Assembly: GCF_004123845.1 (NCBI RefSeq)
Contig: NZ_NBDP01000042.1
Coordinates: 1-64,000, forward strand
Direction of reading: 5' to 3'
DNA length: 64,000 bases
From: Allobosea sp. Tri-44
GTDB taxonomy: Bacteria > Pseudomonadota > Alphaproteobacteria > Rhizobiales > Beijerinckiaceae
Of this stretch, positions 1-64,000 are shown in pieces (position 1 is the stretch's first letter; the number at the start of each line of letters is the position of its first letter). Position numbers and translations under genes: made by a program. The notes below the pieces were generated by a model, which saw nothing but the letters and a program-made list of their open reading frames with translations, searched no databases and was not told the DNA's origin.

Positions 1-128
1 AAAGCCAAAGCTCGTCGCCATCATCGCGACGGCCCGAAAACTCGTCACGATCCTCAATGCCGTCATCCGGGACCAACAACCATGGCGCGAACAAGACGCT
101 TGACCACCAAGACAGTCGCTCACCCCTG

Positions 129-152
129 CCCCTCTCCCATCCGGGAGAGGGG
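129..152. repeat. GC-rich perfect hairpin
   Basis: Ten-base arms CCCCTCTCCC and GGGAGAGGGG are separated by four bases, with TTT following on the + strand. It lies in the gene-free first 200 bases, downstream of the HAD gene, which ends at 201 on the minus strand. It could be a terminator for a + strand gene lying before the window, or a dispersed C/G-rich palindrome like the pair near 42.9 kb. Nothing else was recognised in bases 1-200. Confidence 0.5.
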
Positions 153-200
153 TTTCTCGCGGATGTCCGGCCGTCACAGCTAGCTGGATTGCGCCCATGC

Positions 201-944
201 TCACCGCCTAGCCGCCACATAAGGCACGAGCTCCGTCAGCGACGAGATCGTCAGGTCCGCGCCTTCGCCGAGTTGCTCCGGCTGCATGCGCAGCGCCTTG
301 AACAGGCTCTTCGGACCGATCACCGCCGCGTCTGCGAGTTCGTCGCGCAGGGCCTTCGAGGTTACACGCTCGATGCGCGCCACGGTCATGCCGTAGGCCT
401 TGGCGCCGGAGATGTCGAAGCCGTTGGAGGAGACGAACAAGATCTCGTCGCGCGTCAGGCCGAGCCGCTCCTCGACCAGGCGGTAGCCGCGCGGATCGGG
501 CTTGTAGCTGCCGATCTCGTCGACGCTGATCACGGTCTCCAGCAGCTTGTCGATGCCGGCCTGCCGGGTGAGATTCTCCAGCATGGCGGGGCTGCCATTG
601 GAGAAGATGGCGAGGCGCGTCGGGGCGAGGCCCTGCAGCGCCGCCAGCGCTTCTGGATAGAGTGCCAGCGCGTCATAAGCCGCGGCGATGCGGGCGAGGA
701 ACTCGGGCGTCGCTTCGAGGCCAAGCGTCTTCAGCGTGAAGTCGAGCGAGGCCTGCGTCACGCTCCAGAAGTCCTCGTAGCGGCCCATCAGCGCCCGCAG
801 CCAGGTGTATTCGAGCTGCTTCAATCGCCAGATCTGGGTGATGGTCTCGCCATGGCCCGGGAAGGCGGCATCGGTGACGCCGGCGACCGACTGGACGTCG
901 AATAGTGTGCCATAGGCATCGAAGACGACGGCCTTGATCGGCAT
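201..944 (-). CDS. Haloacid dehalogenase, type II (HAD superfamily)
   Basis: A 247-aa HAD hydrolase of the 2-haloacid dehalogenase type. The N-terminal motif VVFDAYGTLFDV carries the nucleophile Asp9. SNGSP (HAD motif II region) and KPDPRGY (motif III Lys) follow in order, and FVSSNGFDISGAK matches the C-terminal acidic loop of L-2-haloacid dehalogenases. The family displaces the halogen of short 2-haloacids by way of an aspartyl ester. The ATG at 944 is preferred over 962 because GGAAGGA lies about six bases before it. The gene is solitary on its strand. The true substrate is uncertain, since many members annotated this way are general phosphatases. Confidence 0.85.
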   Translation of the reverse strand: MPIKAVVFDAYGTLFDVQSVAGVTDAAFPGHGETITQIWRLKQLEYTWLRALMGRYEDFWSVTQASLDFTLKTLGLEATPEFLARIAAAYDALALYPEALAALQGLAPTRLAIFSNGSPAMLENLTRQAGIDKLLETVISVDEIGSYKPDPRGYRLVEERLGLTRDEILFVSSNGFDISGAKAYGMTVARIERVTSKALRDELADAAVIGPKSLFKALRMQPEQLGEGADLTISSLTELVPYVAARR

Positions 945-970
945 GGTGTTTCCTTCCGCCATCCTGTTCC

Positions 971-1069
971 GTCATCCCGGGCGACCGCAGGGAGACCCGG
1001 GATCCATGCCTGAACCGTTCCGGAATGGATCCCGGCTCTGCGCCGCTATCGCGGCTTGGCCGGGATGAC
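971..1069. repeat. 99-bp intergenic palindromic repeat, copy 1
   Basis: The element starts GTCATCCCGG and ends CCGGGATGAC, which are exact reverse complements. Internal CCCGGGATCCAT and ATGGATCCCGG segments also pair. A second copy of exactly the same length lies at 37059-37157. It sits between the HAD gene and gpmI, which are divergent, so it is not a simple terminator. No coding potential was seen. Confidence 0.85.
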
Positions 1070-1155
1070 TTTCCACTGGATGATAGCGCTCGCCTTGGCC
1101 GCGCGGAGCGTGATATCCGCACAAGCACTTGTTCGCAGACGCACAGGATATCGGA

Positions 1156-2670
1156 ATGTCCAGCCGCCCCGTCATGCTGATGATCCTCGATGGCTGGGGC
1201 TGGCGCGACGACAAGGACAACAACGCGGTCCTGCTGGCGAAGACGCCCAATTTCGACCGGTTCTGGGCCTCATCCCCGCACGCCTTCCTGCGCACCTCCG
1301 GGCTCGATGTCGGCCTGCCCGAGGGGCAGATGGGTAATTCCGAGGTCGGCCACCTCAACTTGGGCGCCGGCCGCGTGGTGATGCAGGACCTGCCGCGCAT
1401 CAATCAGGCGATCACGAACGGCACGCTGAAGCAGGCGCTGGATGCGAGCGGGCTGATCGGCAGGCTCAAGGCCAGCGGCGGCACCTGCCATATCCTCGGC
1501 CTGATCTCGCCCGGCGGCGTCCACGCCCATCAGGATCATGCGGTGGCGCTGGCGAAGCTCGTGGTCGCGGCGGGCGTGCCCGCAGTCATCCATGTCTTCA
1601 CCGATGGGCGCGATACCCCCCCACGCTCGGCGGCAGAGTATGTCGCTGCGCTGGAAGCTGCGCTGCCGCCGCAGGTCAAGGTCGCGACGGTCTCCGGCCG
1701 CTACTATGCGATGGATCGCGACAATCGCTGGGAGCGCGTCGAGCTCGCCTGGAAGGCGCTGGCGCTCGGCGAGGGCGAGCGGATGCCGACCGCAGCTTCC
1801 GCTATCGAGGCGGCCTATGCCGCCACTGTCAGCGACGAGTTCATCAAGCCGGCGGCGATCGGCGATTATCGCGGCATGGCCGATGGCGATGGCCTGCTAA
1901 GCTTCAATTTCCGCGCCGACCGCATCCGCGAGATTCTGGCGCCGCTGCTCTTTGCCGCGTTCAGCGGCTTCCCGCGCCCGCGCATGCCGAAACTCGTCGC
2001 AGCGGTCGGGACGACCTCGTACAGCTCCGAGCTCGACAAAGTCATGCCGGCGCTGTTTGCGCCGCAGAGCCTCGCCAATGGCCTCGGCGAGACCGTCTCG
2101 AAGGCGGGGCTGAAGCAGATACGCTTCGCCGAGACCGAGAAGTACCCACACGTCACCTATTTCTTCAATGGCGGGCGCGAGGAGCCGTTCGAGGGCGAGG
2201 AGCGCAGCATGACGCCCTCGCCGAAGGTCGCGACCTATGACCTGCAGCCGGAGATGTCGGCGCCGGAGCTGACCGGGAAGGTGGTCGCCGCGATCGAGAA
2301 CGGGCAGTACGATCTCTTCGTCCTGAACTTCGCCAACCCGGACATGGTCGGCCATACCGGCGTGCTCTCGGCGGCGATCAAGGCGGTCGAGACGATCGAT
2401 ACGAGCCTCGGCCAGATCGCTGACGCCATCCTCGCCAAGGGCGGGGCGCTGCTGGTCACGGCCGATCACGGCAATGCCGAATTGATGGTCGATCCCGTCA
2501 CCGGCAATCCGCACACCGCCCACACTACCTTCCCGGTGCCGGTGATGCTGATCGGCGGGCAGGCGAAGGGACTGGCCGAGGGCCGCCTCGCCGATGTCTC
2601 GCCGACGCTGCTTGCGCTGCTCGGATTGGAGCAGCCGGCCGAGATGACCGGCCAGTCTCTGCTGCGCTGA
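1156..2670 (+). CDS. gpmI: 2,3-bisphosphoglycerate-independent phosphoglycerate mutase
   Basis: A 504-aa cytoplasmic glycolytic and gluconeogenic enzyme that interconverts 3- and 2-phosphoglycerate. It has the usual family length. The start shows MLMILDGWGW (first metal ligand), then QMGNSEVGHLNLGAGR with the phosphoserine at Ser62. TDGRDTPPRS, SGRYYAMDRDNRWER and FNFRADR are substrate-site motifs. VTADHGNAE and NPHTAHTTFPVPV supply the remaining Mn ligands. The ATG at 1156 has AGGA seven bases upstream; an in-frame start at 1129 would add nine non-conserved residues. It converges with the LysR gene, with only seven bases between the stops. Confidence 0.97.
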   Translation: MSSRPVMLMILDGWGWRDDKDNNAVLLAKTPNFDRFWASSPHAFLRTSGLDVGLPEGQMGNSEVGHLNLGAGRVVMQDLPRINQAITNGTLKQALDASGLIGRLKASGGTCHILGLISPGGVHAHQDHAVALAKLVVAAGVPAVIHVFTDGRDTPPRSAAEYVAALEAALPPQVKVATVSGRYYAMDRDNRWERVELAWKALALGEGERMPTAASAIEAAYAATVSDEFIKPAAIGDYRGMADGDGLLSFNFRADRIREILAPLLFAAFSGFPRPRMPKLVAAVGTTSYSSELDKVMPALFAPQSLANGLGETVSKAGLKQIRFAETEKYPHVTYFFNGGREEPFEGEERSMTPSPKVATYDLQPEMSAPELTGKVVAAIENGQYDLFVLNFANPDMVGHTGVLSAAIKAVETIDTSLGQIADAILAKGGALLVTADHGNAELMVDPVTGNPHTAHTTFPVPVMLIGGQAKGLAEGRLADVSPTLLALLGLEQPAEMTGQSLLR

Positions 2671-2677
2671 ACAGGAT

Positions 2678-3598
2678 TCAGGTCGGCGCCATGCCGGGGA
2701 TCGAGGCGATCTCCGCAGCCATGAAATCGATCAGCAGGCGGACGCGGGCCACGGCCGCCCGTTCAGGCACGATCAGCATGCTGAGCGGCACGCTCGGCAG
2801 GGTGTAGGCGGTCAGGATCGGCTCCAGCTGGCCGGACGCCAGCAGATCGTCGACGAGCCAGCGATGGGTGGGCGCGATGCCGCGGCCGGCGAGCAGCGCC
2901 TCGCGCACGGCCAGGCCATGATCGACCCGCAATCGCCCGTCGAAGGGGACGTTGTAATGCTCTCCGGCTTTGCCTGCGAAGGCGAGCATGGCGCTGCCGG
3001 CGACGTTCGTCATGCGGATGCCCTGATGCCTGGCGAGGTCGTCCGCTGAGGTCGGGATGCCATGCCGGGCCAGATAATGCGGCGCGGCGACGAACAGTCT
3101 TTGCGATCGGCCGAGAGGTCGCAGCTTCAGCGTGCTGTCGGCGAGCGGGCCGAGGCGGATGGCGATGTCGATGCCCTCGCGGACGAGGTCGATGCGCTCG
3201 TCGCTGAGGCTGAGGTCGATATCGATCTGCGGGTGCCGATCCTGGAAGGCGAAGAGCAGCCGCGTGACATGCAGGACACCGAAAGAGGCGGTGCAGGAGA
3301 GACGTACCGTGCCGGCCGGGGCGTCACCGGCGCTGCGGGCCTCGTCGCTCGCCTGCTCGACCAGGCGCAGGATGGCGAGGCAGTTCTGATAGTAGCGGCT
3401 GCCTTCCTCGGTCAGCGTAACACGGCGAGTGGTGCGGCTGAGCAGGGCGATACCGAGCGCGTCTTCCAGCTCGTTGAGATGCCGCGTCACTGAGGATTGG
3501 CCAAGGCCGAGCTCGCGCGCCACCGCCGACAGGCTACCGCGCTCGGCGACGCGGACGAAGCTGCGCATGCGTTCCAGCGTGATGTCTGATTTATCCAT
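2678..3598 (-). CDS. LysR-family transcriptional regulator
   Basis: A 306-aa LysR regulator. Its N-terminal winged helix-turn-helix spans about residues 5-65, with FVRVAERGSLSAVARELGLG and SSVTRHLNELEDALG being typical. A periplasmic-binding-like effector domain occupies about 90-300. The ATG at 3598 begins the conserved DNA-binding domain; the upstream in-frame start at 3625 would add nine residues. It is divergent from a flavodoxin-fold NAD(P)H oxidoreductase, the usual arrangement of a LysR gene and its target. The inverted repeat at 3621-3637 lies between them. The effector is unknown. Confidence 0.92.
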   Translation of the reverse strand: MDKSDITLERMRSFVRVAERGSLSAVARELGLGQSSVTRHLNELEDALGIALLSRTTRRVTLTEEGSRYYQNCLAILRLVEQASDEARSAGDAPAGTVRLSCTASFGVLHVTRLLFAFQDRHPQIDIDLSLSDERIDLVREGIDIAIRLGPLADSTLKLRPLGRSQRLFVAAPHYLARHGIPTSADDLARHQGIRMTNVAGSAMLAFAGKAGEHYNVPFDGRLRVDHGLAVREALLAGRGIAPTHRWLVDDLLASGQLEPILTAYTLPSVPLSMLIVPERAAVARVRLLIDFMAAEIASIPGMAPT

Positions 3599-3620
3599 AA
3601 AACGGCACAATAATATCCAT

Positions 3621-3637
3621 TGCACCGTTGTAGTGCA
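3621..3637. promoter_or_regulatory. Candidate LysR operator
   Basis: The perfect inverted repeat TGCAC-N7-GTGCA lies in the 92-base gap between the divergent LysR and oxidoreductase genes. LysR proteins normally bind an interrupted palindrome at such a position and repress their own gene while activating the neighbour. The assignment is by position and symmetry only. Confidence 0.5.
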
Positions 3638-3690
3638 GAAGCGGAACAGCGCCTAGCTGGAAAGCCTCATCCTCTCGGAAAGGCTCCGCC

Positions 3691-4485
3691 ATGAAGGTCC
3701 TGCTTGTTTTCGCCCATCCCGAACGCCGCTCGCTCAACGGCGCGCTGCGCGACGCCGCCGTTGCCGAACTGGGGGCCCAGGGCCATGAGGTTCGCGTCAG
3801 CGATCTCTATGCCGAGGGCTGGAAGTCAGAAGTCGATCGCGCCGATTTCCCGAGCTGGCCGGATGGCGAGCGTTTTGCCGCTGGTGCCGCCTCGAAGCAG
3901 GCCTTCGGCGAGGGCACGCTGACCGCCGACGTCAAGGTTGAGATCGAGAAGCTGCTCTGGGCCGACACGCTGATCCTGCAGTTCCCGCTGTGGTGGTACA
4001 CGATGCCGGCGATCCTCAAGGGCTGGGTCGATCGGGTCTTCGCTTACGGCTTTGCCTATGGTGTCGGCGAGCACAGCGAGAAGCGCTGGGGCAACCGCTT
4101 CGGTGAAGGCACCCTCGCGGGCAAGCGCGCCATGCTGATCGTCACTGCCGGTGGCTGGGAGGAGCATTACTCCTCCCGCGGCATCAACGGGCCGATCGAG
4201 GACCTGCTGTTCCCGATCAACCACGGCATTCTCTACTATCCCGGCTATGAGGTGCTGCCGCCTCACGTCGTCTACCGGGTCGACCGGTTCAAGGAAGCGG
4301 ATTTCGAAGAGGCGACCGCGCGGTTGCGTGAGCGCATGCGCACGCTAACGACCACCGCGCCTATTCCCTACCGACGCCAGAACTTCGGTGACTACGTCGT
4401 TCCGGCGATGACGTTGCGGCCGGAGTTGGGTGAGCCGGGAGGCCGCGGCTTTGCGCTGCATGTGGACGCAGCGACGGTGGATTAG
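3691..4485 (+). CDS. NAD(P)H-dependent quinone oxidoreductase (flavodoxin-like fold)
   Basis: A 264-aa protein of the NQO1/MdaB/KefF flavodoxin-like group, which uses FAD or FMN for two-electron reduction of quinones. MKVLLVFAHPERRSLNGALRD is the phosphate-binding start of the fold. FPLWWYTMPAILKGWVDRVF is the hallmark flavin-site motif near residues 95-115, and GKRAMLIVTAGG follows. The C-terminal 60 residues extend beyond the minimal fold. Transcription diverges from the LysR regulator, which probably controls it in response to quinone or electrophile stress. The exact substrate cannot be told from sequence. Confidence 0.9.
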   Translation: MKVLLVFAHPERRSLNGALRDAAVAELGAQGHEVRVSDLYAEGWKSEVDRADFPSWPDGERFAAGAASKQAFGEGTLTADVKVEIEKLLWADTLILQFPLWWYTMPAILKGWVDRVFAYGFAYGVGEHSEKRWGNRFGEGTLAGKRAMLIVTAGGWEEHYSSRGINGPIEDLLFPINHGILYYPGYEVLPPHVVYRVDRFKEADFEEATARLRERMRTLTTTAPIPYRRQNFGDYVVPAMTLRPELGEPGGRGFALHVDAATVD

Positions 4486-4542
4486 GCGCCCACGCGGAAC
4501 TCATGGGGCAGAGGGCGGTTGTTCCTGGTGAAGGGACCGCCC

Positions 4543-4758
4543 ATGCCCAACAAGCACAGCAACCGCCCGACCGATACGCCCGCTGCCTTCGTGACTGCGC
4601 AGCGCCCGGGACAGTCCGGTGAGCAAGACCAGCGGCGCGCGGGACCAAATCCGCGTTCCGCTCACCCGACCGGGCCACATGCTCCCTATGAGCCGGATGA
4701 TCCTGAAGGCCTGGCTGCCGGCAAGCACGAGCGGAAAGAGACGTCCGGCAAGCGCTGA
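4543..4758 (+). CDS. Small disordered hypothetical protein
   Basis: A possible 71-aa protein starting at ATG 4543, with AAGGGA upstream. It is rich in Pro, Gly, Asn, Lys and Arg, has no hydrophobic core or membrane segment, and ends in a charged tail (KHERKETSGKR). Composition suggests a short intrinsically disordered protein, but G+C-rich DNA often yields such open frames. The clear start site and sensible C-terminus favour a real gene. No family was recognised and no neighbour gives a role. Confidence 0.4.
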   Translation: MPNKHSNRPTDTPAAFVTAQRPGQSGEQDQRRAGPNPRSAHPTGPHAPYEPDDPEGLAAGKHERKETSGKR

Positions 4759-5085
4759 GGTCGGGCTCAGCGAGCCGAATAATCTGCATGGCGCTGGCTG
4801 CACGGGCCGCTCGATATGCGCAGGTACATCTTGCCCGGCGAGCAGATTTGCGTGACTTCAGCAGACTCAAGACCGAGCTGAAATACTCGTCGCAAGTCAG
4901 CCCAAACTATCGTTTGGTTTAATCTTTGTGCGATGACTATGGATTTTCGGATTGAACGGCAAGGTTGTCGCCTTGATCCTTCGCGCAAGGGAAAGTAGTG
5001 ACGGCGATCATGCGCTTCCGGATGGGTGCATGATCGATTCGGAGGGGGCGGATCGTCGCGGATGCCGGGGACGGGCGGATCCAGG
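4759..5085. other. Gene-free stretch before the TetR gene
   Basis: No convincing reading frame was seen. It holds a small hairpin at 4902-4917 (CCAAAC-TATC-GTTTGG) followed by TTTAATCTTT, which could act as a weak terminator for the small gene upstream. It also holds the inverted repeat at 5005-5036, described separately. The part from about 4890 to 4960 is more A+T-rich than its surroundings and is the likeliest promoter area. Confidence 0.5.
5005..5036. promoter_or_regulatory. Candidate TetR autoregulatory operator
   Basis: Perfect nine-base arms CGATCATGC and GCATGATCG are separated by 14 bases. The right arm ends 49 bases before the preferred TetR start at 5086. TetR proteins commonly bind such palindromes over their own promoters. 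An alternative in-frame GTG start at 5026 would lie inside this repeat, which argues for the later start. Confidence 0.45.
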
Positions 5086-5715
5086 ATGAAAGCGCGTAAC
5101 GGAAGACGGCCGGGCGGGGCTGGTTCGGTGGAGACGGCAAGGCCAAAGCCGATGCGGACCGAGATTCTCGACGCCGCGGCAGAGCTCATCGTTCGCGAGG
5201 GCTACGATGCCTGCACGATGCGGGCGGTGGCGGCGATGGTCGATATGAAGGCGGGCAGTCTCTACTACCATTTCAAGTCGAAGGACGAGATCGTCGAAGA
5301 AATCCTCAATCAGGGGATCGAGACACTCTATGCGCGTGTCGCAGGGACGATCCGCGATCTGCCCAAGGAAACTCCCTTCGCGCGGAGGCTGTCGGCGGCG
5401 GTGGAGGTGCATATCGCCAGTCTGGTCGGGAAGGACCAGAAGTATATGCATGTCTACGAGCACTTGCCGCTAGTCATCAAGCGGCGCAGCCGCAAGATGC
5501 GCGAGAAATATGCCCAGCTCTGGCACGATCTGTTCGCCGGCGGAGTTGCCAGCGGTGAAGCTGCGGCTGGACACGATCTGCGCCTGTTGGTGCCGTACTT
5601 CCTCGGAGGGCTCAACCGGGTGCCGGAATGGAGTCGCGCGAGTGGCGCCAGTAGCGAGAAGATCGCCGAACTGGCTGTCGTGACCCTTCTCGACGGAATC
5701 GGCGCCAGACAGTAG
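5086..5715 (+). CDS. TetR-family transcriptional regulator
   Basis: About 209 aa. The TetR N-terminal helix-turn-helix is clear: ILDAAAELIVREGYDACTMR, then VDMKAGSLYYHFKSKDEIVEE as recognition helix and turn. The C-terminal ligand domain includes VYEHLPLVIKRRSRKMREKY. Starts at 5026, 5062 and 5086 are all possible. The one at 5086 leaves room for the palindrome at 5005-5036 and has a partial Shine-Dalgarno. The GNAT gene follows after 58 bases and may be co-transcribed. The ligand is unknown. Confidence 0.88.
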   Translation: MKARNGRRPGGAGSVETARPKPMRTEILDAAAELIVREGYDACTMRAVAAMVDMKAGSLYYHFKSKDEIVEEILNQGIETLYARVAGTIRDLPKETPFARRLSAAVEVHIASLVGKDQKYMHVYEHLPLVIKRRSRKMREKYAQLWHDLFAGGVASGEAAAGHDLRLLVPYFLGGLNRVPEWSRASGASSEKIAELAVVTLLDGIGARQ

Positions 5716-5773
5716 CAGGTAGGTGACACGGCCGTGCAACGCGGCCACCGATGCCACCTGCCGACCGGAAGCC

Positions 5774-6388
5774 ATGCCCGAGACCTTCGCCATCAGCCTG
5801 AACGGCACCACCGACCTGCCAGCCGGCAAGATCGCTGCGATCGTGACCTCGCTCGAGATGTTCTCAGCGCCGACGCGACGGCCCGACCCGCCGGGCGTCG
5901 AGGGCTTCTCGCTGGAAGAGATCGGGCGCGAGGACGTGGCGCGCTATCTTGCGGTCTATCGCCTGCTCGGCGAGCGCTGGATGTGGTTCAGCCGGCTGGT
6001 CAAGCCGGTCACGGAGCTCCAGGCGATCCTCACCGACCCGGCAGTCGACTTTTTCGCGGTGCGCTTCGACGGGCGTGACGTCGGTTTGCTCGAGCTCGAC
6101 TTCAGGGTTGAAGGCGAGGGCGAACTCGCCTTCTTCGGCCTCGACGAGAGCGTTGTCGGGAAGGGGGCCGGGCGCTGGCTGATGAACCGGGCGCTGGAGC
6201 GCGCCTGGGCGAGACCTATCAGCCGCTTCTGGGTGCATACCTGCACGCTCGACCATCAGGGCGCGGTCGAGTTCTACCAGCGTTCGGGCTTCACGGCGTT
6301 CAAGCGTGGCGTTGAGGTCGACGACGATCCGCGCCTCGGCGGGGCGATGCTGCGCACCGCTGTCCCGCATCATCCGGTGATCGAGTAG
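5774..6388 (+). CDS. GNAT-family N-acetyltransferase
   Basis: A 204-aa acetyl-CoA-dependent acyltransferase. The core GNAT pattern is visible in the second half: a beta strand with VGLLELDFRV, then VVGKGAGRWLMNRALERAW as the acetyl-CoA pyrophosphate loop and helix, then WVHTCTLDHQGAVEFYQRSG as the final strand and helix. The N-terminal 60 residues are less typical. The ATG at 5774 has GGAAG five bases upstream; the longer frame from 5723 lacks conserved sequence. It may be co-transcribed with the TetR gene and converges with fliJ. The substrate is unknown. Confidence 0.88.
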   Translation: MPETFAISLNGTTDLPAGKIAAIVTSLEMFSAPTRRPDPPGVEGFSLEEIGREDVARYLAVYRLLGERWMWFSRLVKPVTELQAILTDPAVDFFAVRFDGRDVGLLELDFRVEGEGELAFFGLDESVVGKGAGRWLMNRALERAWARPISRFWVHTCTLDHQGAVEFYQRSGFTAFKRGVEVDDDPRLGGAMLRTAVPHHPVIE

Positions 6389-6398
6389 GGGCTCGTCT

Positions 6399-6803
6399 TC
6401 AAACGCGCGAGCGCAGCCCGATCGAGTCCATCATCGCCTGATCGCGGGCGGCTTCGGCGGCACGCTCGGTGGCGCGTTCGCGATCGTCGAGGATCTCGAC
6501 CTTCTTCATGTCCTCGAAGGCTTCCTGCAGCTCGGCCTTGGCCTCGTCGAGCTGGCCTTGAAGATTATCCGCGGACTGGCGAAGATTGTCGCGACGCCCC
6601 AGTGCCGCCTTGGCATAGGTCGGGTAGGCGAAATGCGCGGGGTCGGAGATACCGGCACGCGTTTCCTCGTTCTGGATCTCGCGATCGAGATCTCCAGCCA
6701 TCCGGTTGAATTCCGCGATCATCATCTCAATCTGGCTTACCCGGCGGCGCTTTTCGTCCACCTGGAAGCGTTTGAGACGCAAAAGGGTCTCTCGCGACTT
6801 CAT
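6399..6803 (-). CDS. fliJ: Flagellar export protein FliJ
   Basis: A 134-aa, almost entirely helical coiled-coil protein of FliJ size. The N-terminus (SRETLLRLKRFQVDEKRRRV) and the heptad pattern over residues 5-120 match alphaproteobacterial FliJ. FliJ is the stalk of the flagellar export ATPase, sitting in the FliI ring and coupling it to FlhA. A good ribosome site (AGGAG) precedes the ATG at 6803. fliI, which normally adjoins it, lies about 2.2 kb upstream on the same strand, with two opposite-strand genes between. It therefore needs its own promoter, presumably in 6804-7124. Confidence 0.88.
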   Translation of the reverse strand: MKSRETLLRLKRFQVDEKRRRVSQIEMMIAEFNRMAGDLDREIQNEETRAGISDPAHFAYPTYAKAALGRRDNLRQSADNLQGQLDEAKAELQEAFEDMKKVEILDDRERATERAAEAARDQAMMDSIGLRSRV

Positions 6804-7124
6804 GTCGTGCCCAACTCCTGATTACGCATCGAGCCCGTTCCGGTCTGCCTGCATCGCAAGCCGGCCGGTAAAACGGTCTCCAACTTTTGTTCAGAGACGG
6901 ATTCACCGACCGGGTTGGTTCAACCTGATCGGATCCGACTCTGGTGGCGCGCCGACCCCTCGGCTCGCCACCGGAACACTCCGCGAGACGAAAATCACAA
7001 TGGCGCAAGGAGGTTGACCGTTTCTTACCAGGATCGCTCGCTTTCGATGCATGCAACGGGTGCGTCCCGGGCTCTCCCGGTCGAGCACAGCTCGCGCTAG
7101 CGTGGGGCGAATCAATAACAAGGG
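6804..7124. promoter_or_regulatory. Divergent promoter region, fliJ and MFS gene
   Basis: A 321-base gap between the divergent fliJ and MFS transporter genes. It must hold promoters for both. I found no long inverted repeat, no canonical CtrA box (TTAA-N7-TTAA) and no recognisable sigma54 site. AGGAG precedes fliJ. No coding frame is convincing. Confidence 0.4.
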
Positions 7125-8357
7125 GTGCGCGTGCCAGCGCGCCGGACAGAATCCTTGCCCTTCTCGCGCCGCCTCCCCGAGTACAGTCTGCTGCTGAGCG
7201 GACTCGCCCTGACGCGGATCATCGGCTGGGGCTCGATCTACTATTCGCCTTCGGTTCTGGCGGCCTATCTCGATCGCGAGCTTAAGCTCGGACCGGCGGT
7301 CATCTTCGGCGGGATCACGATCCTGCTGGTGATCGGAGCGGCGGTCGCTCCTCTGCTCGGGCGTCATCTCGACCGGCGCGGCACGCGGCATGCCATGGCG
7401 CTGGGGGCGGTGATCTCGGCACTGGGGTTGGCGCTGCTGGCGCTGGCGCAGGGCCCGATCAGCTATCTCGCGACCTGGTTCGTGATCGGCATTGGCCATG
7501 CGATGCAGCTCGCCAACACCGGCAATGTCACGGTGGCACAGCTGATGGGCGAGCGCACCCGCCGCGTCATCGGGCTGATGATGCTGGTCACCGGCCTTGC
7601 TTCCAGCGTGTTCTGGCCGCTGACCGCCTGGCTCAGTGCCGACTTTGGCTGGCGCACCTGCCTCATGGTCTTCGCGGCGATCCAGCTCGTGGTCGTGCTG
7701 CCGATCCATCTTGCCATCCCGGCCTATCGCGCCAAGCCGCTGGCCGAACCCGGCCCGTCCGCCATGCCGGCCGAAGAGCAGGGCAGGGTGCCGCCCGGCG
7801 AGCGGCGGCCGATATTCTGGCTGCTGGCGCTGAGCTTCTCGGCGAGCGGGCTCGTATCATGGGGGCTGCCGCTGCACATTATCGGGCTGATGCAGGGGGC
7901 TGGCATCGGGGCGGTGAGCGCGGTGACGATCGCCTCGCTGAGCGGCCCGGCGACCCTGATGGCGCGAGCGGTCGATGCGGTTGCGGGCGAGCGCCTCCCG
8001 GTCGAGCGGGTGGCTCTCGCCGGACTCGCGCTCGGACCGGCGGCCTGCCTGCTGATGGCGCTTGCGCCGGGGTCGAGCGCTATCGCGATCGCCTTCGTCA
8101 TCCTGTTCAGCGCGGCCATGGGCGTGATCGCGGTCGCGCGCGCGACCCTGCCGCTGGCGCTGTTTGGCCGTCACGGCTTCGGCACGATGCTCGGCCGCCT
8201 GACCGTGCCGCAGAATCTGACCTTCGCGGCGGCGCCGCTGCTGTTCGCGCTGATGGTCGAGCGGCTGGGCGCATCGGGCACGCTTATGGTGTCGGCGGTG
8301 ATCCAGAGCATGGCCCTGCTCGCGATGATCGTGCTGGTGCGCAGGCTCAGGAGCTAG
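7125..8357 (+). CDS. MFS transporter
   Basis: A 410-aa inner-membrane protein with about 12 predicted hydrophobic segments and a hydrophilic central loop near residues 205-230 (around PAEEQGRVPPGERRP). This is the 6+6 layout of the major facilitator superfamily. The loop between segments 2 and 3 (GRHLDRRGTRH) is a variant of the MFS signature. The substrate is unknown; the family exports or imports small solutes using the proton gradient. The GTG at 7125 is the longest start, and a second GTG at 7131 is equally possible. With the following thioredoxin-like gene it forms a + strand insertion between fliJ and fliI. Confidence 0.87.
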   Translation: MRVPARRTESLPFSRRLPEYSLLLSGLALTRIIGWGSIYYSPSVLAAYLDRELKLGPAVIFGGITILLVIGAAVAPLLGRHLDRRGTRHAMALGAVISALGLALLALAQGPISYLATWFVIGIGHAMQLANTGNVTVAQLMGERTRRVIGLMMLVTGLASSVFWPLTAWLSADFGWRTCLMVFAAIQLVVVLPIHLAIPAYRAKPLAEPGPSAMPAEEQGRVPPGERRPIFWLLALSFSASGLVSWGLPLHIIGLMQGAGIGAVSAVTIASLSGPATLMARAVDAVAGERLPVERVALAGLALGPAACLLMALAPGSSAIAIAFVILFSAAMGVIAVARATLPLALFGRHGFGTMLGRLTVPQNLTFAAAPLLFALMVERLGASGTLMVSAVIQSMALLAMIVLVRRLRS

Positions 8358-8470
8358 CGCGGTGCCGGAAACGACATGGTCGGCTGCGCCACTGACGCGA
8401 TCGTGCATAGGGGCATGGCGCGCGCCGCCCTATCACGCGGCCTTCCCGAAGCGACCGAGCTGAAGACCAC

Positions 8471-9049
8471 ATGCCGCCCTGTTCATTCACCCGCCGCCTT
8501 GCCCTGCAGGCCACGCTCGGACTGCTTGCGGCACCGGGGCTGGCTGAAACGCGGCTGCCGCAATTCCGGACGGCGCGCTATCAGTTCATCGAACTCGATC
8601 CGGTCCAGCCGATGGCGCCGCTCACCCTGCAAGGGCTCGACGGCAAGCCCGCCCTTGCCCGGCCGGTGCCGGGCAAGGTCTGTCTCGTCTATCTCTGGGC
8701 GACCTGGTGCCCGGTCTGCCGAATCACCTTACCGCGCTTCGAACGCCAGCTCGCCGATTTCAAGGCGAGAGACGTCGAGCTCGTGACCATCAGCACCGAT
8801 GAGCGCGAGCTTTCTCACGTCCGTCAGTATTTGGTGCGCCTCGGCATCAAGCGGCTGCCGGTCTTCTACGATCGCGCCGGTAAGGTCATCGCGGGGGCAG
8901 GGACGCAGCAGCCGCTGTCAACAGCGGAGGGGCTGCCCGTGATCTACGTTACCGATCGGCGCGGCGGCGTGCGCGGCTATATGCTCGGCGAGGCGGACTG
9001 GGCGTCGCCTCAGGCGACCGCCCTGCTCGACCATATCGGGCGGCTGTAG
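8471..9049 (+). CDS. Exported thioredoxin-like (TlpA/redoxin) protein
   Basis: A 192-aa protein with an N-terminal signal (residues 1-25, with an Arg pair and the hydrophobic stretch LALQATLGLLAAPGLA) and a thioredoxin fold. The redox motif is WCPVC in LVYLWATWCPVCRITLPRFE. ISTDERE and the cis-proline region GLPVIYVTDRRG follow. It probably works in the periplasm as a thiol-disulfide reductase of the TlpA/ResA group, which reduces partner proteins such as apocytochromes. It lies 113 bases after the MFS gene, same strand, with no obvious functional link. Confidence 0.88.
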   Translation: MPPCSFTRRLALQATLGLLAAPGLAETRLPQFRTARYQFIELDPVQPMAPLTLQGLDGKPALARPVPGKVCLVYLWATWCPVCRITLPRFERQLADFKARDVELVTISTDERELSHVRQYLVRLGIKRLPVFYDRAGKVIAGAGTQQPLSTAEGLPVIYVTDRRGGVRGYMLGEADWASPQATALLDHIGRL

Positions 9050-9055
9050 CGCCGC

Positions 9056-10396
9056 TCACATCCCCATGATTCGGGCGAGCCGGGAATAGCCGTCGGCGAG
9101 TCCGGTCGCTTCGTCCTTGGCCTGCTTCAGGAAAGCTTCGAGCTCGGGGTTGAGCCGGATCGCCTCGTCGACCTCGGCGGACGCGCCCTGGCGATAGGCG
9201 CCGAGCCGAATCAGCTCTTCCATGTCGGCATAGGTCGCGAGCGTGGCGCGCGCCTTCTGTACGACCGGATAATAGAGTGGGTCGCAGGAGCGCGGCATGG
9301 TGCGCGACACCGATTTCAGGATGTTGACCGCCGGGTAGCGGCCGCGCTCGGCGATCGAGCGTTCCATCACGATATGGCCGTCGAGGATGCCGCGCACCGC
9401 GTCGGCGACGGGTTCGTCATGGTCTCCGCCATCGACCAGCACGGTGAAGAGACCGGTGATCGCGCCGTCGCCGGTGCCGGGGCCGGCGCGTTCGAGCAGG
9501 CGCGGCAATTCGGCGAAGACGGTCGGGGTATAGCCTTTGGTCGTAGGCGGCTCGCCGGCGGCGAGGCCAATCTCGCGCATCGCCATGGCGAAGCGCGTGA
9601 CCGAATCCATCAGACACATCACCTGCCGCCCGTGGTCGCGGAAGAATTCGGCGAGCGTCAGCGTCGTCAGCGCGGCCTGCTTGCGCATCAGCGCCGGCTC
9701 GTCCGAGGTCGCGACCACGACGATCGAGCGGGCAAGGCCGTCCGGCCCGAGATCGTCCTGGAGGAATTCCTGAACCTCGCGGCCGCGCTCGCCGACGAGG
9801 CCGATAATGTTGACGTCGGCCCTCGCATAGCGCGCCAGCATCGACAAAAGCACCGATTTGCCGACGCCGGAGCCGGCGAAGATGCCCATCCGCTGGCCAA
9901 GGCAGCAGGTCAGGAAGGTATTGAGGGCGCGCACGCCGAGATCGAGCGGCGCGCCGACGCGCCGGCGAGAATGGGCAGGCGGCGGGTCGTTGCGGAAGGG
10001 GATGGTGAACTCGCCCTGGGGCAGCGGCGGGCCGCCATCGACCGGCCGGCCAAGCGCATCGACGACGCGGCCGAGCCAGGCCGTGGTCGGACGCAGCCCG
10101 GCCACGGCGCGGTCGACATAGGCCGGGCAGCCGCGGCGAACGCCGTCGAGCCCGCCAAAAGGCATGACCAGCGCCTTTTCACCGGAAAAGCCGATGACTT
10201 CGCAGGGAACGCGGATCCCGGACGCGATCTCGATGCCGACCCGGCCGCCCAGGCTCATAGCCGAGATCGGCCCGGAGACCTCGACCAGCAGGCCGCGCAC
10301 GGCGGTGACGCGGCCATAGACGGAGGTGGCCTCGAGCTCGCCGATCATCGCGGCGAGTGTGGATAACCGGTCCTGGCCTGCCGAAGCGCCGCTCAT
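9056..10396 (-). CDS. fliI: Flagellum-specific export ATPase FliI
   Basis: A 446-aa ATPase of the F1-beta/type III export family. An N-terminal beta-barrel domain covers residues 20-90. Walker A is [11 protein letters not shown] near residue 160, and [10 protein letters not shown] and [20 protein letters not shown] follow. The catalytic core ends with [20 protein letters not shown]. It energises unfolding and delivery of flagellar export substrates with FliH and FliJ. The ATG at 10396 has AGGAT close upstream; the 10438 start would add 14 residues. It is divergent from ctrA, sharing a 341-base control region. No fliH lies next to it. Confidence 0.95.
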
Positions 10397-10737
10397 GATC
10401 CCTGCCGTAAACCTTTCATTAAGCTGAGTGATTAACACTGCGTTTCGAAGCTGCGTCGAAGAGTTAAGCGATTTGCGCCTGATTCCTCGACGCGAGCTTA
10501 CGCGAAAGGTGCATTCGCGGCCGAAGCTCGAACGATCCGTGTCAAATTCGACTCACCTCGACAAGGATCGTCAACCTTTCGCCAAGAAGCACTTGCGCCC
10601 GGGAATCAGGGTTTGTTAACCATTTCCCCGTAGCGTGTCGCGTGGCGTTTCATCGGGCAAGCGTTCGTCTCCAGGACCACGAGGGTTTTGGGGGAATGAA
10701 CGGGATCGCTGCCTCGGGGCGAAATTGGGGACGTGAC
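10397..10737. promoter_or_regulatory. fliI/ctrA divergent control region with CcrM and CtrA-type sites
   Basis: This region holds three GANTC methylation sites: GATTC at 10481-10485, GACTC at 10550-10554 and GAATC at 10603-10607. A TTAACCAT CtrA-type half-site lies at 10616-10623. Near fliI, TTAA at 10419-10422 and TTAAC at 10432-10436 are nine bases apart, not the canonical seven. In Caulobacter and Brucella, CcrM methylation of GANTC sites and CtrA itself control ctrA transcription. The assignment to P1/P2-type promoters here is inference; no -10/-35 was fixed. Confidence 0.65.
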
Positions 10738-11439
10738 ATGCGGGTTCTGCTGATCGAAGACGATAGCGCGACCGCTCAAAGCATCGAGCTGATGCTGAAG
10801 TCCGAGAGCTTCAACGTCTACACGACCGATCTCGGCGAAGAGGGTGTCGATCTCGGCAAGCTCTACGACTACGACATCATCCTTCTCGACCTGAATCTCC
10901 CCGACATGTCGGGTTACGAGGTGCTGCGCTCTCTGCGCGTCGCCAAGGTCAAGACGCCGATCCTGATCCTCTCCGGCCTCGCCGGCATCGAGGACAAGGT
11001 CAAGGGCCTCGGCTTCGGCGCCGACGACTATCTGACCAAGCCGTTCCACAAGGACGAACTGGTCGCCCGCATCCACGCCATCGTGCGCCGCTCGAAGGGC
11101 CACGCCCAGTCGGTGATCACGACGGGCGACCTCATCGTCAACCTCGACACCAAGACCGTCGAAGTGGATGCAGCCCGGGTGCACCTGACCGGTAAGGAAT
11201 ACCAGATGCTGGAGCTGCTATCGCTCCGCAAAGGCACGACGCTGACCAAGGAAATGTTCCTGAACCACCTTTATGGCGGCATGGACGAGCCTGAGCTCAA
11301 GATCATCGACGTCTTCATCTGCAAGTTGCGCAAGAAGCTCGCCAACGCCTCCGACGGCAAGAACTACATCGAGACGGTCTGGGGCCGCGGCTACGTGCTG
11401 CGCGAGCCGACCGAAGTCGAAGAGCGCATCCCGGCCTGA
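10738..11439 (+). CDS. ctrA: Cell-cycle response regulator CtrA
   Basis: A 233-aa OmpR/PhoB-type response regulator of the expected CtrA length. The receiver domain has acidic pocket residues in LLIEDDS, phospho-acceptor Asp51 in [15 protein letters not shown] and Lys in [13 protein letters not shown] winged-helix DNA-binding domain covers about 120-230, with [17 protein letters not shown] and [15 protein letters not shown]. CtrA controls cell-cycle, division and motility genes and binds TTAA-N7-TTAA. The ATG at 10738 is chosen because the MRVLLIEDD start is invariant in the family; a longer frame from 10642 is upstream leader. ChpT, its phosphodonor, is encoded 6 kb away. Confidence 0.98.
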
Positions 11440-11520
11440 GGTCCGTCATTGCGGCGTCATCGTGGGCGCCTATCAGTTAGATCGCCTGATCGTCGGATGT
11501 ACACGACAGGTGAACGGGGA

Positions 11521-11546
11521 CCCCGCCGCGAGGCGGGGTTTTTGTT
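11521..11546 (+). terminator. Intrinsic terminator after ctrA
   Basis: CCCCGCC-GCGA-GGCGGGG followed by TTTTTGTTT begins 81 bases after the ctrA stop and reads in the same direction. The seven-base GC stem with tetraloop and T-run is a standard rho-independent terminator. It separates ctrA from the converging cheR. Confidence 0.85.
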
Positions 11547-11592
11547 TGTCGGCGACGCCAGCTCCGTCGAACGCCAGTGAGAACGCCCGGCG

Positions 11593-12489
11593 TCAGGTCC
11601 GGACGATCTTGAGCGGGGGAAGCACGCTGCTGCGCTCTGCGGGCGCGGCAAAGCCCGGTCGCCGCGCCTGTGCAGTCGAAGCGGCATCGCGGTAGACGCC
11701 GCGGTATTGCGGGTCCGGGACCAGGGTCGTGGTGATGCCGATGACGGTCTCTGCCGCGCCGAGGATGAAGGCGCCGTTCTGCGCCAGCCGTCCAGCGAGG
11801 GCGGCCATCACGCGCGCCTTGGTCGGGACGTCGAAATAGATCAACACGTTGCGGCAGAAGATGATGTCGAACTGGCCGAATTGATGATTCGGCTCCAGGA
11901 GATTGTGCTGCTTGAGTTCGACCCTGTCCCGAATGCGCTCGGACAGGCGCCATTTGTCGCCCTCCTGCCGGAAATGCTTGAGCAGGAGCTGGATCGGCAA
12001 GCCGCGCTGCACCTCGAACTGACTGTAGAGGCCTTGGCGCGCCCGCTCGAGGACGTCGGCGGAAATGTCAGTGCCGAGGATCTCGACCGTCCAACCGGCG
12101 AGGCGGTCAGCCACCTCGTCGAGCAGCATGGCAAGCGAATAGGCCTCCTGACCGGTCGAGACAGCGGCGCACCAGATGCGCAGCGTCCGGCTTTGCGCAT
12201 TGGCGGCGAGCTTCTCGGGCAGGAGAATGTCGCGGAACAGGTCGAAGGGTGTGCGGTCGCGAAAAAACAGCGTCTCGTTGGTCGTCATTGCATCGATGAC
12301 GGCCGCTTCGAGCTCGGAAGCGGGGCAGATGCGCAGCTGCGCGACCAGTGCCGGTATCCCTGCAATTGCGCGCCGCCGGCAGAGCATGCCGAGCCGGCTC
12401 TCGACGAGATAGCGCTTCTCGGTGCTGAGAAAGAGGCCTGAGCGCCGCTGCAGGAGCACCCGCAGGAAATCGAAATCCATCTCGGTCAT
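11593..12489 (-). CDS. cheR: Chemotaxis protein methyltransferase CheR
   Basis: A 298-aa SAM-dependent enzyme that methylates glutamates of chemoreceptors. An N-terminal helical domain covers about residues 1-75. The Rossmann methyltransferase domain includes RIWCAAVSTGQEAYSLAMLL (SAM site), EILGTDISADVLERAR and FDIIFCRNVLIYFD. The C-terminal tail (about 265-298) is Ala/Arg/Pro-rich. Its start overlaps the cheB stop by four bases, so the two opposing adaptation enzymes are translationally coupled. It is the last gene of the chpT-che run and converges with ctrA. Confidence 0.95.
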   Translation of the reverse strand: MTEMDFDFLRVLLQRRSGLFLSTEKRYLVESRLGMLCRRRAIAGIPALVAQLRICPASELEAAVIDAMTTNETLFFRDRTPFDLFRDILLPEKLAANAQSRTLRIWCAAVSTGQEAYSLAMLLDEVADRLAGWTVEILGTDISADVLERARQGLYSQFEVQRGLPIQLLLKHFRQEGDKWRLSERIRDRVELKQHNLLEPNHQFGQFDIIFCRNVLIYFDVPTKARVMAALAGRLAQNGAFILGAAETVIGITTTLVPDPQYRGVYRDAASTAQARRPGFAAPAERSSVLPPLKIVRT

Positions 12490-13604
12490 GCGGGATGGCT
12501 CCCGCCGATGAGCGCCCGGATCGCCGGGCCGATAGTGCCGAGCGACAGGACGGCGCTCGCTTGCCTGGCGCGCACGACCGAGCCCGGCATGCCCCAGACC
12601 GTGCTCGAGGGCTCGTCCTGGGCGATGACTGCAGCGCCGGCACGGCGTAGCGCGGTCGCTCCTTCCGTACCGTCGCTGCCCATCCCGGTCATGATCAGGC
12701 CAAGCGCGGCCGGGCCGAGATGGCGCGCGGCTTCATTGAACAGCACATCCACCGCCGGCCGGCAGAAATGCACCGGCGGGCTGTCGCTGATGCTGGCGAC
12801 GATATGGCCGAGCTTCCGTTCGATTCCGAGATGGCGCCCTCCCGGCGCGACATAGATCGTGCCACGGGCGAGCCGCTCGCCGTCATGCGGCTCGCGCGCC
12901 GGCAGCCCGAGCTGCGCAGAAATCTGCTCGGCGAAGGAGGCGGTGAAAAGCGGCGGCATATGCTGAACGACCAGCGTGACCAGGTTGGCCGCCGCATCGC
13001 CGAGATCGCTGAGGACGCGCGCGACGGCACGCGGCCCGCCGGTCGAGGCGCCGATCACCAGATAGCGCGGCATTGCCGACACGAGCGGGCGCAGGTCGAC
13101 GATCCCGCTTGGCGTTACCGCGCCGAGGCCAGTCTCGGCGGCGACCTCGCCATGACGCGACCTCGACTGCGCTATGCTGCCCAGCTTGCCCAAGAGCTCG
13201 CTGCGGAAACCCAGCGACAGCGTCAGGCCGCTGCGACTATCCGGCTTGGGCAGGACGTCGACGGCGCCCATGCTCATGCATTGCAGCGCGAGTTTCGCAT
13301 TGCGCTCGGTGAGTGTGGTCGTCAGAAGAACAGCGGTCCTGGGACTCTGCTTGACGATTCTGGGTAAGGCTTCGACGCCGTCGAGCACGGGCATATCGAG
13401 GTCGAGCACCATGATATCGGGATGATGGCGCTCGGCATGCTCGATCGCTGCTTCTCCGTCGCCGGCGACGCCGACGACATGGAAGCGACCGCTTTCGCCG
13501 AGCCAGCGCGCGAACAGTCCCCGCACGACCATCGAGTCATCGGCGATCACGACCGTGCTCGGACGCACACGGGCCTGGTCGGCGAGAGTCGGCACCGTGA
13601 TCAT
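12486..13604 (-). CDS. cheB: Chemotaxis protein-glutamate methylesterase CheB
   Basis: A 372-aa enzyme with an N-terminal receiver domain (IADDSMVVRGLF, phospho-acceptor Asp68 in IMVLDLDMPVLDG) and a C-terminal methylesterase/deamidase domain. Catalytic residues lie in IGASTGGPRAV (Ser), VVQHMPPLFTASFAEQ (His) and MTGMGSDGTEG (Asp). It removes methyl groups from receptors when phosphorylated by CheA, providing adaptation. It overlaps cheR by four bases. Confidence 0.96.
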   Translation of the reverse strand: MITVPTLADQARVRPSTVVIADDSMVVRGLFARWLGESGRFHVVGVAGDGEAAIEHAERHHPDIMVLDLDMPVLDGVEALPRIVKQSPRTAVLLTTTLTERNAKLALQCMSMGAVDVLPKPDSRSGLTLSLGFRSELLGKLGSIAQSRSRHGEVAAETGLGAVTPSGIVDLRPLVSAMPRYLVIGASTGGPRAVARVLSDLGDAAANLVTLVVQHMPPLFTASFAEQISAQLGLPAREPHDGERLARGTIYVAPGGRHLGIERKLGHIVASISDSPPVHFCRPAVDVLFNEAARHLGPAALGLIMTGMGSDGTEGATALRRAGAAVIAQDEPSSTVWGMPGSVVRARQASAVLSLGTIGPAIRALIGGSHPA

Positions 13605-13651
13605 CGTGATTGTACAGCTGGAGCAGAGGAATGTCGCATGTCGTGTGGCTT

Positions 13652-14017
13652 TTAGAGCAGGCCGACCTGATGGAATTTCGAGGCCACGATCTCCTTGTCG
13701 AACGGCTTCATGATGTATTCGTCGGCCCCGGCATGCATGGCGCGGGCGATGTGGGCGATGTCGTTCTCGGTCGTGCAGAACACGACCTTCGGGCGCTTGC
13801 CGCCGGGCATCTGCCGGAGATTGCGCAGGAAGTCGTAGCCGTCCATGACCGGCATGTTCCAGTCGAGCAGGATGGCGTCCGGCATCTCGCCCTTGCAGGC
13901 GTCGATCGCGCGCGCGCCGTCCTCGGCTTCAGCGATGCGGAACTGGAGCCCTTCCAGGATACGGCGGGCAACCTTGCGGATGACGGCTGAGTCATCGACG
14001 ACGAGGCAGTATTTCAT
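13652..14017 (-). CDS. cheY: CheY-type single-domain response regulator
   Basis: A 121-aa receiver-only protein. The acidic pocket is VVDDSAV (Asp8, Asp9), the phospho-acceptor is Asp52 in LLDWNMPVMDGYDFL, and the Thr and Lys switches lie in FCTTENDI and YIMKPFDKE. It carries the CheA signal to the flagellar motor or another output. It lies between cheW and cheB, with gaps of 29 and 47 bases. Confidence 0.93.
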   Translation of the reverse strand: MKYCLVVDDSAVIRKVARRILEGLQFRIAEAEDGARAIDACKGEMPDAILLDWNMPVMDGYDFLRNLRQMPGGKRPKVVFCTTENDIAHIARAMHAGADEYIMKPFDKEIVASKFHQVGLL

Positions 14018-14046
14018 GGCGTGACTCCAGGCAGCGGCGATTGCCG

Positions 14047-14550
14047 TCAGGCGGCGATCGGCAGTTCGATGTTGAGGACGGCATCCACGTCGATCACGAC
14101 CAAGAGGCGATCGTCGAGACGGTGAACACCCTTGGCGAGGGCAGACCAGGCACGATCGAGATGGATCGGCACGGGCTCGAAGGTCGTACGGCTGAGGCGC
14201 ATCACCTCGCCGACCGTGTCGACAATGAGCGCGAAGGCTTCGCCACCCTGATCGATGCCGACTGCGGTAAGTTCGCGTCCGTCAGCGCCGGCGGGCGCCG
14301 CGTAGGCGTCGACGTGACCCATCCGGCGGCGCATGCAGATCGCGGTGACGACGCGCCCGCGCAGATTGATCAGGCCGACGATCTCGCTCGGCGCCAGCGG
14401 CACCGGCGTGACGCGGGTGGCGATGAAGACATCCTGGACGCGCGCGATCGGCAGACCGAGCAGCTGCCCGCCGACCGTGACGGTAACATAGTCGAGCGAA
14501 TCCTCGAAAGCCGCGACGCCGGATTCGCTATCGTTGCCTGTGCCGGTCAT
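14047..14550 (-). CDS. cheW: Chemotaxis coupling protein CheW
   Basis: A 167-aa single CheW/SH3-like-fold protein that bridges CheA and receptors. Recognisable stretches include VTVGGQLLGLPIARVQDVF, EIVGLINLRGRVVTAICMRR and FALIVDTVGEVMRL. It overlaps the cheA stop by four bases, giving coupled translation. The N-terminal 20 residues are acidic and not conserved. Confidence 0.93.
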   Translation of the reverse strand: MTGTGNDSESGVAAFEDSLDYVTVTVGGQLLGLPIARVQDVFIATRVTPVPLAPSEIVGLINLRGRVVTAICMRRRMGHVDAYAAPAGADGRELTAVGIDQGGEAFALIVDTVGEVMRLSRTTFEPVPIHLDRAWSALAKGVHRLDDRLLVVIDVDAVLNIELPIAA

Positions 14551-17177
14551 GCGGCTCGCCTCAGTTTGGGCCGGGTCTCGGCGAGCTCCGCAATCAGCGT
14601 GCGCCGATCGAACTTGGCGACGACTTCGTCGAACTCCGCCTGTGCAGCCATGACGTGTAGCTCGGGCGTCGGCAAGCTTGCGAGCCCGATGATACGCAGA
14701 TTGGCGTGTCGCGCTTCGGCGCGCAGCCGTGCGGCGAGCGCGAAGGCGGCCTCGGCGTTGCGGTCGAGATCGATCACGACGGCGTTCAGCTCGGTGCTGC
14801 CGGAGGCGAGGCCGGCCGCCATGGCGAAGTCAGCCGCATGGATCACCTGGAGGCCGGTGGCCCTCAGCACGGGGGCAAGCATCTCGCGCAGAAACTCGGA
14901 CGGCTCGACCAGCAGGACGCGTGGTCCGCCGGCGTCGCTGCGGCGTACGTGCAGCCAGTTGGGATTGGCCTTGGGCAGGTAGTGCGCGAGGTCGAGGATC
15001 TCGGTCGCGCGGCCTCTGACGATCGCCGAGCCGAGCAGCCCCTGCTCGGGCATGGCCAGCATCTCGATGTCGAGCACTTCATCGACGATGTCGACGATGG
15101 CGTCGACTGCCAGCGCCATGCTGAAGTCGCCTTCCGAGAAGATCACCAGCGGCTGCAAGCCGCTCTGCCGGAGTTGGACCTCTTCGACGGGAACGACCGG
15201 CATCAGCCGACCGCGATAGTTGAGCAGCGTGCGCCCGCCGCCGCTCTCGAACAGCCTGGCATCGACCTCCTCGAGCCGCGTGACCAGGGACAGCGGGACG
15301 GCCTTCAGCCGATCCTTGCCGGCGCGGAAGACCAGCATCGTGGTGCGCTCGACGGGGAGGGCAGCATCGGTGGAGATGTCCGAAGCGGCTTCGTCCTGAG
15401 GCGCCGCCACGCCGACCAGGCGCGCTACCCCGTTGGGGTCGACGATCAGCACCACGGCGCCGTCGCCGAGGATGGTGTTGCCCGAGAACAGCGGGATATG
15501 GCGGAGCCGGGTCGACATCGGTTTGACGACGATTTCCTCGGTGTGGAACACGGACTCCACGAGAATGCCGAACTGACGCTCGCCGACCTGCGTCACGACG
15601 ATGAAGCCATCGTCGACGATGGCGTCGCTCGCCGTGTCCATCACCCCAGCGAGGGCGATGATCGGCAGCAACCGCTCGCGCAGCCGCAGCACGGGCGCAT
15701 TGTTGATGCGTTCGATGCTGTGCTCGCCACCGGTCTTGACGCGCACCAGCTCGCGCACGACCACCTGCGGGATGGCGAAACGCTGGCCCGCGGTCGCGAC
15801 GATCAGAGCCGAGACGATCGCCAATGTCAGCGGGATCTTGATCGTTATGGTGGTGCCTGCGCCAGCGATGCTGGTGACGTCGATCATGCCGCCGATTGCA
15901 TCGACATTGACCTTGACCACGTCCATCCCGACGCCGCGGCCGGAAATGGCGGAGACCGTGTCGGAGGTCGAGAAGCCCGGATGGAAGATGAAGCGCAGGA
16001 CCTGCGTCTCGCTCAGCCGCTCTGCTTCCGCTTCGCCGACCAACCCCTGCTGCACCGCCTTGCGGCGGATGCGAGCGGTGTCCATGCCGCGACCGTCATC
16101 GGTGATCGCGATCGTGACCGAGCCGCCTTCGTGATAGGCCGATACCCGGATCGTGCCGATCTCGGACTTGCCGAGCGCGGCGCGCTCCTGCGGCTCCTCG
16201 ATCGCATGATCGGCGCAGTTGCGGACCATGTGGATCAGGGGGTCCTTGATCAGTTCGAGGATCTGCCGGTCGAGCTCGGTGTCGGCCCCTTCCGTCACCA
16301 GCTCGATCTTCTTGCCGAGGTCGGTGGAGAGATCGCGGACGATGCGCGGCAGCTTCGACCAGGCATTGCCGATCGGCTGCATGCGCGTCTTCATCACGCC
16401 GTCCTGCAATTCGGCGGTGATGAGCGAGAGCCGCTGCAGCGGTCCTTTCAGGCCGGCATCCTCCTGCCGGCGGGCAATCTCGAGCAGCTGGTTGCGGGTC
16501 AGCACCAGCTCCGAGACCATGGTCATCAGATGCTCGAGCGTGTCGACATTGACGCGCAACGTCGCAGGCCCAGCCGCCCTCGCGTCCCGGGCAGCATCGC
16601 CATGAGCCTGTCCGGGTTGGTCGAGCGGGCTCGGCGCCGCGCGAAAGACCAGATCCATTTCGTCCACCGCCGCACCCGGGACGGGCGGGGGCGCAGGCTC
16701 GGCCGGGCGAGTTCCGGAAGTGCGGGCGAGATAGGCTGCGACCGGGTCGAGCGGCGGCTGCGTCTGCCGGGCGGCCAGCTCCTGCTTTGCCCGCTGGGCG
16801 AGACCGCGCAATTCGTCGATCAGCTGGCCGTCATGGCCTGGCGGCTCCTGCCCCTTCTCGGCGAGTTCGGCCATGATCTCCTTGATCCGGTCGATGGTCT
16901 CGAGGATCGCGGTGACTGCCGTCGAGGAGACGCTCGCGCCGTCGCGGAACTGGCCGATGACGGATTCGGCCGCATGTGTCAGCGCTTCGAGACGCGGCAG
17001 GCCGATGAAGCCACAGGTGCCTTTGACCGTGTGAACGAGCCGGAAGATGTTGCGCAGGATATCCCCGTTATTGGGCTCCTGCTCAAAGCGGACGAGTTCC
17101 CGATCGACCATATCGAGATGCTCGCCGGTCTCGCCGAGAAACTCTTGCAGCAACTCGTCCATGCACGGACTGCTCAC
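14547..17177 (-). CDS. cheA: Chemotaxis histidine kinase CheA, tandem CheW-like and receiver domains
   Basis: An 876-aa kinase, longer than the roughly 650 aa of enteric CheA. Domains in order are as follows. The HPt domain covers residues 1-105 (His49 in LVHTVKGTCGF). A short linker follows, then dimerisation (about 205-265). The HATPase has N box MVRNCADHAIEE and G boxes DDGRGMD and GRGVGMDVV. A first CheW-like domain covers about 440-590 and a second about 605-745. A C-terminal receiver-like domain follows (about 750-870). The receiver keeps Asp in VVIDLD and Lys in VAKFD but has Glu-Pro where the paired acidic residues should be. The start is GTG at 17177; ATG at 17162 is an alternative. 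chpT lies 107 bases upstream on the same strand. Confidence 0.95.
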   Translation of the reverse strand: MSSPCMDELLQEFLGETGEHLDMVDRELVRFEQEPNNGDILRNIFRLVHTVKGTCGFIGLPRLEALTHAAESVIGQFRDGASVSSTAVTAILETIDRIKEIMAELAEKGQEPPGHDGQLIDELRGLAQRAKQELAARQTQPPLDPVAAYLARTSGTRPAEPAPPPVPGAAVDEMDLVFRAAPSPLDQPGQAHGDAARDARAAGPATLRVNVDTLEHLMTMVSELVLTRNQLLEIARRQEDAGLKGPLQRLSLITAELQDGVMKTRMQPIGNAWSKLPRIVRDLSTDLGKKIELVTEGADTELDRQILELIKDPLIHMVRNCADHAIEEPQERAALGKSEIGTIRVSAYHEGGSVTIAITDDGRGMDTARIRRKAVQQGLVGEAEAERLSETQVLRFIFHPGFSTSDTVSAISGRGVGMDVVKVNVDAIGGMIDVTSIAGAGTTITIKIPLTLAIVSALIVATAGQRFAIPQVVVRELVRVKTGGEHSIERINNAPVLRLRERLLPIIALAGVMDTASDAIVDDGFIVVTQVGERQFGILVESVFHTEEIVVKPMSTRLRHIPLFSGNTILGDGAVVLIVDPNGVARLVGVAAPQDEAASDISTDAALPVERTTMLVFRAGKDRLKAVPLSLVTRLEEVDARLFESGGGRTLLNYRGRLMPVVPVEEVQLRQSGLQPLVIFSEGDFSMALAVDAIVDIVDEVLDIEMLAMPEQGLLGSAIVRGRATEILDLAHYLPKANPNWLHVRRSDAGGPRVLLVEPSEFLREMLAPVLRATGLQVIHAADFAMAAGLASGSTELNAVVIDLDRNAEAAFALAARLRAEARHANLRIIGLASLPTPELHVMAAQAEFDEVVAKFDRRTLIAELAETRPKLRRAA

Positions 17178-17284
17178 TTACATCACGGATTTGTTCCGGA
17201 TATTGCGGTGCAAGGGTTTATGATCAGTTGAGAGCGAGCGGAAACCGCGCAGTATCGCACCCGCCGGAGCCGTTTCGTCGAGGC

Positions 17285-17923
17285 TCAGGCCGCGTCCGCA
17301 TTGATGCTGACCGTATCGCCCTCGATGGCGAAGGCGATCTTCATTCCAGCGGCGCGGGCGACCAGGCCGGTATAGAGCGGCTGGACCGCATGAGCGTCGA
17401 TGACGCCGCTTTCGGAGCGCCCGGCAATCAGCTCCTCGACATGGGCGGGAATGCGCGCATGCGAGCCCGTGGCGGTGATGGCGAAGCTACCCTGCTCGCC
17501 GGTGACGGTGGCACGGGACGTGATCTTGCCGCCGCGCGGAATCGCCTGTGTCGCCAGAACGAGCAGGTTGAGCACCAGCTTGACCTGGTTCTTCGGCAGG
17601 AGAGCACGCGGGGCCTCCCAGTCGAGCGACAGTTTCTCGTCGTTGAGAAAGCCGTTGGCGACGGAGCCGGCGTCGCCGAGGTCGATCATCGCTCCGGCCG
17701 AGCCAGCGGCGCCGAAGGCGAGCCGCGCGAACTGCAGGCGGGCGGAGGCATTGCGCGCGCTCTTCTTGATCAGGTCGAGCGCGAAATCCTTCATCGAGGG
17801 ATCGTCCTCCTCGAGGACTTCGAGTGCGTTGACGATCGCGCCGACCGGGCTGATCACGTCATGGCAGACGCGGCTGCAGAGAAGCGCGGCCAGATCGAGC
17901 GGCTCGAGCGAGATGGCGGTCAT
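17285..17923 (-). CDS. chpT: Histidine phosphotransferase ChpT
   Basis: A 212-aa cytoplasmic phosphotransferase of the Caulobacter/Brucella ChpT type, which relays phosphate from CckA to CtrA and CpdR. The N-terminal dimer helix carries the phospho-acceptor His21 in SRVCHDVISPVGAIVNALEV. A degenerate HATPase-like domain follows (KNQVKLVLNLLVLATQAIP) without ATP-binding glycine boxes, as expected. It heads the che run and sits near its target ctrA. The upstream region contains a TTAACCAT and two GANTC sites, consistent with cell-cycle control. Confidence 0.92.
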   Translation of the reverse strand: MTAISLEPLDLAALLCSRVCHDVISPVGAIVNALEVLEEDDPSMKDFALDLIKKSARNASARLQFARLAFGAAGSAGAMIDLGDAGSVANGFLNDEKLSLDWEAPRALLPKNQVKLVLNLLVLATQAIPRGGKITSRATVTGEQGSFAITATGSHARIPAHVEELIAGRSESGVIDAHAVQPLYTGLVARAAGMKIAFAIEGDTVSINADAA

Positions 17924-18196
17924 GATCCGGTCCTGCGATCAAGAGAATCAGGGCGGTAGGCGCCCAATGTGATGGTGCAGCATGCGCTACGCTGGTTTGC
18001 AGCTGGTTAACCATAGCCGCGAGGGAGTCACCGTCGGAGCGTTCCGCTCTGGCATGCCGGGGCAAGATGGCTGCCAGAAGGCGAGCCGGCTTTTTCTTTG
18101 GCCCGCCATGCATTACCTAACAGAACGAGACCGCCGGAGGCGCCGCCCGGCATTCGCACTGCATGGCATACGGCGCCGGCGAGACTGGTTCGGGAC
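17924..18196. promoter_or_regulatory. chpT/cysQ divergent control region with CtrA-type and GANTC sites
   Basis: A 273-base gap between divergent chpT and cysQ. TTAACCAT lies at 18007-18014, GAATC at 17945-17949 and GAGTC at 18025-18029. The same three-part combination precedes ctrA. The sites are seen directly; control by CtrA and CcrM is inferred from Caulobacter and Brucella. No reading frame is convincing. Confidence 0.5.
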
Positions 18197-19039
18197 ATGG
18201 CCATCGCTCACGACGATCCGCGTCTGATCGACCGGGACGGGCTTGCACGCTCGCTCGGCGAGGCGGCGCGCCGCACGGCTGCGGTCCTGCTGGCGAAGCG
18301 GGCGGTGCGCGACGTCAAGCTCAAGGCGGACGGCTCGCCGGTCTGCTCTGCCGACCTCGCCGCGGATTTCACCGCGAAGCAGGCGCTGGCCGAGCTGCTG
18401 CCCGGCTTTCCGGTGATCAGCGAGGAGAGCGTCGGCGACGTCGCGCCGGCTTCGGTCTTCATCCTGCTCGACCCGCTCGATGGCACGCGTGAGTTCCTGG
18501 CCTCCGGCGACAGCTATTGCGTCGCCATCGCCGTGATCCACGATGGCCGGCCGCTTGCGGGCGCGATCGCCGCGCCTGCTCTGGGCCGGCTCTGGTATGG
18601 CGGTGAGCGGAGCTTCGCCCAGGCGCTGAATGCAGAGGCGGTAGCGCTGGGCACGGCGCGCGAAGTCCATGTCCGCACCGAGCCGGCAGGAGGGCCACTG
18701 ATGCTGGTGAGCCGCTTCCACGGCGACACGGTCAGTGCCGGGGTGGCGACTGCGCTTGCGAAGGGGGAGGGCGCGCCGGTGTCCTCGGCGGTGAAATTCG
18801 GGCTCATCGCCAGCGGCGAGGCCGACTTGCATGTGCGCGGCGGCACCACGATGGAATGGGACATCGCCGCCGGCGATGCGATCCTTGCGGCTGCCGGCGG
18901 TGTGCTTTTGACCCTCGACGGCGAAAAGCCGGTTTACGGCAATGTCGATCGCGATTTCCGCAACCCGCCTTTTGTCGCTGCGAGCTGCGAGAGGTTGGCC
19001 AGGCTCGCGATCGAGAAGGCGGCGACCTGCCGCTGCTAG
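18197..19039 (+). CDS. cysQ: 3'(2'),5'-bisphosphate nucleotidase CysQ
   Basis: A 280-aa member of the inositol monophosphatase superfamily, matching CysQ in length. CysQ hydrolyses PAP to AMP, supporting sulfate assimilation. Metal-site motifs are visible: LKADGSPVCSADLAADF, PVISEESVG, LLDPLDGTREF and GGTTMEWDIAAGDAIL. The ATG at 18197 precedes the conserved region; the longer frame from 18098 is not conserved-looking. Transcription diverges from chpT. A related activity (inositol or histidinol phosphatase) is possible, but the LDGTREF form favours CysQ. Confidence 0.9.
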   Translation: MAIAHDDPRLIDRDGLARSLGEAARRTAAVLLAKRAVRDVKLKADGSPVCSADLAADFTAKQALAELLPGFPVISEESVGDVAPASVFILLDPLDGTREFLASGDSYCVAIAVIHDGRPLAGAIAAPALGRLWYGGERSFAQALNAEAVALGTAREVHVRTEPAGGPLMLVSRFHGDTVSAGVATALAKGEGAPVSSAVKFGLIASGEADLHVRGGTTMEWDIAAGDAILAAAGGVLLTLDGEKPVYGNVDRDFRNPPFVAASCERLARLAIEKAATCRC

Positions 19040-19058
19040 GATCAGCTGCCGAGCGGGC

Positions 19059-19577
19059 TCAGCGTGCGATCAATGCCGTCACGGTCGACCAGCGCTCCTG
19101 GGCTTTTGCCCGCAAGGCCGCCTCAGTGAGGAAGCGCTGGCGATTCTCGTCGCTGCGGAAGAAATAGAGGCGCGACCCGATGACGGCGAAGCGGCGCGGG
19201 TCGGCATCGACAACCCGCCCTTCCGCGACGCCGCTGGCGTCGAAGCCGCCGAAGCGCGGGGTATAGACCTCTGGCGCCTCGCGAAAGGCGTCGCGATTGG
19301 CGGCGCTGGCGAAGCGCCAGACCATTCCTTCAGAGATCAGTTCGTAATCGGGCAGCCCCGGCACTGCGGCGTCGTTCAGGAAATAGGCGACGGGATCGAA
19401 GCCGGAGAGCGCGAAGCCGGAGCGGTTGTCGCGCTGCATGCTCTCGCCGAGATGCGGCAGTTGCGGCAGGCCCGGGGGGAGGGCTGAGGCCCGGCTCGTC
19501 CCGGCTGTGAAGGGAAGCGCACAGCTTAGTCCGACGCCGGCGAGGATGATCCCGGCATGCCTTGCTGCGGCCTTCAT
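19059..19577 (-). CDS. Exported YHS-domain protein
   Basis: A 172-aa protein with a signal peptide (residues 1-32, ending near SRASA) and a YHS-type domain. GFALSGFDPVAYFLNDAAVP, then a Trp-Arg-Phe segment and YTPRFGGFDASG, match the secreted YHS proteins common in alphaproteobacteria. YHS domains are thought to bind metal, but the role of this group is not established. The ATG at 19577 has AAGGA nine bases upstream. It converges with cysQ and diverges from the eipA-like gene. Confidence 0.82.
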   Translation of the reverse strand: MKAAARHAGIILAGVGLSCALPFTAGTSRASALPPGLPQLPHLGESMQRDNRSGFALSGFDPVAYFLNDAAVPGLPDYELISEGMVWRFASAANRDAFREAPEVYTPRFGGFDASGVAEGRVVDADPRRFAVIGSRLYFFRSDENRQRFLTEAALRAKAQERWSTVTALIAR

Positions 19578-19637
19578 CGACACCAATCCTTGGCTTCAAG
19601 CCGCGTCACGGCGCGTTCTGCGCCGCGGTTCACCGCT

Positions 19638-19660
19638 TGGATACACATACAGCGTATCCA
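19638..19660. promoter_or_regulatory. Inverted repeat upstream of the eipA-like gene
   Basis: Perfect seven-base arms TGGATAC and GTATCCA with a nine-base spacer are followed at once by AGGAGG. It lies in the divergent gap between the YHS gene and the DUF1134 gene. It may be an operator or a 5' leader hairpin; no regulator is known for the motif. Confidence 0.4.
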
Positions 19661-19760
19661 GGAGGTTACCGTGGTCACGAGGATTCGCAGGACCCACCGT
19701 CGACGCCACCCGGCAGGAGGCCGAATGCCCAATGCCCGGCGCTTGCCTGGAGACGATGAG

Positions 19761-20333
19761 ATGAACCACACCCGCCGCACCCTGCTCGCCAGCGCACTGC
19801 TGCTCGGCATGAGTCTCGCCGCCGGTCCCGCCGCCGCTCAGCAGAACGAGCGCTCCTTTTCGCAGAACGAGCTGGTCACCTCCGGCCACCAGTTCTTCGG
19901 CAATGTCTCGCGCGGTCTTGCCCTGACGATCGAGGAGGCGGTGCGCCGCTGGGGCGAGCCGAACGGCTATGTCCTCGGCCAGGAGGCCTCCGGCGCCTTT
20001 GTGGGCGGGCTGCGCTATGGCGAGGGAACGCTGTTCACCCGCAATGCCGGCGACCGTAAGGTGTACTGGCAGGGGCCCTCGGTCGGCTTCGATTTCGGCG
20101 GCGACGGCGCCCGCACCATGATGCTGATCTACAATCTGCCCAGCGTCGGAGCGCTCTATCAGCGTTTCGGCGGGGTCGACGGCTCGGTCTATTTCGTCGG
20201 TGGCTTCGGTTTCACGGCGCTGACGGCCGGCGGCGTGACGGTCGTGCCGATCCGCACCGGCGTCGGCTGGCGGCTTGGCGTCAACCTCGGCTACCTGAAA
20301 TTCACACCGCAGGCGACCTGGAACCCGTTCTGA
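19761..20333 (+). CDS. DUF1134 envelope protein, EipA-like
   Basis: A 190-aa protein with a signal peptide (residues 1-26, cut after AAA-Q) and a DUF1134 domain: LTIEEAVRRWGEPNGYVLGQ, KVYWQGPSVGFDFGGDGART and VGWRLGVNLGYLKFTP. The Brucella member EipA is a periplasmic beta-barrel protein needed for envelope integrity and is controlled by CtrA. No CtrA box was seen here. Three in-frame starts have ribosome sites: GTG near 19671 (AGGAGG), ATG 19725 (AGGAGG, spacing four) and ATG 19761 (GGAG, spacing eight). The last gives the most typical signal peptide. Confidence 0.85.
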   Translation: MNHTRRTLLASALLLGMSLAAGPAAAQQNERSFSQNELVTSGHQFFGNVSRGLALTIEEAVRRWGEPNGYVLGQEASGAFVGGLRYGEGTLFTRNAGDRKVYWQGPSVGFDFGGDGARTMMLIYNLPSVGALYQRFGGVDGSVYFVGGFGFTALTAGGVTVVPIRTGVGWRLGVNLGYLKFTPQATWNPF

Positions 20334-20419
20334 TCTGATAATTCGGCGCTGCTGGTCTTATCTTGCGAGGCATGGCAGCCTGAGATCGGGCTGATCGCAG
20401 ACACGGGAGCCGTTCCGCC

Positions 20420-21667
20420 TTGATCGAAGCCGTCATGCTCGTCGCGCTCGGCTTTCTGTCGGCCAGCCTGCTCGCCCTCTCGGCGCTGCCGGCTCTGAGC
20501 CGCCGGGCCGACCGGCTGGCGCGGCGGCGAGCCGAGGCTGCGTTTCCACTCTCGCTTGCCGAAATCGCAGCCGACCGCGACCATTTGCGCGCAGAGCAGG
20601 CGATCCGCGAGCGGGCGCTGGAGCAGAGGGCGGAAAGTGGCTTCGCCGCCAAGGCCGGCGCGATGAGCGAGCTCGGCCGGCGCGACATGGCGATAAGCCG
20701 GCTCGAAACCGACCTGACCGAGCGACGGCAGAGGATCGCTCACCTTGAAACGGAGCTGCGGCAGGCGACGCAGGACCTGGCGGACACGCGCGCGACGCTG
20801 GCGACGGAAAGCGTCGGCCACCAGACGACACAGGCGACATTGTCGAGCCGGGTCAGCGATCTTGCAGCCGTGGAAGCGCAACTCGCCGAGACCCGTCAGG
20901 CGCTCAGCGGCAGCTCGGCCGATCTCGCCGCCCGCAACCATCAGCTTGCCGAGCTCAGGACCTTGCACGACAGGGCCGAAGCGACGCTCGCCGAGCGCGA
21001 CCAGGCTCTTTCAGCATTGAACAGCGAGCATGATCGCCAGCGCCTCGTCCTGGTCGAGGCCGGTACGCTCAGGCTCAAGCTGGAGGGCGAGCGCGACGAT
21101 TTCTCGGCGCGGCTCACCACAGCGGAGACGGCGCTGGCAGAGGCGCGGACTAACCTCTCGGCCATGAAACTGGACCGCGACAGCGAGAGATTGCGGGCCG
21201 ACGCTCTTTCGACGCGCGCGACCGAGGCCGAGGCTGCGTCGCGAGCAGCCGATGCGAACGCCGTCAAGCTCGGCGCCGAGATCGCACGACAGGAGGCGGC
21301 CGTGACGCAGGCATCCTTGGAGCAAGCCGAGGCGCTGACCCGGATCAAGGCGCTGGAAGACAGGATCGAAGCCGCCGTTGCGGCCGAGGCCCGCTTGAAG
21401 GGACAACTGGCCAGCGACGCGGCGGCTCACCGAGAGGCCTTGCGCGAACGAGACGAGACGCTCGAAGCGCTCCATGCCGAGCTGGGCACCGTCCAGGGCG
21501 CCCGCGATCAGGCGCGTACCGACCGGGCCGGCCTCAAGCGCGAGCTTGCGGCATTGCGCAAGCAGGGCGGCGGCAAGGCAGCCGGGGAGGCGGCCTTGCG
21601 CCAGGAGATCGTCCGCTTGGCCGATGCGCTGCTGGTCGCGTCGGAAAGCCGCGAGGCGGCGGAATAG
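20420..21667 (+). CDS. Membrane-anchored coiled-coil protein, function unknown
   Basis: A 415-aa protein with one N-terminal membrane segment (about residues 3-26), a basic patch (SRRADRLARRRAE) just after it, and then an almost continuous coiled coil from about 50 to 400 rich in Ala, Glu, Arg and Leu. The topology is probably N-terminal anchor with a cytoplasmic rod. Similar proteins in Rhizobiales are named after SMC or chromosome-segregation ATPases only because of the coiled coil; no ATP-binding motif is present. It lies between the eipA-like and sugar-kinase genes, same strand, with gaps of 86-87 bases. Confidence 0.75.
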   Translation: MIEAVMLVALGFLSASLLALSALPALSRRADRLARRRAEAAFPLSLAEIAADRDHLRAEQAIRERALEQRAESGFAAKAGAMSELGRRDMAISRLETDLTERRQRIAHLETELRQATQDLADTRATLATESVGHQTTQATLSSRVSDLAAVEAQLAETRQALSGSSADLAARNHQLAELRTLHDRAEATLAERDQALSALNSEHDRQRLVLVEAGTLRLKLEGERDDFSARLTTAETALAEARTNLSAMKLDRDSERLRADALSTRATEAEAASRAADANAVKLGAEIARQEAAVTQASLEQAEALTRIKALEDRIEAAVAAEARLKGQLASDAAAHREALRERDETLEALHAELGTVQGARDQARTDRAGLKRELAALRKQGGGKAAGEAALRQEIVRLADALLVASESREAAE

Positions 21668-21700
21668 GCGCCTGCCGGGCAGGGCCTTTCCACTTTTGCC

Positions 21701-21710
21701 GAACATGTTC
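21701..21710. promoter_or_regulatory. Perfect 10-bp palindrome upstream of the KDG kinase gene
   Basis: GAACATGTTC lies 44 bases before the kinase start, in an 87-base gap. It could be an operator half. It does not match the alphaproteobacterial LexA box (GTTC-N7-GTTC). Evidence is symmetry and position only. Confidence 0.3.
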
Positions 21711-21754
21711 TAGGGAGGACCGGGCCGCGCTCGCGGCCGGCGGTTTCGGTTGGG

Positions 21755-22690
21755 ATGATGACGGACATCGTTTGTATCGGCGAACCCCTCGGCGAGTTCA
21801 ACGCGACGCGAGGCGAAGCTGGCGCCTATCGCTTCGGCCAAGGCGGTGACACCTCCAATTGCGCGATCGCTGCGGCGCGGCAGGGGGCAAAGGTCGCCTA
21901 TATCGGCGCGCTGGGCGATGACGAGCCGGGCCGTTCATTCCGGACGCTGTGGGCTGAAGAAGGCGTCGACGACAGCCATGTCTCGACGCATCCGTCTGCG
22001 CCGACCGGGCTTTATTTCGTTTCGCATGGGCCGCAGGGCCACGTCTTCTCCTATGTGCGTGCCGGCTCGGCCGCGGCTCTCTATGGTCCGGCGCAATTGC
22101 CTAGGGATCTCATCACCTCGGCCAAGGTGATCCAGGCCTCCGGCATCAGCCAGGCGATCTCGACGAGCGCCTGCGATGCGGTGTTCGAGGCCTTCGCGAC
22201 GGCGCGCGAGAACGGCGTGCTGACCGCCTACGACACCAATCTCCGGCTCAAGCTCTGGCCGCTGACGCGGGCGCGGGCGATCATCCACGCCGCCTGTGAG
22301 ATGGCTGATATCGTTCTGCCCGGCGATGGCGACGCGAAGCTGCTGACTGGGCTGGAGCAGCCCGACGCCATCGTCGATTTCTACCTGAAGCTGGGCGCCA
22401 AGGTCGTGGCGCTGACGCTCGGCCATGAGGGCTCGCTCGTGGCGACGCCTTCGAGGCGCCAGCGCTTCGTGCCGATCAAGGTCGATGCGATCGATGCGAC
22501 CGGCGCCGGCGATTGCTATGACGGCGCCTTCCTCGCCGAGTACATCCGCACCGGCGACGCCTTCACGGCCGGGGCCTATGCCAATGTCGCGGCGGCGCTC
22601 TCGACGCAAGGGTACGGCGCAGTGGCGCCGCTGCCGCGCCGGGCCGAGGTCGAGGCGCGGATCGCGCAGGAGGCGGCTGGCCGGGCATGA
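21755..22690 (+). CDS. kdgK: PfkB-family sugar kinase, probably 2-keto-3-deoxygluconate kinase
   Basis: A 311-aa ribokinase-fold enzyme. The start (IVCIGEPLGEFNATRGE), the sugar-site GGDTSNCAIAAARQGAKVAY, YDTNLRLKLWP (typical of KDG kinases) and the catalytic anion hole with base Asp in DATGAGDCYDGAFLAEYIRT are all present. KDG kinase makes 2-keto-3-deoxy-6-phosphogluconate for the Entner-Doudoroff route. Other PfkB sugars cannot be excluded. It overlaps the following HAD gene by four bases (ATGA), so the pair is translationally coupled. Confidence 0.8.
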   Translation: MMTDIVCIGEPLGEFNATRGEAGAYRFGQGGDTSNCAIAAARQGAKVAYIGALGDDEPGRSFRTLWAEEGVDDSHVSTHPSAPTGLYFVSHGPQGHVFSYVRAGSAAALYGPAQLPRDLITSAKVIQASGISQAISTSACDAVFEAFATARENGVLTAYDTNLRLKLWPLTRARAIIHAACEMADIVLPGDGDAKLLTGLEQPDAIVDFYLKLGAKVVALTLGHEGSLVATPSRRQRFVPIKVDAIDATGAGDCYDGAFLAEYIRTGDAFTAGAYANVAAALSTQGYGAVAPLPRRAEVEARIAQEAAGRA

Positions 22691-23547
22691 GCGTTCCTGT
22701 CCTGATGGAAGCGGGCGCGCTGCTCGCGCGCTACGATGTGCTGATCAGCGATGTCTGGGGCGTCGTCCATGACGGCGTCCTGGCGCTCGGGCCGGCCTGC
22801 GAGGCGCTGATGCGCTATCGCGACGGCGGCGGCACCGTGGTGCTGCTCTCGAACGCGCCGGGGCCCTCGGCGCAGATCGCCGGCGTACTCGACGAAAAGC
22901 GCGTGCCTCGCGCCGCCTGGGACCGGCTGGTGACCTCTGGCGATGTGACACGGGCGCTGATCGCCGAGACGCATCTGCGCAAGGCCTATCATATCGGCGA
23001 GCATGGGGACCGGGCGGTGTTCGCGGGCTTCGACATCGAGCTCGTCGGCGAGGCCGAAGCCGAATTCGTCGTCGCGACCGAGCTCAACGATTACCGCCGC
23101 GAGCAGCCGGAGCAGTACCGGCCGCTGTTGTCGCGTTTCGCTGCGCGCGGGCTGCCTTTCATTTGCGGCAATCCCGACCTCGTCGTCCATGTCGGCCATG
23201 ATCTCCTGCCGTGCGCGGGGGCGCTGGCGACGATCTACGAGGAGCTCGGCGGCCATGTCGCCTGGGCCGGCAAGCCGCACCGGCCAGCCTATGATCTGGC
23301 GCTCGCGGCCGCCCGCGAGGCGCGTGGCGGCCGCGATGTCGACCCGGCCCGCGTGCTGGTGATCGGCGATGCGGTGCGCACCGATCTCGCCGGCGCCAGG
23401 ATGATGGGCTTCGACAGCCTGTTCATCGCTGGCGGCATCCATCGCGACGAGACGATCCGGGATGGCTCCGTCGTTCCTGACGGGCTCGCGCGGGTCTTGG
23501 CGGCGCATCGGCCGCTGCCGGTCGCAGCGATGGCGGCGTTGGGGTAA
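22687..23547 (+). CDS. NagD-like HAD hydrolase (TIGR01459 type)
   Basis: A 286-aa HAD phosphatase of subclass IIA. It shows VLISDVWGVVHDGV (nucleophile Asp within DVWG), LLSNAPGPS (motif II), AWAGKPHRPAYDLAL (motif III Lys) and VLVIGDAVRTDLAGARMMG (motif IV). This group, common in alphaproteobacteria, has no settled substrate; related NagD and phosphoglycolate phosphatases act on small phosphates. Its overlap with the KDG-kinase gene suggests it may dephosphorylate a sugar or acid phosphate from the same pathway, which is inference. Confidence 0.87.
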   Translation: MSVPVLMEAGALLARYDVLISDVWGVVHDGVLALGPACEALMRYRDGGGTVVLLSNAPGPSAQIAGVLDEKRVPRAAWDRLVTSGDVTRALIAETHLRKAYHIGEHGDRAVFAGFDIELVGEAEAEFVVATELNDYRREQPEQYRPLLSRFAARGLPFICGNPDLVVHVGHDLLPCAGALATIYEELGGHVAWAGKPHRPAYDLALAAAREARGGRDVDPARVLVIGDAVRTDLAGARMMGFDSLFIAGGIHRDETIRDGSVVPDGLARVLAAHRPLPVAAMAALG

Positions 23548-23555
23548 GTTGAACT

Positions 23556-23765
23556 GTCATTCCGGGGCTGAGCGTAGCGAGGAGCCCGGAACCCATGAAC
23601 ACGACGCTGATCCAGTTCGTCATGCTCGCCCTCGTGGCGAGCATCCACGTCTTGAACACCGCTCTCGAAGAACGAAGACGTGGATGGTCGGGACAAGCCC
23701 GACCATGACGGAAAGGGCGTGTTCATGGGTCCCGGGCTCGGCCCTAAGGGCCGCCCCGGAAAGAC
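23556..23765. repeat. Nested intergenic palindromic repeats
   Basis: The outer element has CATTCCGGGGC and GGAGCCCGGAACCCATGAAC on the left and GTTCATGGGTCCCGGGCT and GCCCCGGAA on the right. Between its halves sits an inner element that starts at GTCATGCTCG, carries CATCCACGTCTT and AAGACGTGGATGG, and ends CCATGACG. The inner element is the same family as 30795-30887. The whole fills the gap between two converging genes and has no coding potential. It may also end transcription. Confidence 0.75.
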
Positions 23766-23772
23766 TAAGCAC

Positions 23773-26136
23773 TCACACAGGCGGCGGGTTCGCCTTGCGG
23801 ATCCGCTCGCCGATCGCGTGATAGAGCCCGTCGAGCGGGCGGAAGACGAAGCGGATCGTCGAGCGGCCGGGCGGCACCTGCACCGCCCGGAAGATCACGT
23901 TCGCCCGCAGCAACTCGGCCGGCTTGCCGTCGACCTCGACCTGCCACCAGGGCTGCCAGACATCGTTCAGCACGACGAAGCCGCCGCGCGGTGCATCAGC
24001 ATCGAGCAGCACCTCGGTCGTGCCGTAGTTGCGGATGCGGACGCTTCCCACCTGCGCCGGGCCGGTCGGAATAGGCGGCGGCGCCTTGTCGAGCAGGACG
24101 GTGCGGTGCGGATCGAAACCAGCAGGCCATTGGCCGCTCTTCAGGATCGCGCCGAAATCGGCAGCTTGCGCTTCCGTGACAAGAAGCACGCGCGGCAAGG
24201 CGCGCGGGTTCTCATAGACATAGGCGTCCTTGGTCCGGGCGATCTGGACGAGGTCGCCGGGCTTCAGCCGCTTGTCGATCTCCTCGACCGGGACGCCCGT
24301 CGCGATGAAGCGCAGGCCCAGCATGTCGGCGAGCAGCGAGCGGTAGGACGGCATCAGGGCCGAGAAGCTGCGCTGATCGGGCAGGGCGACATGGTCGCCG
24401 GCGCCGGTCGCCTGGCTGTAGAGGCCGAGGCGGAGCGGATTGTAACCCAGCGTGTTGTCGAGCCCGTGGACCAGGCTGGCGTTCGGCCAATGGAAATCGA
24501 TGCCGGCGAGCTCGATGCGGTCGCGCCGGTCGGGTCCGGCAGTGCGGGCGGTCTCGCGCTTGAGGAGGGCAATGGTCTCGTTGCTGCTGTCGGCGCGCAG
24601 CACCTCGTACATCCTGGCCGGCAGCGCGGTCGACTCGCTGGGGCCGTTGTTGACCGCAAGATCGACGATCATGGCGGCGGCGAGGACGATCGTCGCGGCC
24701 ATGCCCGCGCCTTGCAGGGCAAGCCCGCGCGCCGCGACCAGCGCGCCAGCGACCAGCATCAGGCAGAGCGCGGCGGTCACCAATGGCACGAAGGCGACAT
24801 GCAGGCGCCCGACCGTCCAGGCGAGCCAGATCGCCAGGCCGAAGCCTGCAAGCAGCAGCAGGATTTCGAGCGCGATCTGCCAGCAGCGCGGCCGCGGGGC
24901 GGTATCGGTCAGGACGAGATGGGTGAGATAGCCGCCAAGGATCGACAGCAGCGCGCCGAGGATGAAGAGTGCATCGGCCGGGCGACGGTAGAAATCGCTG
25001 CCAGGCAAGTGGAAGAGCAGGGCGAAGCCCGGTGTGTAGCGGCCGAGCGCATAGACCAGCACGATCAGCGCCGCAGCGCTGAGCGCGACGATCTCGCGCC
25101 GGAGCAGGGCGCCGCGGACGATGCCGACGCTGGCGACGAGCAGGATCGGCAGGAGGCCGAGATAGAGCTCGCCCATATTGCGGGCGAGATAGAGGTCGAG
25201 CGGGCCGAAGCGCTTCTCCCAGGCCGGGCTCGGCGGTCCCCAGAAATTCTCAAGCGGCCCGGACGCGCCGTAGAGATTGGCGATCAGTCCGGTCAGCAGC
25301 GAGCCCGGATGCAGCGAGCCCTTGCCGGCCCCGGCGAGATCAATGACCGGCCGGTTGGATTCCTCTGCCAGGACAGCGGTGAGCAGGATTGGCACCGTCG
25401 CGACCAGTGCCGCACCGAGTACGCCGAGCAGAAGGGGCACGATGCTCGCCCGCAGCGCCGCCAGCGGCCTGTCGGCCATGGCGATGGCGGCGAGGACCAG
25501 CCCGGCGAGGACATAGACGCCGAGCAGCGCGACCTGGTCGCGTCCCAGCACCATGAAGCCGGCGGCAAGACCTGCCGCGAAACCATAGCGCCAGGAACTG
25601 CGTTCGAGCGCCCGCGACAGCAGCAGCAGCGTCACCGCGAAACAGGACAGGCTCAGCACCTGTCCGACATGCTGGATGCGCCAGGCGGCAGCCGCGCCGA
25701 AGGCGAAGGAGAGGGCGCAGACGACCGCACCGGCCGGATGCCAGCCGCGATCACGGAAGAGCAGCACGAGGCAGAGCGCGCCGACGAGCAGCGACCCGAG
25801 CAGGGCGCCGTCGCTCCAGCGGAAATCCGGTGTCGGGTTGAGCAGGGCGATCAGGAAGAAGGGCGGTGAGAAGATCAGCGATTGCGGATCGGCGACCTGC
25901 GGCGAGCCGGCGAAGACGAAGGGCGTCCAGAACGGCGAGAGGCCCTTGTGCAGGGCGCTGGCGAGGAATTGCAGCTGCGGGTGGAAATGCGCTTTGGCGT
26001 CCCAGGGCACGGTGACGGCGCCGGAGAGCCAGGGCCAGGACAAAGCCAGCCAGCCGGCGCAGACCAGCAGCATTACCCTGGCGGTTGGCCAGGGTGCGGG
26101 TATCGGTTCGATCTCGTGGCGGTCCCGATCGGGCAT
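23773..26136 (-). CDS. Large polytopic membrane protein, YfhO/GT-C-like
   Basis: A 787-aa inner-membrane protein with roughly 11-13 hydrophobic segments in its first 500 residues and a soluble, probably periplasmic C-terminal part. The early loop WPWLSGAVTVPWDAKAHFHP and the following PQVADPQSL resemble the first loop of GT-C/YfhO-type proteins. Those use lipid-linked sugars to glycosylate envelope polymers. The C-terminal FVVLNDVWQPWWQVEVDGKP is also characteristic of YfhO-like proteins. The ATG at 26136 has AGGAAG upstream. The 47-base gap after ribA suggests co-transcription. Substrate unknown. Confidence 0.78.
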   Translation of the reverse strand: MPDRDRHEIEPIPAPWPTARVMLLVCAGWLALSWPWLSGAVTVPWDAKAHFHPQLQFLASALHKGLSPFWTPFVFAGSPQVADPQSLIFSPPFFLIALLNPTPDFRWSDGALLGSLLVGALCLVLLFRDRGWHPAGAVVCALSFAFGAAAAWRIQHVGQVLSLSCFAVTLLLLSRALERSSWRYGFAAGLAAGFMVLGRDQVALLGVYVLAGLVLAAIAMADRPLAALRASIVPLLLGVLGAALVATVPILLTAVLAEESNRPVIDLAGAGKGSLHPGSLLTGLIANLYGASGPLENFWGPPSPAWEKRFGPLDLYLARNMGELYLGLLPILLVASVGIVRGALLRREIVALSAAALIVLVYALGRYTPGFALLFHLPGSDFYRRPADALFILGALLSILGGYLTHLVLTDTAPRPRCWQIALEILLLLAGFGLAIWLAWTVGRLHVAFVPLVTAALCLMLVAGALVAARGLALQGAGMAATIVLAAAMIVDLAVNNGPSESTALPARMYEVLRADSSNETIALLKRETARTAGPDRRDRIELAGIDFHWPNASLVHGLDNTLGYNPLRLGLYSQATGAGDHVALPDQRSFSALMPSYRSLLADMLGLRFIATGVPVEEIDKRLKPGDLVQIARTKDAYVYENPRALPRVLLVTEAQAADFGAILKSGQWPAGFDPHRTVLLDKAPPPIPTGPAQVGSVRIRNYGTTEVLLDADAPRGGFVVLNDVWQPWWQVEVDGKPAELLRANVIFRAVQVPPGRSTIRFVFRPLDGLYHAIGERIRKANPPPV

Positions 26137-26183
26137 GGTGGCTTCCTGCCCCAGGCCCGGCGCGGGATCAATGCCGGCTCCAA

Positions 26184-27311
26184 TCAATCCTTCGGAGCGG
26201 CGCGCGCCATCAGCGCGTCCATGTCGATGAAGTGGCCGGCACGGTCGCGCTTCGAGGCGAGATAGCGAACATTATGGACGTTCGGGCGGCCGAGCACACG
26301 CTGGGTCGCAGCGACTTCGAGCCCTGCGGCCTTGATCGCCCCGACCTTGAGCGGGTTGTTGGTCAGCGCCGTGACGCTGGAGACGCCGAGTTGCTTCAGC
26401 ATGGCGGCGGCGAAGTCGAAATGGCGCTGGTCGAGATCGAAGCCGAGCACCTCGTCGGCGTCGTAGGTGTCCCAGCCCTGGCTCTGCAGCTTGTAGGCGC
26501 GCATCTTGTTGGAGATGCCGTTGCCGCGGCCCTCCTGGTCGAGATAGAGCAGGATGCCGCCCTCGTTCTGCGCCATCCACTGCACGGTCTCGCGCAGCTG
26601 GTCGCCGCAATCGCATTTCAGCGAGCCGAACAGGTCGCCGGTCAGGCAGGCGGAATGCAGCCGCACGGGCACGGCAGTCGAGAGATCAGGTTTGCCGACG
26701 ATGATCGCGACCTGATCGCGCAGGCCCTCGCCGCCGCGGAAGACGACGAACTCGGTATCTGGAGCTCCCTCCAGCGGCACCGGCGCACGGCCGACGATAG
26801 AGAGGCGGGCGACCTGCGCGGCGCGATAGCCGTTGACGGCCTCGATGGTGACCTCGATCAGCGGCTCGCCGGCGACCTGGGCCGCCGACACCGGCACCAG
26901 GATTACAGCCGGCAGCACGAGTGAGAGACGCGCCAGTTCGAGCGCAGCGTTGTCGAGCGGGCCGGCCGGGCCGACAGGCGCATCGACGCGGGCGTCGAGC
27001 TTCAGCGCAAGGGCCTCGATACGGGCCAGATCGATTGCCGGCATGGCGAGGATGCCGGTTTCCGCACGGCCCTTGGCGCCGAGACGGCGCAGGCGCGCAG
27101 CGCTCAGCACGAGGCGAGCATGGCCAGCGGAAAGATCGTCGAGACGGGTGGCGAGCTCAGCCTCAGCGAGCTCGGCCGCCAGCGCCAGCGCCAGCTCTCC
27201 GCCATGGCGCAGAAGCACGGGGCGGGCAGCGCGGAACTCGGCGAGAGCGCGGTCGACGGTGACCAGATCGGTTTCACCCGGCCGGCCGAAAAGCGTACGC
27301 GACTGAGGCAT
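26184..27311 (-). CDS. ribA: GTP cyclohydrolase II (RibA), divergent, N-terminally extended
   Basis: A 375-aa protein. The C-terminal 190 residues are GTP cyclohydrolase II, the first step of riboflavin synthesis (GTP to a diaminopyrimidinone phosphate). Zinc cysteines are Cys222, Cys233 and Cys235 in ACLTGDLFGSLKCDCG. YLDQEGRG, NKMRAYKLQSQGWDTYDAD, GFDLDQRHF and ALTNNPLKVGAIKAAGLEV follow. Deviations: HSAC replaces the usual HSEC, and NGIS replaces the usual IGLL after QEGR. The N-terminal 150 residues look like a worn DHBP-synthase domain without its acidic active-site motif. It may make riboflavin precursor or serve another GTP-derived product. Confidence 0.88.
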   Translation of the reverse strand: MPQSRTLFGRPGETDLVTVDRALAEFRAARPVLLRHGGELALALAAELAEAELATRLDDLSAGHARLVLSAARLRRLGAKGRAETGILAMPAIDLARIEALALKLDARVDAPVGPAGPLDNAALELARLSLVLPAVILVPVSAAQVAGEPLIEVTIEAVNGYRAAQVARLSIVGRAPVPLEGAPDTEFVVFRGGEGLRDQVAIIVGKPDLSTAVPVRLHSACLTGDLFGSLKCDCGDQLRETVQWMAQNEGGILLYLDQEGRGNGISNKMRAYKLQSQGWDTYDADEVLGFDLDQRHFDFAAAMLKQLGVSSVTALTNNPLKVGAIKAAGLEVAATQRVLGRPNVHNVRYLASKRDRAGHFIDMDALMARAAPKD

Positions 27312-27449
27312 CGGAAGGTCCGTCAGATTGCGCCCAAAAGCGGCGGAGGAAGTGTACTTGCTACGCGCGTCTCACTCGGATGGATGCACCCGGTACAACG
27401 TCGCGTTCCTAACAACGTGTCCGTTTCTGCGTGGTTCCCAAGACAGTGC

Positions 27450-27481
27450 CTGCAATCCATCTGATCGGCAGCGGATTGCAG
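27450..27481. promoter_or_regulatory. Inverted repeat between ribA and cytochrome b561
   Basis: Perfect nine-base arms CTGCAATCC and GGATTGCAG are 14 bases apart, in the 255-base divergent gap (27312-27566). TATAAA follows at 27489-27494, so it may overlap a promoter for the cytochrome gene. It does not resemble an FMN riboswitch. The regulator is unknown. Confidence 0.4.
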
Positions 27482-27566
27482 ACTGGCGTATAAAAGCGCG
27501 AGATTGAACACCAGATGAATAGTCTCAGCAGGAGCCGAATATGGCGATCGGGAGCGTCGAAGGGAA

Positions 27567-28148
27567 ATGACGCAGCGACATGACGAGGTGACAACTGGCG
27601 CGGGACGCTTCGCCTACAGCCGGGGGGCGCGGACCCTGCACTGGATCACGGCCGCGGCGGTGTTCGTAATGGTGCCGCTCGGGTTCGCCATGACCTATCG
27701 CGGCAACACGCTCGATATCTGGGACGGGGTGACCGACGCGCTCTATTCGACGCACAAGCTGATCGGCTTCCTCGTGCTCTGGCTCAGCGCCGGCCGATTG
27801 ATCTATCGGCTGCTGCGTGGCGCACCGCCCGACGAGCCGACGCTGGAATGGTGGCAGAAGGCCGCTTCGCACCTCGTCCACTGGGCGCTCTACGGTCTGC
27901 TGCTGATCGTGCCGCTGCTCGGTTGGATCGGCATCACGCTGTTTCCGTCGCTGACGGTGTTCGGTCTGTTCGACCTGCCTGCATTGGCCGCGCCCAATGA
28001 GGAGGTGGCCAAGCGGGTGCTCTTCGTCCATGGCTGGGTCGCTATCCTGCTGGCGCTGCTGGTCTGCGGGCATATCGCGGCCGCGCTCTTCCACTATTTC
28101 ATCCGCAAAGACGGTGTGCTGCGCCGGATGCTGCCCGGGCTGAAGTAA
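27567..28148 (+). CDS. Cytochrome b561-type membrane protein
   Basis: A 193-aa protein with four membrane helices. Histidines suited to bind two b haems occur in RTLHWITAAAVFVM, STHKLIGFLVLWL, LVHWALYGLLLIVPLLGW and VHGWVAILLALLVCGHIAAA. The family passes electrons from membrane quinol to periplasmic acceptors or oxygen. Arg in GRLIYRLLRG after helix 2 is typical. It is divergent from ribA and converges with the NUDIX gene, three bases from its stop. Confidence 0.9.
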   Translation: MTQRHDEVTTGAGRFAYSRGARTLHWITAAAVFVMVPLGFAMTYRGNTLDIWDGVTDALYSTHKLIGFLVLWLSAGRLIYRLLRGAPPDEPTLEWWQKAASHLVHWALYGLLLIVPLLGWIGITLFPSLTVFGLFDLPALAAPNEEVAKRVLFVHGWVAILLALLVCGHIAAALFHYFIRKDGVLRRMLPGLK

Positions 28149-28151
28149 GGC

Positions 28152-28673
28152 TCACCATTCCGCCGGTAGCGCCGTCCCGTCGATGATCTCGGCGAGGCGG
28201 CGGCGAGTGCCCGGCGTCGTCTTGTCGGGCAGGGCGGAGAGCGGGAAGAAGCGCGCTTCGGCGATCTCGTGATCAGGCTGCTTCGACGTGCTCTGCGTGA
28301 AGGCGCGGACGATGAAGACGGCGACATGATCGCGGTCGGAGGTATGGCGGTTGAGGAAGACGCCGTGCAGCACGGCCGGAGCGGTCAGCGCGACGTTCGC
28401 TTCCTCGCGCAGTTCCTTGGCGACCGCGTCGGCCAGGGTCTCGTTCGGCTCGACGCCGCCACCGGGCAGGTGCCAGCCGGGGGTGTAGGTGTGGCGCACC
28501 AGCAGGACTTCGCCGGCCTCGCTCAACACGGCGGCGCGTACGCCGAGCGTCATGCCGCGGCTGAGGCGGAAATAGAGGTGCAGGCCGCGGCCGGCCAATC
28601 GCCGAAGCCCTCGCGGTACCAGTTCTATTCCCGCCGCGCCGGAGCGCGGCCCGGATCCATCCTCATTGCTCAT
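28152..28673 (-). CDS. NUDIX hydrolase
   Basis: A 173-aa pyrophosphohydrolase. The Nudix box is complete in GGGVEPNETLADAVAKELRE followed by EANV. It is preceded by VLLVRHTYTPGWHLPGG. The family splits nucleoside diphosphate-X compounds using Mg; the substrate cannot be read from the box. The N-terminal 35 residues are basic and not conserved. It converges with the cytochrome b561 gene. Confidence 0.9.
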   Translation of the reverse strand: MSNEDGSGPRSGAAGIELVPRGLRRLAGRGLHLYFRLSRGMTLGVRAAVLSEAGEVLLVRHTYTPGWHLPGGGVEPNETLADAVAKELREEANVALTAPAVLHGVFLNRHTSDRDHVAVFIVRAFTQSTSKQPDHEIAEARFFPLSALPDKTTPGTRRRLAEIIDGTALPAEW

Positions 28674-28809
28674 GATTTGGGCAGATCCCAGTGCCAGGTT
28701 AATTCTACATGCGCTGTGTGCATATCAGAACTCTATTTCGCCTCTCGATATAACACAAACGCGCCTTATATGAGAGCTACGAACTTCGCATCACCACTGG
28801 GGAATTGTC

Positions 28810-28926
28810 ATGCTTCTCGCCTTCATCACTGCTCGTCTGAACGCCAAGCCCCGCTTCGTCTGGAAGCCGGCTGTCACCCTGACCGATCCGCGCATCGTCT
28901 CGGAGTTGATGGGCTCGGCCAACTGA
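28810..28926 (+). CDS. 38-aa small protein, candidate
   Basis: ATG CTT CTC to TGA encodes 38 residues, starting MLLAFITARLNAKPRFVWKP and ending in a Ser-Ala-Asn tail. GGGGA lies seven bases before the ATG. Thirty-two of 38 codons end in G or C, as in the neighbouring genes, although the upstream region (28690-28800) is A+T-rich. That suggests a promoter followed by a true short gene. No family was recognised. The stop is 80 bases before the metallophosphoesterase, so it could be a leader gene in the same transcript. Confidence 0.5.
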   Translation: MLLAFITARLNAKPRFVWKPAVTLTDPRIVSELMGSAN

Positions 28927-29006
28927 GCCTTTCAGGCTGCGTCATCTTCGCCCGCCGCCGCCGTCGCGCTTGACGCGGCGCGGGCGTTGAAGGCAAGCGC
29001 TGGAGC

Positions 29007-29906
29007 GTGTTCACGCTCGCGCATCTCTCCGACCCGCATCTCGGGCCGCTGACCAAGTTCTCGCTGCGCGAGCTGCTCGGCAAGCGCGCGACCGGATACG
29101 TCAACTGGCGACGCAAGCGCCGCCATGCTCATGACATGGAGATTCTCGGGCTGATCGTCGCCGACATCCTGGCGCAGAAGCCCGACCATATCGCCTGCAC
29201 CGGTGATGTCTCCCATATCGGCCTGCCGACCGAGTTCAAGACGGCGCTCTCCTTCCTCGACACGCTCGGTCCGCGCGACACTGTCAGTTTCGTGCCGGGC
29301 AATCACGATTGCTATGCCCGCTCGTCGCTGTCGGCGCTGGCGCGCGAACTCGCGCCCTGGTGCGCCAGCGACGGCGGCGAGGCCGGTTATCCCTGGTATC
29401 GCAAGCGCGGGCCGGTCGCGCTGATCGGGATGAACACAGGCATCCCGACCATGCCGCTGATGGCGACAGGGCGGGTCGGCTCGGCCCAGATCGCCGCGAC
29501 CGAGAAACTGCTGGCGCAGGCCAAGGCCGAAGGGCTGATCCGCGTCGTGCTGATCCACCATCCGCCCTATGTCGGCGGCGCGCGGCGCACGCGTGAACTG
29601 ATCGACGCCGATGCCTTCGAGGCGATGCTGCGCCGGGCCGGGGCCGAGCTCGTGCTGCACGGCCACAACCACCGTTTCTCGCTGGCCTGGCGGCGGGGTC
29701 TCGACCACGACGTGCCGATCGTCGGCGTGCCCTCGGCCTCGATCGGCCTGCGCGGCGGCCATGGCGAGCTCGCCTGCTGGCATCTCCTGCGCATCGAGGG
29801 GCCGCCGACGGCCCCTCACATCAGCCTGGAGCGCCGTGCCTTCGATCTCGACGGCACGGTCAAGCTGCTGCAGTTGATGCCGCTGACGGGCGGGGGGATG
29901 GTCTGA
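29007..29906 (+). CDS. Metallophosphoesterase
   Basis: A 299-aa calcineurin-like phosphoesterase. All metal-ligand motifs are present in order: LAHLSDPHLGP, IACTGDVSHIG, FVPGNHDCYA, VLIHHPPYVGG and LVLHGHNHRFS. These bind a two-metal centre that cleaves phosphomono- or diesters. The substrate is unknown; cyclic-nucleotide phosphodiesterase-like and UDP-diacylglucosamine-type members share the fold. The start is GTG at 29007, immediately before the conserved FTLAHLSD. It converges with the SDR gene. Confidence 0.93.
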   Translation: MFTLAHLSDPHLGPLTKFSLRELLGKRATGYVNWRRKRRHAHDMEILGLIVADILAQKPDHIACTGDVSHIGLPTEFKTALSFLDTLGPRDTVSFVPGNHDCYARSSLSALARELAPWCASDGGEAGYPWYRKRGPVALIGMNTGIPTMPLMATGRVGSAQIAATEKLLAQAKAEGLIRVVLIHHPPYVGGARRTRELIDADAFEAMLRRAGAELVLHGHNHRFSLAWRRGLDHDVPIVGVPSASIGLRGGHGELACWHLLRIEGPPTAPHISLERRAFDLDGTVKLLQLMPLTGGGMV

Positions 29907-29917
29907 CGGCGTCGCCG

Positions 29918-30664
29918 TCAGACGCAGCGGCCGCCGTCGACCGCCAGCACCGAGCCGGTCACCATCTCGGACTCGTCCGAGCACAAGAACAGCGCTGCGT
30001 TGGCGATGTCCTGCGGCGTCGAGAATCGGCCCCAGGGGATCGTCGCGGTGAAGGCCTTGCGCTTCTCCGGCGTGTCCTCGCCCATGAAGGTCGCAAGCAG
30101 CGGCGTCTCACCGGCGACCGGGGCGATGGCGTTGACGCGGATGCGATCTGGCGCGAGCTCGACCGCCATCGACTTCGAGAGCAGGTTCGCCGCGCCCTTC
30201 GAGCCATTGTACCAGGTCAGGCCGGGGCGGGGGCGGACGCCCGCGGTCGAGCCGATATTGAGGATGACGCCGCCGCCATGCTCGCGGAAATGCGGCACCG
30301 TCGCCTTGGCCATCAGGTAGATCGACTTGACGTTGACGTCGAAGACGCGGTCGAACTCGGCCTCGCTGACATCGAGCATCGGCTGGTTGCGATGGCTGAT
30401 GCCGGCATTGTTGACGACGATGTCGAGGCGGCCGAAGCGCGCGATCACCTTCGTCACGGCGCTGTCGACGCTCTTGCCCTTGCCGACGTCGCAGGCGACC
30501 GCGAAGGCCTTGCGGCCGATTGCTTTCGCCGCTTCCTTCGCCTTGTCGCCGTTGATGTCGAGCACGGCGACACGGGCGCCCTCGCGTACGAAGGTCTCGG
30601 CGATGCCGAAGCCGAATCCTTGCGCCGCGCCGGTGATCAGCGCGGTCTTGCCCTTCAGTCTCAT
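29918..30664 (-). CDS. SDR-family oxidoreductase
   Basis: A 248-aa short-chain dehydrogenase/reductase of the classical, FabG-like type. The NAD(P) site is ALITGAAQGFGFGIAETF. The active site has Asn in VVNNAGIS, Ser in ILNIGSTAG, and Tyr/Lys in WYNGSKGAAN. Asp in VAVLDINGD favours NAD over NADP. The end (VTGSVLAVDGG) is typical. The ATG at 30664 has GAGGGA upstream; a long in-frame extension to 30826 crosses a repeat and is not coding. Substrate unknown. Confidence 0.93.
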   Translation of the reverse strand: MRLKGKTALITGAAQGFGFGIAETFVREGARVAVLDINGDKAKEAAKAIGRKAFAVACDVGKGKSVDSAVTKVIARFGRLDIVVNNAGISHRNQPMLDVSEAEFDRVFDVNVKSIYLMAKATVPHFREHGGGVILNIGSTAGVRPRPGLTWYNGSKGAANLLSKSMAVELAPDRIRVNAIAPVAGETPLLATFMGEDTPEKRKAFTATIPWGRFSTPQDIANAALFLCSDESEMVTGSVLAVDGGRCV

Positions 30665-30794
30665 GGTGTTCCCTCGGAAAGCGTTTTGCCCGGCGACTGT
30701 GGGGCGATTTGGCGGCCGAGATAAATACGCTTTCGCGATTGGGCGGATAGCGGAATTGTATGGGCTGAGTGGCCAATCACGCTGTTTGGCATTG

Positions 30795-30887
30795 TCGTCA
30801 TGGTCGGGCTTGTCCCGACCATCCACGTCTTCACTGATCGCGTGTGGTGTTCAAGACGTGGATTCTCGGCACAAGGCCGAGCATGAC
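30795..30887. repeat. Palindromic intergenic repeat, GTCAT...ATGAC family
   Basis: Two hairpins are joined by a longer stem. The left hairpin is CATGGTCGGG-CTTGT-CCCGACCAT and the right is CTCGG-CACAAGG-CCGAG. Their flanks CATCCACGTCTT and AAGACGTGGAT also pair across the element. A close relative is nested inside 23556-23765. It lies between the SDR and ABC-F genes, both on the minus strand. Confidence 0.75.
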
Positions 30888-30906
30888 GGGGACAGCGTTG
30901 GCCGCT

Positions 30907-32718
<1,812 letters not shown>

Positions 32719-32791
32719 GGTGCGCGGGATAGACTGCGGCGGCGCGCCTGTCACCCCGCCGGGTCTTGCCGGGTGGCTCGCCTTGATCCAC

Positions 32792-32823
32792 TATGAGATA
32801 CGATTTGTATCTCATATGAGATA
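32792..32823. promoter_or_regulatory. Triple half-site operator before the 118-aa gene
   Basis: TATGAGATA occurs at 32792-32800 and 32815-32823, and its reverse complement TATCTCATA at 32808-32816. This gives one spaced palindrome (TATGAGATAC-N5-GTATCTCATA) and one perfect 14-base palindrome (ATCTCATATGAGAT). It ends six bases before the ATG of the 118-aa gene and lies 73 bases from the ABC-F start. It would block both promoter and ribosome access if bound. The regulator is unknown. Confidence 0.6.
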
Positions 32824-32829
32824 GCACCC

Positions 32830-33186
32830 ATGAGACAGCCGGCCCTCCGCAAGCCACGCACCGCCCGCATCGGCGACAATGGCGGCCCGCCGCTGCAAGA
32901 GAAGAAGCGGAAACCGGCGACCGACAAAGGCGAGATCGGCCATTCCTTCGACTGGCGCTTCGCCCATCGCAAGGCCTGGAAGAAGCCGCGCGAAATCGCG
33001 CTCAGGCGGCAGGAGCGGGCCGACGCGCTCGGCCTAACCTATGAGGAATATACGCTCGAAGTGCTGGAGCGCGGCTATTTCCCGCAGGTCGAACATGTCG
33101 AGACGATCGTCGCCAAGCGGCCGCAGCGCCGACGCGATGGTGGTGTGGTCGGGCAGTCGCTGAAGGGCAAGCGGCTGAAGAAATAG
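32830..33186 (+). CDS. 118-aa basic protein of unknown function
   Basis: A 118-aa, strongly basic protein (many Lys and Arg throughout and at both ends). Near residue 15 it has RIGDNGGPPL, a motif found at the N-terminus of several uncharacterised alphaproteobacterial proteins. The middle (about 35-90) is probably helical. I recognise no DNA-binding fold, but the charge would suit nucleic-acid binding. It stands alone on the + strand, tightly behind the triple half-site operator, and may be autoregulated. Confidence 0.7.
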   Translation: MRQPALRKPRTARIGDNGGPPLQEKKRKPATDKGEIGHSFDWRFAHRKAWKKPREIALRRQERADALGLTYEEYTLEVLERGYFPQVEHVETIVAKRPQRRRDGGVVGQSLKGKRLKK

Positions 33187-33190
33187 CGGG

Positions 33191-33284
33191 CGTCATTCTC
33201 GGACGAAGCGAAGCGCAGATCCGAGAATCTCATGACGAGAGAACACTGGTTTCCAAGATGGTCGGCTCAAGGCCGACCATGACG
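33191..33284. repeat. Palindromic intergenic repeat, CGTCATTCTCGG type, copy 1
   Basis: The left hairpin is ATTCTCGGA ... TCCGAGAAT around a CGAAGCGAAG loop. The right hairpin is TGGTCGG-CTCAAG-GCCGACCA followed by TGACG. A second copy is at 45458-45560. It lies between two converging genes and could also stop transcription. Confidence 0.75.
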
Positions 33285-33289
33285 AGCTC

Positions 33290-34336
33290 CTACGCTCGCA
33301 GCACCCGCCGCACCGCCTTCGTCATCGGCCGCTCGAACCAGTGGTAGACCACAAGAGCCGCGAGCACGGCGGCGATCAGCGCCAGCACGATGAAGAGGCC
33401 GGTTGCGCTTGGCGCAATGCCGACGAAGACTTCGCGCAGCGCCCGCATGGCGAAGGGGTGGACGAGGTAGAGCGCGTAGGAGGCGTCGCCAAGGAGCGCG
33501 AGGGCGCGCACCAGCGCCGAGGGGGCGGTGACGTTGCGACCGCAGGCCGCGGCGGTGACCAGCAGCAGCGCCGCCGGCCCGCGCAGGGCGACGGCGCCCC
33601 AGGAGGTCTGCGCCCAGCCCTCGCCGGCGGCGATCACGAACAGGGCGATCCCGACTGCGGCCATGAGCCAGCGCAGGCGGCCGTCGAGCCTGAGGCCGTT
33701 CTGGCGGAGCAGGCCGACCGCCATGCCGGCGGCGAATTCGAGCACGATCGGCTGGCCCCAGAAGCCGAAGGGCAAAGGCAGCGGCCCGGCGAAGGCCTGT
33801 GCTGCGACCAGTCCGGCGAGCGCCACCGTAACCAGAGGCACGACCAGCCGCCCGGGCGCAAACAGCGCGACGCCGAACAGGACGTAGAACAGTATCTCGT
33901 AGTTCAGCGTCCAGCCGAGCGAATAGATCGGCTGGAACTGGCCTGCGACGTTCGGCATCGGCCAGAACAGATAGGAGGTGGCGATCTGCCCGAGGCTCGG
34001 CGTGTCGGAATTGACCAGCGCAGGCGAGGCGAGGAGCACGGCGAGGAAGAGCGTGGTCGCGGCCCAGTAAAGCGGCACGATCCGCGCGATGCGCCGGGCG
34101 ATGAACAGGCGTGCGCCATCCAGCTTGCCGAACAGCCCGGCCGAGGAGTGCACCATGATGAAGCCGGAGATGACGAAGAACAGGTCGACGCCGGCGGTCC
34201 AGGGCAAAGCATGCGAAGGCGTGAAGCTGGTGCCGGCCTTTGCTGCGAGGAAGCCGGCATCGGCCTGGACGTGGTGGATTGCGACCATCAGCGCCGCGAG
34301 CGCGCGCAGGACCTGGATGCCGTAGAGCTGGGGCAA
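33290..34336 (-). CDS. Acyltransferase 3 family membrane protein
   Basis: A 348-aa inner-membrane protein with about ten helices. The family signature is present: IQVLRALAALMVAIHHVQ (catalytic His), GVDLFFVISGFIMVHSS, RRIARIVPLYW and, near the end, YHWFERPMTK. Acyltransferase-3 enzymes acetylate or succinylate surface sugars. The start is TTG at 34336, directly before the conserved region. It follows glk by 44 bases on the same strand and may be co-transcribed. The acceptor is unknown. Confidence 0.92.
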   Translation of the reverse strand: MPQLYGIQVLRALAALMVAIHHVQADAGFLAAKAGTSFTPSHALPWTAGVDLFFVISGFIMVHSSAGLFGKLDGARLFIARRIARIVPLYWAATTLFLAVLLASPALVNSDTPSLGQIATSYLFWPMPNVAGQFQPIYSLGWTLNYEILFYVLFGVALFAPGRLVVPLVTVALAGLVAAQAFAGPLPLPFGFWGQPIVLEFAAGMAVGLLRQNGLRLDGRLRWLMAAVGIALFVIAAGEGWAQTSWGAVALRGPAALLLVTAAACGRNVTAPSALVRALALLGDASYALYLVHPFAMRALREVFVGIAPSATGLFIVLALIAAVLAALVVYHWFERPMTKAVRRVLRA

Positions 34337-34380
34337 GGTAGGAATCGTCTTCGAAAGAGGTCAGGTGAGCGCGGTTGCGC

Positions 34381-35385
34381 TCAGCCAAACCACAAGCGCG
34401 CGGGATCGTCGAGGCCGAACCGGCTCGGAGTGGCGGCGATCGCTGCCAGGCCCTGTTCGGCGGCGTCATCGGTGGTGATGACGTTGAGCGCGAAGCGGGC
34501 GGCGAGATCCTCGACCGGCGGCTTGCCGGCGAAGACGGCATGGATCGTCGCCTTGTCGGCGAGCGGCAGGATGCGCGGCGCTATGCCGCCGGCGAGATAG
34601 ACCCCGCCTGTCGCCTTAAAGCCGAGCGCGAGATCGCCGGCAACGCGGGCCAGCAGCCGCCAGAAGCAGACCACCGCCATCAGCGCGGCGGGATTGCCGT
34701 CGAGCGCGAGCGCGGAGACATCGGCGGCGCTGACATCGGGCTCCGCTACATCGGATTGAGGCATCACCGCACGATGGAAGCGGATGAGACCGCTGCCGCT
34801 AAGCAATTCCTCGACCGTGACGCGTGGCAGCCCCTCGGCCAGAGCAGGCCAGAGCTTCACCTCGGTCGGATCCTCCGGGCCGATGCCGATATGGCCGGAT
34901 TCGGTCGGCACCAGCATGCCGGTGTCGCCACGTCGCAGCAGGGCGGCGGCGCCGAAGCCGGTGCCGGGACCGAGCACGAGGCGCGGACCTTCAGGCTCCG
35001 GTTGGCCGTGGACGAGATTGAACAGGTCACGGTCCCTCAAGACCGCCAGCGAGGCCGCCAGCGCCTCGAAATCATTGACCAGCAGCCCCTGCTCGAAGCC
35101 GAGCGCTTTACCAAGCACCGGGCCGTCAAAGTGCCAGCTGGCATTGGTGAGCTGCGCCTTGCGCCCATCGAGCGGGCCGGCGACAGCGAGGATCGCCGAG
35201 CGCGGCTTCACCGTCAGGGTCGAGAGCACCGAGCCGAGCGCTGCCTCGGGCGTCGGATGCGCGCCGGTGCTGATCCGGGCCAGCGGCTCATGCAGCGCGC
35301 CGGGCGTCGGCACCAGCGAGAGCCGGCAATTGGTGCCGCCGATATCGGCGACGAGGACCGGATGGGGAAAGCGGGGGCCGCTCAC
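34381..35385 (-). CDS. glk: Glucokinase (Glk family)
   Basis: A 334-aa enzyme of the non-ROK bacterial glucokinase family, near its usual 320 aa. The phosphate-1 motif is LVADIGGTNCRLSLV. AGPLDGRKAQLTNASWHFD, LLVNDFEALAASL, LGPGTGFGAAALL, ESGHIGIGPED and GVYLAGGIAPRI (adenosine motif) follow. The start is GTG at 35385, sharing four bases (GTGA) with the stop of the hydroxypyruvate isomerase gene; a longer in-frame extension is antisense noise. Tight coupling to an isomerase of C3/C4 keto-acids is unusual, so another sugar may be the substrate. Confidence 0.88.
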   Translation of the reverse strand: MSGPRFPHPVLVADIGGTNCRLSLVPTPGALHEPLARISTGAHPTPEAALGSVLSTLTVKPRSAILAVAGPLDGRKAQLTNASWHFDGPVLGKALGFEQGLLVNDFEALAASLAVLRDRDLFNLVHGQPEPEGPRLVLGPGTGFGAAALLRRGDTGMLVPTESGHIGIGPEDPTEVKLWPALAEGLPRVTVEELLSGSGLIRFHRAVMPQSDVAEPDVSAADVSALALDGNPAALMAVVCFWRLLARVAGDLALGFKATGGVYLAGGIAPRILPLADKATIHAVFAGKPPVEDLAARFALNVITTDDAAEQGLAAIAATPSRFGLDDPARLWFG

Positions 35386-36161
35386 GCGTGCTTCTTCCAC
35401 GGCGAGAACCAGCCGAGGCCTTCGAGCGTGCCGGCGCGGGGACGGTATTCGCAGCCGACAAAGCCGGCATAGCCGAGCGAATCGAGCTGCGTGAACAGTG
35501 CGGGATAGTCGGGCTTTGTGCCGTCGGGCTCGTGCCGTCCCTCGGCATTGGCGATCTGGACATGGCCGACCAGCGGGTAGAACGCCTCCAGGCGCGCACC
35601 GACATCGCCATGGATCAGTTCGCAATGATACATGTCGAACTGCAGCTTGACGTTCGGCCGGCCGGATTCGCGGACATAGGCCGCGGCCTGGTCGAAATCG
35701 TTGAGGAAATAGCCCGGCATGTCCTTGCCGTTGATCGGCTCGAGCAAGAGGTCGACGCCGTGTTCGCCGAGCTTGTCGGCGGCGTAGGCGAGCGAAGCGC
35801 GATAGGCCTTTTGCGCTGCCTGATCGTTCGGATCAGTGAGACCTGCCATCATGTGCACGCGCTTGACGCCGGTCTCGTGGACATAGGCAAGCGCGGTCTC
35901 GACGCCATCGCGGAATTCCTGCTCGCGGCCGGGCAACGCCGCCATGCCGCGCTCGCCCTTGGCCCAGTCGCCGGGCGGCAGGTTGAACAGCGCCTGCTCG
36001 AGCTCGCCACCGGCGAGGGCGAGGCCGACCTTCTCCGGAGCATGCTCATAAGGGAAGAGGAATTCCACCGCCTCGAAGCCGGCCTCGGCGGCCGCCTTGA
36101 AGCGGTCGAGGAAGTCCCACTCGTTGAACATCATCGAGAGATTGGCGGCAAAACGCGGCAT
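35382..36161 (-). CDS. Hydroxypyruvate isomerase family protein
   Basis: A 259-aa TIM-barrel isomerase, the length of Hyi and OtnI. MPRFAANLSMMFNEWDFLDR, FEAVEFLFPYEH, LLLEPINGKDMPGYFLND (metal-binding Glu), VKLQFDMYHCELIHGD (Asp and His ligands) and FVGCEYRPR are all typical. Family members interconvert hydroxypyruvate and tartronate semialdehyde (glyoxylate/glycerate route) or isomerise 2-oxo-tetronate. No glyoxylate carboligase or tartronate semialdehyde reductase is in the window. It overlaps glk by four bases. Confidence 0.9.
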   Translation of the reverse strand: MPRFAANLSMMFNEWDFLDRFKAAAEAGFEAVEFLFPYEHAPEKVGLALAGGELEQALFNLPPGDWAKGERGMAALPGREQEFRDGVETALAYVHETGVKRVHMMAGLTDPNDQAAQKAYRASLAYAADKLGEHGVDLLLEPINGKDMPGYFLNDFDQAAAYVRESGRPNVKLQFDMYHCELIHGDVGARLEAFYPLVGHVQIANAEGRHEPDGTKPDYPALFTQLDSLGYAGFVGCEYRPRAGTLEGLGWFSPWKKHA

Positions 36162-36263
36162 AGCGGTCTCTTCAGTCAGATTGCAGGCGCAGGCTAACCC
36201 GTTCGGTCGGGCACGTCATTGGTAACCTGCGTGGGCGCAGGACGTTCCCCGCTGCGGCGCTCA

Positions 36264-37016
36264 TCAGGCGCCAAGCAGGCGCGGCAGCGACGACATCAGC
36301 AGCGCCACCCCCGACAGCGTCAGCAGGGTCAGCACGATGCGACGGAAGGCCTGCTCGCTGATGCCGATATAGAGCCGCCCGCCGAGGAGGGTCGGGATCA
36401 GCATCGCCGGTGCGACGATGGCGAAAGCCGGCCACATCGAACGCGTGACGTTTCCCGCTAGCACATAGCCGAGCATGGTGGCGGCGAGCATCGTCAGGTT
36501 GAAGTTCTGGACGATGGAGCGCTGCACATCCTTGTCCATGCGGCGCAAGCTGCACCACAGCGTCGGCAGCACGCCGGTGAAGCCGCCGAAGCCGCCCATG
36601 ATGCCGCCCATCAGGCCGATCGCGCCATCCGCCAGGCGCCCACCGGCGCGGACCGGTGGCAGATGCGGGGCGAACAGCATGATCGGGCACCACACGGCCA
36701 GCAGGATGCCGAGCCCGGCCTTGAACAAATTGGCATCGACCAGCGGCAGCAGCAGCACGCCGGCCGGAATGCCGGCGATGCCGCCGAGCAGGAAGGGCCA
36801 GAGCCTGGCGAAGTCGAAGCCGCGGCGCATGGTCACGGCCGCGATGGTCTGGCCGGTCAGCCCGCCGAACACCGCCATGACCGCAGCGAGCTTCGGATCG
36901 AGCGTCCAGGCCCAGACCGACATGGCGACGAGGCTGAAGGCAAAGCCGGAGAGCCCTTGCACGAAGCCGGCGAGAGCGGCTCCGAGGATGAGGGTCAGGA
37001 TGGTGGGAGTATCCAT
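36264..37016 (-). CDS. TSUP (TauE/SafE) family permease
   Basis: A 250-aa inner-membrane protein with seven or eight hydrophobic helices in two similar halves, as in the sulfite exporter TauE/SafE group. ALAGFVQGLSGFAFSLVAMS opens the first half and GLMGGIMGGFGGFTGVLPTL the second. Family members move sulfite, sulfoacetate, taurine or other organic anions. It precedes the isomerase-glk run by 102 bases on the same strand and may supply its substrate, which is inference. Confidence 0.9.
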   Translation of the reverse strand: MDTPTILTLILGAALAGFVQGLSGFAFSLVAMSVWAWTLDPKLAAVMAVFGGLTGQTIAAVTMRRGFDFARLWPFLLGGIAGIPAGVLLLPLVDANLFKAGLGILLAVWCPIMLFAPHLPPVRAGGRLADGAIGLMGGIMGGFGGFTGVLPTLWCSLRRMDKDVQRSIVQNFNLTMLAATMLGYVLAGNVTRSMWPAFAIVAPAMLIPTLLGGRLYIGISEQAFRRIVLTLLTLSGVALLMSSLPRLLGA

Positions 37017-37058
37017 GGTCAGGCTTGGTCGATCTCACGCCTCGGCATCAAGGCTCTG

Positions 37059-37157
37059 GTCGTCCCGGGCGACCGTAGGGAGACCCGGGACCCATTCCGG
37101 AACGCCTCAGGCATGGATCCCGGATCGACGCCGCTGGCGCGGCTTGTCCGGGACGAC
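37059..37157. repeat. 99-bp intergenic palindromic repeat, copy 2
   Basis: The ends are GTCGTCCCGG and CCGGGACGAC, exact reverse complements. Compared with the copy at 971-1069, both ends changed together (A/T pair to G/C pair). The central 25 bases (37092-37116) match the reverse complement of the first copy's centre in 23 positions. It lies between two minus-strand genes. Confidence 0.85.
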
Positions 37158-37179
37158 CTCAGAGGGTTCGCGAGCGAGG

Positions 37180-38163
37180 CTACTTCTTCGCTTCCGGCTT
37201 GGCGGGCGGGTTCGGGTCCTTCGAGAAGCCGCGGAAGACCATGTCGGGCGAGGAGGTGTTGTGGCGCGAATGATTGGTGCGGCCCATCCAGACATCGGTC
37301 GCCTTGCCGCCGGTGAAGGGCATCAGCGCCTCCTCGCGCCAGCCCTTGGCGCCGGGCTCGCGGATGGCGATGCGGGCGACGTCGTTGTTGAATTCGGTGA
37401 CATACATCGAGCGCAGCGCGGCGAAGGCCTTGCCACCGGCGACCGGTTTGTCGAGCACGGCGTCGAGCACCATGCGGTTCTCGTCGACGCTGTCGAGCTT
37501 CAGCGTCCCGGACGAACCGTCCTTGAAGGCGAGCTTGAAGGAGAGTGTCTTCGGGTCGAAGGCGATCTCCTTGATGTTCACGACGGGACGCGCACCGTCC
37601 TGCTCGACCGGGCCGAACAGGAAGGACGAGCCATAGGCCGCTGCCGAAAGCTGCTGCGGCGGCAGTGGCCGGACGCGCCAGTAGCCATCCTGCGGATAGA
37701 CGACCAGAACCTCATAGGAGCCGGTCTTGCCGAGCTTCCAGAGCTGGACGAGGTGCAGGCCCTTCTCGACGCGGTCGCCGACCCGGAAGGTCGTCTCGGC
37801 CGGGCGCCAGAAGCTCTCGAAGGTGTAGCCGACCAGCCAGTACTCGATGCTCTCGTAGAAGGTGATGCGCTGCGGCGGCACCGGCGCCTTGTGGACGGGA
37901 TCGCCGCTCATGTCGCAATCGGTCCAGTCCGCGTCCCAGTTGTCGCGCAGCAGGCCGGCAATATAGGCCGGATGCGCCGCCTCGATGCGGAAGCGCCTGA
38001 CCTCGGGCGAAATCGCCTTGATGGTGACGTTGTCCTTCTCGGCGCAGGCGACCTGCTCCGACTCGTTCTTGACCTCGACGGCGACGTCGCCGGCGGCATG
38101 TGCCGCGAAGGCGGTCAGCAGAAGCGTCACGGAGATGGCGAGCGGGCGAACGAGAGCGAGCAT
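37180..38163 (-). CDS. Exported protein of unknown function
   Basis: A 327-aa protein with a clear signal peptide (residues 1-23, hydrophobic core then AHAAG). The mature part is beta-rich, with cysteines at CAEKD and DCDMSGD that could pair, and a Pro/Lys-rich tail. I recognise no catalytic motif. MGRTNHSRHNTSSPDMVFRG near the C-terminus is His/Asn/Ser-rich and distinctive. The ATG at 38163 has AAGGA at good spacing. Expected in the periplasm. Role unknown. Confidence 0.75.
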   Translation of the reverse strand: MLALVRPLAISVTLLLTAFAAHAAGDVAVEVKNESEQVACAEKDNVTIKAISPEVRRFRIEAAHPAYIAGLLRDNWDADWTDCDMSGDPVHKAPVPPQRITFYESIEYWLVGYTFESFWRPAETTFRVGDRVEKGLHLVQLWKLGKTGSYEVLVVYPQDGYWRVRPLPPQQLSAAAYGSSFLFGPVEQDGARPVVNIKEIAFDPKTLSFKLAFKDGSSGTLKLDSVDENRMVLDAVLDKPVAGGKAFAALRSMYVTEFNNDVARIAIREPGAKGWREEALMPFTGGKATDVWMGRTNHSRHNTSSPDMVFRGFSKDPNPPAKPEAKK

Positions 38164-38359
38164 GGTCATCCTTGGTCGGTTGCGTTCGTGGTCAGCCTGG
38201 GCAGCGCAAGATGAACGCAGGCTGAGCCGGGTCATAGAGCCGATATGCCTGCGAAGAAAGCGCGACACCGTGGCAGCTTCCGCAATCGATGCCGGCAAGG
38301 CCAGACTGCCCTTGCGAGAGGCGCGCTTTGCGACCTTTCACGAGCGGGGACTGCCTTAG

Positions 38360-38749
38360 ATGCCGAGCTATGTCCTGGCCGCTGGCCTGCTGATGATCCT
38401 GATCGCCATCGCCCATTCCGTGATCGGCGAGATCCTGATCTTCCGGCAGCTTCGGGCGGGGACGATCGTGCCATTGCTCGCGCCGGCGCCGCTGCGCGAG
38501 CGGCACTTGCGCATCCTCTGGGCGAACTGGCACCTGTGTTCGGTGCTGGGCTGGGGGCTGGCAGCGCTGCTGATCCTGCTCGCGATGTCGCCCGATCTGC
38601 CGGCGCACGCCCTTCAGGTCCGGATCATCGCAATCGCGACCTTAGCCGGCTCTGTCCTCGTGCTGTTCGCGACCAAGGGTCGGCATCCGGGCTGGCTCGG
38701 CCTGCTCGTCGCGGCGGCGCTCGCCTGGCTCGGGCAGAGCGGTGCGTAA
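38360..38749 (+). CDS. Small four-helix membrane protein, unknown function
   Basis: A 129-aa protein with four hydrophobic segments, at about residues 5-27, 55-77, 85-103 and 110-126. Conserved-looking features are AHSVIGEILIFRQL after helix 1 and ILWANWHLCSVLGW at the start of helix 2. Similar small integral proteins are annotated only as hypothetical. It converges with the FkbM gene, five bases between the stops, and diverges from the exported protein. Confidence 0.75.
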   Translation: MPSYVLAAGLLMILIAIAHSVIGEILIFRQLRAGTIVPLLAPAPLRERHLRILWANWHLCSVLGWGLAALLILLAMSPDLPAHALQVRIIAIATLAGSVLVLFATKGRHPGWLGLLVAAALAWLGQSGA

Positions 38750-38754
38750 TTCTC

Positions 38755-39513
38755 TCAGCGCGACAGCAGCGCGTAGACGTCGCCGGAATTCGCCTCGTGC
38801 GGGAGGTCGCGGAGATGGCTGTGCATGGCCTCAGCATCGACCGGCTCCGGGAAGACCAGTGCCTGGCTTTCGCCCAGTGCGACGTTGAAGCGATAGGGGC
38901 CGAGGGCGGCGAGCCGGGCGAGGCATGCCTCAGCGACATCGCGCTGGATGGTGGTGAACTCGAAGGAGAGGGCGGGCGGCGTCTGGTTGAGGCCGGCGAG
39001 GACCTGCGCCTCGAAGCCCTCGACATCGATCTTCATGAAGGCGGGCAAGCCGTGCTCGGCGATCAGCGCATCGAGCGTGGTGCAAGGCACGGTGAGCTCG
39101 CGATCCCAGACCTGCTCGCGCCAGCCGTCCTGATCCTGCGCCGCGTCGACGAACTCGCCCGAGAGGGTCGAGACGGTGGGGTTGGCGCTGTTGATCCGGA
39201 GCGTCGCGGTGCCCTCGCTGTCGCCGCAGGCGGCCTCGACCAGCGTCACCTTGGGATCGCGGCCATGGATCAGGCGCAGCGCCCTTGCCGGCCCGGGCTG
39301 CGGTTCGAGCGCCACGACGCGGGCGCCGAGCCGGCGGAAGGAGGAGATGCGGTCGCCGACGTGGGCGCCGATGTCGAAGGCAAGATCGCCGGGGCGCAGG
39401 AAGCGGGCATAGAGCGAATCCATGGCGACCTTGCGGACATGGTCGCCATGGTAGACGCGCAGCGAGCGCCCAAGGCTCTTGGCGGTGCCTTTCGGGTAGG
39501 CGATCGGCTTCAT
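38755..39513 (-). CDS. FkbM-family methyltransferase
   Basis: A 252-aa SAM-dependent methyltransferase. The SAM site is LAFDIGAHVGDRISSFRRLG; VVALEPQPG, VTLVEAACGDSEGTATL and the FkbM hallmark FMKIDVEGFEAQVLAGL are present. FkbM enzymes O-methylate sugars and other hydroxyls. The ATG at 39513 overlaps the opgH stop by four bases, so the two are translationally coupled and the glucan is the likely target. A longer frame upstream is inside opgH and not used. Confidence 0.92.
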   Translation of the reverse strand: MKPIAYPKGTAKSLGRSLRVYHGDHVRKVAMDSLYARFLRPGDLAFDIGAHVGDRISSFRRLGARVVALEPQPGPARALRLIHGRDPKVTLVEAACGDSEGTATLRINSANPTVSTLSGEFVDAAQDQDGWREQVWDRELTVPCTTLDALIAEHGLPAFMKIDVEGFEAQVLAGLNQTPPALSFEFTTIQRDVAEACLARLAALGPYRFNVALGESQALVFPEPVDAEAMHSHLRDLPHEANSGDVYALLSR

Positions 39514-41333
39514 GGAGCGTTGCCGCCGTGAATCGCGACGATCTCGGCCGGTGGGTTGAAATCCTCGGGGATGCCGCAGAGGCCCGTGCGGGCGAAGAAT
39601 GCGCCCAGCGCCGGCGCCGCGGTCAGCATGGCGAAGGGGATGGCGAGGATGTAGCCGGCGGTCAGCGGAAGCGACCAGATCAGCACGGTCGGCGACAGCA
39701 CGGCGAGCGTGCCGAAGATGTAGAGCCCGAACAGCAGATGCGGCCAGAGACCGGCGAAGGCGGTGGCGAAGGAGAGGGCGTGCGCATCGCGCGCCTGGCC
39801 GTTCCAGCCGATCCTGGCCTTGCCGAAGACGAGGCCGATCATGAACAGCGTGGTCCGGAACGTCGAGACCGCGCCCTGCAGGAAGGCGAAGACGATCTCG
39901 ATCAGCGAGGAGACGACGAAGCGCAATGTGCCGCCATAGCGCTGCGTGCCCCCCTTGGTCAGCAGGATATCGGCGAAGCCTGCAAGCTTCGGCGAGAGAT
40001 ACATCGCGAAGAACAGCACGTAGAGGAAGGCGGCGAAGCCCGCGGGGTAATCCGCGATGCCGCGGTCCTCGAGGACCTTCAACGGCAGCAGCGCGATCAT
40101 CAACGTCCACGCCGGCAGGCCGATGAACATCAGGATCGCCCAGGCGAGCTGGAAGCGACTCATGACTTTCAAGCCCGGAATATCGAGTATTTTCAGGTAC
40201 TGCAGATTGCCGAGGCACCAGCGCAGGTCGCGCCGGGCGAATTCGAGCATGGTCGGCGGGTTCTCCTCCCAGCTGCCGGCCTCGATCGGCAGCACGCGAA
40301 CCTCGTAGCCGGCGCGGCGCATCAATGTCGCCTCGACCTGGTCATGGCTCATGATCGGCCCGCCGAGCGGCGGCCCGCCCGGCACGGTCGGCAGATGGCA
40401 GTGATCGCGGAAGGGCGCGATCCGAACAAAAGCGTTGTGGCCCCAGAACGGGCCGCAATCGCCGATCCACCAGGCCGAGCCCATGGTGTAGGGCCGCATG
40501 CCGTGGCGCATGCCGAACTGGAAGATGCGGGCGAAGGCCGATTTGCTCGGCATGCCGACGACGAGGCTCTGCAGGATACCGAGCTTCGGATAGGCCTGCA
40601 TCATCCGGGCGAGCTTCACGATGGCGTGGCCGGACATGACGCTGTCGGCGTCGAGCGGCAGCATCAATTCGTAGCGATCGCCCCAGCGTTCGCAGAAATC
40701 GCGGACATTGCCGGCCTTGTAGCCGGCATTGTCGCTGCGGCGGCGATAGACGATGGTGCAATCCTCACCGGCGTCGCGCGAGAGCTCGGCCGCAAGCGCC
40801 TCCTCGCGGGCTGCCACCGCGGGGTCATTCGTGTCGGAGAGCACGAAATAATCGAACCAGCCGCCTTCGCCGGTGGCGTTGAGGCTCTCCTTGACGATGC
40901 GCAGCCGCGCAAAGGCGCGGGCCGGGTCTTCGTTGCGCAGCGTCATCAGCACGGCAGTGCGGACCGCGAGCGGTGTATCGGCCTCGCCGGCAGCGGCGAA
41001 GGGGGCGACCTGATCGACCCCGTCCCTGGTGCCATGCAGCAGCCAGAGTCCGATCACGGCATTCCAGAAACCGAGTACCGTCCAGGGCGCGCCGAACAGG
41101 AAGGCGATGAAGATCGCGATGTCGGCAAGGCTCCAGCCGCCGGCCGAGAGCACGCGCGACAGGCCGTAGAGCAGCGCTGCCAGCGTGACGAGGTTCAGGG
41201 CCGCGACGAGCCAGCGCCGCGCCCGCAAGGTGGAGAAGGACTGCAGCCCCGCCGGCGTCAGCCTGGTGTCCTCTTGCGCCGCCGCCTGGAACGTGGTCGG
41301 AGCGGGACGCTGGTTCATGGCGGTTTCCGTCAT
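39510..41333 (-). CDS. opgH: Glucan biosynthesis glucosyltransferase OpgH/MdoH
   Basis: A 607-aa inner-membrane GT2 enzyme that polymerises the glucose backbone of osmoregulated periplasmic glucans from UDP-glucose. It has two N-terminal helices, then a cytoplasmic catalytic domain with VLMTLRNEDPARAF, SDNAGYKAGNVRDF, MLPLDADSVMSG (DxD), GPFWGHNAFVR and RRDLRWCLGNLQY, and then about six helices. It is shorter than enteric OpgH (about 850 aa), lacking most of the N-terminal tail. Starts at 41333 and 41318 are both possible. No opgG is adjacent. It is coupled to the FkbM gene. Confidence 0.93.
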   Translation of the reverse strand: MTETAMNQRPAPTTFQAAAQEDTRLTPAGLQSFSTLRARRWLVAALNLVTLAALLYGLSRVLSAGGWSLADIAIFIAFLFGAPWTVLGFWNAVIGLWLLHGTRDGVDQVAPFAAAGEADTPLAVRTAVLMTLRNEDPARAFARLRIVKESLNATGEGGWFDYFVLSDTNDPAVAAREEALAAELSRDAGEDCTIVYRRRSDNAGYKAGNVRDFCERWGDRYELMLPLDADSVMSGHAIVKLARMMQAYPKLGILQSLVVGMPSKSAFARIFQFGMRHGMRPYTMGSAWWIGDCGPFWGHNAFVRIAPFRDHCHLPTVPGGPPLGGPIMSHDQVEATLMRRAGYEVRVLPIEAGSWEENPPTMLEFARRDLRWCLGNLQYLKILDIPGLKVMSRFQLAWAILMFIGLPAWTLMIALLPLKVLEDRGIADYPAGFAAFLYVLFFAMYLSPKLAGFADILLTKGGTQRYGGTLRFVVSSLIEIVFAFLQGAVSTFRTTLFMIGLVFGKARIGWNGQARDAHALSFATAFAGLWPHLLFGLYIFGTLAVLSPTVLIWSLPLTAGYILAIPFAMLTAAPALGAFFARTGLCGIPEDFNPPAEIVAIHGGNAP

Positions 41334-41374
41334 GGGCTCATCAGGCTGGCGGGGAACGGCGCGGAGGGCGATGC

Positions 41375-42367
41375 GTGGTAAAGCCGGCAATTGCAAACGA
41401 AGCAAGCGCGCAGGCGACCGCGCTCTGGTATGCCGCCGCGCGTGAATGCGTCCTGAACACGGAAGAATTGCCCGCGCCGGGGCCGGACGACTGCCTCGTG
41501 CGCACGCTCTGGAGCGGCATCAGCCGCGGTACCGAGCGGCTGGTCTTCGAAGGCCGCGTGCCTGCGAGCGAATATGAGCGCATGCGAGCCCCCTTCCAGC
41601 AGGGCGCGTTTCCGTTCCCGGTGAAGTACGGCTACTGCGCCGTCGGCATGGTGGATGCGGGGCCGGCCGAGCTGCTCGGCAAGCGGGTCTTCTGCCTGCA
41701 TCCGCATCAGGACCGCTTCGTCGCGCCGGTGGACCGCGTGGCCGTGGTGCCCGAGGGCATCCCGGCGAGACGTGCCGTGCTCGCCGCGAACATGGAAACC
41801 GCGCTCAATGCGCATTGGGATGCCGGCTCCGGTCCGGCCGATCGGATCGTCGTGGTTGGCGGCGGCGTGCTCGGCCTGCTCACCGCCTTCATCGCGGGCA
41901 AGCTTCCAGGCGCGGAGGTGACGCTGGTCGATCTCGACGAGAGCCGCGCCGGGCTCGCTGAGATGCTGGGCTGCCGCTTCGCGCTGCCGGCAGACTGCCC
42001 GCGGGACGCCGATCTCGTCTTCCATGCCAGCGCGAGTGCCGCCGGCCTCGCCACGGCGATCGCCGCGGCCGGCTTCGAGACTCGGATCGTCGAGCTGAGC
42101 TGGTATGGCGAAGGGAGCGTCGCGGCACCGCTTGGCGGCGCCTTCCATGCGCGGCGCCTGCAGCTCGTCTCCTCGCAGGTCGGGCAGGTTTCACCCTCGC
42201 GGCGGGCGCGGTTCGATTATGCCCGCCGTACGCAGGCCGCTCTGGCGTTGCTGGCGGATGAACGGCTCGATGCGCTGATCACTGACGAGATCGCGTTCAA
42301 GGATGCGCCTTCGCACCTGCCGGCGCTGTTCGCCGGCGCAGGGCTGACGGCGGTTCTGCGCTATTGA
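41375..42367 (+). CDS. Medium-chain dehydrogenase/reductase, BchC-like
   Basis: A 330-aa member of the zinc-type alcohol dehydrogenase superfamily. The N-terminal domain has LWSGISRGTERLVFEGRVP, resembling bacteriochlorophyllide dehydrogenase BchC. It then has PVKYGYCAVG instead of the usual GHE zinc motif. The Rossmann domain is IVVVGGGVLGLLTAFIAG with VDLDE, which suggests NAD. NMETALNAHWDA is typical of this subgroup. The start is GTG at 41375 with GGAGGG upstream. It is the first gene of a four-gene + strand run with the PTPS-like, glycosyltransferase and methyltransferase genes. No other chlorophyll gene is present, so BchC activity is not implied. Confidence 0.85.
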   Translation: MVKPAIANEASAQATALWYAAARECVLNTEELPAPGPDDCLVRTLWSGISRGTERLVFEGRVPASEYERMRAPFQQGAFPFPVKYGYCAVGMVDAGPAELLGKRVFCLHPHQDRFVAPVDRVAVVPEGIPARRAVLAANMETALNAHWDAGSGPADRIVVVGGGVLGLLTAFIAGKLPGAEVTLVDLDESRAGLAEMLGCRFALPADCPRDADLVFHASASAAGLATAIAAAGFETRIVELSWYGEGSVAAPLGGAFHARRLQLVSSQVGQVSPSRRARFDYARRTQAALALLADERLDALITDEIAFKDAPSHLPALFAGAGLTAVLRY

Positions 42368-42417
42368 CGTCGCGCCCCGGCCTTCGCCAAGACTGCGCGC
42401 GCTGAAGGAGACTGCCC

Positions 42418-42819
42418 ATGTTTTCCGTCGAAGTCCGCGATCGCATCATGATCGGCCATTCGCTGCCGGACCCATTCTTCGGCCCGGCGCAGGCGATGCA
42501 TGGCGCGACTTTCGTCGTCGATGTCGCCTTCTTCCGCGAGAACCTGACCCGCCAGAACGTCGTGGTCGATATCGGCGCGGCGCTCACCGTGCTGAACCAG
42601 ACGCTGAAGCCGCTGAATTACCAGAACCTCGATGCCCTGCCGCAGTTCGCGGGCGTGCTGACCACCACCGAATTCCTCTGTAAGTACATCTTCGATGCGA
42701 TGGCGGCCGCGGCGCGCTCCGGCAAGCTCGGCGCGGACGCCGCCGGTCTCGCCAAGATCCGCGTCACCCTGCACGAGACCGACCTGGCGCGGGCGAGCTA
42801 TGAGGGCGCGCTCGCGTGA
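42418..42819 (+). CDS. PTPS/QueD-fold protein lacking the catalytic triad
   Basis: A 133-aa protein of the 6-pyruvoyl/6-carboxytetrahydropterin synthase fold. His14, His28 and Glu120 (in VTLHETDLARASYEG, the pterin-anchoring ET motif) are kept. The rest of the active site differs from E. coli QueD by eye. The catalytic Cys position is Ala24. The zinc HGH reads HGA, with Ala30. The Asp-His pair (LDHH) is LNYQ. So either it binds a pterin without the usual chemistry or it does a different reaction. It lies 50 bases after the dehydrogenase, with a good start at 42418. Family membership is firm; function is open. Confidence 0.85.
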   Translation: MFSVEVRDRIMIGHSLPDPFFGPAQAMHGATFVVDVAFFRENLTRQNVVVDIGAALTVLNQTLKPLNYQNLDALPQFAGVLTTTEFLCKYIFDAMAAAARSGKLGADAAGLAKIRVTLHETDLARASYEGALA

Positions 42820-42854
42820 CGTCCTGCCGGGCAGACGCGTCGGATGGCGCGACC

Positions 42855-42977
42855 TACCCTCTCCCCCCTTGTGGGGGAGAGATGGAGAGGGGGGTAGTCA
42901 GCCGTGCGGCTGATCGCAGGCGATTCAGCGCTCACCCGGTCACCCCCCTCCCAACCCTCCCCCACAAGGGGGGAGGG
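42855..42977. repeat. Paired C/G-rich hairpins inside the operon
   Basis: CTCTCCCCC and GGGGGAGAG pair at 42859-42881, and CCCTCCCCC and GGGGGGAGGG pair at 42955-42977. The two halves are also inverted copies of each other (AGGGGGG versus CCCCCCT). The element fills most of the 190-base gap between the PTPS-like and glycosyltransferase genes and could weaken read-through. Confidence 0.7.
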
Positions 42978-43009
42978 CTTGGCGTCGTGCCTCATTTGGG
43001 CCGGGTATC

Positions 43010-44062
43010 GTGAGCGAGATCGTCTTCGCCATTCCCGGCGATCTGTCGCTGCCAACCGGCGGCTATGGTTATGGCCGCCGGCTCCTGGCGGAATGGCGCG
43101 AGATGGGCGTCGCGGCGCAGCATCTGCAGCTGCCGGGCGGCTTCCCGAACCCGAGCGAGACCGATCTCGCCGAGACTGGCCGGGCGATCCTGTCGCAGTC
43201 CTATGACAGCGTGCTGCTGATCGACGGGCTCGCCTATGGCGCCTTTCCGGAGAGCATCGCGGCCGGGCTCGCCGGGCGTGTCGTCGCTCTGGTGCATCAT
43301 CCGCTCGGGCTAGAAACGGGACTGTCGCCGGTGCAGGCGGCGGAGTTCGTCAGGCGCGAGGCGGCGGCCTTGCGCTATGCGGCCGCTGTCATCGCCTCCA
43401 GCGAGACGACCAAGCGGTTGCTCGTTGCCGATTTCGCTGTGCCGGCGGAACGCATCACCGTGGCCGAGCCCGGTGTCGATCCAGCCGCGCGGGCTGTCGG
43501 CTCAGGTGATGGCGAGACGGTCAAGTTGCTGGCGGTCGGCTCGCTCGTGCCGCGCAAGGGCTATGACGTTCTCGTCGCGGCGCTGGAGGGGCTGGCCGAC
43601 AGGCCGTGGCGTCTCACCATCGTTGGCGCCGATGATCGTGCCCCTGCGACCACAGCCGCTTTGAAGGCGCAGATCGCCGCTGCTGGGCTGTCCGGGCGGA
43701 CCAGGCTTGCCGGTGCATTAGGGCAGAGCGAGCTCGACATGGCCTATGCGAAGGCTGATCTCTTCGTCATGCCCTCGCTGTTCGAGGGCTATGGCATGGT
43801 GCTGACCGAGGCATTGGCGCGCGGCCTCCCGATCCTGTGCACCACCGGCGGCGCGGCGGCCGAGACGGCGCCGGACGACGCTGCGCTGAAAGTGCCGCCG
43901 GGCGATGTGGCGGCGTTACGCGCGGGGCTGGCACGGTTGTTGGATGATAGAGACGAGCGTCAGCGCCGTGCCGACGCGGCCTGGCAGGCGGCCGGCGCAC
44001 TGCCGCGCTGGCGGCGGACTGCGACGATCGTCGCTGAAGTGTGTGCGAAGGTTATTCCATGA
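43010..44062 (+). CDS. Glycosyltransferase family 4 protein
   Basis: A 350-aa GT-B-fold retaining glycosyltransferase. The N-terminal glycine-rich loop is LPTGGYGYGRRLL. The donor domain has LLAVGSLVPRKGYDVLVAAL, and the E-x7-E motif lies in PSLFEGYGMVLTEALARG. GT4 enzymes use UDP- or GDP-sugars. The acceptor is unknown. No polysaccharide genes are adjacent, and the neighbours (dehydrogenase, PTPS fold, methyltransferase) suggest a small-molecule acceptor such as a pterin, as is known for cyanobacterial biopterin glucosyltransferases. The start is GTG at 43010. It overlaps the methyltransferase gene by four bases. Confidence 0.9.
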   Translation: MSEIVFAIPGDLSLPTGGYGYGRRLLAEWREMGVAAQHLQLPGGFPNPSETDLAETGRAILSQSYDSVLLIDGLAYGAFPESIAAGLAGRVVALVHHPLGLETGLSPVQAAEFVRREAAALRYAAAVIASSETTKRLLVADFAVPAERITVAEPGVDPAARAVGSGDGETVKLLAVGSLVPRKGYDVLVAALEGLADRPWRLTIVGADDRAPATTAALKAQIAAAGLSGRTRLAGALGQSELDMAYAKADLFVMPSLFEGYGMVLTEALARGLPILCTTGGAAAETAPDDAALKVPPGDVAALRAGLARLLDDRDERQRRADAAWQAAGALPRWRRTATIVAEVCAKVIP

Positions 44063-44898
44063 GCGGATTTTCTCCCGATTGGCTCGCTCTGCGCGAACCG
44101 GCCGACCATGCCGCACGCAATCCGCAGGTGCTGGCTGCGGTCGGCTCGACCTTTGCCGGACGGCAATCGCTCTCCGTCGTCGATCTCGGCTGCGGTGCCG
44201 GCTCTAACCTGCGCGGCAGCTACAGCGCGCTGCCCGTGCGCCAGCACTGGACGCTGGTCGATGCCGATAGTCGCCTGCTCTCGGTGGCGCGGCGCAAGCT
44301 CGCCGAATGGGCCGACGAGGCGCAGGAGCAGGGCGAGGAGATCGTCCTGCGCAAGGACGACAAGACGCTGACGGTCGATTTCCGCCAGGCGGACCTCAAC
44401 AAGGAACTCGAATGGGTGCTCGGCTGGCAGCCCGACCTCGTCACCGCCGCCGCGCTGTTTGATCTCGCCTCGGCGCGCTGGCTCGAGCGCTTCGTCGCCT
44501 CGCTCGTCAGCATGCGGCTGCCGCTCTACACTGTGCTGACCTATGATGGCCGCGAGAGCTGGGAGCCGGCGCATGCCGACGACCAGCGCATGCTCGCCGC
44601 CTTCCACCATCACCAGCGCAGCGACAAGGGCTTCGGTCCGGCGGCCGGGCCCGATGCCACTGAGGCGCTGGCGCAGGCCTTCCGCAAGGCTGGCACTGCG
44701 GTCACCGTCGGCGAAAGCCCTTGGCAGCTTGAAGCGGGCCAGCCCGATCTGATCCGCGAGCTGGCGGCCGGGATCGCCGCTGCCGTTGGCGACACCGGGC
44801 ATGTCGCGCCGGAGGCGATCGCGGGCTGGCTGGAGGCGAAGCGGAGCGCGACCTCCGTCCGCATCGGCCATCAGGACCTCTGGGCGCGGCCAGTCTGA
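44059..44898 (+). CDS. Class I SAM-dependent methyltransferase
   Basis: A 279-aa methyltransferase. The SAM-binding motif I is SVVDLGCGAGSNLRGSY, with WTLVDADSRLLSVARRKLAE as motif II and LVTAAALFDLASARWLERFV further on. The C-terminal part (about 150-279) carries SWEPAHADDQRMLAAFHHHQ, which I do not recognise from any named enzyme. The ATG at 44059 overlaps the glycosyltransferase stop (ATGA), so these two are made together. Its substrate is presumably the glycosyltransferase product. Confidence 0.88.
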   Translation: MSGFSPDWLALREPADHAARNPQVLAAVGSTFAGRQSLSVVDLGCGAGSNLRGSYSALPVRQHWTLVDADSRLLSVARRKLAEWADEAQEQGEEIVLRKDDKTLTVDFRQADLNKELEWVLGWQPDLVTAAALFDLASARWLERFVASLVSMRLPLYTVLTYDGRESWEPAHADDQRMLAAFHHHQRSDKGFGPAAGPDATEALAQAFRKAGTAVTVGESPWQLEAGQPDLIRELAAGIAAAVGDTGHVAPEAIAGWLEAKRSATSVRIGHQDLWARPV

Positions 44899-44950
44899 CG
44901 CTGGCGCCATTGCCATTCCTGCCGAATTCGGCCATTCCGCGAACCCGACC

Positions 44951-45451
44951 ATGACCTCGCTTCCCCTCACCATCCGTCAGGAATTGCCCGGCGACGCCGC
45001 GGCGATCGAACGCCTGCACGAGCGCGCCTTCGGGCCGGGACGCTTCGCGCGCACAGCCTTCCGTTTGCGCGAGGGCGCTCCGCCTGATCCGGCGCTCTCC
45101 TTTGCCAGTCATGTCGGCACCTTTCTGGTCGGCGCGGTCCGGGTGACACCGGTTCTGGCCGGTGGCGCGCCGGCGTTGATGCTCGGCCCGCTCACCGTCG
45201 ACCCTGCCTTCGAGGGCCGGGGGATCGGGGCAGCGCTGATGAACGCGGCGATCGAGGCGGCGCGCGAGCACGGCCACGAATTGATCCTGCTGGTCGGTGA
45301 CGCGCCCTATTACGCCCGCTTCGGCTTCAAGCCGGTGAGTCCGGGCCAGCTCGTCCTGCCCGGCCCGGCCGATCCGGGGCGCTTCCTGGCGCTGGAACTT
45401 GTCGATGGCGTGCTGGCGCAGCGCAACGGCGCAGTAGCGGCGCTGCGCTGA
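44951..45451 (+). CDS. GNAT-family N-acetyltransferase (YhbS-like)
   Basis: A 166-aa acetyltransferase. The N-terminus is LTIRQELPGDAAAIERLHER. ALMLGPLTVDPAFEGRGIG followed by AALM is the acetyl-CoA loop. LILLVGDAPYYARFGFKPV is characteristic of the YhbS group. The substrate is unknown. It follows the methyltransferase by 52 bases on the same strand and may be the fifth gene of that run, although its ribosome site is weak. Confidence 0.88.
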   Translation: MTSLPLTIRQELPGDAAAIERLHERAFGPGRFARTAFRLREGAPPDPALSFASHVGTFLVGAVRVTPVLAGGAPALMLGPLTVDPAFEGRGIGAALMNAAIEAAREHGHELILLVGDAPYYARFGFKPVSPGQLVLPGPADPGRFLALELVDGVLAQRNGAVAALR

Positions 45452-45457
45452 GAGAGG

Positions 45458-45560
45458 CGTCATTCTCGGGCGAAGCGAAGACCCGAGAATCGCCTGACGA
45501 GAAGGCTCAGACTAGAGCCTCATCCGGCCTGAGATGCTCGGGTCAAGCCCGAGCATGACG
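45458..45560. repeat. Palindromic intergenic repeat, CGTCATTCTCGG type, copy 2
   Basis: The left hairpin is ATTCTCGGG ... CCCGAGAAT, and the right is TGCTCGGG-TCAAG-CCCGAGCA followed by TGACG. Compared with the copy at 33191-33284, both hairpins show paired changes that keep the stems. It lies between two converging genes. Confidence 0.75.
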
Positions 45561-45567
45561 GCGGCGT

Positions 45568-47655
45568 TTACGCCTCGCGCTTGAATCTCCGGCCGCTCTC
45601 GCCGATCCAGCCGGCGACCAGTGCGCCGAACAGGATGGCGAGTCCGATCAGCCCGACGAAGAGCGGCGAGATCGAGACGCCGCGGACGATGCCGGAATCG
45701 CTGATGCGCAGGCCGATCCAGTCGGCGCCGGCGAATTGCCGCCCGGAGCGGACCGGCACGATGCGCGGGATGGTGACGCCCGAGCCGTTCTCCTGCCCGA
45801 TCCGGCGCGAGGAGCCGCCGGTCGCTTCCGCCAGCGCCTGGAGTTTGGCGGGATCGCTGACCACCTCCATCAGCTCGCGCGGGTTTTCCGGGCCGATGTT
45901 GGCGAAGGCCGTGAGGTTCTCGGTGGTGATCTTGTGCAGGCCGAATTCGCTTGCCGCGGTGCGGGCGACGAAGAGGCCGGGGCGGCCGGCCTCGAAGGGC
46001 ACGGTGCGGACCGAGCCGTCGGGCGCGGTGATGATCGCCGGCGCCGGATTGTCGCCAAGCGTCTGGCGCTCGATCTCGATGTTGCGGCCGCGGGCGCTGG
46101 CGCGCAGCGCCTCCTCTTCGAGATCCGGCTCCTTCATCAGCCAGTGGCCGAGCCGGCGCAGCAGGTCGAGATGCGGGCCGCCATCGCGGAAGCCGCGGGC
46201 CCAGAGCCAGGCATGATCGGAGAGGAAGAGCGCGACACGGCCCTTCTGCTCGCGTGCCAGCAGCAGGAGCGGGCGCTCGCCCGGCCCTGTCATCACCGCC
46301 GAGCCCGAGCGGGTGCGGGCGCCGACCATGCGCAGCCATTCGCCCCAGCGCGGCGGTTCGGTCTCGGAGCCCGGTAGGTCGCGCGTGACGGGGTGGCGCT
46401 TGCCCGGCTCGCTGACGCGGGCGCGATAGGCCTCGTCGATGACGCTGCCATCGGGCTGCGCCGGCAGAATCTGGCCGAGCGGGGTGCGCGCCAGTGACTG
46501 GGCGCCGGAATATTCCGGCCCGGCGGCGATCAGGAGCGCGCCGCCGTCGCGGACATAGCGGACGATGTTGTCGAAATAGACCAGCGGCAGTATCGACTGG
46601 TTGGCGTAGCGATCGAAGATGATCAGGTCGAAATCCTTGATCTTGACCTGGAAGAGCTCACGCGTCGGGAAGGCGATCAGCGAGAGCTCGTTGATCGGCG
46701 TGCCGTCCTGCTTCTCCGGCGGGCGCAGGATGGTGAAGTGGACGAGGTCGACATTGGCGTCGGCCTTGAGGAGGTTGCGCCAGGTCCGCTCGCCCGGATG
46801 CGGCTCGCCGGAGACGAGGAGCACGCGCAGCTTGTCGCGCACGCCCTCGATGGTGATGACGGCGCGGTTATTGGCGAGTGTCAATTCGTCGGCGATCGGC
46901 GCCGCCTCGATCTCGATCACGTTCGGGCCGCCGCGGTCGATGCGGACCGGGACCTGGATCGTCTCGCCGGTGATCGCCTCGCGCCGGGCGATGATCTCGC
47001 CGTCGCGGCGCACCGTGATCGCGGCGCGGCCCGGCCCGCCCTTGTCGACGACGCGCAGGCGGACGTTCTGCTCCTTGCCGACGATGCCGAAGCGCGGCGA
47101 ATCGACCAGGACGATGCGTCGGTCGATCTCGCGCTCGCGGCCGGTGGTCAGCACATGCAGCGGCGCACGTAGGCCGAGCGCCTCCGCCGTAGCGGGAGCG
47201 TCATGGGCGAGCCCGTCGCTGAGCACGATCGCCCCGGCGACGCGTTCGGATGGCACGTCGGCGAGGCCGGAAGCGAGCGCCTCGAACAGGCGGGTGCCAT
47301 CGCCGGCGCCCTGCTGATCGGTGACTTCGATGGTGCGCGTCTCGACGCCGGAAATGCCGCGCAATTGCCGCTCGACCTCGGCCTGAGCAGCTTGCGTCTG
47401 CTGGGCGCGATCGGCGAGGCGGTTCGAGGCGGACTTGTCGACGACGACAGCGACGACGTCCTTGACCGGCTCGCGATCCTCGAAGACGAGCGAGGGGTCG
47501 GCCAGGGCGACCGCAAGCACGGCGAGCGCCAGCGCACGCAGGATCGCGCTGCGCCCGGCCAGCACGAGCGCCATGCCGGCGGCGACCGCGGCCAGAACGG
47601 CCAAGCCGATCAGGAGCGGCAGCGGGACGAGCGGGGCGAAGGTCAGGCTCCACAT
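45568..47655 (-). CDS. Membrane protein of the MoxR operon (glutamine amidotransferase-like)
   Basis: A 695-aa protein with two N-terminal membrane helices, a long soluble region and a C-terminal helix (about 655-680) before a basic tail. The region VVAVVVDKSASNRLADR resembles the start of a VWA domain. The centre (DFDLIIFDRYANQSILPL, DGGALLIAAGPEYSG) looks like a class I glutamine amidotransferase-like fold without the catalytic Cys triad. It is the last gene of the moxR-DUF58-DUF4159 run, 18 bases after the DUF4159 gene. The role is not established. Confidence 0.8.
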   Translation of the reverse strand: MWSLTFAPLVPLPLLIGLAVLAAVAAGMALVLAGRSAILRALALAVLAVALADPSLVFEDREPVKDVVAVVVDKSASNRLADRAQQTQAAQAEVERQLRGISGVETRTIEVTDQQGAGDGTRLFEALASGLADVPSERVAGAIVLSDGLAHDAPATAEALGLRAPLHVLTTGREREIDRRIVLVDSPRFGIVGKEQNVRLRVVDKGGPGRAAITVRRDGEIIARREAITGETIQVPVRIDRGGPNVIEIEAAPIADELTLANNRAVITIEGVRDKLRVLLVSGEPHPGERTWRNLLKADANVDLVHFTILRPPEKQDGTPINELSLIAFPTRELFQVKIKDFDLIIFDRYANQSILPLVYFDNIVRYVRDGGALLIAAGPEYSGAQSLARTPLGQILPAQPDGSVIDEAYRARVSEPGKRHPVTRDLPGSETEPPRWGEWLRMVGARTRSGSAVMTGPGERPLLLLAREQKGRVALFLSDHAWLWARGFRDGGPHLDLLRRLGHWLMKEPDLEEEALRASARGRNIEIERQTLGDNPAPAIITAPDGSVRTVPFEAGRPGLFVARTAASEFGLHKITTENLTAFANIGPENPRELMEVVSDPAKLQALAEATGGSSRRIGQENGSGVTIPRIVPVRSGRQFAGADWIGLRISDSGIVRGVSISPLFVGLIGLAILFGALVAGWIGESGRRFKREA

Positions 47656-47673
47656 CGGGCGGGATTTCCTTCG

Positions 47674-50505
47674 CTACTGACCGAGGCGTTCGAGCAGGGC
47701 CGGGACATGGACCTGATCGGCCTTGTAGTTGCCGGTCAGCGCGTACATCACGAGGTTGACGCCGGCGCGCAGCGCCATCTCGCGCTGGCGCGGATCGGAG
47801 CCGGACATCGGCACGAGCGCCTCGCCTCGCCGTCCGACAGCCCAGGCGGCGGCGAGATCGTTCGAGGTGATCACGATCGGCGAGACGTTGTCGCCGGCGC
47901 GGGCCGGGCGGCGGCCATCCTCGCTGGCGGGCGGCAGCACCTCGACCCAGGTCGTGCCGGTGTCATAGCGGCCGATGAAGCCGTCGAGGATGTAGAAGGT
48001 CTTGGTCAGGACGTGGTCGCGCGGAATCGGCTCGAGCTCGGGAATGTCGAGCGTCTGCAGCATGCGGCGGAGCTGATCGCCCTCCGGCGTCGTGCCGCCG
48101 CCGGGCCGGGTGCTCATCGCATCGCGTGTGTCGAAGATCACCAGGCCGCCGCCCTTCATATAGGCTTCGAGCTTGCGCAGCGTCTCGGCCGCCGGGATCG
48201 GCCGGCCGGCGACCACCGGCCAATAGAGGATCGGGTACGTGGCAAGTTCGTCGCGGGCGACGTCGACGCCGGCCGCCTCGCCCGGCTCCAGCGCGGTACG
48301 GGCGCCGAGCACGATGTTGAGGCCGGCCATCCCGGCCTTGGACATGTCGTCGACCGCCCTGTCGCCGGTGACGACATAGGCGAGCCGGGTCGCGCTCGCG
48401 GCCGTGACGATGTCGCGGGTCACTGGCGGGCGCTGCTCGGCTGCGGGCGGAGCAGGGGGCGCCGGCTGCTGCTGGGCACGCACTGCGTCCGGAGCAGGCA
48501 CGGTCGCCAAGGCGAAGCCGAGCAGCAGGGCTGCCGGGGCCGCCCGGCGGAAGCGGGCGAGATTCATGCGGCCGCCAAGCCAGAGCGTCGCCAACGTATC
48601 GGCGACGAGCAGGATCAGCGCGAGAACCAGAAGCTGCGGGCGGATATCGCGGGCGACAGGCTGGTCGATCGGCAGCACGGTTGCACCGAGCGCGGCGAGA
48701 TCGAGCGCGGTCAGCGTGTCGGCAGGAGCCAGCGTGTTGACCGCCATGGCGCCGTCGGTCGGGCCATAGATGCCGGGCGGATGGGCGAGCGTGGCGCGGC
48801 CGGCGAAGTTGCGGGCGACGGGCTGTGCGGTCGCCGGCGGGCTGCGGAAGGCGCCCTGGCCGTCGAGCACGCGCGTCGGCGAGAGGGTTTCGACCCTGAC
48901 CTCGCCGCCTTGTCCCTCGGTTGCGCTGGTGCCTGACATGGCGACGACCTTGCGCAGCATTTCGACGAAGAGGCCAGAGAGCGGCAGGTTCGACCAGGTG
49001 GTGTCGGCGGTGACATGGACCATGGCGAGCACGCCGTCGCCGCGGCGTTCGCCGGTGACGACCGGCGTGCCGTCCTCCAGCGCTGCCCAGGTCTTGCGGG
49101 CGAGATCCGGCTCGGGCTCGGCCAGGATCTGACGGGTGACGCGGACATCCTCGGCCAGAGACGACCCGAAGAACGGGCTCTCGCGGGTGAAGGGCGCGAG
49201 CTTGCGCGGTGTCTCCCAGGAGAGGCCGCCGCCGAGCGTGCGGCCGCCGCGGCGCAGGCGCACCGGCGTCAACTCGTCCGAGGAGGCAGCCAGGCGTGCC
49301 CCGGCAAAGCGCAGCAGCACGCCGCCGCGCTCGACGAAGGCCGAGACCTTGGCCGCGGTGTCGCTGTCGAGCGCGCCTATATCGGCGAGGACAAGCACGG
49401 AGAGGTTTTGCGCCAGAAGCTCGCCGACCGGATCGGTCGAGCCGGAGCGGGGCTCGCGGATCTCGGCGAAGGGCGAGAGCGCACGCGAGACGTAATAGGT
49501 CGGCGACAGCAGCGGCTGGGCGGTGTCGGCCGTCGCGCCGGAGACGATGCCGATGCGCCGGCGCTTGGCGCGGTCGTCGAGCAAGGCGACGGCGCCGGCG
49601 CTGCGTTCGCCGGTGATCTCGAGCCGGGAGACGGCGTTGCGGACCTCGATCGGCAGGGTCAGGCGCGCGATGGTCGCGAGTTCGTTGCCGCCGAAGACGA
49701 AGGGCGCGTCGCCGAGCGGCAGGCCCTTGAGGTCGAGGGCGCGGACCTGGCCGCTGGCCGCGGCGTTCACCGTCGGGCGCAGCACCTTGACGGTCAGCGC
49801 GCCGGCGAGGTTCTCGGGCGTGGTGAGGGCGCGCTGGTCGGCCGGGCCGGCGTGAATCGACAGGTGGCCGGCGCCGGCTTCCTGCTTCAGCCGTGCCAGG
49901 AAATCGGCATCGCCGCCGCCGATGCCGAGCCCGTCGGCGACCCAGACCGTCTCGGCCTGGGGTTGGGCCCGCCAGAAGGCTTCGAGGCGCTGGAGATGGG
50001 CGCCGCGATCGGGCGCGTGCGGCTGGAGGGCGAGCGCGCGCAGGCGCTCGAGCGCGCCCTGCGGCTGCGAGAGGGCGATTTCCGCGGGTGCCTCGGCAAG
50101 GCCGACGACGGCGACAGGCCGACCCTCGCGGGTGGCTGCGGCGATGCGGCTCTCGGCGATGGCCTGGCGCTCGGTCCAGTCGGTCGCGGCGCCGAAGCCG
50201 TTGTCGACCAGAAGAAGCAGCGGGCCGCGCAGGGCGGCAGCATCGCGCACCGGATTCCAGACCGGGCCGGCGACGGCGAGGATCGCCAATGCCGCTACCG
50301 CCATGCGCAGTGCCAGCAGCCACCAGGGCGTATGCGCCGGCGTCTCGCGCTGCGGGATCAGGTCGCGCATGATCTTGAGCGGCGGGAAATCAATGCGCTT
50401 CGGCCGCGGTGGTGTCACCCGCAGGATCAGCCAGAGCACAGGCAGGACGGCCAGCGCGATCAGAGCCAGCGGTGCGGAGAAGGCGATCGGCAGCGATGAG
50501 AGCAT
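47674..50505 (-). CDS. DUF4159 protein with BatA-type N-terminus
   Basis: A 943-aa membrane protein. The N-terminal 90 residues match the aerotolerance-regulator BatA-type start: FSAPLALIALAVLPVLWLIL, then PKRIDFPPLKIMRDL and a second helix. A VWA-like segment follows (LLLLVDNGFGAATDW). Two more helices come near 640 and 690, then a C-terminal DUF4159 domain (about 725-943) with LYWPVVAGRPIP and GGGLVIFDTRDAM. The ATG at 50505 has GGGGAGA upstream; longer frames run into the DUF58 gene. It lies between the DUF58 and amidotransferase-like genes. Function unknown. Confidence 0.85.
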   Translation of the reverse strand: MLSSLPIAFSAPLALIALAVLPVLWLILRVTPPRPKRIDFPPLKIMRDLIPQRETPAHTPWWLLALRMAVAALAILAVAGPVWNPVRDAAALRGPLLLLVDNGFGAATDWTERQAIAESRIAAATREGRPVAVVGLAEAPAEIALSQPQGALERLRALALQPHAPDRGAHLQRLEAFWRAQPQAETVWVADGLGIGGGDADFLARLKQEAGAGHLSIHAGPADQRALTTPENLAGALTVKVLRPTVNAAASGQVRALDLKGLPLGDAPFVFGGNELATIARLTLPIEVRNAVSRLEITGERSAGAVALLDDRAKRRRIGIVSGATADTAQPLLSPTYYVSRALSPFAEIREPRSGSTDPVGELLAQNLSVLVLADIGALDSDTAAKVSAFVERGGVLLRFAGARLAASSDELTPVRLRRGGRTLGGGLSWETPRKLAPFTRESPFFGSSLAEDVRVTRQILAEPEPDLARKTWAALEDGTPVVTGERRGDGVLAMVHVTADTTWSNLPLSGLFVEMLRKVVAMSGTSATEGQGGEVRVETLSPTRVLDGQGAFRSPPATAQPVARNFAGRATLAHPPGIYGPTDGAMAVNTLAPADTLTALDLAALGATVLPIDQPVARDIRPQLLVLALILLVADTLATLWLGGRMNLARFRRAAPAALLLGFALATVPAPDAVRAQQQPAPPAPPAAEQRPPVTRDIVTAASATRLAYVVTGDRAVDDMSKAGMAGLNIVLGARTALEPGEAAGVDVARDELATYPILYWPVVAGRPIPAAETLRKLEAYMKGGGLVIFDTRDAMSTRPGGGTTPEGDQLRRMLQTLDIPELEPIPRDHVLTKTFYILDGFIGRYDTGTTWVEVLPPASEDGRRPARAGDNVSPIVITSNDLAAAWAVGRRGEALVPMSGSDPRQREMALRAGVNLVMYALTGNYKADQVHVPALLERLGQ

Positions 50506-50519
50506 CGTCCGTTCTCCCC

Positions 50520-51437
50520 TCAACCTGCCGGGCCGCCGCGCGAGGCGGCGATCAGGCTGGCGATTCGCAGCACGCCCTCGCTGGCCGGGCGGTCGGTGCG
50601 ATGCAGGGTCATCGTCCAGCCGGCATGGCGGCAGGCCTCGCGGATGGCGTCGCGATGGGCCTGCAAGCGCTCGCGATAGTCCTCGCCCCATTTGCTGGCA
50701 TCGCCGACCCGCAGCGACAGGCCGTCCTCCAGATCGAAGAGTTCGGCCTGGCCAGAGAACGGGAAGGTCTCCTCGATCGGGTCGGCGATCAGAAGGATAT
50801 GGCCCTTCGCGCCGCTGCTCGCCAGCGTGGCGATGCGCTTGGCCAGTGCCGTCGCCGGCGTCAGTCCGTCGGTGATCAGGATCGCGTCGGCGAGGCGCGG
50901 CAGCGGCTCTTCCGGCGGCAGGTCGGCCTCGCCATTGCGGCGATCGGCGACGATCGCCTGAGCCAGCATTTCGACGATGCGGCGTGACGCCATTGGCCGG
51001 GTGAGGCCGAGATGGCCAACGCGCTCGCCGCCCTCGACCAGCGCCTCGGCGAGCGCGAAGCCGGCGACCAGCGCGCGGTCGACCTTGCTCGTCAGCGCGA
51101 GCGAGGAGGCAAAGCCCATCGAGGGCGAGCGGTCGATCCAGAGCCAGATCGCGTGCGAGGCTTCCCATTCGCGCTCACGCACGAAGAGATGGCCATCGCG
51201 GGCCGAGCGGCGCCAGTCGATGCGCGAGGCGGCCTCGCCGGTGACCAGTGGCCGGTACTGCCAGAAGGTCTCGCCAGGGCCGGAGCGCCGGCGGCCATGG
51301 ATGCCGTGCACGCTGGCCGAAACCCGCCGCGCCTCCAGCACCAGCCTGGGCAGGCGGGCGGCGAGATCGAGCGACGCCTTGAGGACCGGCTGGCCCGGCT
51401 GGCGCTCGGTTTGGCCGAGGACGCGGGTGCGCAGCAT
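50520..51437 (-). CDS. DUF58 domain protein
   Basis: A 305-aa cytoplasmic protein. The DUF58 signature is clear: GPGETFWQYRPLVTGEAASR, IDWRRSARDG, then REREWE. A VWA-like domain follows (IWLWIDRSPSMGF, a MIDAS-type DxSxS). DUF58 genes almost always accompany moxR and act with it in uncharacterised maturation or stress processes. The ATG at 51437 lies ten bases after the moxR stop. Confidence 0.92.
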   Translation of the reverse strand: MLRTRVLGQTERQPGQPVLKASLDLAARLPRLVLEARRVSASVHGIHGRRRSGPGETFWQYRPLVTGEAASRIDWRRSARDGHLFVREREWEASHAIWLWIDRSPSMGFASSLALTSKVDRALVAGFALAEALVEGGERVGHLGLTRPMASRRIVEMLAQAIVADRRNGEADLPPEEPLPRLADAILITDGLTPATALAKRIATLASSGAKGHILLIADPIEETFPFSGQAELFDLEDGLSLRVGDASKWGEDYRERLQAHRDAIREACRHAGWTMTLHRTDRPASEGVLRIASLIAASRGGPAG

Positions 51438-51447
51438 CAAAATGCCC

Positions 51448-52479
51448 TCAACCCAGACGCTCCACCAGCTTGGTGACGATACCCTCGACCGTCTCGCCAT
51501 CGGCGCGGGCGGCGAATGTCAGAGCGATGCGGTGCTTCAGGACGGGGGCGGCGAGCGCCGCGACGTCGTCGACCGAGGGCGCGAGCCGGCCTTCGACAAG
51601 GGCGCGGGCGCGGGCGGCGAGCGTCAGCGCCTGGCTGGCGCGCGGGCCGGGGCCCCAGGCAAGCTTGTCGGTGATCGCCTTCTCGCCGTCGCCAGGACGG
51701 GCCGAGCGGACGAGATCGAGGATGGAATCGACCACAGCCTCGCCGACCGGCAGGCGGCGCACCAGGCGCTGCGTCGACATCAGGGTCTCGGCTGTCATCG
51801 CCTGTACCGGCTTGTGCTCGGCGGCGCCCGTGGTCTCGAGCAGGATGCGGCGCTCGGCCTCGCGGTCGGGATAACCGACATCGATCTCCAGGAGGAAGCG
51901 GTCGAGCTGGGCTTCCGGCAGCGGATAGGTGCCTTCCTGCTCGATCGGGTTCTGGGTGGCGAGGACGTGGAAGGGCGCCGGCAGGTCGTGGCGTTCGCCG
52001 GCGACGGTGACGTGATGCTCCTGCATCGCCTGCAGCAGCGCGGACTGGGTGCGCGGCGAGGCGCGGTTGATTTCGTCCGCCATCAGCAGCTGGGCGAAGA
52101 CGGGCCCCTTGATGAAGCGGAAATGGCGCTTGCCGCCCTCGCTCTCGTCGAGCACCTCGGAGCCGAGGATGTCTGATGGCATCAGGTCGGGCGTGAACTG
52201 GACGCGCCGGGCCGAGAGGCCGAGCACGGTGCCCATCGCCTCGACGAGCTTGGTCTTGGCGAGGCCGGGCACGCCGACGAGCAGGCCGTGGCCGCCGGCG
52301 AGCAAGGTGATCAGCGAGAGATCGACCACCTTCTGCTGGCCGAAGATGACCTGGCCGATCTCGGTGCGGGCGGCGCCGATGGCCGCGAGCGCGGCTTCGG
52401 CGGCCTCGACCACGCCGGTATCGAGGTTGATCGGGGCATTTGCATCGCGGGCCTGGGCATCACGGGCTTGCGCCACCAT
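51448..52479 (-). CDS. MoxR-family AAA+ ATPase
   Basis: A 343-aa AAA+ ATPase. It shows Walker A as GVPGLAKTKLVEAM, Walker B as LLMADEINRASPRTQSALLQ, sensor 1 FHVLATQNPIEQEGTYPLPE, the Arg-finger region AQLDRFLLEID, and a helical lid. MoxR ATPases act as chaperones that insert metals or assemble protein complexes, usually with VWA partners such as the DUF58 and downstream proteins here. It heads the four-gene minus-strand operon and diverges from the DUF1285 gene. Confidence 0.95.
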   Translation of the reverse strand: MVAQARDAQARDANAPINLDTGVVEAAEAALAAIGAARTEIGQVIFGQQKVVDLSLITLLAGGHGLLVGVPGLAKTKLVEAMGTVLGLSARRVQFTPDLMPSDILGSEVLDESEGGKRHFRFIKGPVFAQLLMADEINRASPRTQSALLQAMQEHHVTVAGERHDLPAPFHVLATQNPIEQEGTYPLPEAQLDRFLLEIDVGYPDREAERRILLETTGAAEHKPVQAMTAETLMSTQRLVRRLPVGEAVVDSILDLVRSARPGDGEKAITDKLAWGPGPRASQALTLAARARALVEGRLAPSVDDVAALAAPVLKHRIALTFAARADGETVEGIVTKLVERLG

Positions 52480-52635
52480 GTCGATCTCCTTCAGCCTCGC
52501 CGTCGCGCGGCCTTCCTGTCCGATTCCGAACTCTGACCCTCGCGGGGAGCATGCTCAAGGGGCAGAGGGCGGCGGTGCACAACAGTCCGCTTCACGATTA
52601 TGTAGAGTTCAAGGCGAGAGAGCGATGCAACCGGC

Positions 52636-53247
52636 ATGCCGATGACGAAAGCGCGAGGTGACGTGACGACCGAGGCGGGCGGCGCGATGAATCGCTTGTT
52701 GAGCGCGCTGGGCAGCGGCTCTTCCCGCGGGCTGCCGCCGGTCGAGCGCTGGAATCCGCCGTTTTGCGGCGATCTCGACATGCGTATCGCTGGCGACGGC
52801 ACCTGGTTTTACCTCGGCACGCCGATCGGGCGACCGGCGCTGGTAAAGCTGTTCTCCTCGGTGCTGAAGCGCGAAGGTGACGATTACTTTCTCGTGACCC
52901 CGGTCGAGAAGGTCGGGATCAAGGTCGAGGACGCGCCGCTCCAGGCGGTCGAGATGGCGGTGGAAGGCGAGGGCGATGCCCGCAGCATCGCCTTCCGGAC
53001 CCGTACCGACGATCTCGTCACGGTCGGGACCTACAACGCCTTGCGCTTCGAGAGGGCTGCGAACGAGGGCGTGAAACCCTATGTGCATGTCCGGCGTGGG
53101 CTCTGGGCCCGGCTCACGCGGGCGCTGACCTATGATCTCCTGGCGCTCGGTGAGATCAGCGAGATCGACGGGCAGGCGCAGTTCGGCATTATGGCCGGCG
53201 GCGCCTTTCATGTGGTCGCGCCGGCCAGCGAGATCGAGGGACTGTGA
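52636..53247 (+). CDS. DUF1285 domain protein
   Basis: A 203-aa protein of the DUF1285 family, common in alpha- and gammaproteobacteria and of unknown function. Recognisable stretches are WNPPFCGDLDMRIAGDGTWF, GTPIGRPALVKLFSSVLKRE, FLVTPVEKVGIKVEDAP and YVHVRRGLWARLTRALTYDL. Several ATGs (52636, 52642, 52687) are possible starts. It overlaps the following CoA-pyrophosphatase start by one base, beginning a four-gene + strand run that ends with cca. Confidence 0.88.
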   Translation: MPMTKARGDVTTEAGGAMNRLLSALGSGSSRGLPPVERWNPPFCGDLDMRIAGDGTWFYLGTPIGRPALVKLFSSVLKREGDDYFLVTPVEKVGIKVEDAPLQAVEMAVEGEGDARSIAFRTRTDDLVTVGTYNALRFERAANEGVKPYVHVRRGLWARLTRALTYDLLALGEISEIDGQAQFGIMAGGAFHVVAPASEIEGL

Positions 53248-53915
53248 TGCAGCATCCGGCTAAGCGGCTTGCCGAGACCGCGTTCTGGAATGGAGGCGAC
53301 CTCGAGGCGCTGCTGCTCCGCAGCCTGCGGGCTGAGCCGCCCGCCCTCAGCGACCTGATCGCGCGGCCGCGCGGCGACCACGACCTGCAGTCCGAGCCGA
53401 TCGACATCCCGGACGAGGCGAGCGCGGTCGAGGCGGCGGTGCTGATCCCGATCGTGTTGCACCCGGATGGACCGACCGTCCTCCTGACCCAGCGCGCCGC
53501 GGCGCTGCGCAGCCACTCTTCCCAGATCGCCTTTCCGGGCGGACGCATCGACGCCACCGACGGCTCGCCGCTGGTTGCGGCGCTGCGCGAGGCAGAGGAA
53601 GAGATCGGGCTTGCCCCCGACAGGGTCCGGACGGTCGGCTATCTCGACGCCTATCTCACCGGTACCGGCTATCGCGTCACACCGGTGGTCGGGCTGGTCG
53701 AGCCGCCGCTTGCGCTGGCGATCAATCCGCACGAGGTCGACGAGGCCTTCGAGACGCCGCTCGCCTTCCTGCTCGACCCGGCCAATCACCAGCGCCACGG
53801 CCGCGAATTCAGGGGGCGGCATCGCACCTACTATGCGATGCCGCATGGCGATCGCTATATCTGGGGAGCGACGGCCGGCATGATCCGCAATCTCTACGAG
53901 CGGCTCGCCGGCTAG
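53247..53915 (+). CDS. CoA pyrophosphatase (NUDIX)
   Basis: A 222-aa NUDIX enzyme. The motif LLTQRAAALRSHSSQIAFPG just before the Nudix box is the UPF0035 signature of CoA-diphosphatases such as NudL. The box itself is GGRIDATDGSPLVAALREAE followed by EEIGL. It cleaves CoA to phosphopantetheine and ADP derivatives. The ATG at 53247 overlaps the DUF1285 stop by one base; GTG 53244 is also possible. Its stop touches the long palindrome at 53914-54055. Confidence 0.92.
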   Translation: MQHPAKRLAETAFWNGGDLEALLLRSLRAEPPALSDLIARPRGDHDLQSEPIDIPDEASAVEAAVLIPIVLHPDGPTVLLTQRAAALRSHSSQIAFPGGRIDATDGSPLVAALREAEEEIGLAPDRVRTVGYLDAYLTGTGYRVTPVVGLVEPPLALAINPHEVDEAFETPLAFLLDPANHQRHGREFRGRHRTYYAMPHGDRYIWGATAGMIRNLYERLAG

Positions 53916-54055
53916 TGTCCGTTCGGAAATTCGTGATGGCGGACTGCGACTGGCATTTTTCTGCGCTTCGGTGCTCACGTACCGCAGTACGCTGCGCTCC
54001 GATGCTCGAAAAATCCCAGTCTCGCCACGCCCTGACGAATTCTCGAATGGACACT
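53914..54055. repeat. 142-bp imperfect palindrome, MITE-like
   Basis: The terminal 21 bases on each side are inverted repeats with 18 matches (ends AGTGTCC and GGACACT). The interior also pairs imperfectly: GACTGGCATTTTTC near 53950 against GAAAAATCCCAGTC near 54015, and GTACCGCAGTAC at the centre. The whole could fold into one long hairpin. It lies in the gap between the NUDIX and DUF6111 genes, which otherwise are closely packed. No transposase or coding frame lies inside. Confidence 0.75.
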
Positions 54056-54081
54056 CTGACTGGACGGATTGGACTAACCCG

Positions 54082-54354
54082 ATGCTGCGCACGCTGATCG
54101 AGGAGTTTCTGCTCTTCGTCCTGCCGTTCTGCTTGTTCGCGAGCTATCTCGTGGTCCGGCGGCGCAATCCGTTCGATGTCGATCACTGGAGCGGCCATGT
54201 GTTCTGGCTGTCGGTGACCGGGCTGGTGCTCGGCATCGCCTCCTTCATCTTTGCCGGCGTGGTCGCACAAAGGCACACCGGCGCGTTCGTGCCGCCCCAT
54301 GTCGAGAACGGCCGGCTGGTTCCCGGCTATTTCGAGGACCGGCCGAAGCCATGA
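54082..54354 (+). CDS. DUF6111 small membrane protein
   Basis: A 90-aa protein with two hydrophobic segments (about residues 5-25 and 40-65) and a Pro-rich tail with HVENGRLVPGYFEDRPKP. It matches the DUF6111 family, which in Rhizobiales sits next to the CCA-adding enzyme gene. Function unknown. It overlaps cca by four bases (ATGA), so the two are translationally coupled. Confidence 0.82.
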   Translation: MLRTLIEEFLLFVLPFCLFASYLVVRRRNPFDVDHWSGHVFWLSVTGLVLGIASFIFAGVVAQRHTGAFVPPHVENGRLVPGYFEDRPKP

Positions 54355-55583
54355 TCGAAAGCGAGCGGCAGCGCCTCGTTGCATTGCTGGCGCGGGCCGA
54401 TGTCGCAGCGCTTCTTTCCACGCTGAATCGCGATGGGGAAGAGGCACGCATCGTCGGTGGGGCGGTACGCAACGCACTGCTCGGCGAGCCGGTCTCAGAC
54501 ATCGATATCGCGACGACCTGCCTCCCGGACGAGACGATGCGGCGCGCGCGCGCCGCCGCGTTCAAGGCGGTGCCGACCGGGGTCGAGCATGGCACCGTCA
54601 CCGTCGTGATCGACGGCGCGCCCTTCGAGGTCACGACGCTGCGTCGCGATGTCGAGACCGATGGCCGCCACGCCGTCGTCGCCTTCGGCCGCGATTTTCG
54701 CGAGGATGCGCTGCGGCGCGACTTCACCATCAACGCGCTCGGCCTCGATAAGGCAGGCGTGCTGCACGATTATGCCGACGGGCTCGCCGATCTCGCGGCA
54801 AGGCGGGTGCGCTTCATCGGTGTTGCTGGAGACCGGATCGCCGAAGATTACCTGCGCATCCTGCGCTTCTTCCGCTTCCACGCCCGCTACGGCGCGGGCG
54901 AGCCGGATCGAGCGGCGCTCGATGCATGCATGGCGGGGCGCGTCGGACTCGATGGGCTGTCGCGCGAGCGGGTCTGGGCGGAGCTGCGCAAGCTGCTCGT
55001 CGCGCCACGCGCTGCCGAGACCCTGCAGGCCATGGCGGGGGCGGGGCTGCTGATGCCGGTGCTTGGCGGCGTGCCCCGTCTCTCGCGCTTTGCCGCGATC
55101 GCCGGTGCGCCGGGTGAAGGTGTCTATCCGGCGTTCCGGCTTGCGGCGGTCACCGTCGCGGTCAGCGAGGACGCGCTGCGCCTGCGCGAGCGACTGCGGC
55201 TCTCGAACGCTGAGTTCGAGCGGATTTCCGGCATAGCCGCCGCTCTGGAAGCGTTGTCGGGGAGCGGAAGGCTGCCGGAGATCGCCACGCTGCGCCGCCT
55301 GGTTTATCGCATTGGAGCCGACGCGGTTGCAGGCGCATTAGTTCTGCTCGGAACAGCCGAAACATCGGCAGAAGTCCAGGGCCTGATCGCCGGAATCGCG
55401 CGCACACCCGCCTTCCTGCCGAGCGGGCGCGATGTGCTGGCCCTGGGCGTTGCGGCTGGTCCCTTGGTCGGAGCCGTGCTCGAACGGGCGCGGCATGACT
55501 GGATCGAGGCGGGCTGTCCGGCAGAGGAGGCGGTGCAACGAGGCCTTGTCGACCGGGCGGTCGAGGGGCTTGCAGGTCGCTAG
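54351..55583 (+). CDS. cca: CCA tRNA nucleotidyltransferase / poly(A) polymerase family
   Basis: A 410-aa class II nucleotidyltransferase. ARIVGGAVRNALLG is the head motif and VSDIDIATT holds the catalytic DxD. EVTTLRRDVETDGRHAVV, DALRRDFTINALGL and IAEDYLRILRFFRFHARYG are the neck and body motifs. It adds or repairs the CCA end of tRNAs. The end of the gene (about 300-410) is variable, as in the family. It is the last gene of the DUF1285-NUDIX-DUF6111-cca run. Confidence 0.94.
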   Translation: MIESERQRLVALLARADVAALLSTLNRDGEEARIVGGAVRNALLGEPVSDIDIATTCLPDETMRRARAAAFKAVPTGVEHGTVTVVIDGAPFEVTTLRRDVETDGRHAVVAFGRDFREDALRRDFTINALGLDKAGVLHDYADGLADLAARRVRFIGVAGDRIAEDYLRILRFFRFHARYGAGEPDRAALDACMAGRVGLDGLSRERVWAELRKLLVAPRAAETLQAMAGAGLLMPVLGGVPRLSRFAAIAGAPGEGVYPAFRLAAVTVAVSEDALRLRERLRLSNAEFERISGIAAALEALSGSGRLPEIATLRRLVYRIGADAVAGALVLLGTAETSAEVQGLIAGIARTPAFLPSGRDVLALGVAAGPLVGAVLERARHDWIEAGCPAEEAVQRGLVDRAVEGLAGR

Positions 55584-55710
55584 AGCAGGCTGTTTTTGCT
55601 GGAAACCGGCGCACGCATCGTAACCCGCCGGCTCTCGCGGCAAGGGTCCTGGGAAGGCTGCGTATCGGCCGATCGTCAAGCTCGGGACAGCAATCCATTA
55701 ACTTAATTTT

Positions 55711-55735
55711 AAGTCAAAAACGTCAGTTTTGACTT
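55711..55735. promoter_or_regulatory. A+T-rich inverted repeat upstream of the 77-aa gene
   Basis: AAGTCAAAA and TTTTGACTT are perfect nine-base arms seven bases apart, in an A+T-rich patch unlike the rest of the window. It lies 40 bases before the 77-aa gene and 128 bases after cca. It may be an operator for the small gene or part of a weak terminator for cca. Confidence 0.45.
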
Positions 55736-55775
55736 GAAGTAAGCCGGCTGCTGAACCTGCAAGCGAGGTCAAGGC

Positions 55776-56009
55776 ATGGATGCTTTTACGATGGTGATCG
55801 TCGCGTGCATCGCTGGCGAGCCGCAATGCATAACCGCACAGTTCAGCGACAACAGCTTCACGACATTCCAGGCATGCGATTCTCGCGTCAACGAGATTGC
55901 GAGTTCCATGACAAAGGACTTCGCGAAACGACATGAGCTCAAAGGGAAACAGGTGACATATGAAATCTCCTGCTCAAGGCAGGCGAAATTTGCCAAGGCT
56001 TTGGTATAA
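55776..56009 (+). CDS. 77-aa cysteine-containing hypothetical protein
   Basis: A 77-aa protein with four cysteines (about 11, 18, 34 and 66) spaced as CIAGEPQC, QACDSR and ISCSRQ, which could form two disulfides. The first 20 residues are mildly hydrophobic and might be an export signal. The pattern resembles small conserved proteins of Rhizobiales with no known role. Its DNA has lower G+C than its neighbours. It converges with the DUF1236 gene, with a strong hairpin between. Confidence 0.65.
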   Translation: MDAFTMVIVACIAGEPQCITAQFSDNSFTTFQACDSRVNEIASSMTKDFAKRHELKGKQVTYEISCSRQAKFAKALV

Positions 56010-56023
56010 TTTCGCTAGTAGAA

Positions 56024-56059
56024 ACTCGCCTGCTACAATTTGACTTGCAGCAGGCGAGT
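56024..56059. terminator. Hairpin between converging small genes
   Basis: ACTCGCCTGCT and AGCAGGCGAGT form perfect 11-base arms with a 14-base loop, centred between two converging stops (56009 and 56065). No clear T-run flanks it, so it may be a bidirectional terminator of the weak type or an mRNA 3'-end stabiliser. Confidence 0.55.
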
Positions 56060-56064
56060 GATAT

Positions 56065-56379
56065 TCATTCGATGATCTGAACGATCTTGCGCGATGTGGG
56101 ATCCACGAGAACAGTCTTTTCATTCACCACCGAATAGCGATATTGAGTCACGCCGACATCAGACGGTAGCGCTCGAAGTTCGACGGTTGACGGCAGCGCC
56201 GTCCCGACCGAAACCGTATCGGTGATTTTCATCGAGCTCGGCTTCTCCTTCATAATATATGTCTTGATCTTGCCGCTTTGCTCCGTCGTGACGGTTGTCG
56301 TCGTCGTTGTCGTCTGGGCGATTGCCGCGGTGCCCAGAGCTGCTGCGAGGGCGACGGAGGCCAGAATACGATAGGACAT
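56065..56379 (-). CDS. DUF1236 domain exported protein
   Basis: A 104-aa protein with a signal peptide (residues 1-21, cut after AIA-Q), a run of seven threonines, then a DUF1236 domain: DTVSVGTALPSTVELRALPS and YRYSVVNEKTVLVDPTSRKI followed by VQIIE. This family is frequent and often multicopy in Rhizobiales; it is periplasmic and of unknown function. The ATG at 56379 has GGGAGA upstream; the longer frame to 56430 is not used. Confidence 0.88.
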   Translation of the reverse strand: MSYRILASVALAAALGTAAIAQTTTTTTTVTTEQSGKIKTYIMKEKPSSMKITDTVSVGTALPSTVELRALPSDVGVTQYRYSVVNEKTVLVDPTSRKIVQIIE

Positions 56380-56458
56380 GAGCGTTCTCCCGTTTGTCGA
56401 TGGTCCCCCGCCTGCCATCAACTTTGGCATCAGCCGATGGTTCCAGCGGCTGCCCGGC

Positions 56459-57382
56459 TTACGGCCACCTGACCGTCGGCGGCATGGACGACAGGATCGA
56501 GGCGACGTTGCCGCCGGTCTTCAGCCCGAAGATGGTGCCGCGGTCGTAGAGCAGGTTGAACTCGACATAGCGGCCGCGGCGGACCTGCTGCTCGTGGCGC
56601 TCGGCTTCCGTCCACGGCGTCGCCAGATTGCCGCGCAGGATGCGCGGATAGCTGTCGAGGAAGGCCTCGCCGACCGCCTTTGTGAAGGCGAGATCGGCGT
56701 CCGGATCACCCGACCAGAGATAATCGTAGAAGATGCCGCCGATGCCGCGTGGCTCGCCGCGGTGCTTGAGGAAGAAGTACTCGTCGCACCAGGTCTTGAA
56801 GCGCTCGTAGTCGGCGACCTTCGCATGAGCTTCGCAGGGTTCGCGCATCGCGGCATGGAAGGCGAGTGTGTCGGGGTCGTCCTGGTTGCGCCTTTGGGCG
56901 AGGACCGGGGTGAGGTCGGCGCCGCCTCCGAACCACGGCTTCGTCGTCACGACGAAGCGGGTGTTCATGTGCACGGTCGGCGCGTGCGGGTTCCAGGGAT
57001 GGGCGATCAGCGAGATGCCGGTGGCGTGAAAGCGCGGGTCTTCGGCGGCGCCGGGGATCTGGGCGGCGAATTCCGGCGCGAAGCTGCCATGCACGGTCGA
57101 GACGTGGACGCCGACCTTCTCGAAGACCCGCCCCGACATCAGCGACATCACGCCGCCGCCGCCCGGCGCGCCGTCATGGTTGGTGCGCTGCCAGGGCGTG
57201 CGCACAAAGCGGCCGGGCTTGTCGGTCTCGGGCGGGAAGGGGCCGCTCACCTCGTCCTCGATCTGTTCGAAGGCGGCGCAGATGCAGTCGCGCAGGCTCT
57301 CGAACCAGGCGCTGGCGCGCGGCTTCATCGCCTCGACGATGGCGGGGTCGAAGGCGGCGGTCTCGGGGGCTTGTCCGGTCAT
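56459..57382 (-). CDS. hemF: Oxygen-dependent coproporphyrinogen III oxidase HemF
   Basis: A 307-aa cytoplasmic enzyme that decarboxylates coproporphyrinogen III to protoporphyrinogen IX using oxygen, in haem synthesis. Invariant stretches are present: [11 protein letters not shown]-like loop (here [20 protein letters not shown]), [46 protein letters not shown] and [20 protein letters not shown]. Length is normal. It follows trmL by 14 bases on the same strand. Confidence 0.97.
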
Positions 57383-57396
57383 GGGCGATCTCTTTG

Positions 57397-57870
57397 TCAG
57401 ATATCGGCCGGCCCGGGATAGGCGCCAAGCTGACGCAGCGCCTCGCCCACGACCATCGCCGCGGCCATGGCGACATTGAGCGAGCGCAAATCCCGGCGCA
57501 TCGGGATATGCACGCTAGCTTCGGCCGCAGCATAGACCTCCGGCGGCACGCCAGCGGATTCACGGCCGACCATGACGATGTCGCCGGGCTGGAAAACAAA
57601 ATCCGTATGGGCGATGGCACCGTCGGTCTCGGCGAGTACGAGGCGGTGGCCAGCCTCGCGTCGCCAGGCCTCGAAGGCACGGAAGCTGTCGTGGCGGGTT
57701 ACCGCCGCCCGTTCGATATAGTCCATGCCGGAGCGGCGGAAATTGCGGTCGGAGACGTCGAAGGCGGCAGGCTCGACGATATCGACCGCAACACCAAGGC
57801 AGGCCGCCATGCGGATCATCGTGCCGGCGTTCTGCGGGATGTCAGGCTGGTAGAGGGCAAGGCGCAGCAT
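57397..57870 (-). CDS. trmL: tRNA (cytidine(34)-2'-O)-methyltransferase TrmL
   Basis: A 157-aa SPOUT-fold methyltransferase of TrmL size. The start is [20 protein letters not shown]. The knot motifs are [16 protein letters not shown] and [20 protein letters not shown]. It methylates the wobble base of tRNA-Leu isoacceptors. The ATG at 57870 has GAGG seven bases upstream; an ATG at 57882 is also in frame. It lies between a RidA gene and hemF. Confidence 0.93.
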
Positions 57871-57917
57871 GAGGGGCCTCATGCTGCGCAGTGCGCGCCC
57901 GCGTCAAGGCATGTGTC

Positions 57918-58376
57918 TCAGGGGCGGACGGCGATGGCGACGATCTCGACCTTCGCATCCAGGGGAAGGCGGGCGACTTCGACGGTGGCGCGCGCTGGCG
58001 GGGCGGTCTTGAAATAGCTGCCATAGACCCCGTTCATCTTACCGAAGTCGTTGAGATCCTTCATGAAGACGGAGGTCGAGACAATATGGTCCATCGTCAG
58101 GCCGTCGGCTTCGAGCACGGCCTTGAGGTTTTCGAGGGTCTGCCTGGTCTGGTCCTCGATGCCGGCGTCCTTCATGAACTGCTTCGTCTTCGGATCGATC
58201 GCGACCTGTCCGGCCAAGAACACCATGTTTCCGGCCTTGATCGCCTGGGAATAAGGGCCGATCGCCTCCGGTGCATTCGGCGTCGCGATCACCGTCTTGC
58301 CCGCTGTCTGGGCGAAGGCCTGTGTTGCCAGAAGGAGTGTGCCCGCCAGGACGAGGGCGGCATGAAACCTGATCAT
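57918..58376 (-). CDS. RidA-family protein with signal peptide
   Basis: A 152-aa protein: a signal peptide (residues 1-22, ending QAFAQ) followed by a complete RidA/YjgF domain. IATPNAPEAIGPYSQAIKAG, VFLAGQVAID and PPARATVEVARLPLDAKVEI are present, with the Arg that contacts the enamine/imine substrate. Cytosolic RidA hydrolyses reactive enamines; an exported form is less common and its substrate is unknown. It precedes trmL by 47 bases. Confidence 0.9.
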   Translation of the reverse strand: MIRFHAALVLAGTLLLATQAFAQTAGKTVIATPNAPEAIGPYSQAIKAGNMVFLAGQVAIDPKTKQFMKDAGIEDQTRQTLENLKAVLEADGLTMDHIVSTSVFMKDLNDFGKMNGVYGSYFKTAPPARATVEVARLPLDAKVEIVAIAVRP

Positions 58377-58663
58377 TGAACGGACCTCCGGATCGCCGCC
58401 TTCTCTTGCGGCGCGGCTTCATGCTGTGCGGGTCGGCTGCGCCCTGCAAGGGCAGACCGCCATGATTGCTACCAAAGTCGATATCCTTTCGTCGCAGATT
58501 CTGCGGCCGCTGTGAGAGAGCAGGGGCTCTTGGCGCTTATGCCTTGCCATCGTCTGCTGTCATGGCATGACGAGGTATCGCTTGCCGGCTCTGGTCGCCA
58601 CCGGGAGTGCGCACCATATCCGCCTGTGTCTATTGCCTGCCTGAGGAGGGCGGTTTCAAGCTC

Positions 58664-60529
58664 ATGTTCGCCCCGCTCTTCCGTTTCCTTGAAAGCCGCA
58701 TCGACGTCTTCGCGCCGTTCGACGAGCGCAAGACGCCGCCGACCGGCGTGTTCCGCTTCATGTGGCATCACATCAAGGGCGTGAAGGGCTGGATGGCCCT
58801 GATCATGCTGACGGGCCTCGGCTTTTCCGGCATCGAGGCGGCGATGTATCTGATGGTCGGCTGGTTCGTCGACCTTTTGGCGACGAACTCGCCGGAGCAG
58901 GTTTTCAGCGAGCATGGCGGACTGTTGATCGGTGCGGCCATCCTCGTCACGGTGTTCAGGCCGCTGATCTACTTCGCCAATCACGCCATCGTCGACCAGG
59001 TGGTGGTGCCGCAGATCACCAACCAGATCCGCTGGCGCAACCATGTCTACACGCTTGGGCACGCGCTCTCCTATTTCCAGAACGACTTCGCCGGCCGGCT
59101 CTCGTCCCGGGTGATCCAGGCCGGGCAGGCGATCCGCGGCGCCACGATCGAGGTGATCGACGATCTCTGGTACGCGCTGATCTTCGCCTCGGTCGCGCTC
59201 GGCTTTTTCGGCTCGACCAGCATCTGGCTCGCCATGCCGGTGATTGTCTGGCTCGCCGCCTATGTCGTGCTGCTGATCTATTTCGTGCCGCGGGCCAAGA
59301 AGCGTTCCGAGGCGAACTCGCTCGGCCGCTCGAGCACGACGGGCCGGATCGTCGACGCCTACACCAACATCCTGACGGTCAAGCTCTTCGCCCGCGCCGA
59401 CGCCGAGCGCTCGGCGGTACGCGATGCGCTGACGCGCTGGAACGCCTCCTTCCTCAGCCTGTCGCGGCTGATCACCGGGGTCAGCGTCATCCTGCAGACG
59501 ATGAACAGCCTGCTGGTCGTGGCGACGGCCTGGCTCTGCCTGCATTTGTGGAGTCAGGGCGAGATGACGCCCGGCGCGGTCGCGGCTGCGATCGGGCTCG
59601 TCTTGCGCCTCGTGCAGATGTCGAGCTGGCTGATCCATCTGGTGCGCGGCGTCTTCGAGAATATCGGCTCGGTGCAGGAGAGCATGGAGACGATCGCCAA
59701 GCCGCACGACCTGCCGGACGCAGCCGACGCGGTGCCGCTCAAGGTCGCGCAGGGCGGCGTCCGCTTCGAGCATGTCCGGTTCAATTACGGCCGGCCATTG
59801 GGGCTGTTCGAGGACCTCGACCTCGAGATCAAGCCGGGCGAGAAGATCGGGCTGGTCGGCCCCTCGGGGGCGGGCAAGTCTACGCTGGTCAACCTGTTGC
59901 TGCGGCTCTACCCGCTCGATTCGGGCCGTATCCTGATCGACGGGCAGGACATCGCCCGGGTGACGCAGGAATCGCTGCGCAGCCAGATCGGCATGGTGAC
60001 GCAGGACAATTCGCTGCTGCACCGCTCGATCGGCGACAACATCGCCTATGGCCGGATCGGCGCGAGCCAGGAGGACATCGCGGCGGCGGCCATGCGCGCC
60101 TCCGCACACGATTTCGTCCTCGGCCTCAGCGACCAGGACGGGCGTAAGGGCTTCGACTCGCGCGTCGGCGAGCGCGGCGTCAAGCTGTCCGGCGGTCAGC
60201 GCCAGCGCATCGCGATCGCGCGCGTGCTGCTCAAGGATGCGCCGATCCTGATCCTCGACGAGGCGACCTCGGCGCTCGATTCGGAGGTGGAGGCCGAGAT
60301 CCAGGCGCAGCTTTCCACATTGATGGAAGGAAAGACTGTGATCGCGATCGCGCACCGGCTCTCGACCATCGCCGCGCTCGACCGGCTGATCGTGCTCGAC
60401 AAAGGCCGGATCGTCGATATGGGCAGTCATGACGAGCTGGTGCGGCGTGGAGGCCTCTACGCAAGGCTGTGGGCGCGACAGTCGGGCGGCTTCCTGGCGC
60501 TCGCCGACGGCGACAGGATGCCGGCCTGA
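58664..60529 (+). CDS. ABC exporter (fused membrane and ATPase domains)
   Basis: A 621-aa half-transporter that should work as a homodimer. The membrane domain (about residues 35-345) has six helices. The ATPase domain has Walker A LVGPSGAGKSTLVNLLLRLY, signature VKLSGGQRQRIAIARVLL, Walker B PILILDEATSALDSE and the switch His in IAIAHRLSTIAALDR. It is of the MsbA/lipid- or multidrug-exporter type. Substrate unknown. The ATG at 58664 is preferred over 58607, although GGAGG is about 15 bases away. The 286-base gap upstream showed no other feature. Confidence 0.92.
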   Translation: MFAPLFRFLESRIDVFAPFDERKTPPTGVFRFMWHHIKGVKGWMALIMLTGLGFSGIEAAMYLMVGWFVDLLATNSPEQVFSEHGGLLIGAAILVTVFRPLIYFANHAIVDQVVVPQITNQIRWRNHVYTLGHALSYFQNDFAGRLSSRVIQAGQAIRGATIEVIDDLWYALIFASVALGFFGSTSIWLAMPVIVWLAAYVVLLIYFVPRAKKRSEANSLGRSSTTGRIVDAYTNILTVKLFARADAERSAVRDALTRWNASFLSLSRLITGVSVILQTMNSLLVVATAWLCLHLWSQGEMTPGAVAAAIGLVLRLVQMSSWLIHLVRGVFENIGSVQESMETIAKPHDLPDAADAVPLKVAQGGVRFEHVRFNYGRPLGLFEDLDLEIKPGEKIGLVGPSGAGKSTLVNLLLRLYPLDSGRILIDGQDIARVTQESLRSQIGMVTQDNSLLHRSIGDNIAYGRIGASQEDIAAAAMRASAHDFVLGLSDQDGRKGFDSRVGERGVKLSGGQRQRIAIARVLLKDAPILILDEATSALDSEVEAEIQAQLSTLMEGKTVIAIAHRLSTIAALDRLIVLDKGRIVDMGSHDELVRRGGLYARLWARQSGGFLALADGDRMPA

Positions 60530-60720
60530 GCCGACTGCAGAGCAGCGTTGCTGCGATGCGACAGGTGCGGCACGGGCGACAGTAGACTTCATCAAAACTG
60601 CATGCCAAAGAGCGCGCAGGCGACGCGCCGCCGGAAGGTGGCTCTGCGCCCGTGCTCCTATGAGGGGGCCGTGATTTTGATTGAGCCGGCCAGGCCGGCA
60701 GCCGAGCAGGGAACTGGATC

Positions 60721-61272
60721 GTGGCGCACGCGACAGAGACGACTGGCACCGAACCCACCCGCCGCGATTTTCTGTTCCTGACCACTGCCGCGGTCGGCGT
60801 GGTCGGTGCCGGTTCGCTGCTGCTGCCGTTGGTCGGCCAGCTGGCGCCTGATGCGCAGACCGTTGCCGCCGGCGCGCCGATCGATCTCGACCTCGCTCCG
60901 ATCGCGGAAGGCCAGGCAATCAAGCTGTTCTGGCGCGGCAAGCTGATCTTCGTGCGCAACCGCACCAAGAAGGAGATCGACGAGGCGCTCGCCGTCAACA
61001 TCGCGACGCTGCGCGATCCGCAGACCGACCAGCAGCGCACCAAGGCCGGCCACGAGAAATATCTCGTTGTCTACGGCAGCTGCACCCATCTCGGCTGCGT
61101 GCCGCTCGGCAGCGCACCCGGCGAGCCGAAGGGCGAGTTCGACGGCTGGTTCTGCCCCTGCCACGGCTCGCACTACGATTCCTCCGGCCGCATCCGCAAG
61201 GGTCCCGCGCCGCTGAACCTGCCGGTGCCGCCCTATGCGTTCACCGCGGACACCAAGATCAAGATCGGCTGA
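60721..61272 (+). CDS. petA: Cytochrome bc1 Rieske iron-sulfur subunit
   Basis: A 183-aa [2Fe-2S] protein of the ubiquinol-cytochrome c reductase. A twin-arginine type N-terminus ([19 protein letters not shown]) acts as membrane anchor. The cluster ligands are in [12 protein letters not shown] and [20 protein letters not shown]. It moves electrons from quinol to cytochrome c1 on the periplasmic side. The start is GTG at 60721. First gene of petABC. Confidence 0.97.
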
Positions 61273-61331
61273 GCCTTCTGAAGCAGGCGAAGACGGCATC
61301 GGCGGATTTGAGAGAGCTTGAGGCGAGCAGC

Positions 61332-62603
61332 ATGAGCGGGCACAGCACCTACCAACCGAAGACGGGAATCGAGCGCTGGCTCGATGCGCGCCTGCCGATC
61401 GTGCGGCTGGTGCACGATTCGGCGATCTCCTATCCCGTGCCGCGCAACCTCAACTACCTCTGGACCTTCGGCGGCATCCTCGCCTTCATGCTGGTGGCGC
61501 AGATCATCACTGGCGTGATCCTGGCGATGCATTACACGCCGAACGCGAGCATGGCGTTCAACTCCGTCGAGCACATCATGCGCGACGTGAACTTCGGCTG
61601 GCTGCTGCGCTATCTGCACTCCAACGGCGCCTCGATGTTCTTCGTCGCCGTCTACATCCACATCTTCCGCGGCCTCTATTACGGCTCGTACAAGGCGCCC
61701 CGCGAGGTGCTGTGGATCCTCGGCGTGATCATCTTCCTGCTGATGATGGCGACCGCCTTCATGGGCTACGTCCTGCCCTGGGGCCAGATGTCGTTCTGGG
61801 GCGCGACCGTCATCACCAACCTGTTCTCGGCGCTGCCGGTGATCGGCGAGACGATCGTCACCTTCCTCTGGGGCGGCTATTCGGTCGACAACCCGACGCT
61901 CAACCGCTTCTTCTCGCTGCACTTCCTGCTGCCGTTCATGATCGCCGGCGTCGTCGGGCTGCACATCTGGGCGCTGCACCATGTCGGCCAGAACAACCCG
62001 ACCGGCGTCGAGGTGAAGGACGTCCGCAAGGACACCGTGCCGTTCACCCCCTATGCGACCATCAAGGACCTGTTCGGCATGGTCTGCTTCATGCTGGTCT
62101 TCGCCTGGTTCGTGTTCTACCAGCCGAATTTCATGGGGCATGCCGACAACTACATTCCGGCCAACCCGGCGGCTACGCCTGCTCACATCGTGCCTGAATG
62201 GTATTTCCTGCCGTTCTACGCGATCCTGCGCGCCATCCCCGACAAGCTCGGCGGCGTGCTCGCCATGGGCGGCGCGATCGTGATCCTGGCCTTCCTGCCC
62301 TGGCTCGACACCTCCAAGGTCAAGTCGATGACCTATCGGCCGATCGCGCGCCAGTTCTTCTGGATGTTCGTGCTGGTCTGCATCGGCCTCGGCTATCTCG
62401 GCGCCATGCCGGCCGACGAGCCTTACGTGACGATCTCGCGCATCCTGACCGTGCTGTATTTCGGCTTCTTCGCGGCGCTGGCGCTGATCGGCATCTTCGA
62501 AAAGCCGACGCAGCTGCCGACCTCAATTGCCGACTCGGTGCTCGGCGGCTCGGGCGCACGCCTGGCCCACGCCACCGCCTCCGAACCGAACGTCAAGGGT
62601 TGA
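61332..62603 (+). CDS. petB: Cytochrome bc1 cytochrome b subunit
   Basis: A 423-aa inner-membrane protein with eight helices, holding both b haems and the Qo and Qi quinone sites. The usual residues appear in [72 protein letters not shown] and [20 protein letters not shown] (the PEWY loop). The ATG at 61332 lies 59 bases after petA. It is separate from cytochrome c1, unlike the fused gene of Bradyrhizobium. Confidence 0.97.
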
Positions 62604-62607
62604 CGAG

Positions 62608-63486
62608 ATGAAGACCACCTCGTTTCGCCGCGCCCTGACGGGCCTCGTCACCGGCCTCGCCATCGTTGCAGCCTCGCCGGTCCTGGCCGCCGAGGGCGCC
62701 CCGAAGCCGCCGCGCGTGAGCTGGTCGTTCGCCGGCCCGTTCGGCACGTTCGACCGGGCGCAGTTGCAGCGCGGCTTCAAGATCTACAAGGAGGTCTGTG
62801 CCGCCTGTCATGGCGCCAGCCTCGTCTCGTTCCGCAATCTTGCCGAACCCGGCGGGCCGGAATTCTCGCGCGGCCAGGTGGCTGCGCTGGCCGCGACTTA
62901 TCAGATCAAGGACGGTCCCAACGACGCGGGCGAGATGTTCGAACGTCCCGGCCGTGCGGCCGATCGTTTCCCGTCGCCCTTCCCGAACGAGCTGGCGGCG
63001 CGCGCGGCCAATGGCGGGGCGTATCCGATCGATATGTCGGTGCTGGCCAAGGCGCGCACCTATGAGCGCGGCTTCCCGTGGTTCATCTTCGACATCTTCA
63101 CGCAGTATCAGGAGAACGGGCCGGACTATATCCATGCGCTCCTGACCGGCTACAAGGACCCGCCGCAGGGGTTCCCGGCGCTGCTGCCCGGCCAGAACTA
63201 CAACGAATACATGTCCGGCCACCTGATCGCGATGCCGAAGCCGCTCAATGACGGGCAGGTCGAGTATCCGAAGGCGGCGGACGGCAAGGCGCAGGTGCCT
63301 GAGACGGTCGATCAATATTCCAAGGACGTCACCGCCTTCATGATGTGGATGGCGGAGCCGCATCTCGAGGCGCGCAAGCGCATGGGTTTGCAGGTGATGC
63401 TCTTCCTCGCACTCTTTGCCGGCCTGCTCTACTTCACCAAGAAGAAGATCTGGTCGCGCCTGCCCGACCACGCCTCGGTGCACTGA
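62608..63486 (+). CDS. petC: Cytochrome bc1 cytochrome c1 subunit
   Basis: A 292-aa protein with a signal peptide (residues 1-28), the haem-binding VCAACHGASLVSFRNL (CxxCH), and a C-terminal membrane anchor (QVMLFLALFAGLLYFT) followed by KKKIW. It accepts electrons from the Rieske protein and passes them to cytochrome c. The gene starts four bases after the petB stop and ends the petABC operon at the terminator 63504-63530. Confidence 0.97.
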   Translation: MKTTSFRRALTGLVTGLAIVAASPVLAAEGAPKPPRVSWSFAGPFGTFDRAQLQRGFKIYKEVCAACHGASLVSFRNLAEPGGPEFSRGQVAALAATYQIKDGPNDAGEMFERPGRAADRFPSPFPNELAARAANGGAYPIDMSVLAKARTYERGFPWFIFDIFTQYQENGPDYIHALLTGYKDPPQGFPALLPGQNYNEYMSGHLIAMPKPLNDGQVEYPKAADGKAQVPETVDQYSKDVTAFMMWMAEPHLEARKRMGLQVMLFLALFAGLLYFTKKKIWSRLPDHASVH

Positions 63487-63503
63487 GCGAAATTTGGAAT
63501 TGG

Positions 63504-63530
63504 AAAGGGCCCCGGAGACGGGGCCCTTTT
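63504..63530 (+). terminator. Intrinsic terminator after petABC
   Basis: AAAGGGCCCC and GGGGCCCTTT pair around a six-base loop, with TTTT at the end, 18 bases after the petC stop. The ten-pair stem is strong, and the A-run on the left could make it act in both directions. Confidence 0.88.
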
Positions 63531-63637
63531 CGTTTGCGAGCAAGGCTGTGGATCGGCGCGTTGCCGGCCCGCGCATGGTTGCGCTGGCGTCACAAACTTC
63601 TGATCCTTGGCCGGGAAAGCTTTCGAGGGCAGGCGAC

Positions 63638-64000
63638 ATGGCTGAAGCGGTTCTGGGCATCATCGGCGGCTCCGGCATCTACGACCTGCCGGGACTCACC
63701 GATCTGCGCGAAGAGCGGATCGAGAGCCCCTGGGGCGAGCCCTCCGACGTGCTCCGGATCGGCCGGATGGGGGAGACGACGATCGTCTTCCTGCCGCGCC
63801 ATGGCCGGGGCCATGCGATCCCGCCCTCGGAGATCAACTACCGCGCCAATATCGACGTGCTGAAGCGGGCAGGCGTCACCGACCTCGTCTCGCTCTCGGC
63901 CTGCGGCTCCTACAAGGCCGAGCTCTATCCCGGCCTGTTCGTGCTGGTCGACCAGTTCGTCGATCGCACCGCCGGCCGCGCCAGCTCGTTCTTCGGCAAG
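63638..64000 (+). CDS. mtnP: S-methyl-5'-thioadenosine phosphorylase, cut by the window end
   Basis: The first 121 residues of a purine-nucleoside-phosphorylase-family enzyme that splits methylthioadenosine in methionine salvage. AVLGIIGGSGIYDLPGL (phosphate-binding start), FLPRHGRGHAIPPSEINYRA and ACGSYKAELYPGLFVLVDQF match MtnP. The rest, including the base-binding residues that separate MTA from other purine nucleosides, lies beyond base 64000, so specificity is inferred from the first half. Confidence 0.9.
   Translation, partial: MAEAVLGIIGGSGIYDLPGLTDLREERIESPWGEPSDVLRIGRMGETTIVFLPRHGRGHAIPPSEINYRANIDVLKRAGVTDLVSLSACGSYKAELYPGLFVLVDQFVDRTAGRASSFFGK

Follow-up and report, generated by a model that had tools for sequence, protein, structure and literature searches.

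What would be made by a dehydrogenase, a pterin-synthase-like protein, a glycosyltransferase and a methyltransferase encoded in one operon is the question raised by the window, the whole stretch of 64,000 nucleotides analyzed here. The four genes were recovered on the + strand where a first-pass annotation had located them, together with the ATGA at 44059-44062 shared by the last two, and the assignments to a pterin-synthase fold (PF01242, 72.5 bits), GT4 and methyltransferase families hold (Table 1). The same annotation proposed an undescribed conserved small-molecule pathway, which is supported by the retention of the four-gene core across lineages. In our assessment, the chances are about even that this core represents a conserved pathway from GTP to a previously undescribed, decorated pteridine-like compound, which would be delivered to the envelope. 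The genetic evidence for the pathway is strong; the identity of its product we infer.

Table 1. Operon genes and neighbouring genes in the window
Gene product	Position	Strand	Remarks
YfhO/PMT-like membrane protein	23773..26187	-	Weak Pfam matches; open frame shares 4 bases with RibA
GTP cyclohydrolase II (RibA)	26184..27311	-	NF006456, 489 bits; N-terminal domain resembling decayed RibB
Cytochrome b561	27567..28148	+	Adjoins RibA; locus partner in 61/120 loci
U9, probably secreted all-beta protein	37180..38169	-	OpgG/OpgD-like fold; no Pfam/NCBIfam family
FkbM-type methyltransferase	38755..39513	-	Overlaps OpgH-type gene
OpgH (MdoH)-type glucan glucosyltransferase	39510..41333	-	NF003963, 925 bits; divergent from operon
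BchC-like medium-chain dehydrogenase without catalytic zinc motif	41375..42367	+	SGISRGTE replaces GxCGSD
T-fold protein, SCO6650/3d7j family	42418..42819	+	PTPS-like; A24 at catalytic Cys site; HGA at zinc HGH site
GT4 glycosyltransferase	43010..44062	+	PF00534, 101 bits
Class I SAM-dependent methyltransferase	44059..44898	+	Fold by AlphaFold2/Foldseek; ATGA shared with GT4

Distribution and co-inheritance of the core

The core pathway is present in alpha-, beta- and gammaproteobacteria and in actinobacteria; it is patchily distributed and partly plasmid-borne. A near-identity search against plasmids and a phage search each returned no matches. For the order, co-occurrence was tabulated over 249 genomes, and score limits were placed by eye where the scores showed gaps. 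The dehydrogenase subfamily (at least 370 bits; the next scores among those listed were 218 and 208) and the T-fold gene share one distribution: both are present in 68 genomes and absent from the other 181, and the two genes lie on one contig in every one of the 68. These core genomes span 35 genera and, because they are related, the counts are not independent.

Neighbourhoods were compared at 120 loci where the T-fold gene is flanked by 6 kb or more on each side, kept from 149 loci (the window not counted) after 29 with flanks below 6 kb were dropped; duplicate genomes are present under two identifiers (L042/L108, L098/L148, L063/L158 and L047/L114, among others). Counts were made by phmmer with hand-chosen seeds from annotated neighbourhood genes and the window, so partners outside this seed set could be missed. 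Plain ORF clustering was rejected for this purpose, as the clusters were blurred by antisense reading frames in G+C-rich genomes. Anywhere in the stretch around the T-fold gene, the dehydrogenase was found at 115, the methyltransferase at 113 and a GT4 of the same type at 109 of the 120 loci. When only genes near the T-fold gene and on its strand were counted, these numbers were 114, 110 and 105, and all four genes stayed together at 96 loci. The clustering of the four genes exceeds chance, and the co-occurrence of the four families across relatives, which the first-pass annotation had set as a test of its proposal, is borne out.

The order dehydrogenase, T-fold gene, GT4, methyltransferase is found in Methylosinus, Peteryoungia, Thiodictyon, Streptomyces and Microbacterium, and a Streptomyces fungicidicus plasmid carries the same four genes with RibA and a creatininase-family hydrolase. 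Among the Rhodobacterales examples, no GT4 adjoins the T-fold gene; in L034 and L143 it lies further upstream, and L039 has none. Gene-tree distance correlations among the partners were moderate (0.25-0.74), were computed without a neutral control and carry no weight in our conclusion. As the core is tightly co-inherited and widespread, it very likely makes something useful.

Divergence of the T-fold protein and the dehydrogenase

The T-fold protein has its domain in common with PTPS and QueD but differs from both in the replacement of the catalytic cysteine, the Asp/His pair and one zinc histidine. Alanine takes the place of the catalytic cysteine, which would lie four positions ahead of the zinc histidine, in 149 of 150 T-fold sequences, and glycine does so in one; the replacement is also seen in an alignment to 1b66 and 2g64. 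The zinc motif HGH is replaced by HGA in all 150, and tyrosine takes the histidine position of the Asp-His pair (LDHxxLD) in 23 of 23 sequences; H14 and H28 are kept in 23 of 23. The NCBIfam 6PTHBS cut-off was likewise missed (25.4 versus 125.5 bits). With the catalytic cysteine, the histidine and one zinc ligand replaced, the earlier notion of a working pterin synthase is not supported.

By its sequence, the protein is instead a member of the subfamily of S. coelicolor SCO6650, whose structure (PDB 3d7j, entry name "uncharacterized") also carries HGA and was matched by profile over the whole chain with 211 bits (E 3.8e-62). Across the Pseudomonadota genomes, this subfamily is set off by a clear gap, with scores of at least 190 bits in 27 of 398 genomes and the next score at 49. 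The 2008 structure paper on SCO6650 reportedly found no PTPS activity, and work in Streptomyces is said to have concerned its GTP cyclohydrolase as well. Papers brought up by full-text search mention individual cluster genes of S. coelicolor, another concerns Arabidopsis RIBA and a further one a haloarchaeon.

The description of the dehydrogenase as BchC-like holds only in a distant sense: it belongs to the same medium-chain branch, but scores 54.6 bits against a TIGR01202 cut-off of 291.25. No bacteriochlorophyll genes were annotated in 11 plasmid neighbourhoods. The catalytic zinc motif GxCGSD was found in 0 of 140 dehydrogenase sequences.

GTP cyclohydrolase II and a RibD-like reductase

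The link that had been suggested to the GTP cyclohydrolase II gene is supported. In four further Bosea loci (L104-L107) this gene adjoins the operon, and elsewhere in Bosea the YfhO/PMT-like gene stands next to both RibA and the operon. Window RibA exceeds the NF006456 cut-off of 464 bits, and retains the zinc cysteines HSACLTGDLFGSLKCDC and the tyrosine of the RAY motif, which is found in 56 of 63 RibA sequences (methionine in one; pattern not found in six). RibA resembles the riboflavin pathway enzyme in this respect but differs in its RibB-like domain: the RibB catalytic motif D[DES]x[DES]RE was found in none of the 63 sequences, some of which are short forms without that domain. A match to RibB nevertheless persists in the N-terminal domain (hhalign probability 84, with 15 sequences set against 5); the RibB sequences came from seven hand-picked genomes, and selection by motif failed for two of the seven loci. 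A second GTP cyclohydrolase II-like gene from the genome of the window, L188, was tried as a RibBA yardstick and rejected, as it is not a RibBA.

Long RibA (at least 240 bits) was found in 39 of the 68 core genomes versus 7 of the 181 others, five of these seven belonging to one genus; its presence in core-less genomes indicates that RibA has other uses. A RibD-like reductase (at least 225 bits, with a gap down to 140) was found in 50/68 core genomes versus 1/181 others, the sole exception being a 56%-complete genome whose genus also includes a core-positive one. RibA and the RibD-like gene lie side by side more than 50 kb from the core in five genomes (G065, G070, G106, G207 and G230) and on contigs other than that of the core in three draft assemblies (G167, G211 and G232). 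Neither long RibA nor the RibD-like gene was found in 9 of the 68 core genomes.

Like riboflavin pathway reductases, the RibD-like protein of relatives carries a RibD_C domain, but it falls below the NCBIfam cut-offs and constitutes a subfamily of its own that is tied to the T-fold core. In the one member scanned (L045), the best NCBIfam model was the general RibD C-terminal one, below its cut-off, and TIGR01508 was missed with 106 versus 186 bits. The nearest solved relative is 6p8c, named 2,5-diamino-6-ribosylamino-4(3H)-pyrimidinone 5'-phosphate reductase, followed by 2azn.

Envelope neighbours

The statement that no polysaccharide genes lie nearby proved wrong, as the OpgH-type synthase and the FkbM-type methyltransferase adjoin the operon. 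The first exceeds the NF003963 cut-off (925 versus 884 bits), and the fold of U9 gave Z scores of 13.9 for OpgG and 13.1 for OpgD, with the next unrelated fold among those listed at 6.4; the match to 1txk has Z 13.9 over 219 residues at 3.3 A. Foldseek alone returned nothing under E 0.001 for U9, OpgG being seen by the second aligner only. The pair is comparable to OpgGH glucan synthesis, but U9 differs in sequence, as no Pfam family, MdoG (PF04349) included, was matched at E 0.01. Canonical OpgG was found in 15 of 18 hand-picked core genomes and not in three; it lies near the operon only in G188, at about 6 kb.

These neighbours raise the possibility of a glucan or glycolipid locus, in which the GT4, FkbM-type protein, OpgH, U9 and methyltransferase would build and methylate a saccharide, no pteridine would be involved, and the dehydrogenase and T-fold protein would modify a sugar nucleotide. 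The loss of known catalytic residues from the T-fold protein fits such a role. So do the nearest solved relatives of the GT4, a protein that itself has no clear assignment: their names point to inositol, lipids or LPS as acceptors, with a D-inositol 3-phosphate glycosyltransferase among the nearest and the LPS enzyme WaaG a weaker match. We nevertheless consider it unlikely, as RibA and the RibD-like gene track the core even when unlinked to it. In addition, U9 also occurs in 9 of the 181 core-less genomes, which indicates that the OpgGH-like module is not dedicated to the core, and the core is itself retained with another envelope module: among the 120 loci, 80 have only the OpgH-type gene, 19 only a CDP-alcohol phosphotransferase, one both and 20 neither.

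Proposed pathway

The most likely product, judged from the gene set, would be a methylated, glycosylated 2-amino-pteridine-like compound that is exported or anchored in the envelope. RibA, freed of RibB activity, would open GTP to 2,5-diamino-6-ribosylamino-pyrimidinone 5'-phosphate, a role to which orthology and motifs point. A stand-alone RibD-type reductase, encoded in most relatives, would then reduce the sugar while the 2-amino group stays; no RibD-like gene was found in the Bosea genome of the window, where a housekeeping RibD would therefore have to serve. The zinc-free dehydrogenase and the T-fold protein may carry out the committed chemistry on a pterin-type substrate, possibly side-chain oxidation and ring closure or rearrangement, after which the methyltransferase and GT4 would decorate the 2-amino-pteridine (or pyrimidine) compound. 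Cyanobacterial pterin glucosyltransferases share the idea of a sugar-modified pterin.

Alternatively, the substrate could be dihydroneopterin triphosphate from GTP cyclohydrolase I, with the T-fold protein acting as a PTPS-like lyase by another mechanism and a tetrahydropterin glycoside as product, as in cyanobacteria. The Pfam PTPS fold is compatible with this, as is an invariant E120 close to the C-terminus, in what we take, without an alignment, to be the region of the pterin-anchoring glutamate of PTPS. The missing cysteine, Asp/His pair and zinc ligand make it distinctly unlikely, as do the recurrent partners, which are GTP cyclohydrolase II and the RibD-like protein; moreover, no GTP cyclohydrolase I was annotated in the 11 plasmid neighbourhoods, whose gene tables are incomplete.

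In the proposed GTP-to-pteridine pathway, an envelope module would finally export, extend or anchor the product. This would be the OpgH/OpgG-like module in Bosea and many Hyphomicrobiales, and the CDP-alcohol phosphotransferase with an LPG-synthase-type flippase and a sulfatase-type transferase in Rhizobiaceae, actinobacteria and some others. The flippase (14/20) and sulfatase (15/20) travel with the phosphotransferase, where the OpgH module is absent, and neither was found at any of the 100 other loci. The product could accordingly be imagined as a phospholipid whose head group is a pyrimidine or pteridine glycoside, with OpgH replacing the phospholipid step by building a glucan carrier, but this seems unlikely, as both modules are missing from the stretch at 20 of the 120 loci and occur together at one. 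A queuosine or other 7-deazapurine pathway is highly improbable: public databases name the T-fold gene 6-carboxytetrahydropterin synthase and in most cases attach a GO term for queuosine, but it scores 29.9 bits against a QueD cut-off of 89.25, its catalytic residues are lost, and no queC, queE or queF was annotated in the 11 neighbourhoods with their incomplete gene tables.

Cytochrome b561 accompanies both envelope modules (47/80 loci with OpgH only, 12/19 with the phosphotransferase only, 2/20 with neither), from which we weakly infer that the product may be redox-active at the membrane. That it represents a new class of envelope redox compound, a GTP-derived methylated and glycosylated pteridine that is displayed on glucan or phospholipid in the periplasm, is held in the reduced state by cytochrome b561 and occurs widely across proteobacteria and actinobacteria, is a doubtful extension. 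An 8-ribityl 2-amino-pteridine would be an example of such a structure.

Parts of the core currently bear misleading names, i.e., queuosine-type synthase and zinc alcohol dehydrogenase. Among the papers reached by full-text searches, none appeared to describe pteridine-type chemistry joined to periplasmic glucan or phospholipid modules. If true, the proposed pathway would join the two, and would provide a function for the orphan T-fold protein SCO6650 and for those GTP cyclohydrolases II on which riboflavin synthesis does not depend.

Layout of the operon

The four genes lie where the first-pass annotation had placed them (see the table), and the overlap of the GT4 and methyltransferase genes by ATGA was also confirmed in the window, which is part of a genome of 6.05 Mb in 76 contigs. 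The dehydrogenase and T-fold genes are separated by 50 bases, while 190 bases containing a palindromic element lie between the T-fold and GT4 genes. Comparison of this element with its own genome gave 24 match rows, counting itself and single arms, some rows being the two arms of one place; four further places were nearly full-length. Since the Peteryoungia T-fold and GT4 genes overlap by 4 bases, the 190-base gap looks like a local insertion.

Features of the operon and its surroundings
Feature	Window positions (strand)	Remark
YfhO/PMT-like gene	23773-26187	beside RibA
GTP cyclohydrolase II (RibA)	26184-27311 (-)	14 kb from operon
Cytochrome b561	27567-28148	beside RibA
Acyltransferase-3 membrane protein	33290-34336	upstream of U9
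Glucokinase	34381-35625	upstream of U9
U9	37180-38169 (-)	
FkbM methyltransferase	38755-39513 (-)	
OpgH-type synthase	39510-41333 (-)	
Dehydrogenase (BchC-like)	41375-42367 (+)	
T-fold gene (PTPS-like)	42418-42819 (+)	
Palindromic repeat element	42850-42990	33-base arms; between T-fold gene and GT4
GT4	43010-44062 (+)	
Methyltransferase	44059-44898 (+)	

Motifs of the T-fold protein and the dehydrogenase

Assignment of the T-fold protein as a PTPS was rejected, as profile alignment placed A at the catalytic Cys, HGA at HGH and Tyr at the His of the Asp-His pair. At the Cys position A was found in 149 of 150 T-fold sequences and G in one, and all 150 carried HGA. E120 is invariant, with the motif HExxxAxxxYE in most rows, and this residue may correspond to the one that anchors the pterin in T-fold enzymes. 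The zinc motif was absent from all 140 dehydrogenase sequences. Because of these losses, names in public annotation such as "6-carboxytetrahydropterin synthase" and "zinc-binding alcohol dehydrogenase" are misleading here. Judged by sequence, the T-fold protein groups with SCO6650 (3d7j).

Distribution and co-occurrence

Of the 249 genomes examined from the order, 68 carry the T-fold protein (the core genomes); it was also present in 27 of 398 Pseudomonadota genomes, over a clear score gap, and on 20 plasmid records, Streptomyces, Microbacterium and Thiodictyon among them. A pattern scan of named genomes yielded at least 572 confirmed relatives among 595 stretches, and 80 of these relatives were retained; Xanthomonas, Polynucleobacter and Alcaligenaceae records were among the matches listed. 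The nearest named genome locus among the matches listed was that of Bosea sp. Root483D1 (T-fold protein, 98%).

With loci restricted to those having 6 kb or more on each side of the T-fold gene, 120 remained: the dehydrogenase was found in 115, the methyltransferase in 113 and a GT4 of this type in 109. The grouping of these families, proposed from the window, holds across genomes, with all four together on one strand in 96 of the 120 loci. Moreover, the dehydrogenase subfamily (limit 370 bits; next scores listed 218 and 208) occurs in exactly the 68 genomes of the 249 that carry the T-fold gene, always on the same contig. This makes it very likely that the two proteins act in a single step or in two adjacent ones.

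Two Streptomyces plasmids (L037, L040) and a second T-fold copy in one Hyphomicrobiales genome (L056) have a T-fold family gene without any searched partner. An actinobacterial metagenome bin labelled Aquiluna (L150) has the cluster layout of Rhodobacterales, which may be a binning error.

Substrate supply

Other enzymes recurrent in the 120 loci were RibA (56 loci), a RibD_C-type reductase (RibD-like; 72 loci) and cytochrome b561 (61 loci). The RibD-like subfamily (limit 225 bits; next scores 140 or lower) was found in 51 of the 249 genomes, 50 of them with the core, and a long RibA (at least 240 bits) in 46, of which 39 had the core and seven, five of one genus, did not. Both were present in 30 of the 68 core genomes, RibD-like only in 20, long RibA only in nine and neither in nine. 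In eight genomes RibA adjoins RibD-like away from the core (by more than 50 kb in five, on other draft contigs in three), which shows that the association goes beyond a common location. No RibD-like gene was found in the window's own genome, where the sole match (E 2e-24) was of the housekeeping class by score.

The solved structures nearest to RibD-like were 6p8c, named as a reductase of a 2,5-diamino compound, and then 2azn, named as a putative aminouracil reductase. One member scanned against NCBIfam matched the general RibD C-terminal model best and reached no cut-off, so a diamino substrate is a lead rather than a result. At its N-terminus RibA retains a domain similar to RibB (hhalign probability 84, E 8e-6, single comparison), but the RibB motif was found in none of 63 RibA sequences, short forms counted. 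Taken together, the co-occurrence, the nearest structures and the motif loss point to 2,5-diamino-6-ribosylamino-pyrimidinone phosphate as the compound where the pathway would leave riboflavin synthesis.

The RibA of Streptomyces fungicidicus carries Met in place of Tyr and is adjoined by a creatininase-family hydrolase. Presumably, such a Met variant goes no further than the formyl compound, whose formyl group the hydrolase could take off; on this assumption the pair could be another route to the same intermediate. Creatininase-family genes are also found in three RibA loci with Tyr. Six loci (L063, L065, L091, L092, L100 and L158) have, at the RibA place, another type of GTP cyclohydrolase II that matches weakly; in L063 and L158, one genome under two ids, and in L065 its sequence is changed at the Tyr position and reads RAKLDCLALQ or RAKLECLALQ.

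In Bosea loci L104-L107, b561, RibA and YfhO directly follow the methyltransferase, in that order, and in Rhabdaerophilum (L112) RibD-like sits between b561 and RibA. Neither the window nor its close relatives L101-L103 have these genes beside the operon; in the window, the block (21755-28148) lies beyond U9, 14 kb from the operon (37180-44898 for U9 through the methyltransferase). This difference suggests that this lineage has undergone a rearrangement.

Envelope modules

An OpgH-type synthase gene (925 bits vs a cut-off of 884) is oriented divergently to the operon, the likely starts being 41 bases apart; the FkbM methyltransferase gene overlaps this synthase gene and is followed by U9. U9 is probably secreted and was assigned no family in scans, and its AlphaFold2 model (pLDDT 84.9) resembles OpgG (Z 13.9) and OpgD (13.1), the next fold scoring 6.4. 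An OpgH-type gene accompanies U9 in all 37 of the 120 loci that carry U9. However, nine of the 181 genomes lacking the core have U9 too, and in several core genomes it is found elsewhere in the genome; U9 is thus not dedicated to the core. Of 18 core genomes tested, 15 have canonical OpgG, which lies near the operon in G188 alone, and three gave no match. The window's own genome has four MdoG/OpgG genes, on contigs C12, C34, C45 and C56, none of them the operon's contig. Clusters of reading frames that include the glucokinase and acyltransferase-3 genes are likewise found around the locus in some further Bosea.

Nineteen of the 120 loci lack the OpgH gene and have a CDP-alcohol phosphotransferase, and flippase-type (14 loci) and sulfatase-type (15 loci) genes were found only with this transferase. 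The two modules are nearly exclusive, occurring together at one locus (L146); 20 loci have neither. Cytochrome b561 accompanies 47 of 80 OpgH-only loci, 12 of 19 transferase-only loci and two of 20 with neither.

Full-text searches of an open-licence library brought up no paper whose title or opening of the abstract describes this pathway; papers under subscription, mostly outside that library, may do so. The pathway is made of parts of known kinds, one member having a solved structure. What the data show is the conservation and co-occurrence of the genes, their domains and motifs, and envelope modules that nearly exclude each other; we infer every chemical step, the step order and the envelope destination. 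The glycosylated, methylated pterin proposed in the first-pass annotation is a fair guess, for which an origin from GTP is better supported than a pterin ring. The OpgH-type and CDP-alcohol phosphotransferase modules would be interchangeable ways of moving or anchoring one product at the envelope.
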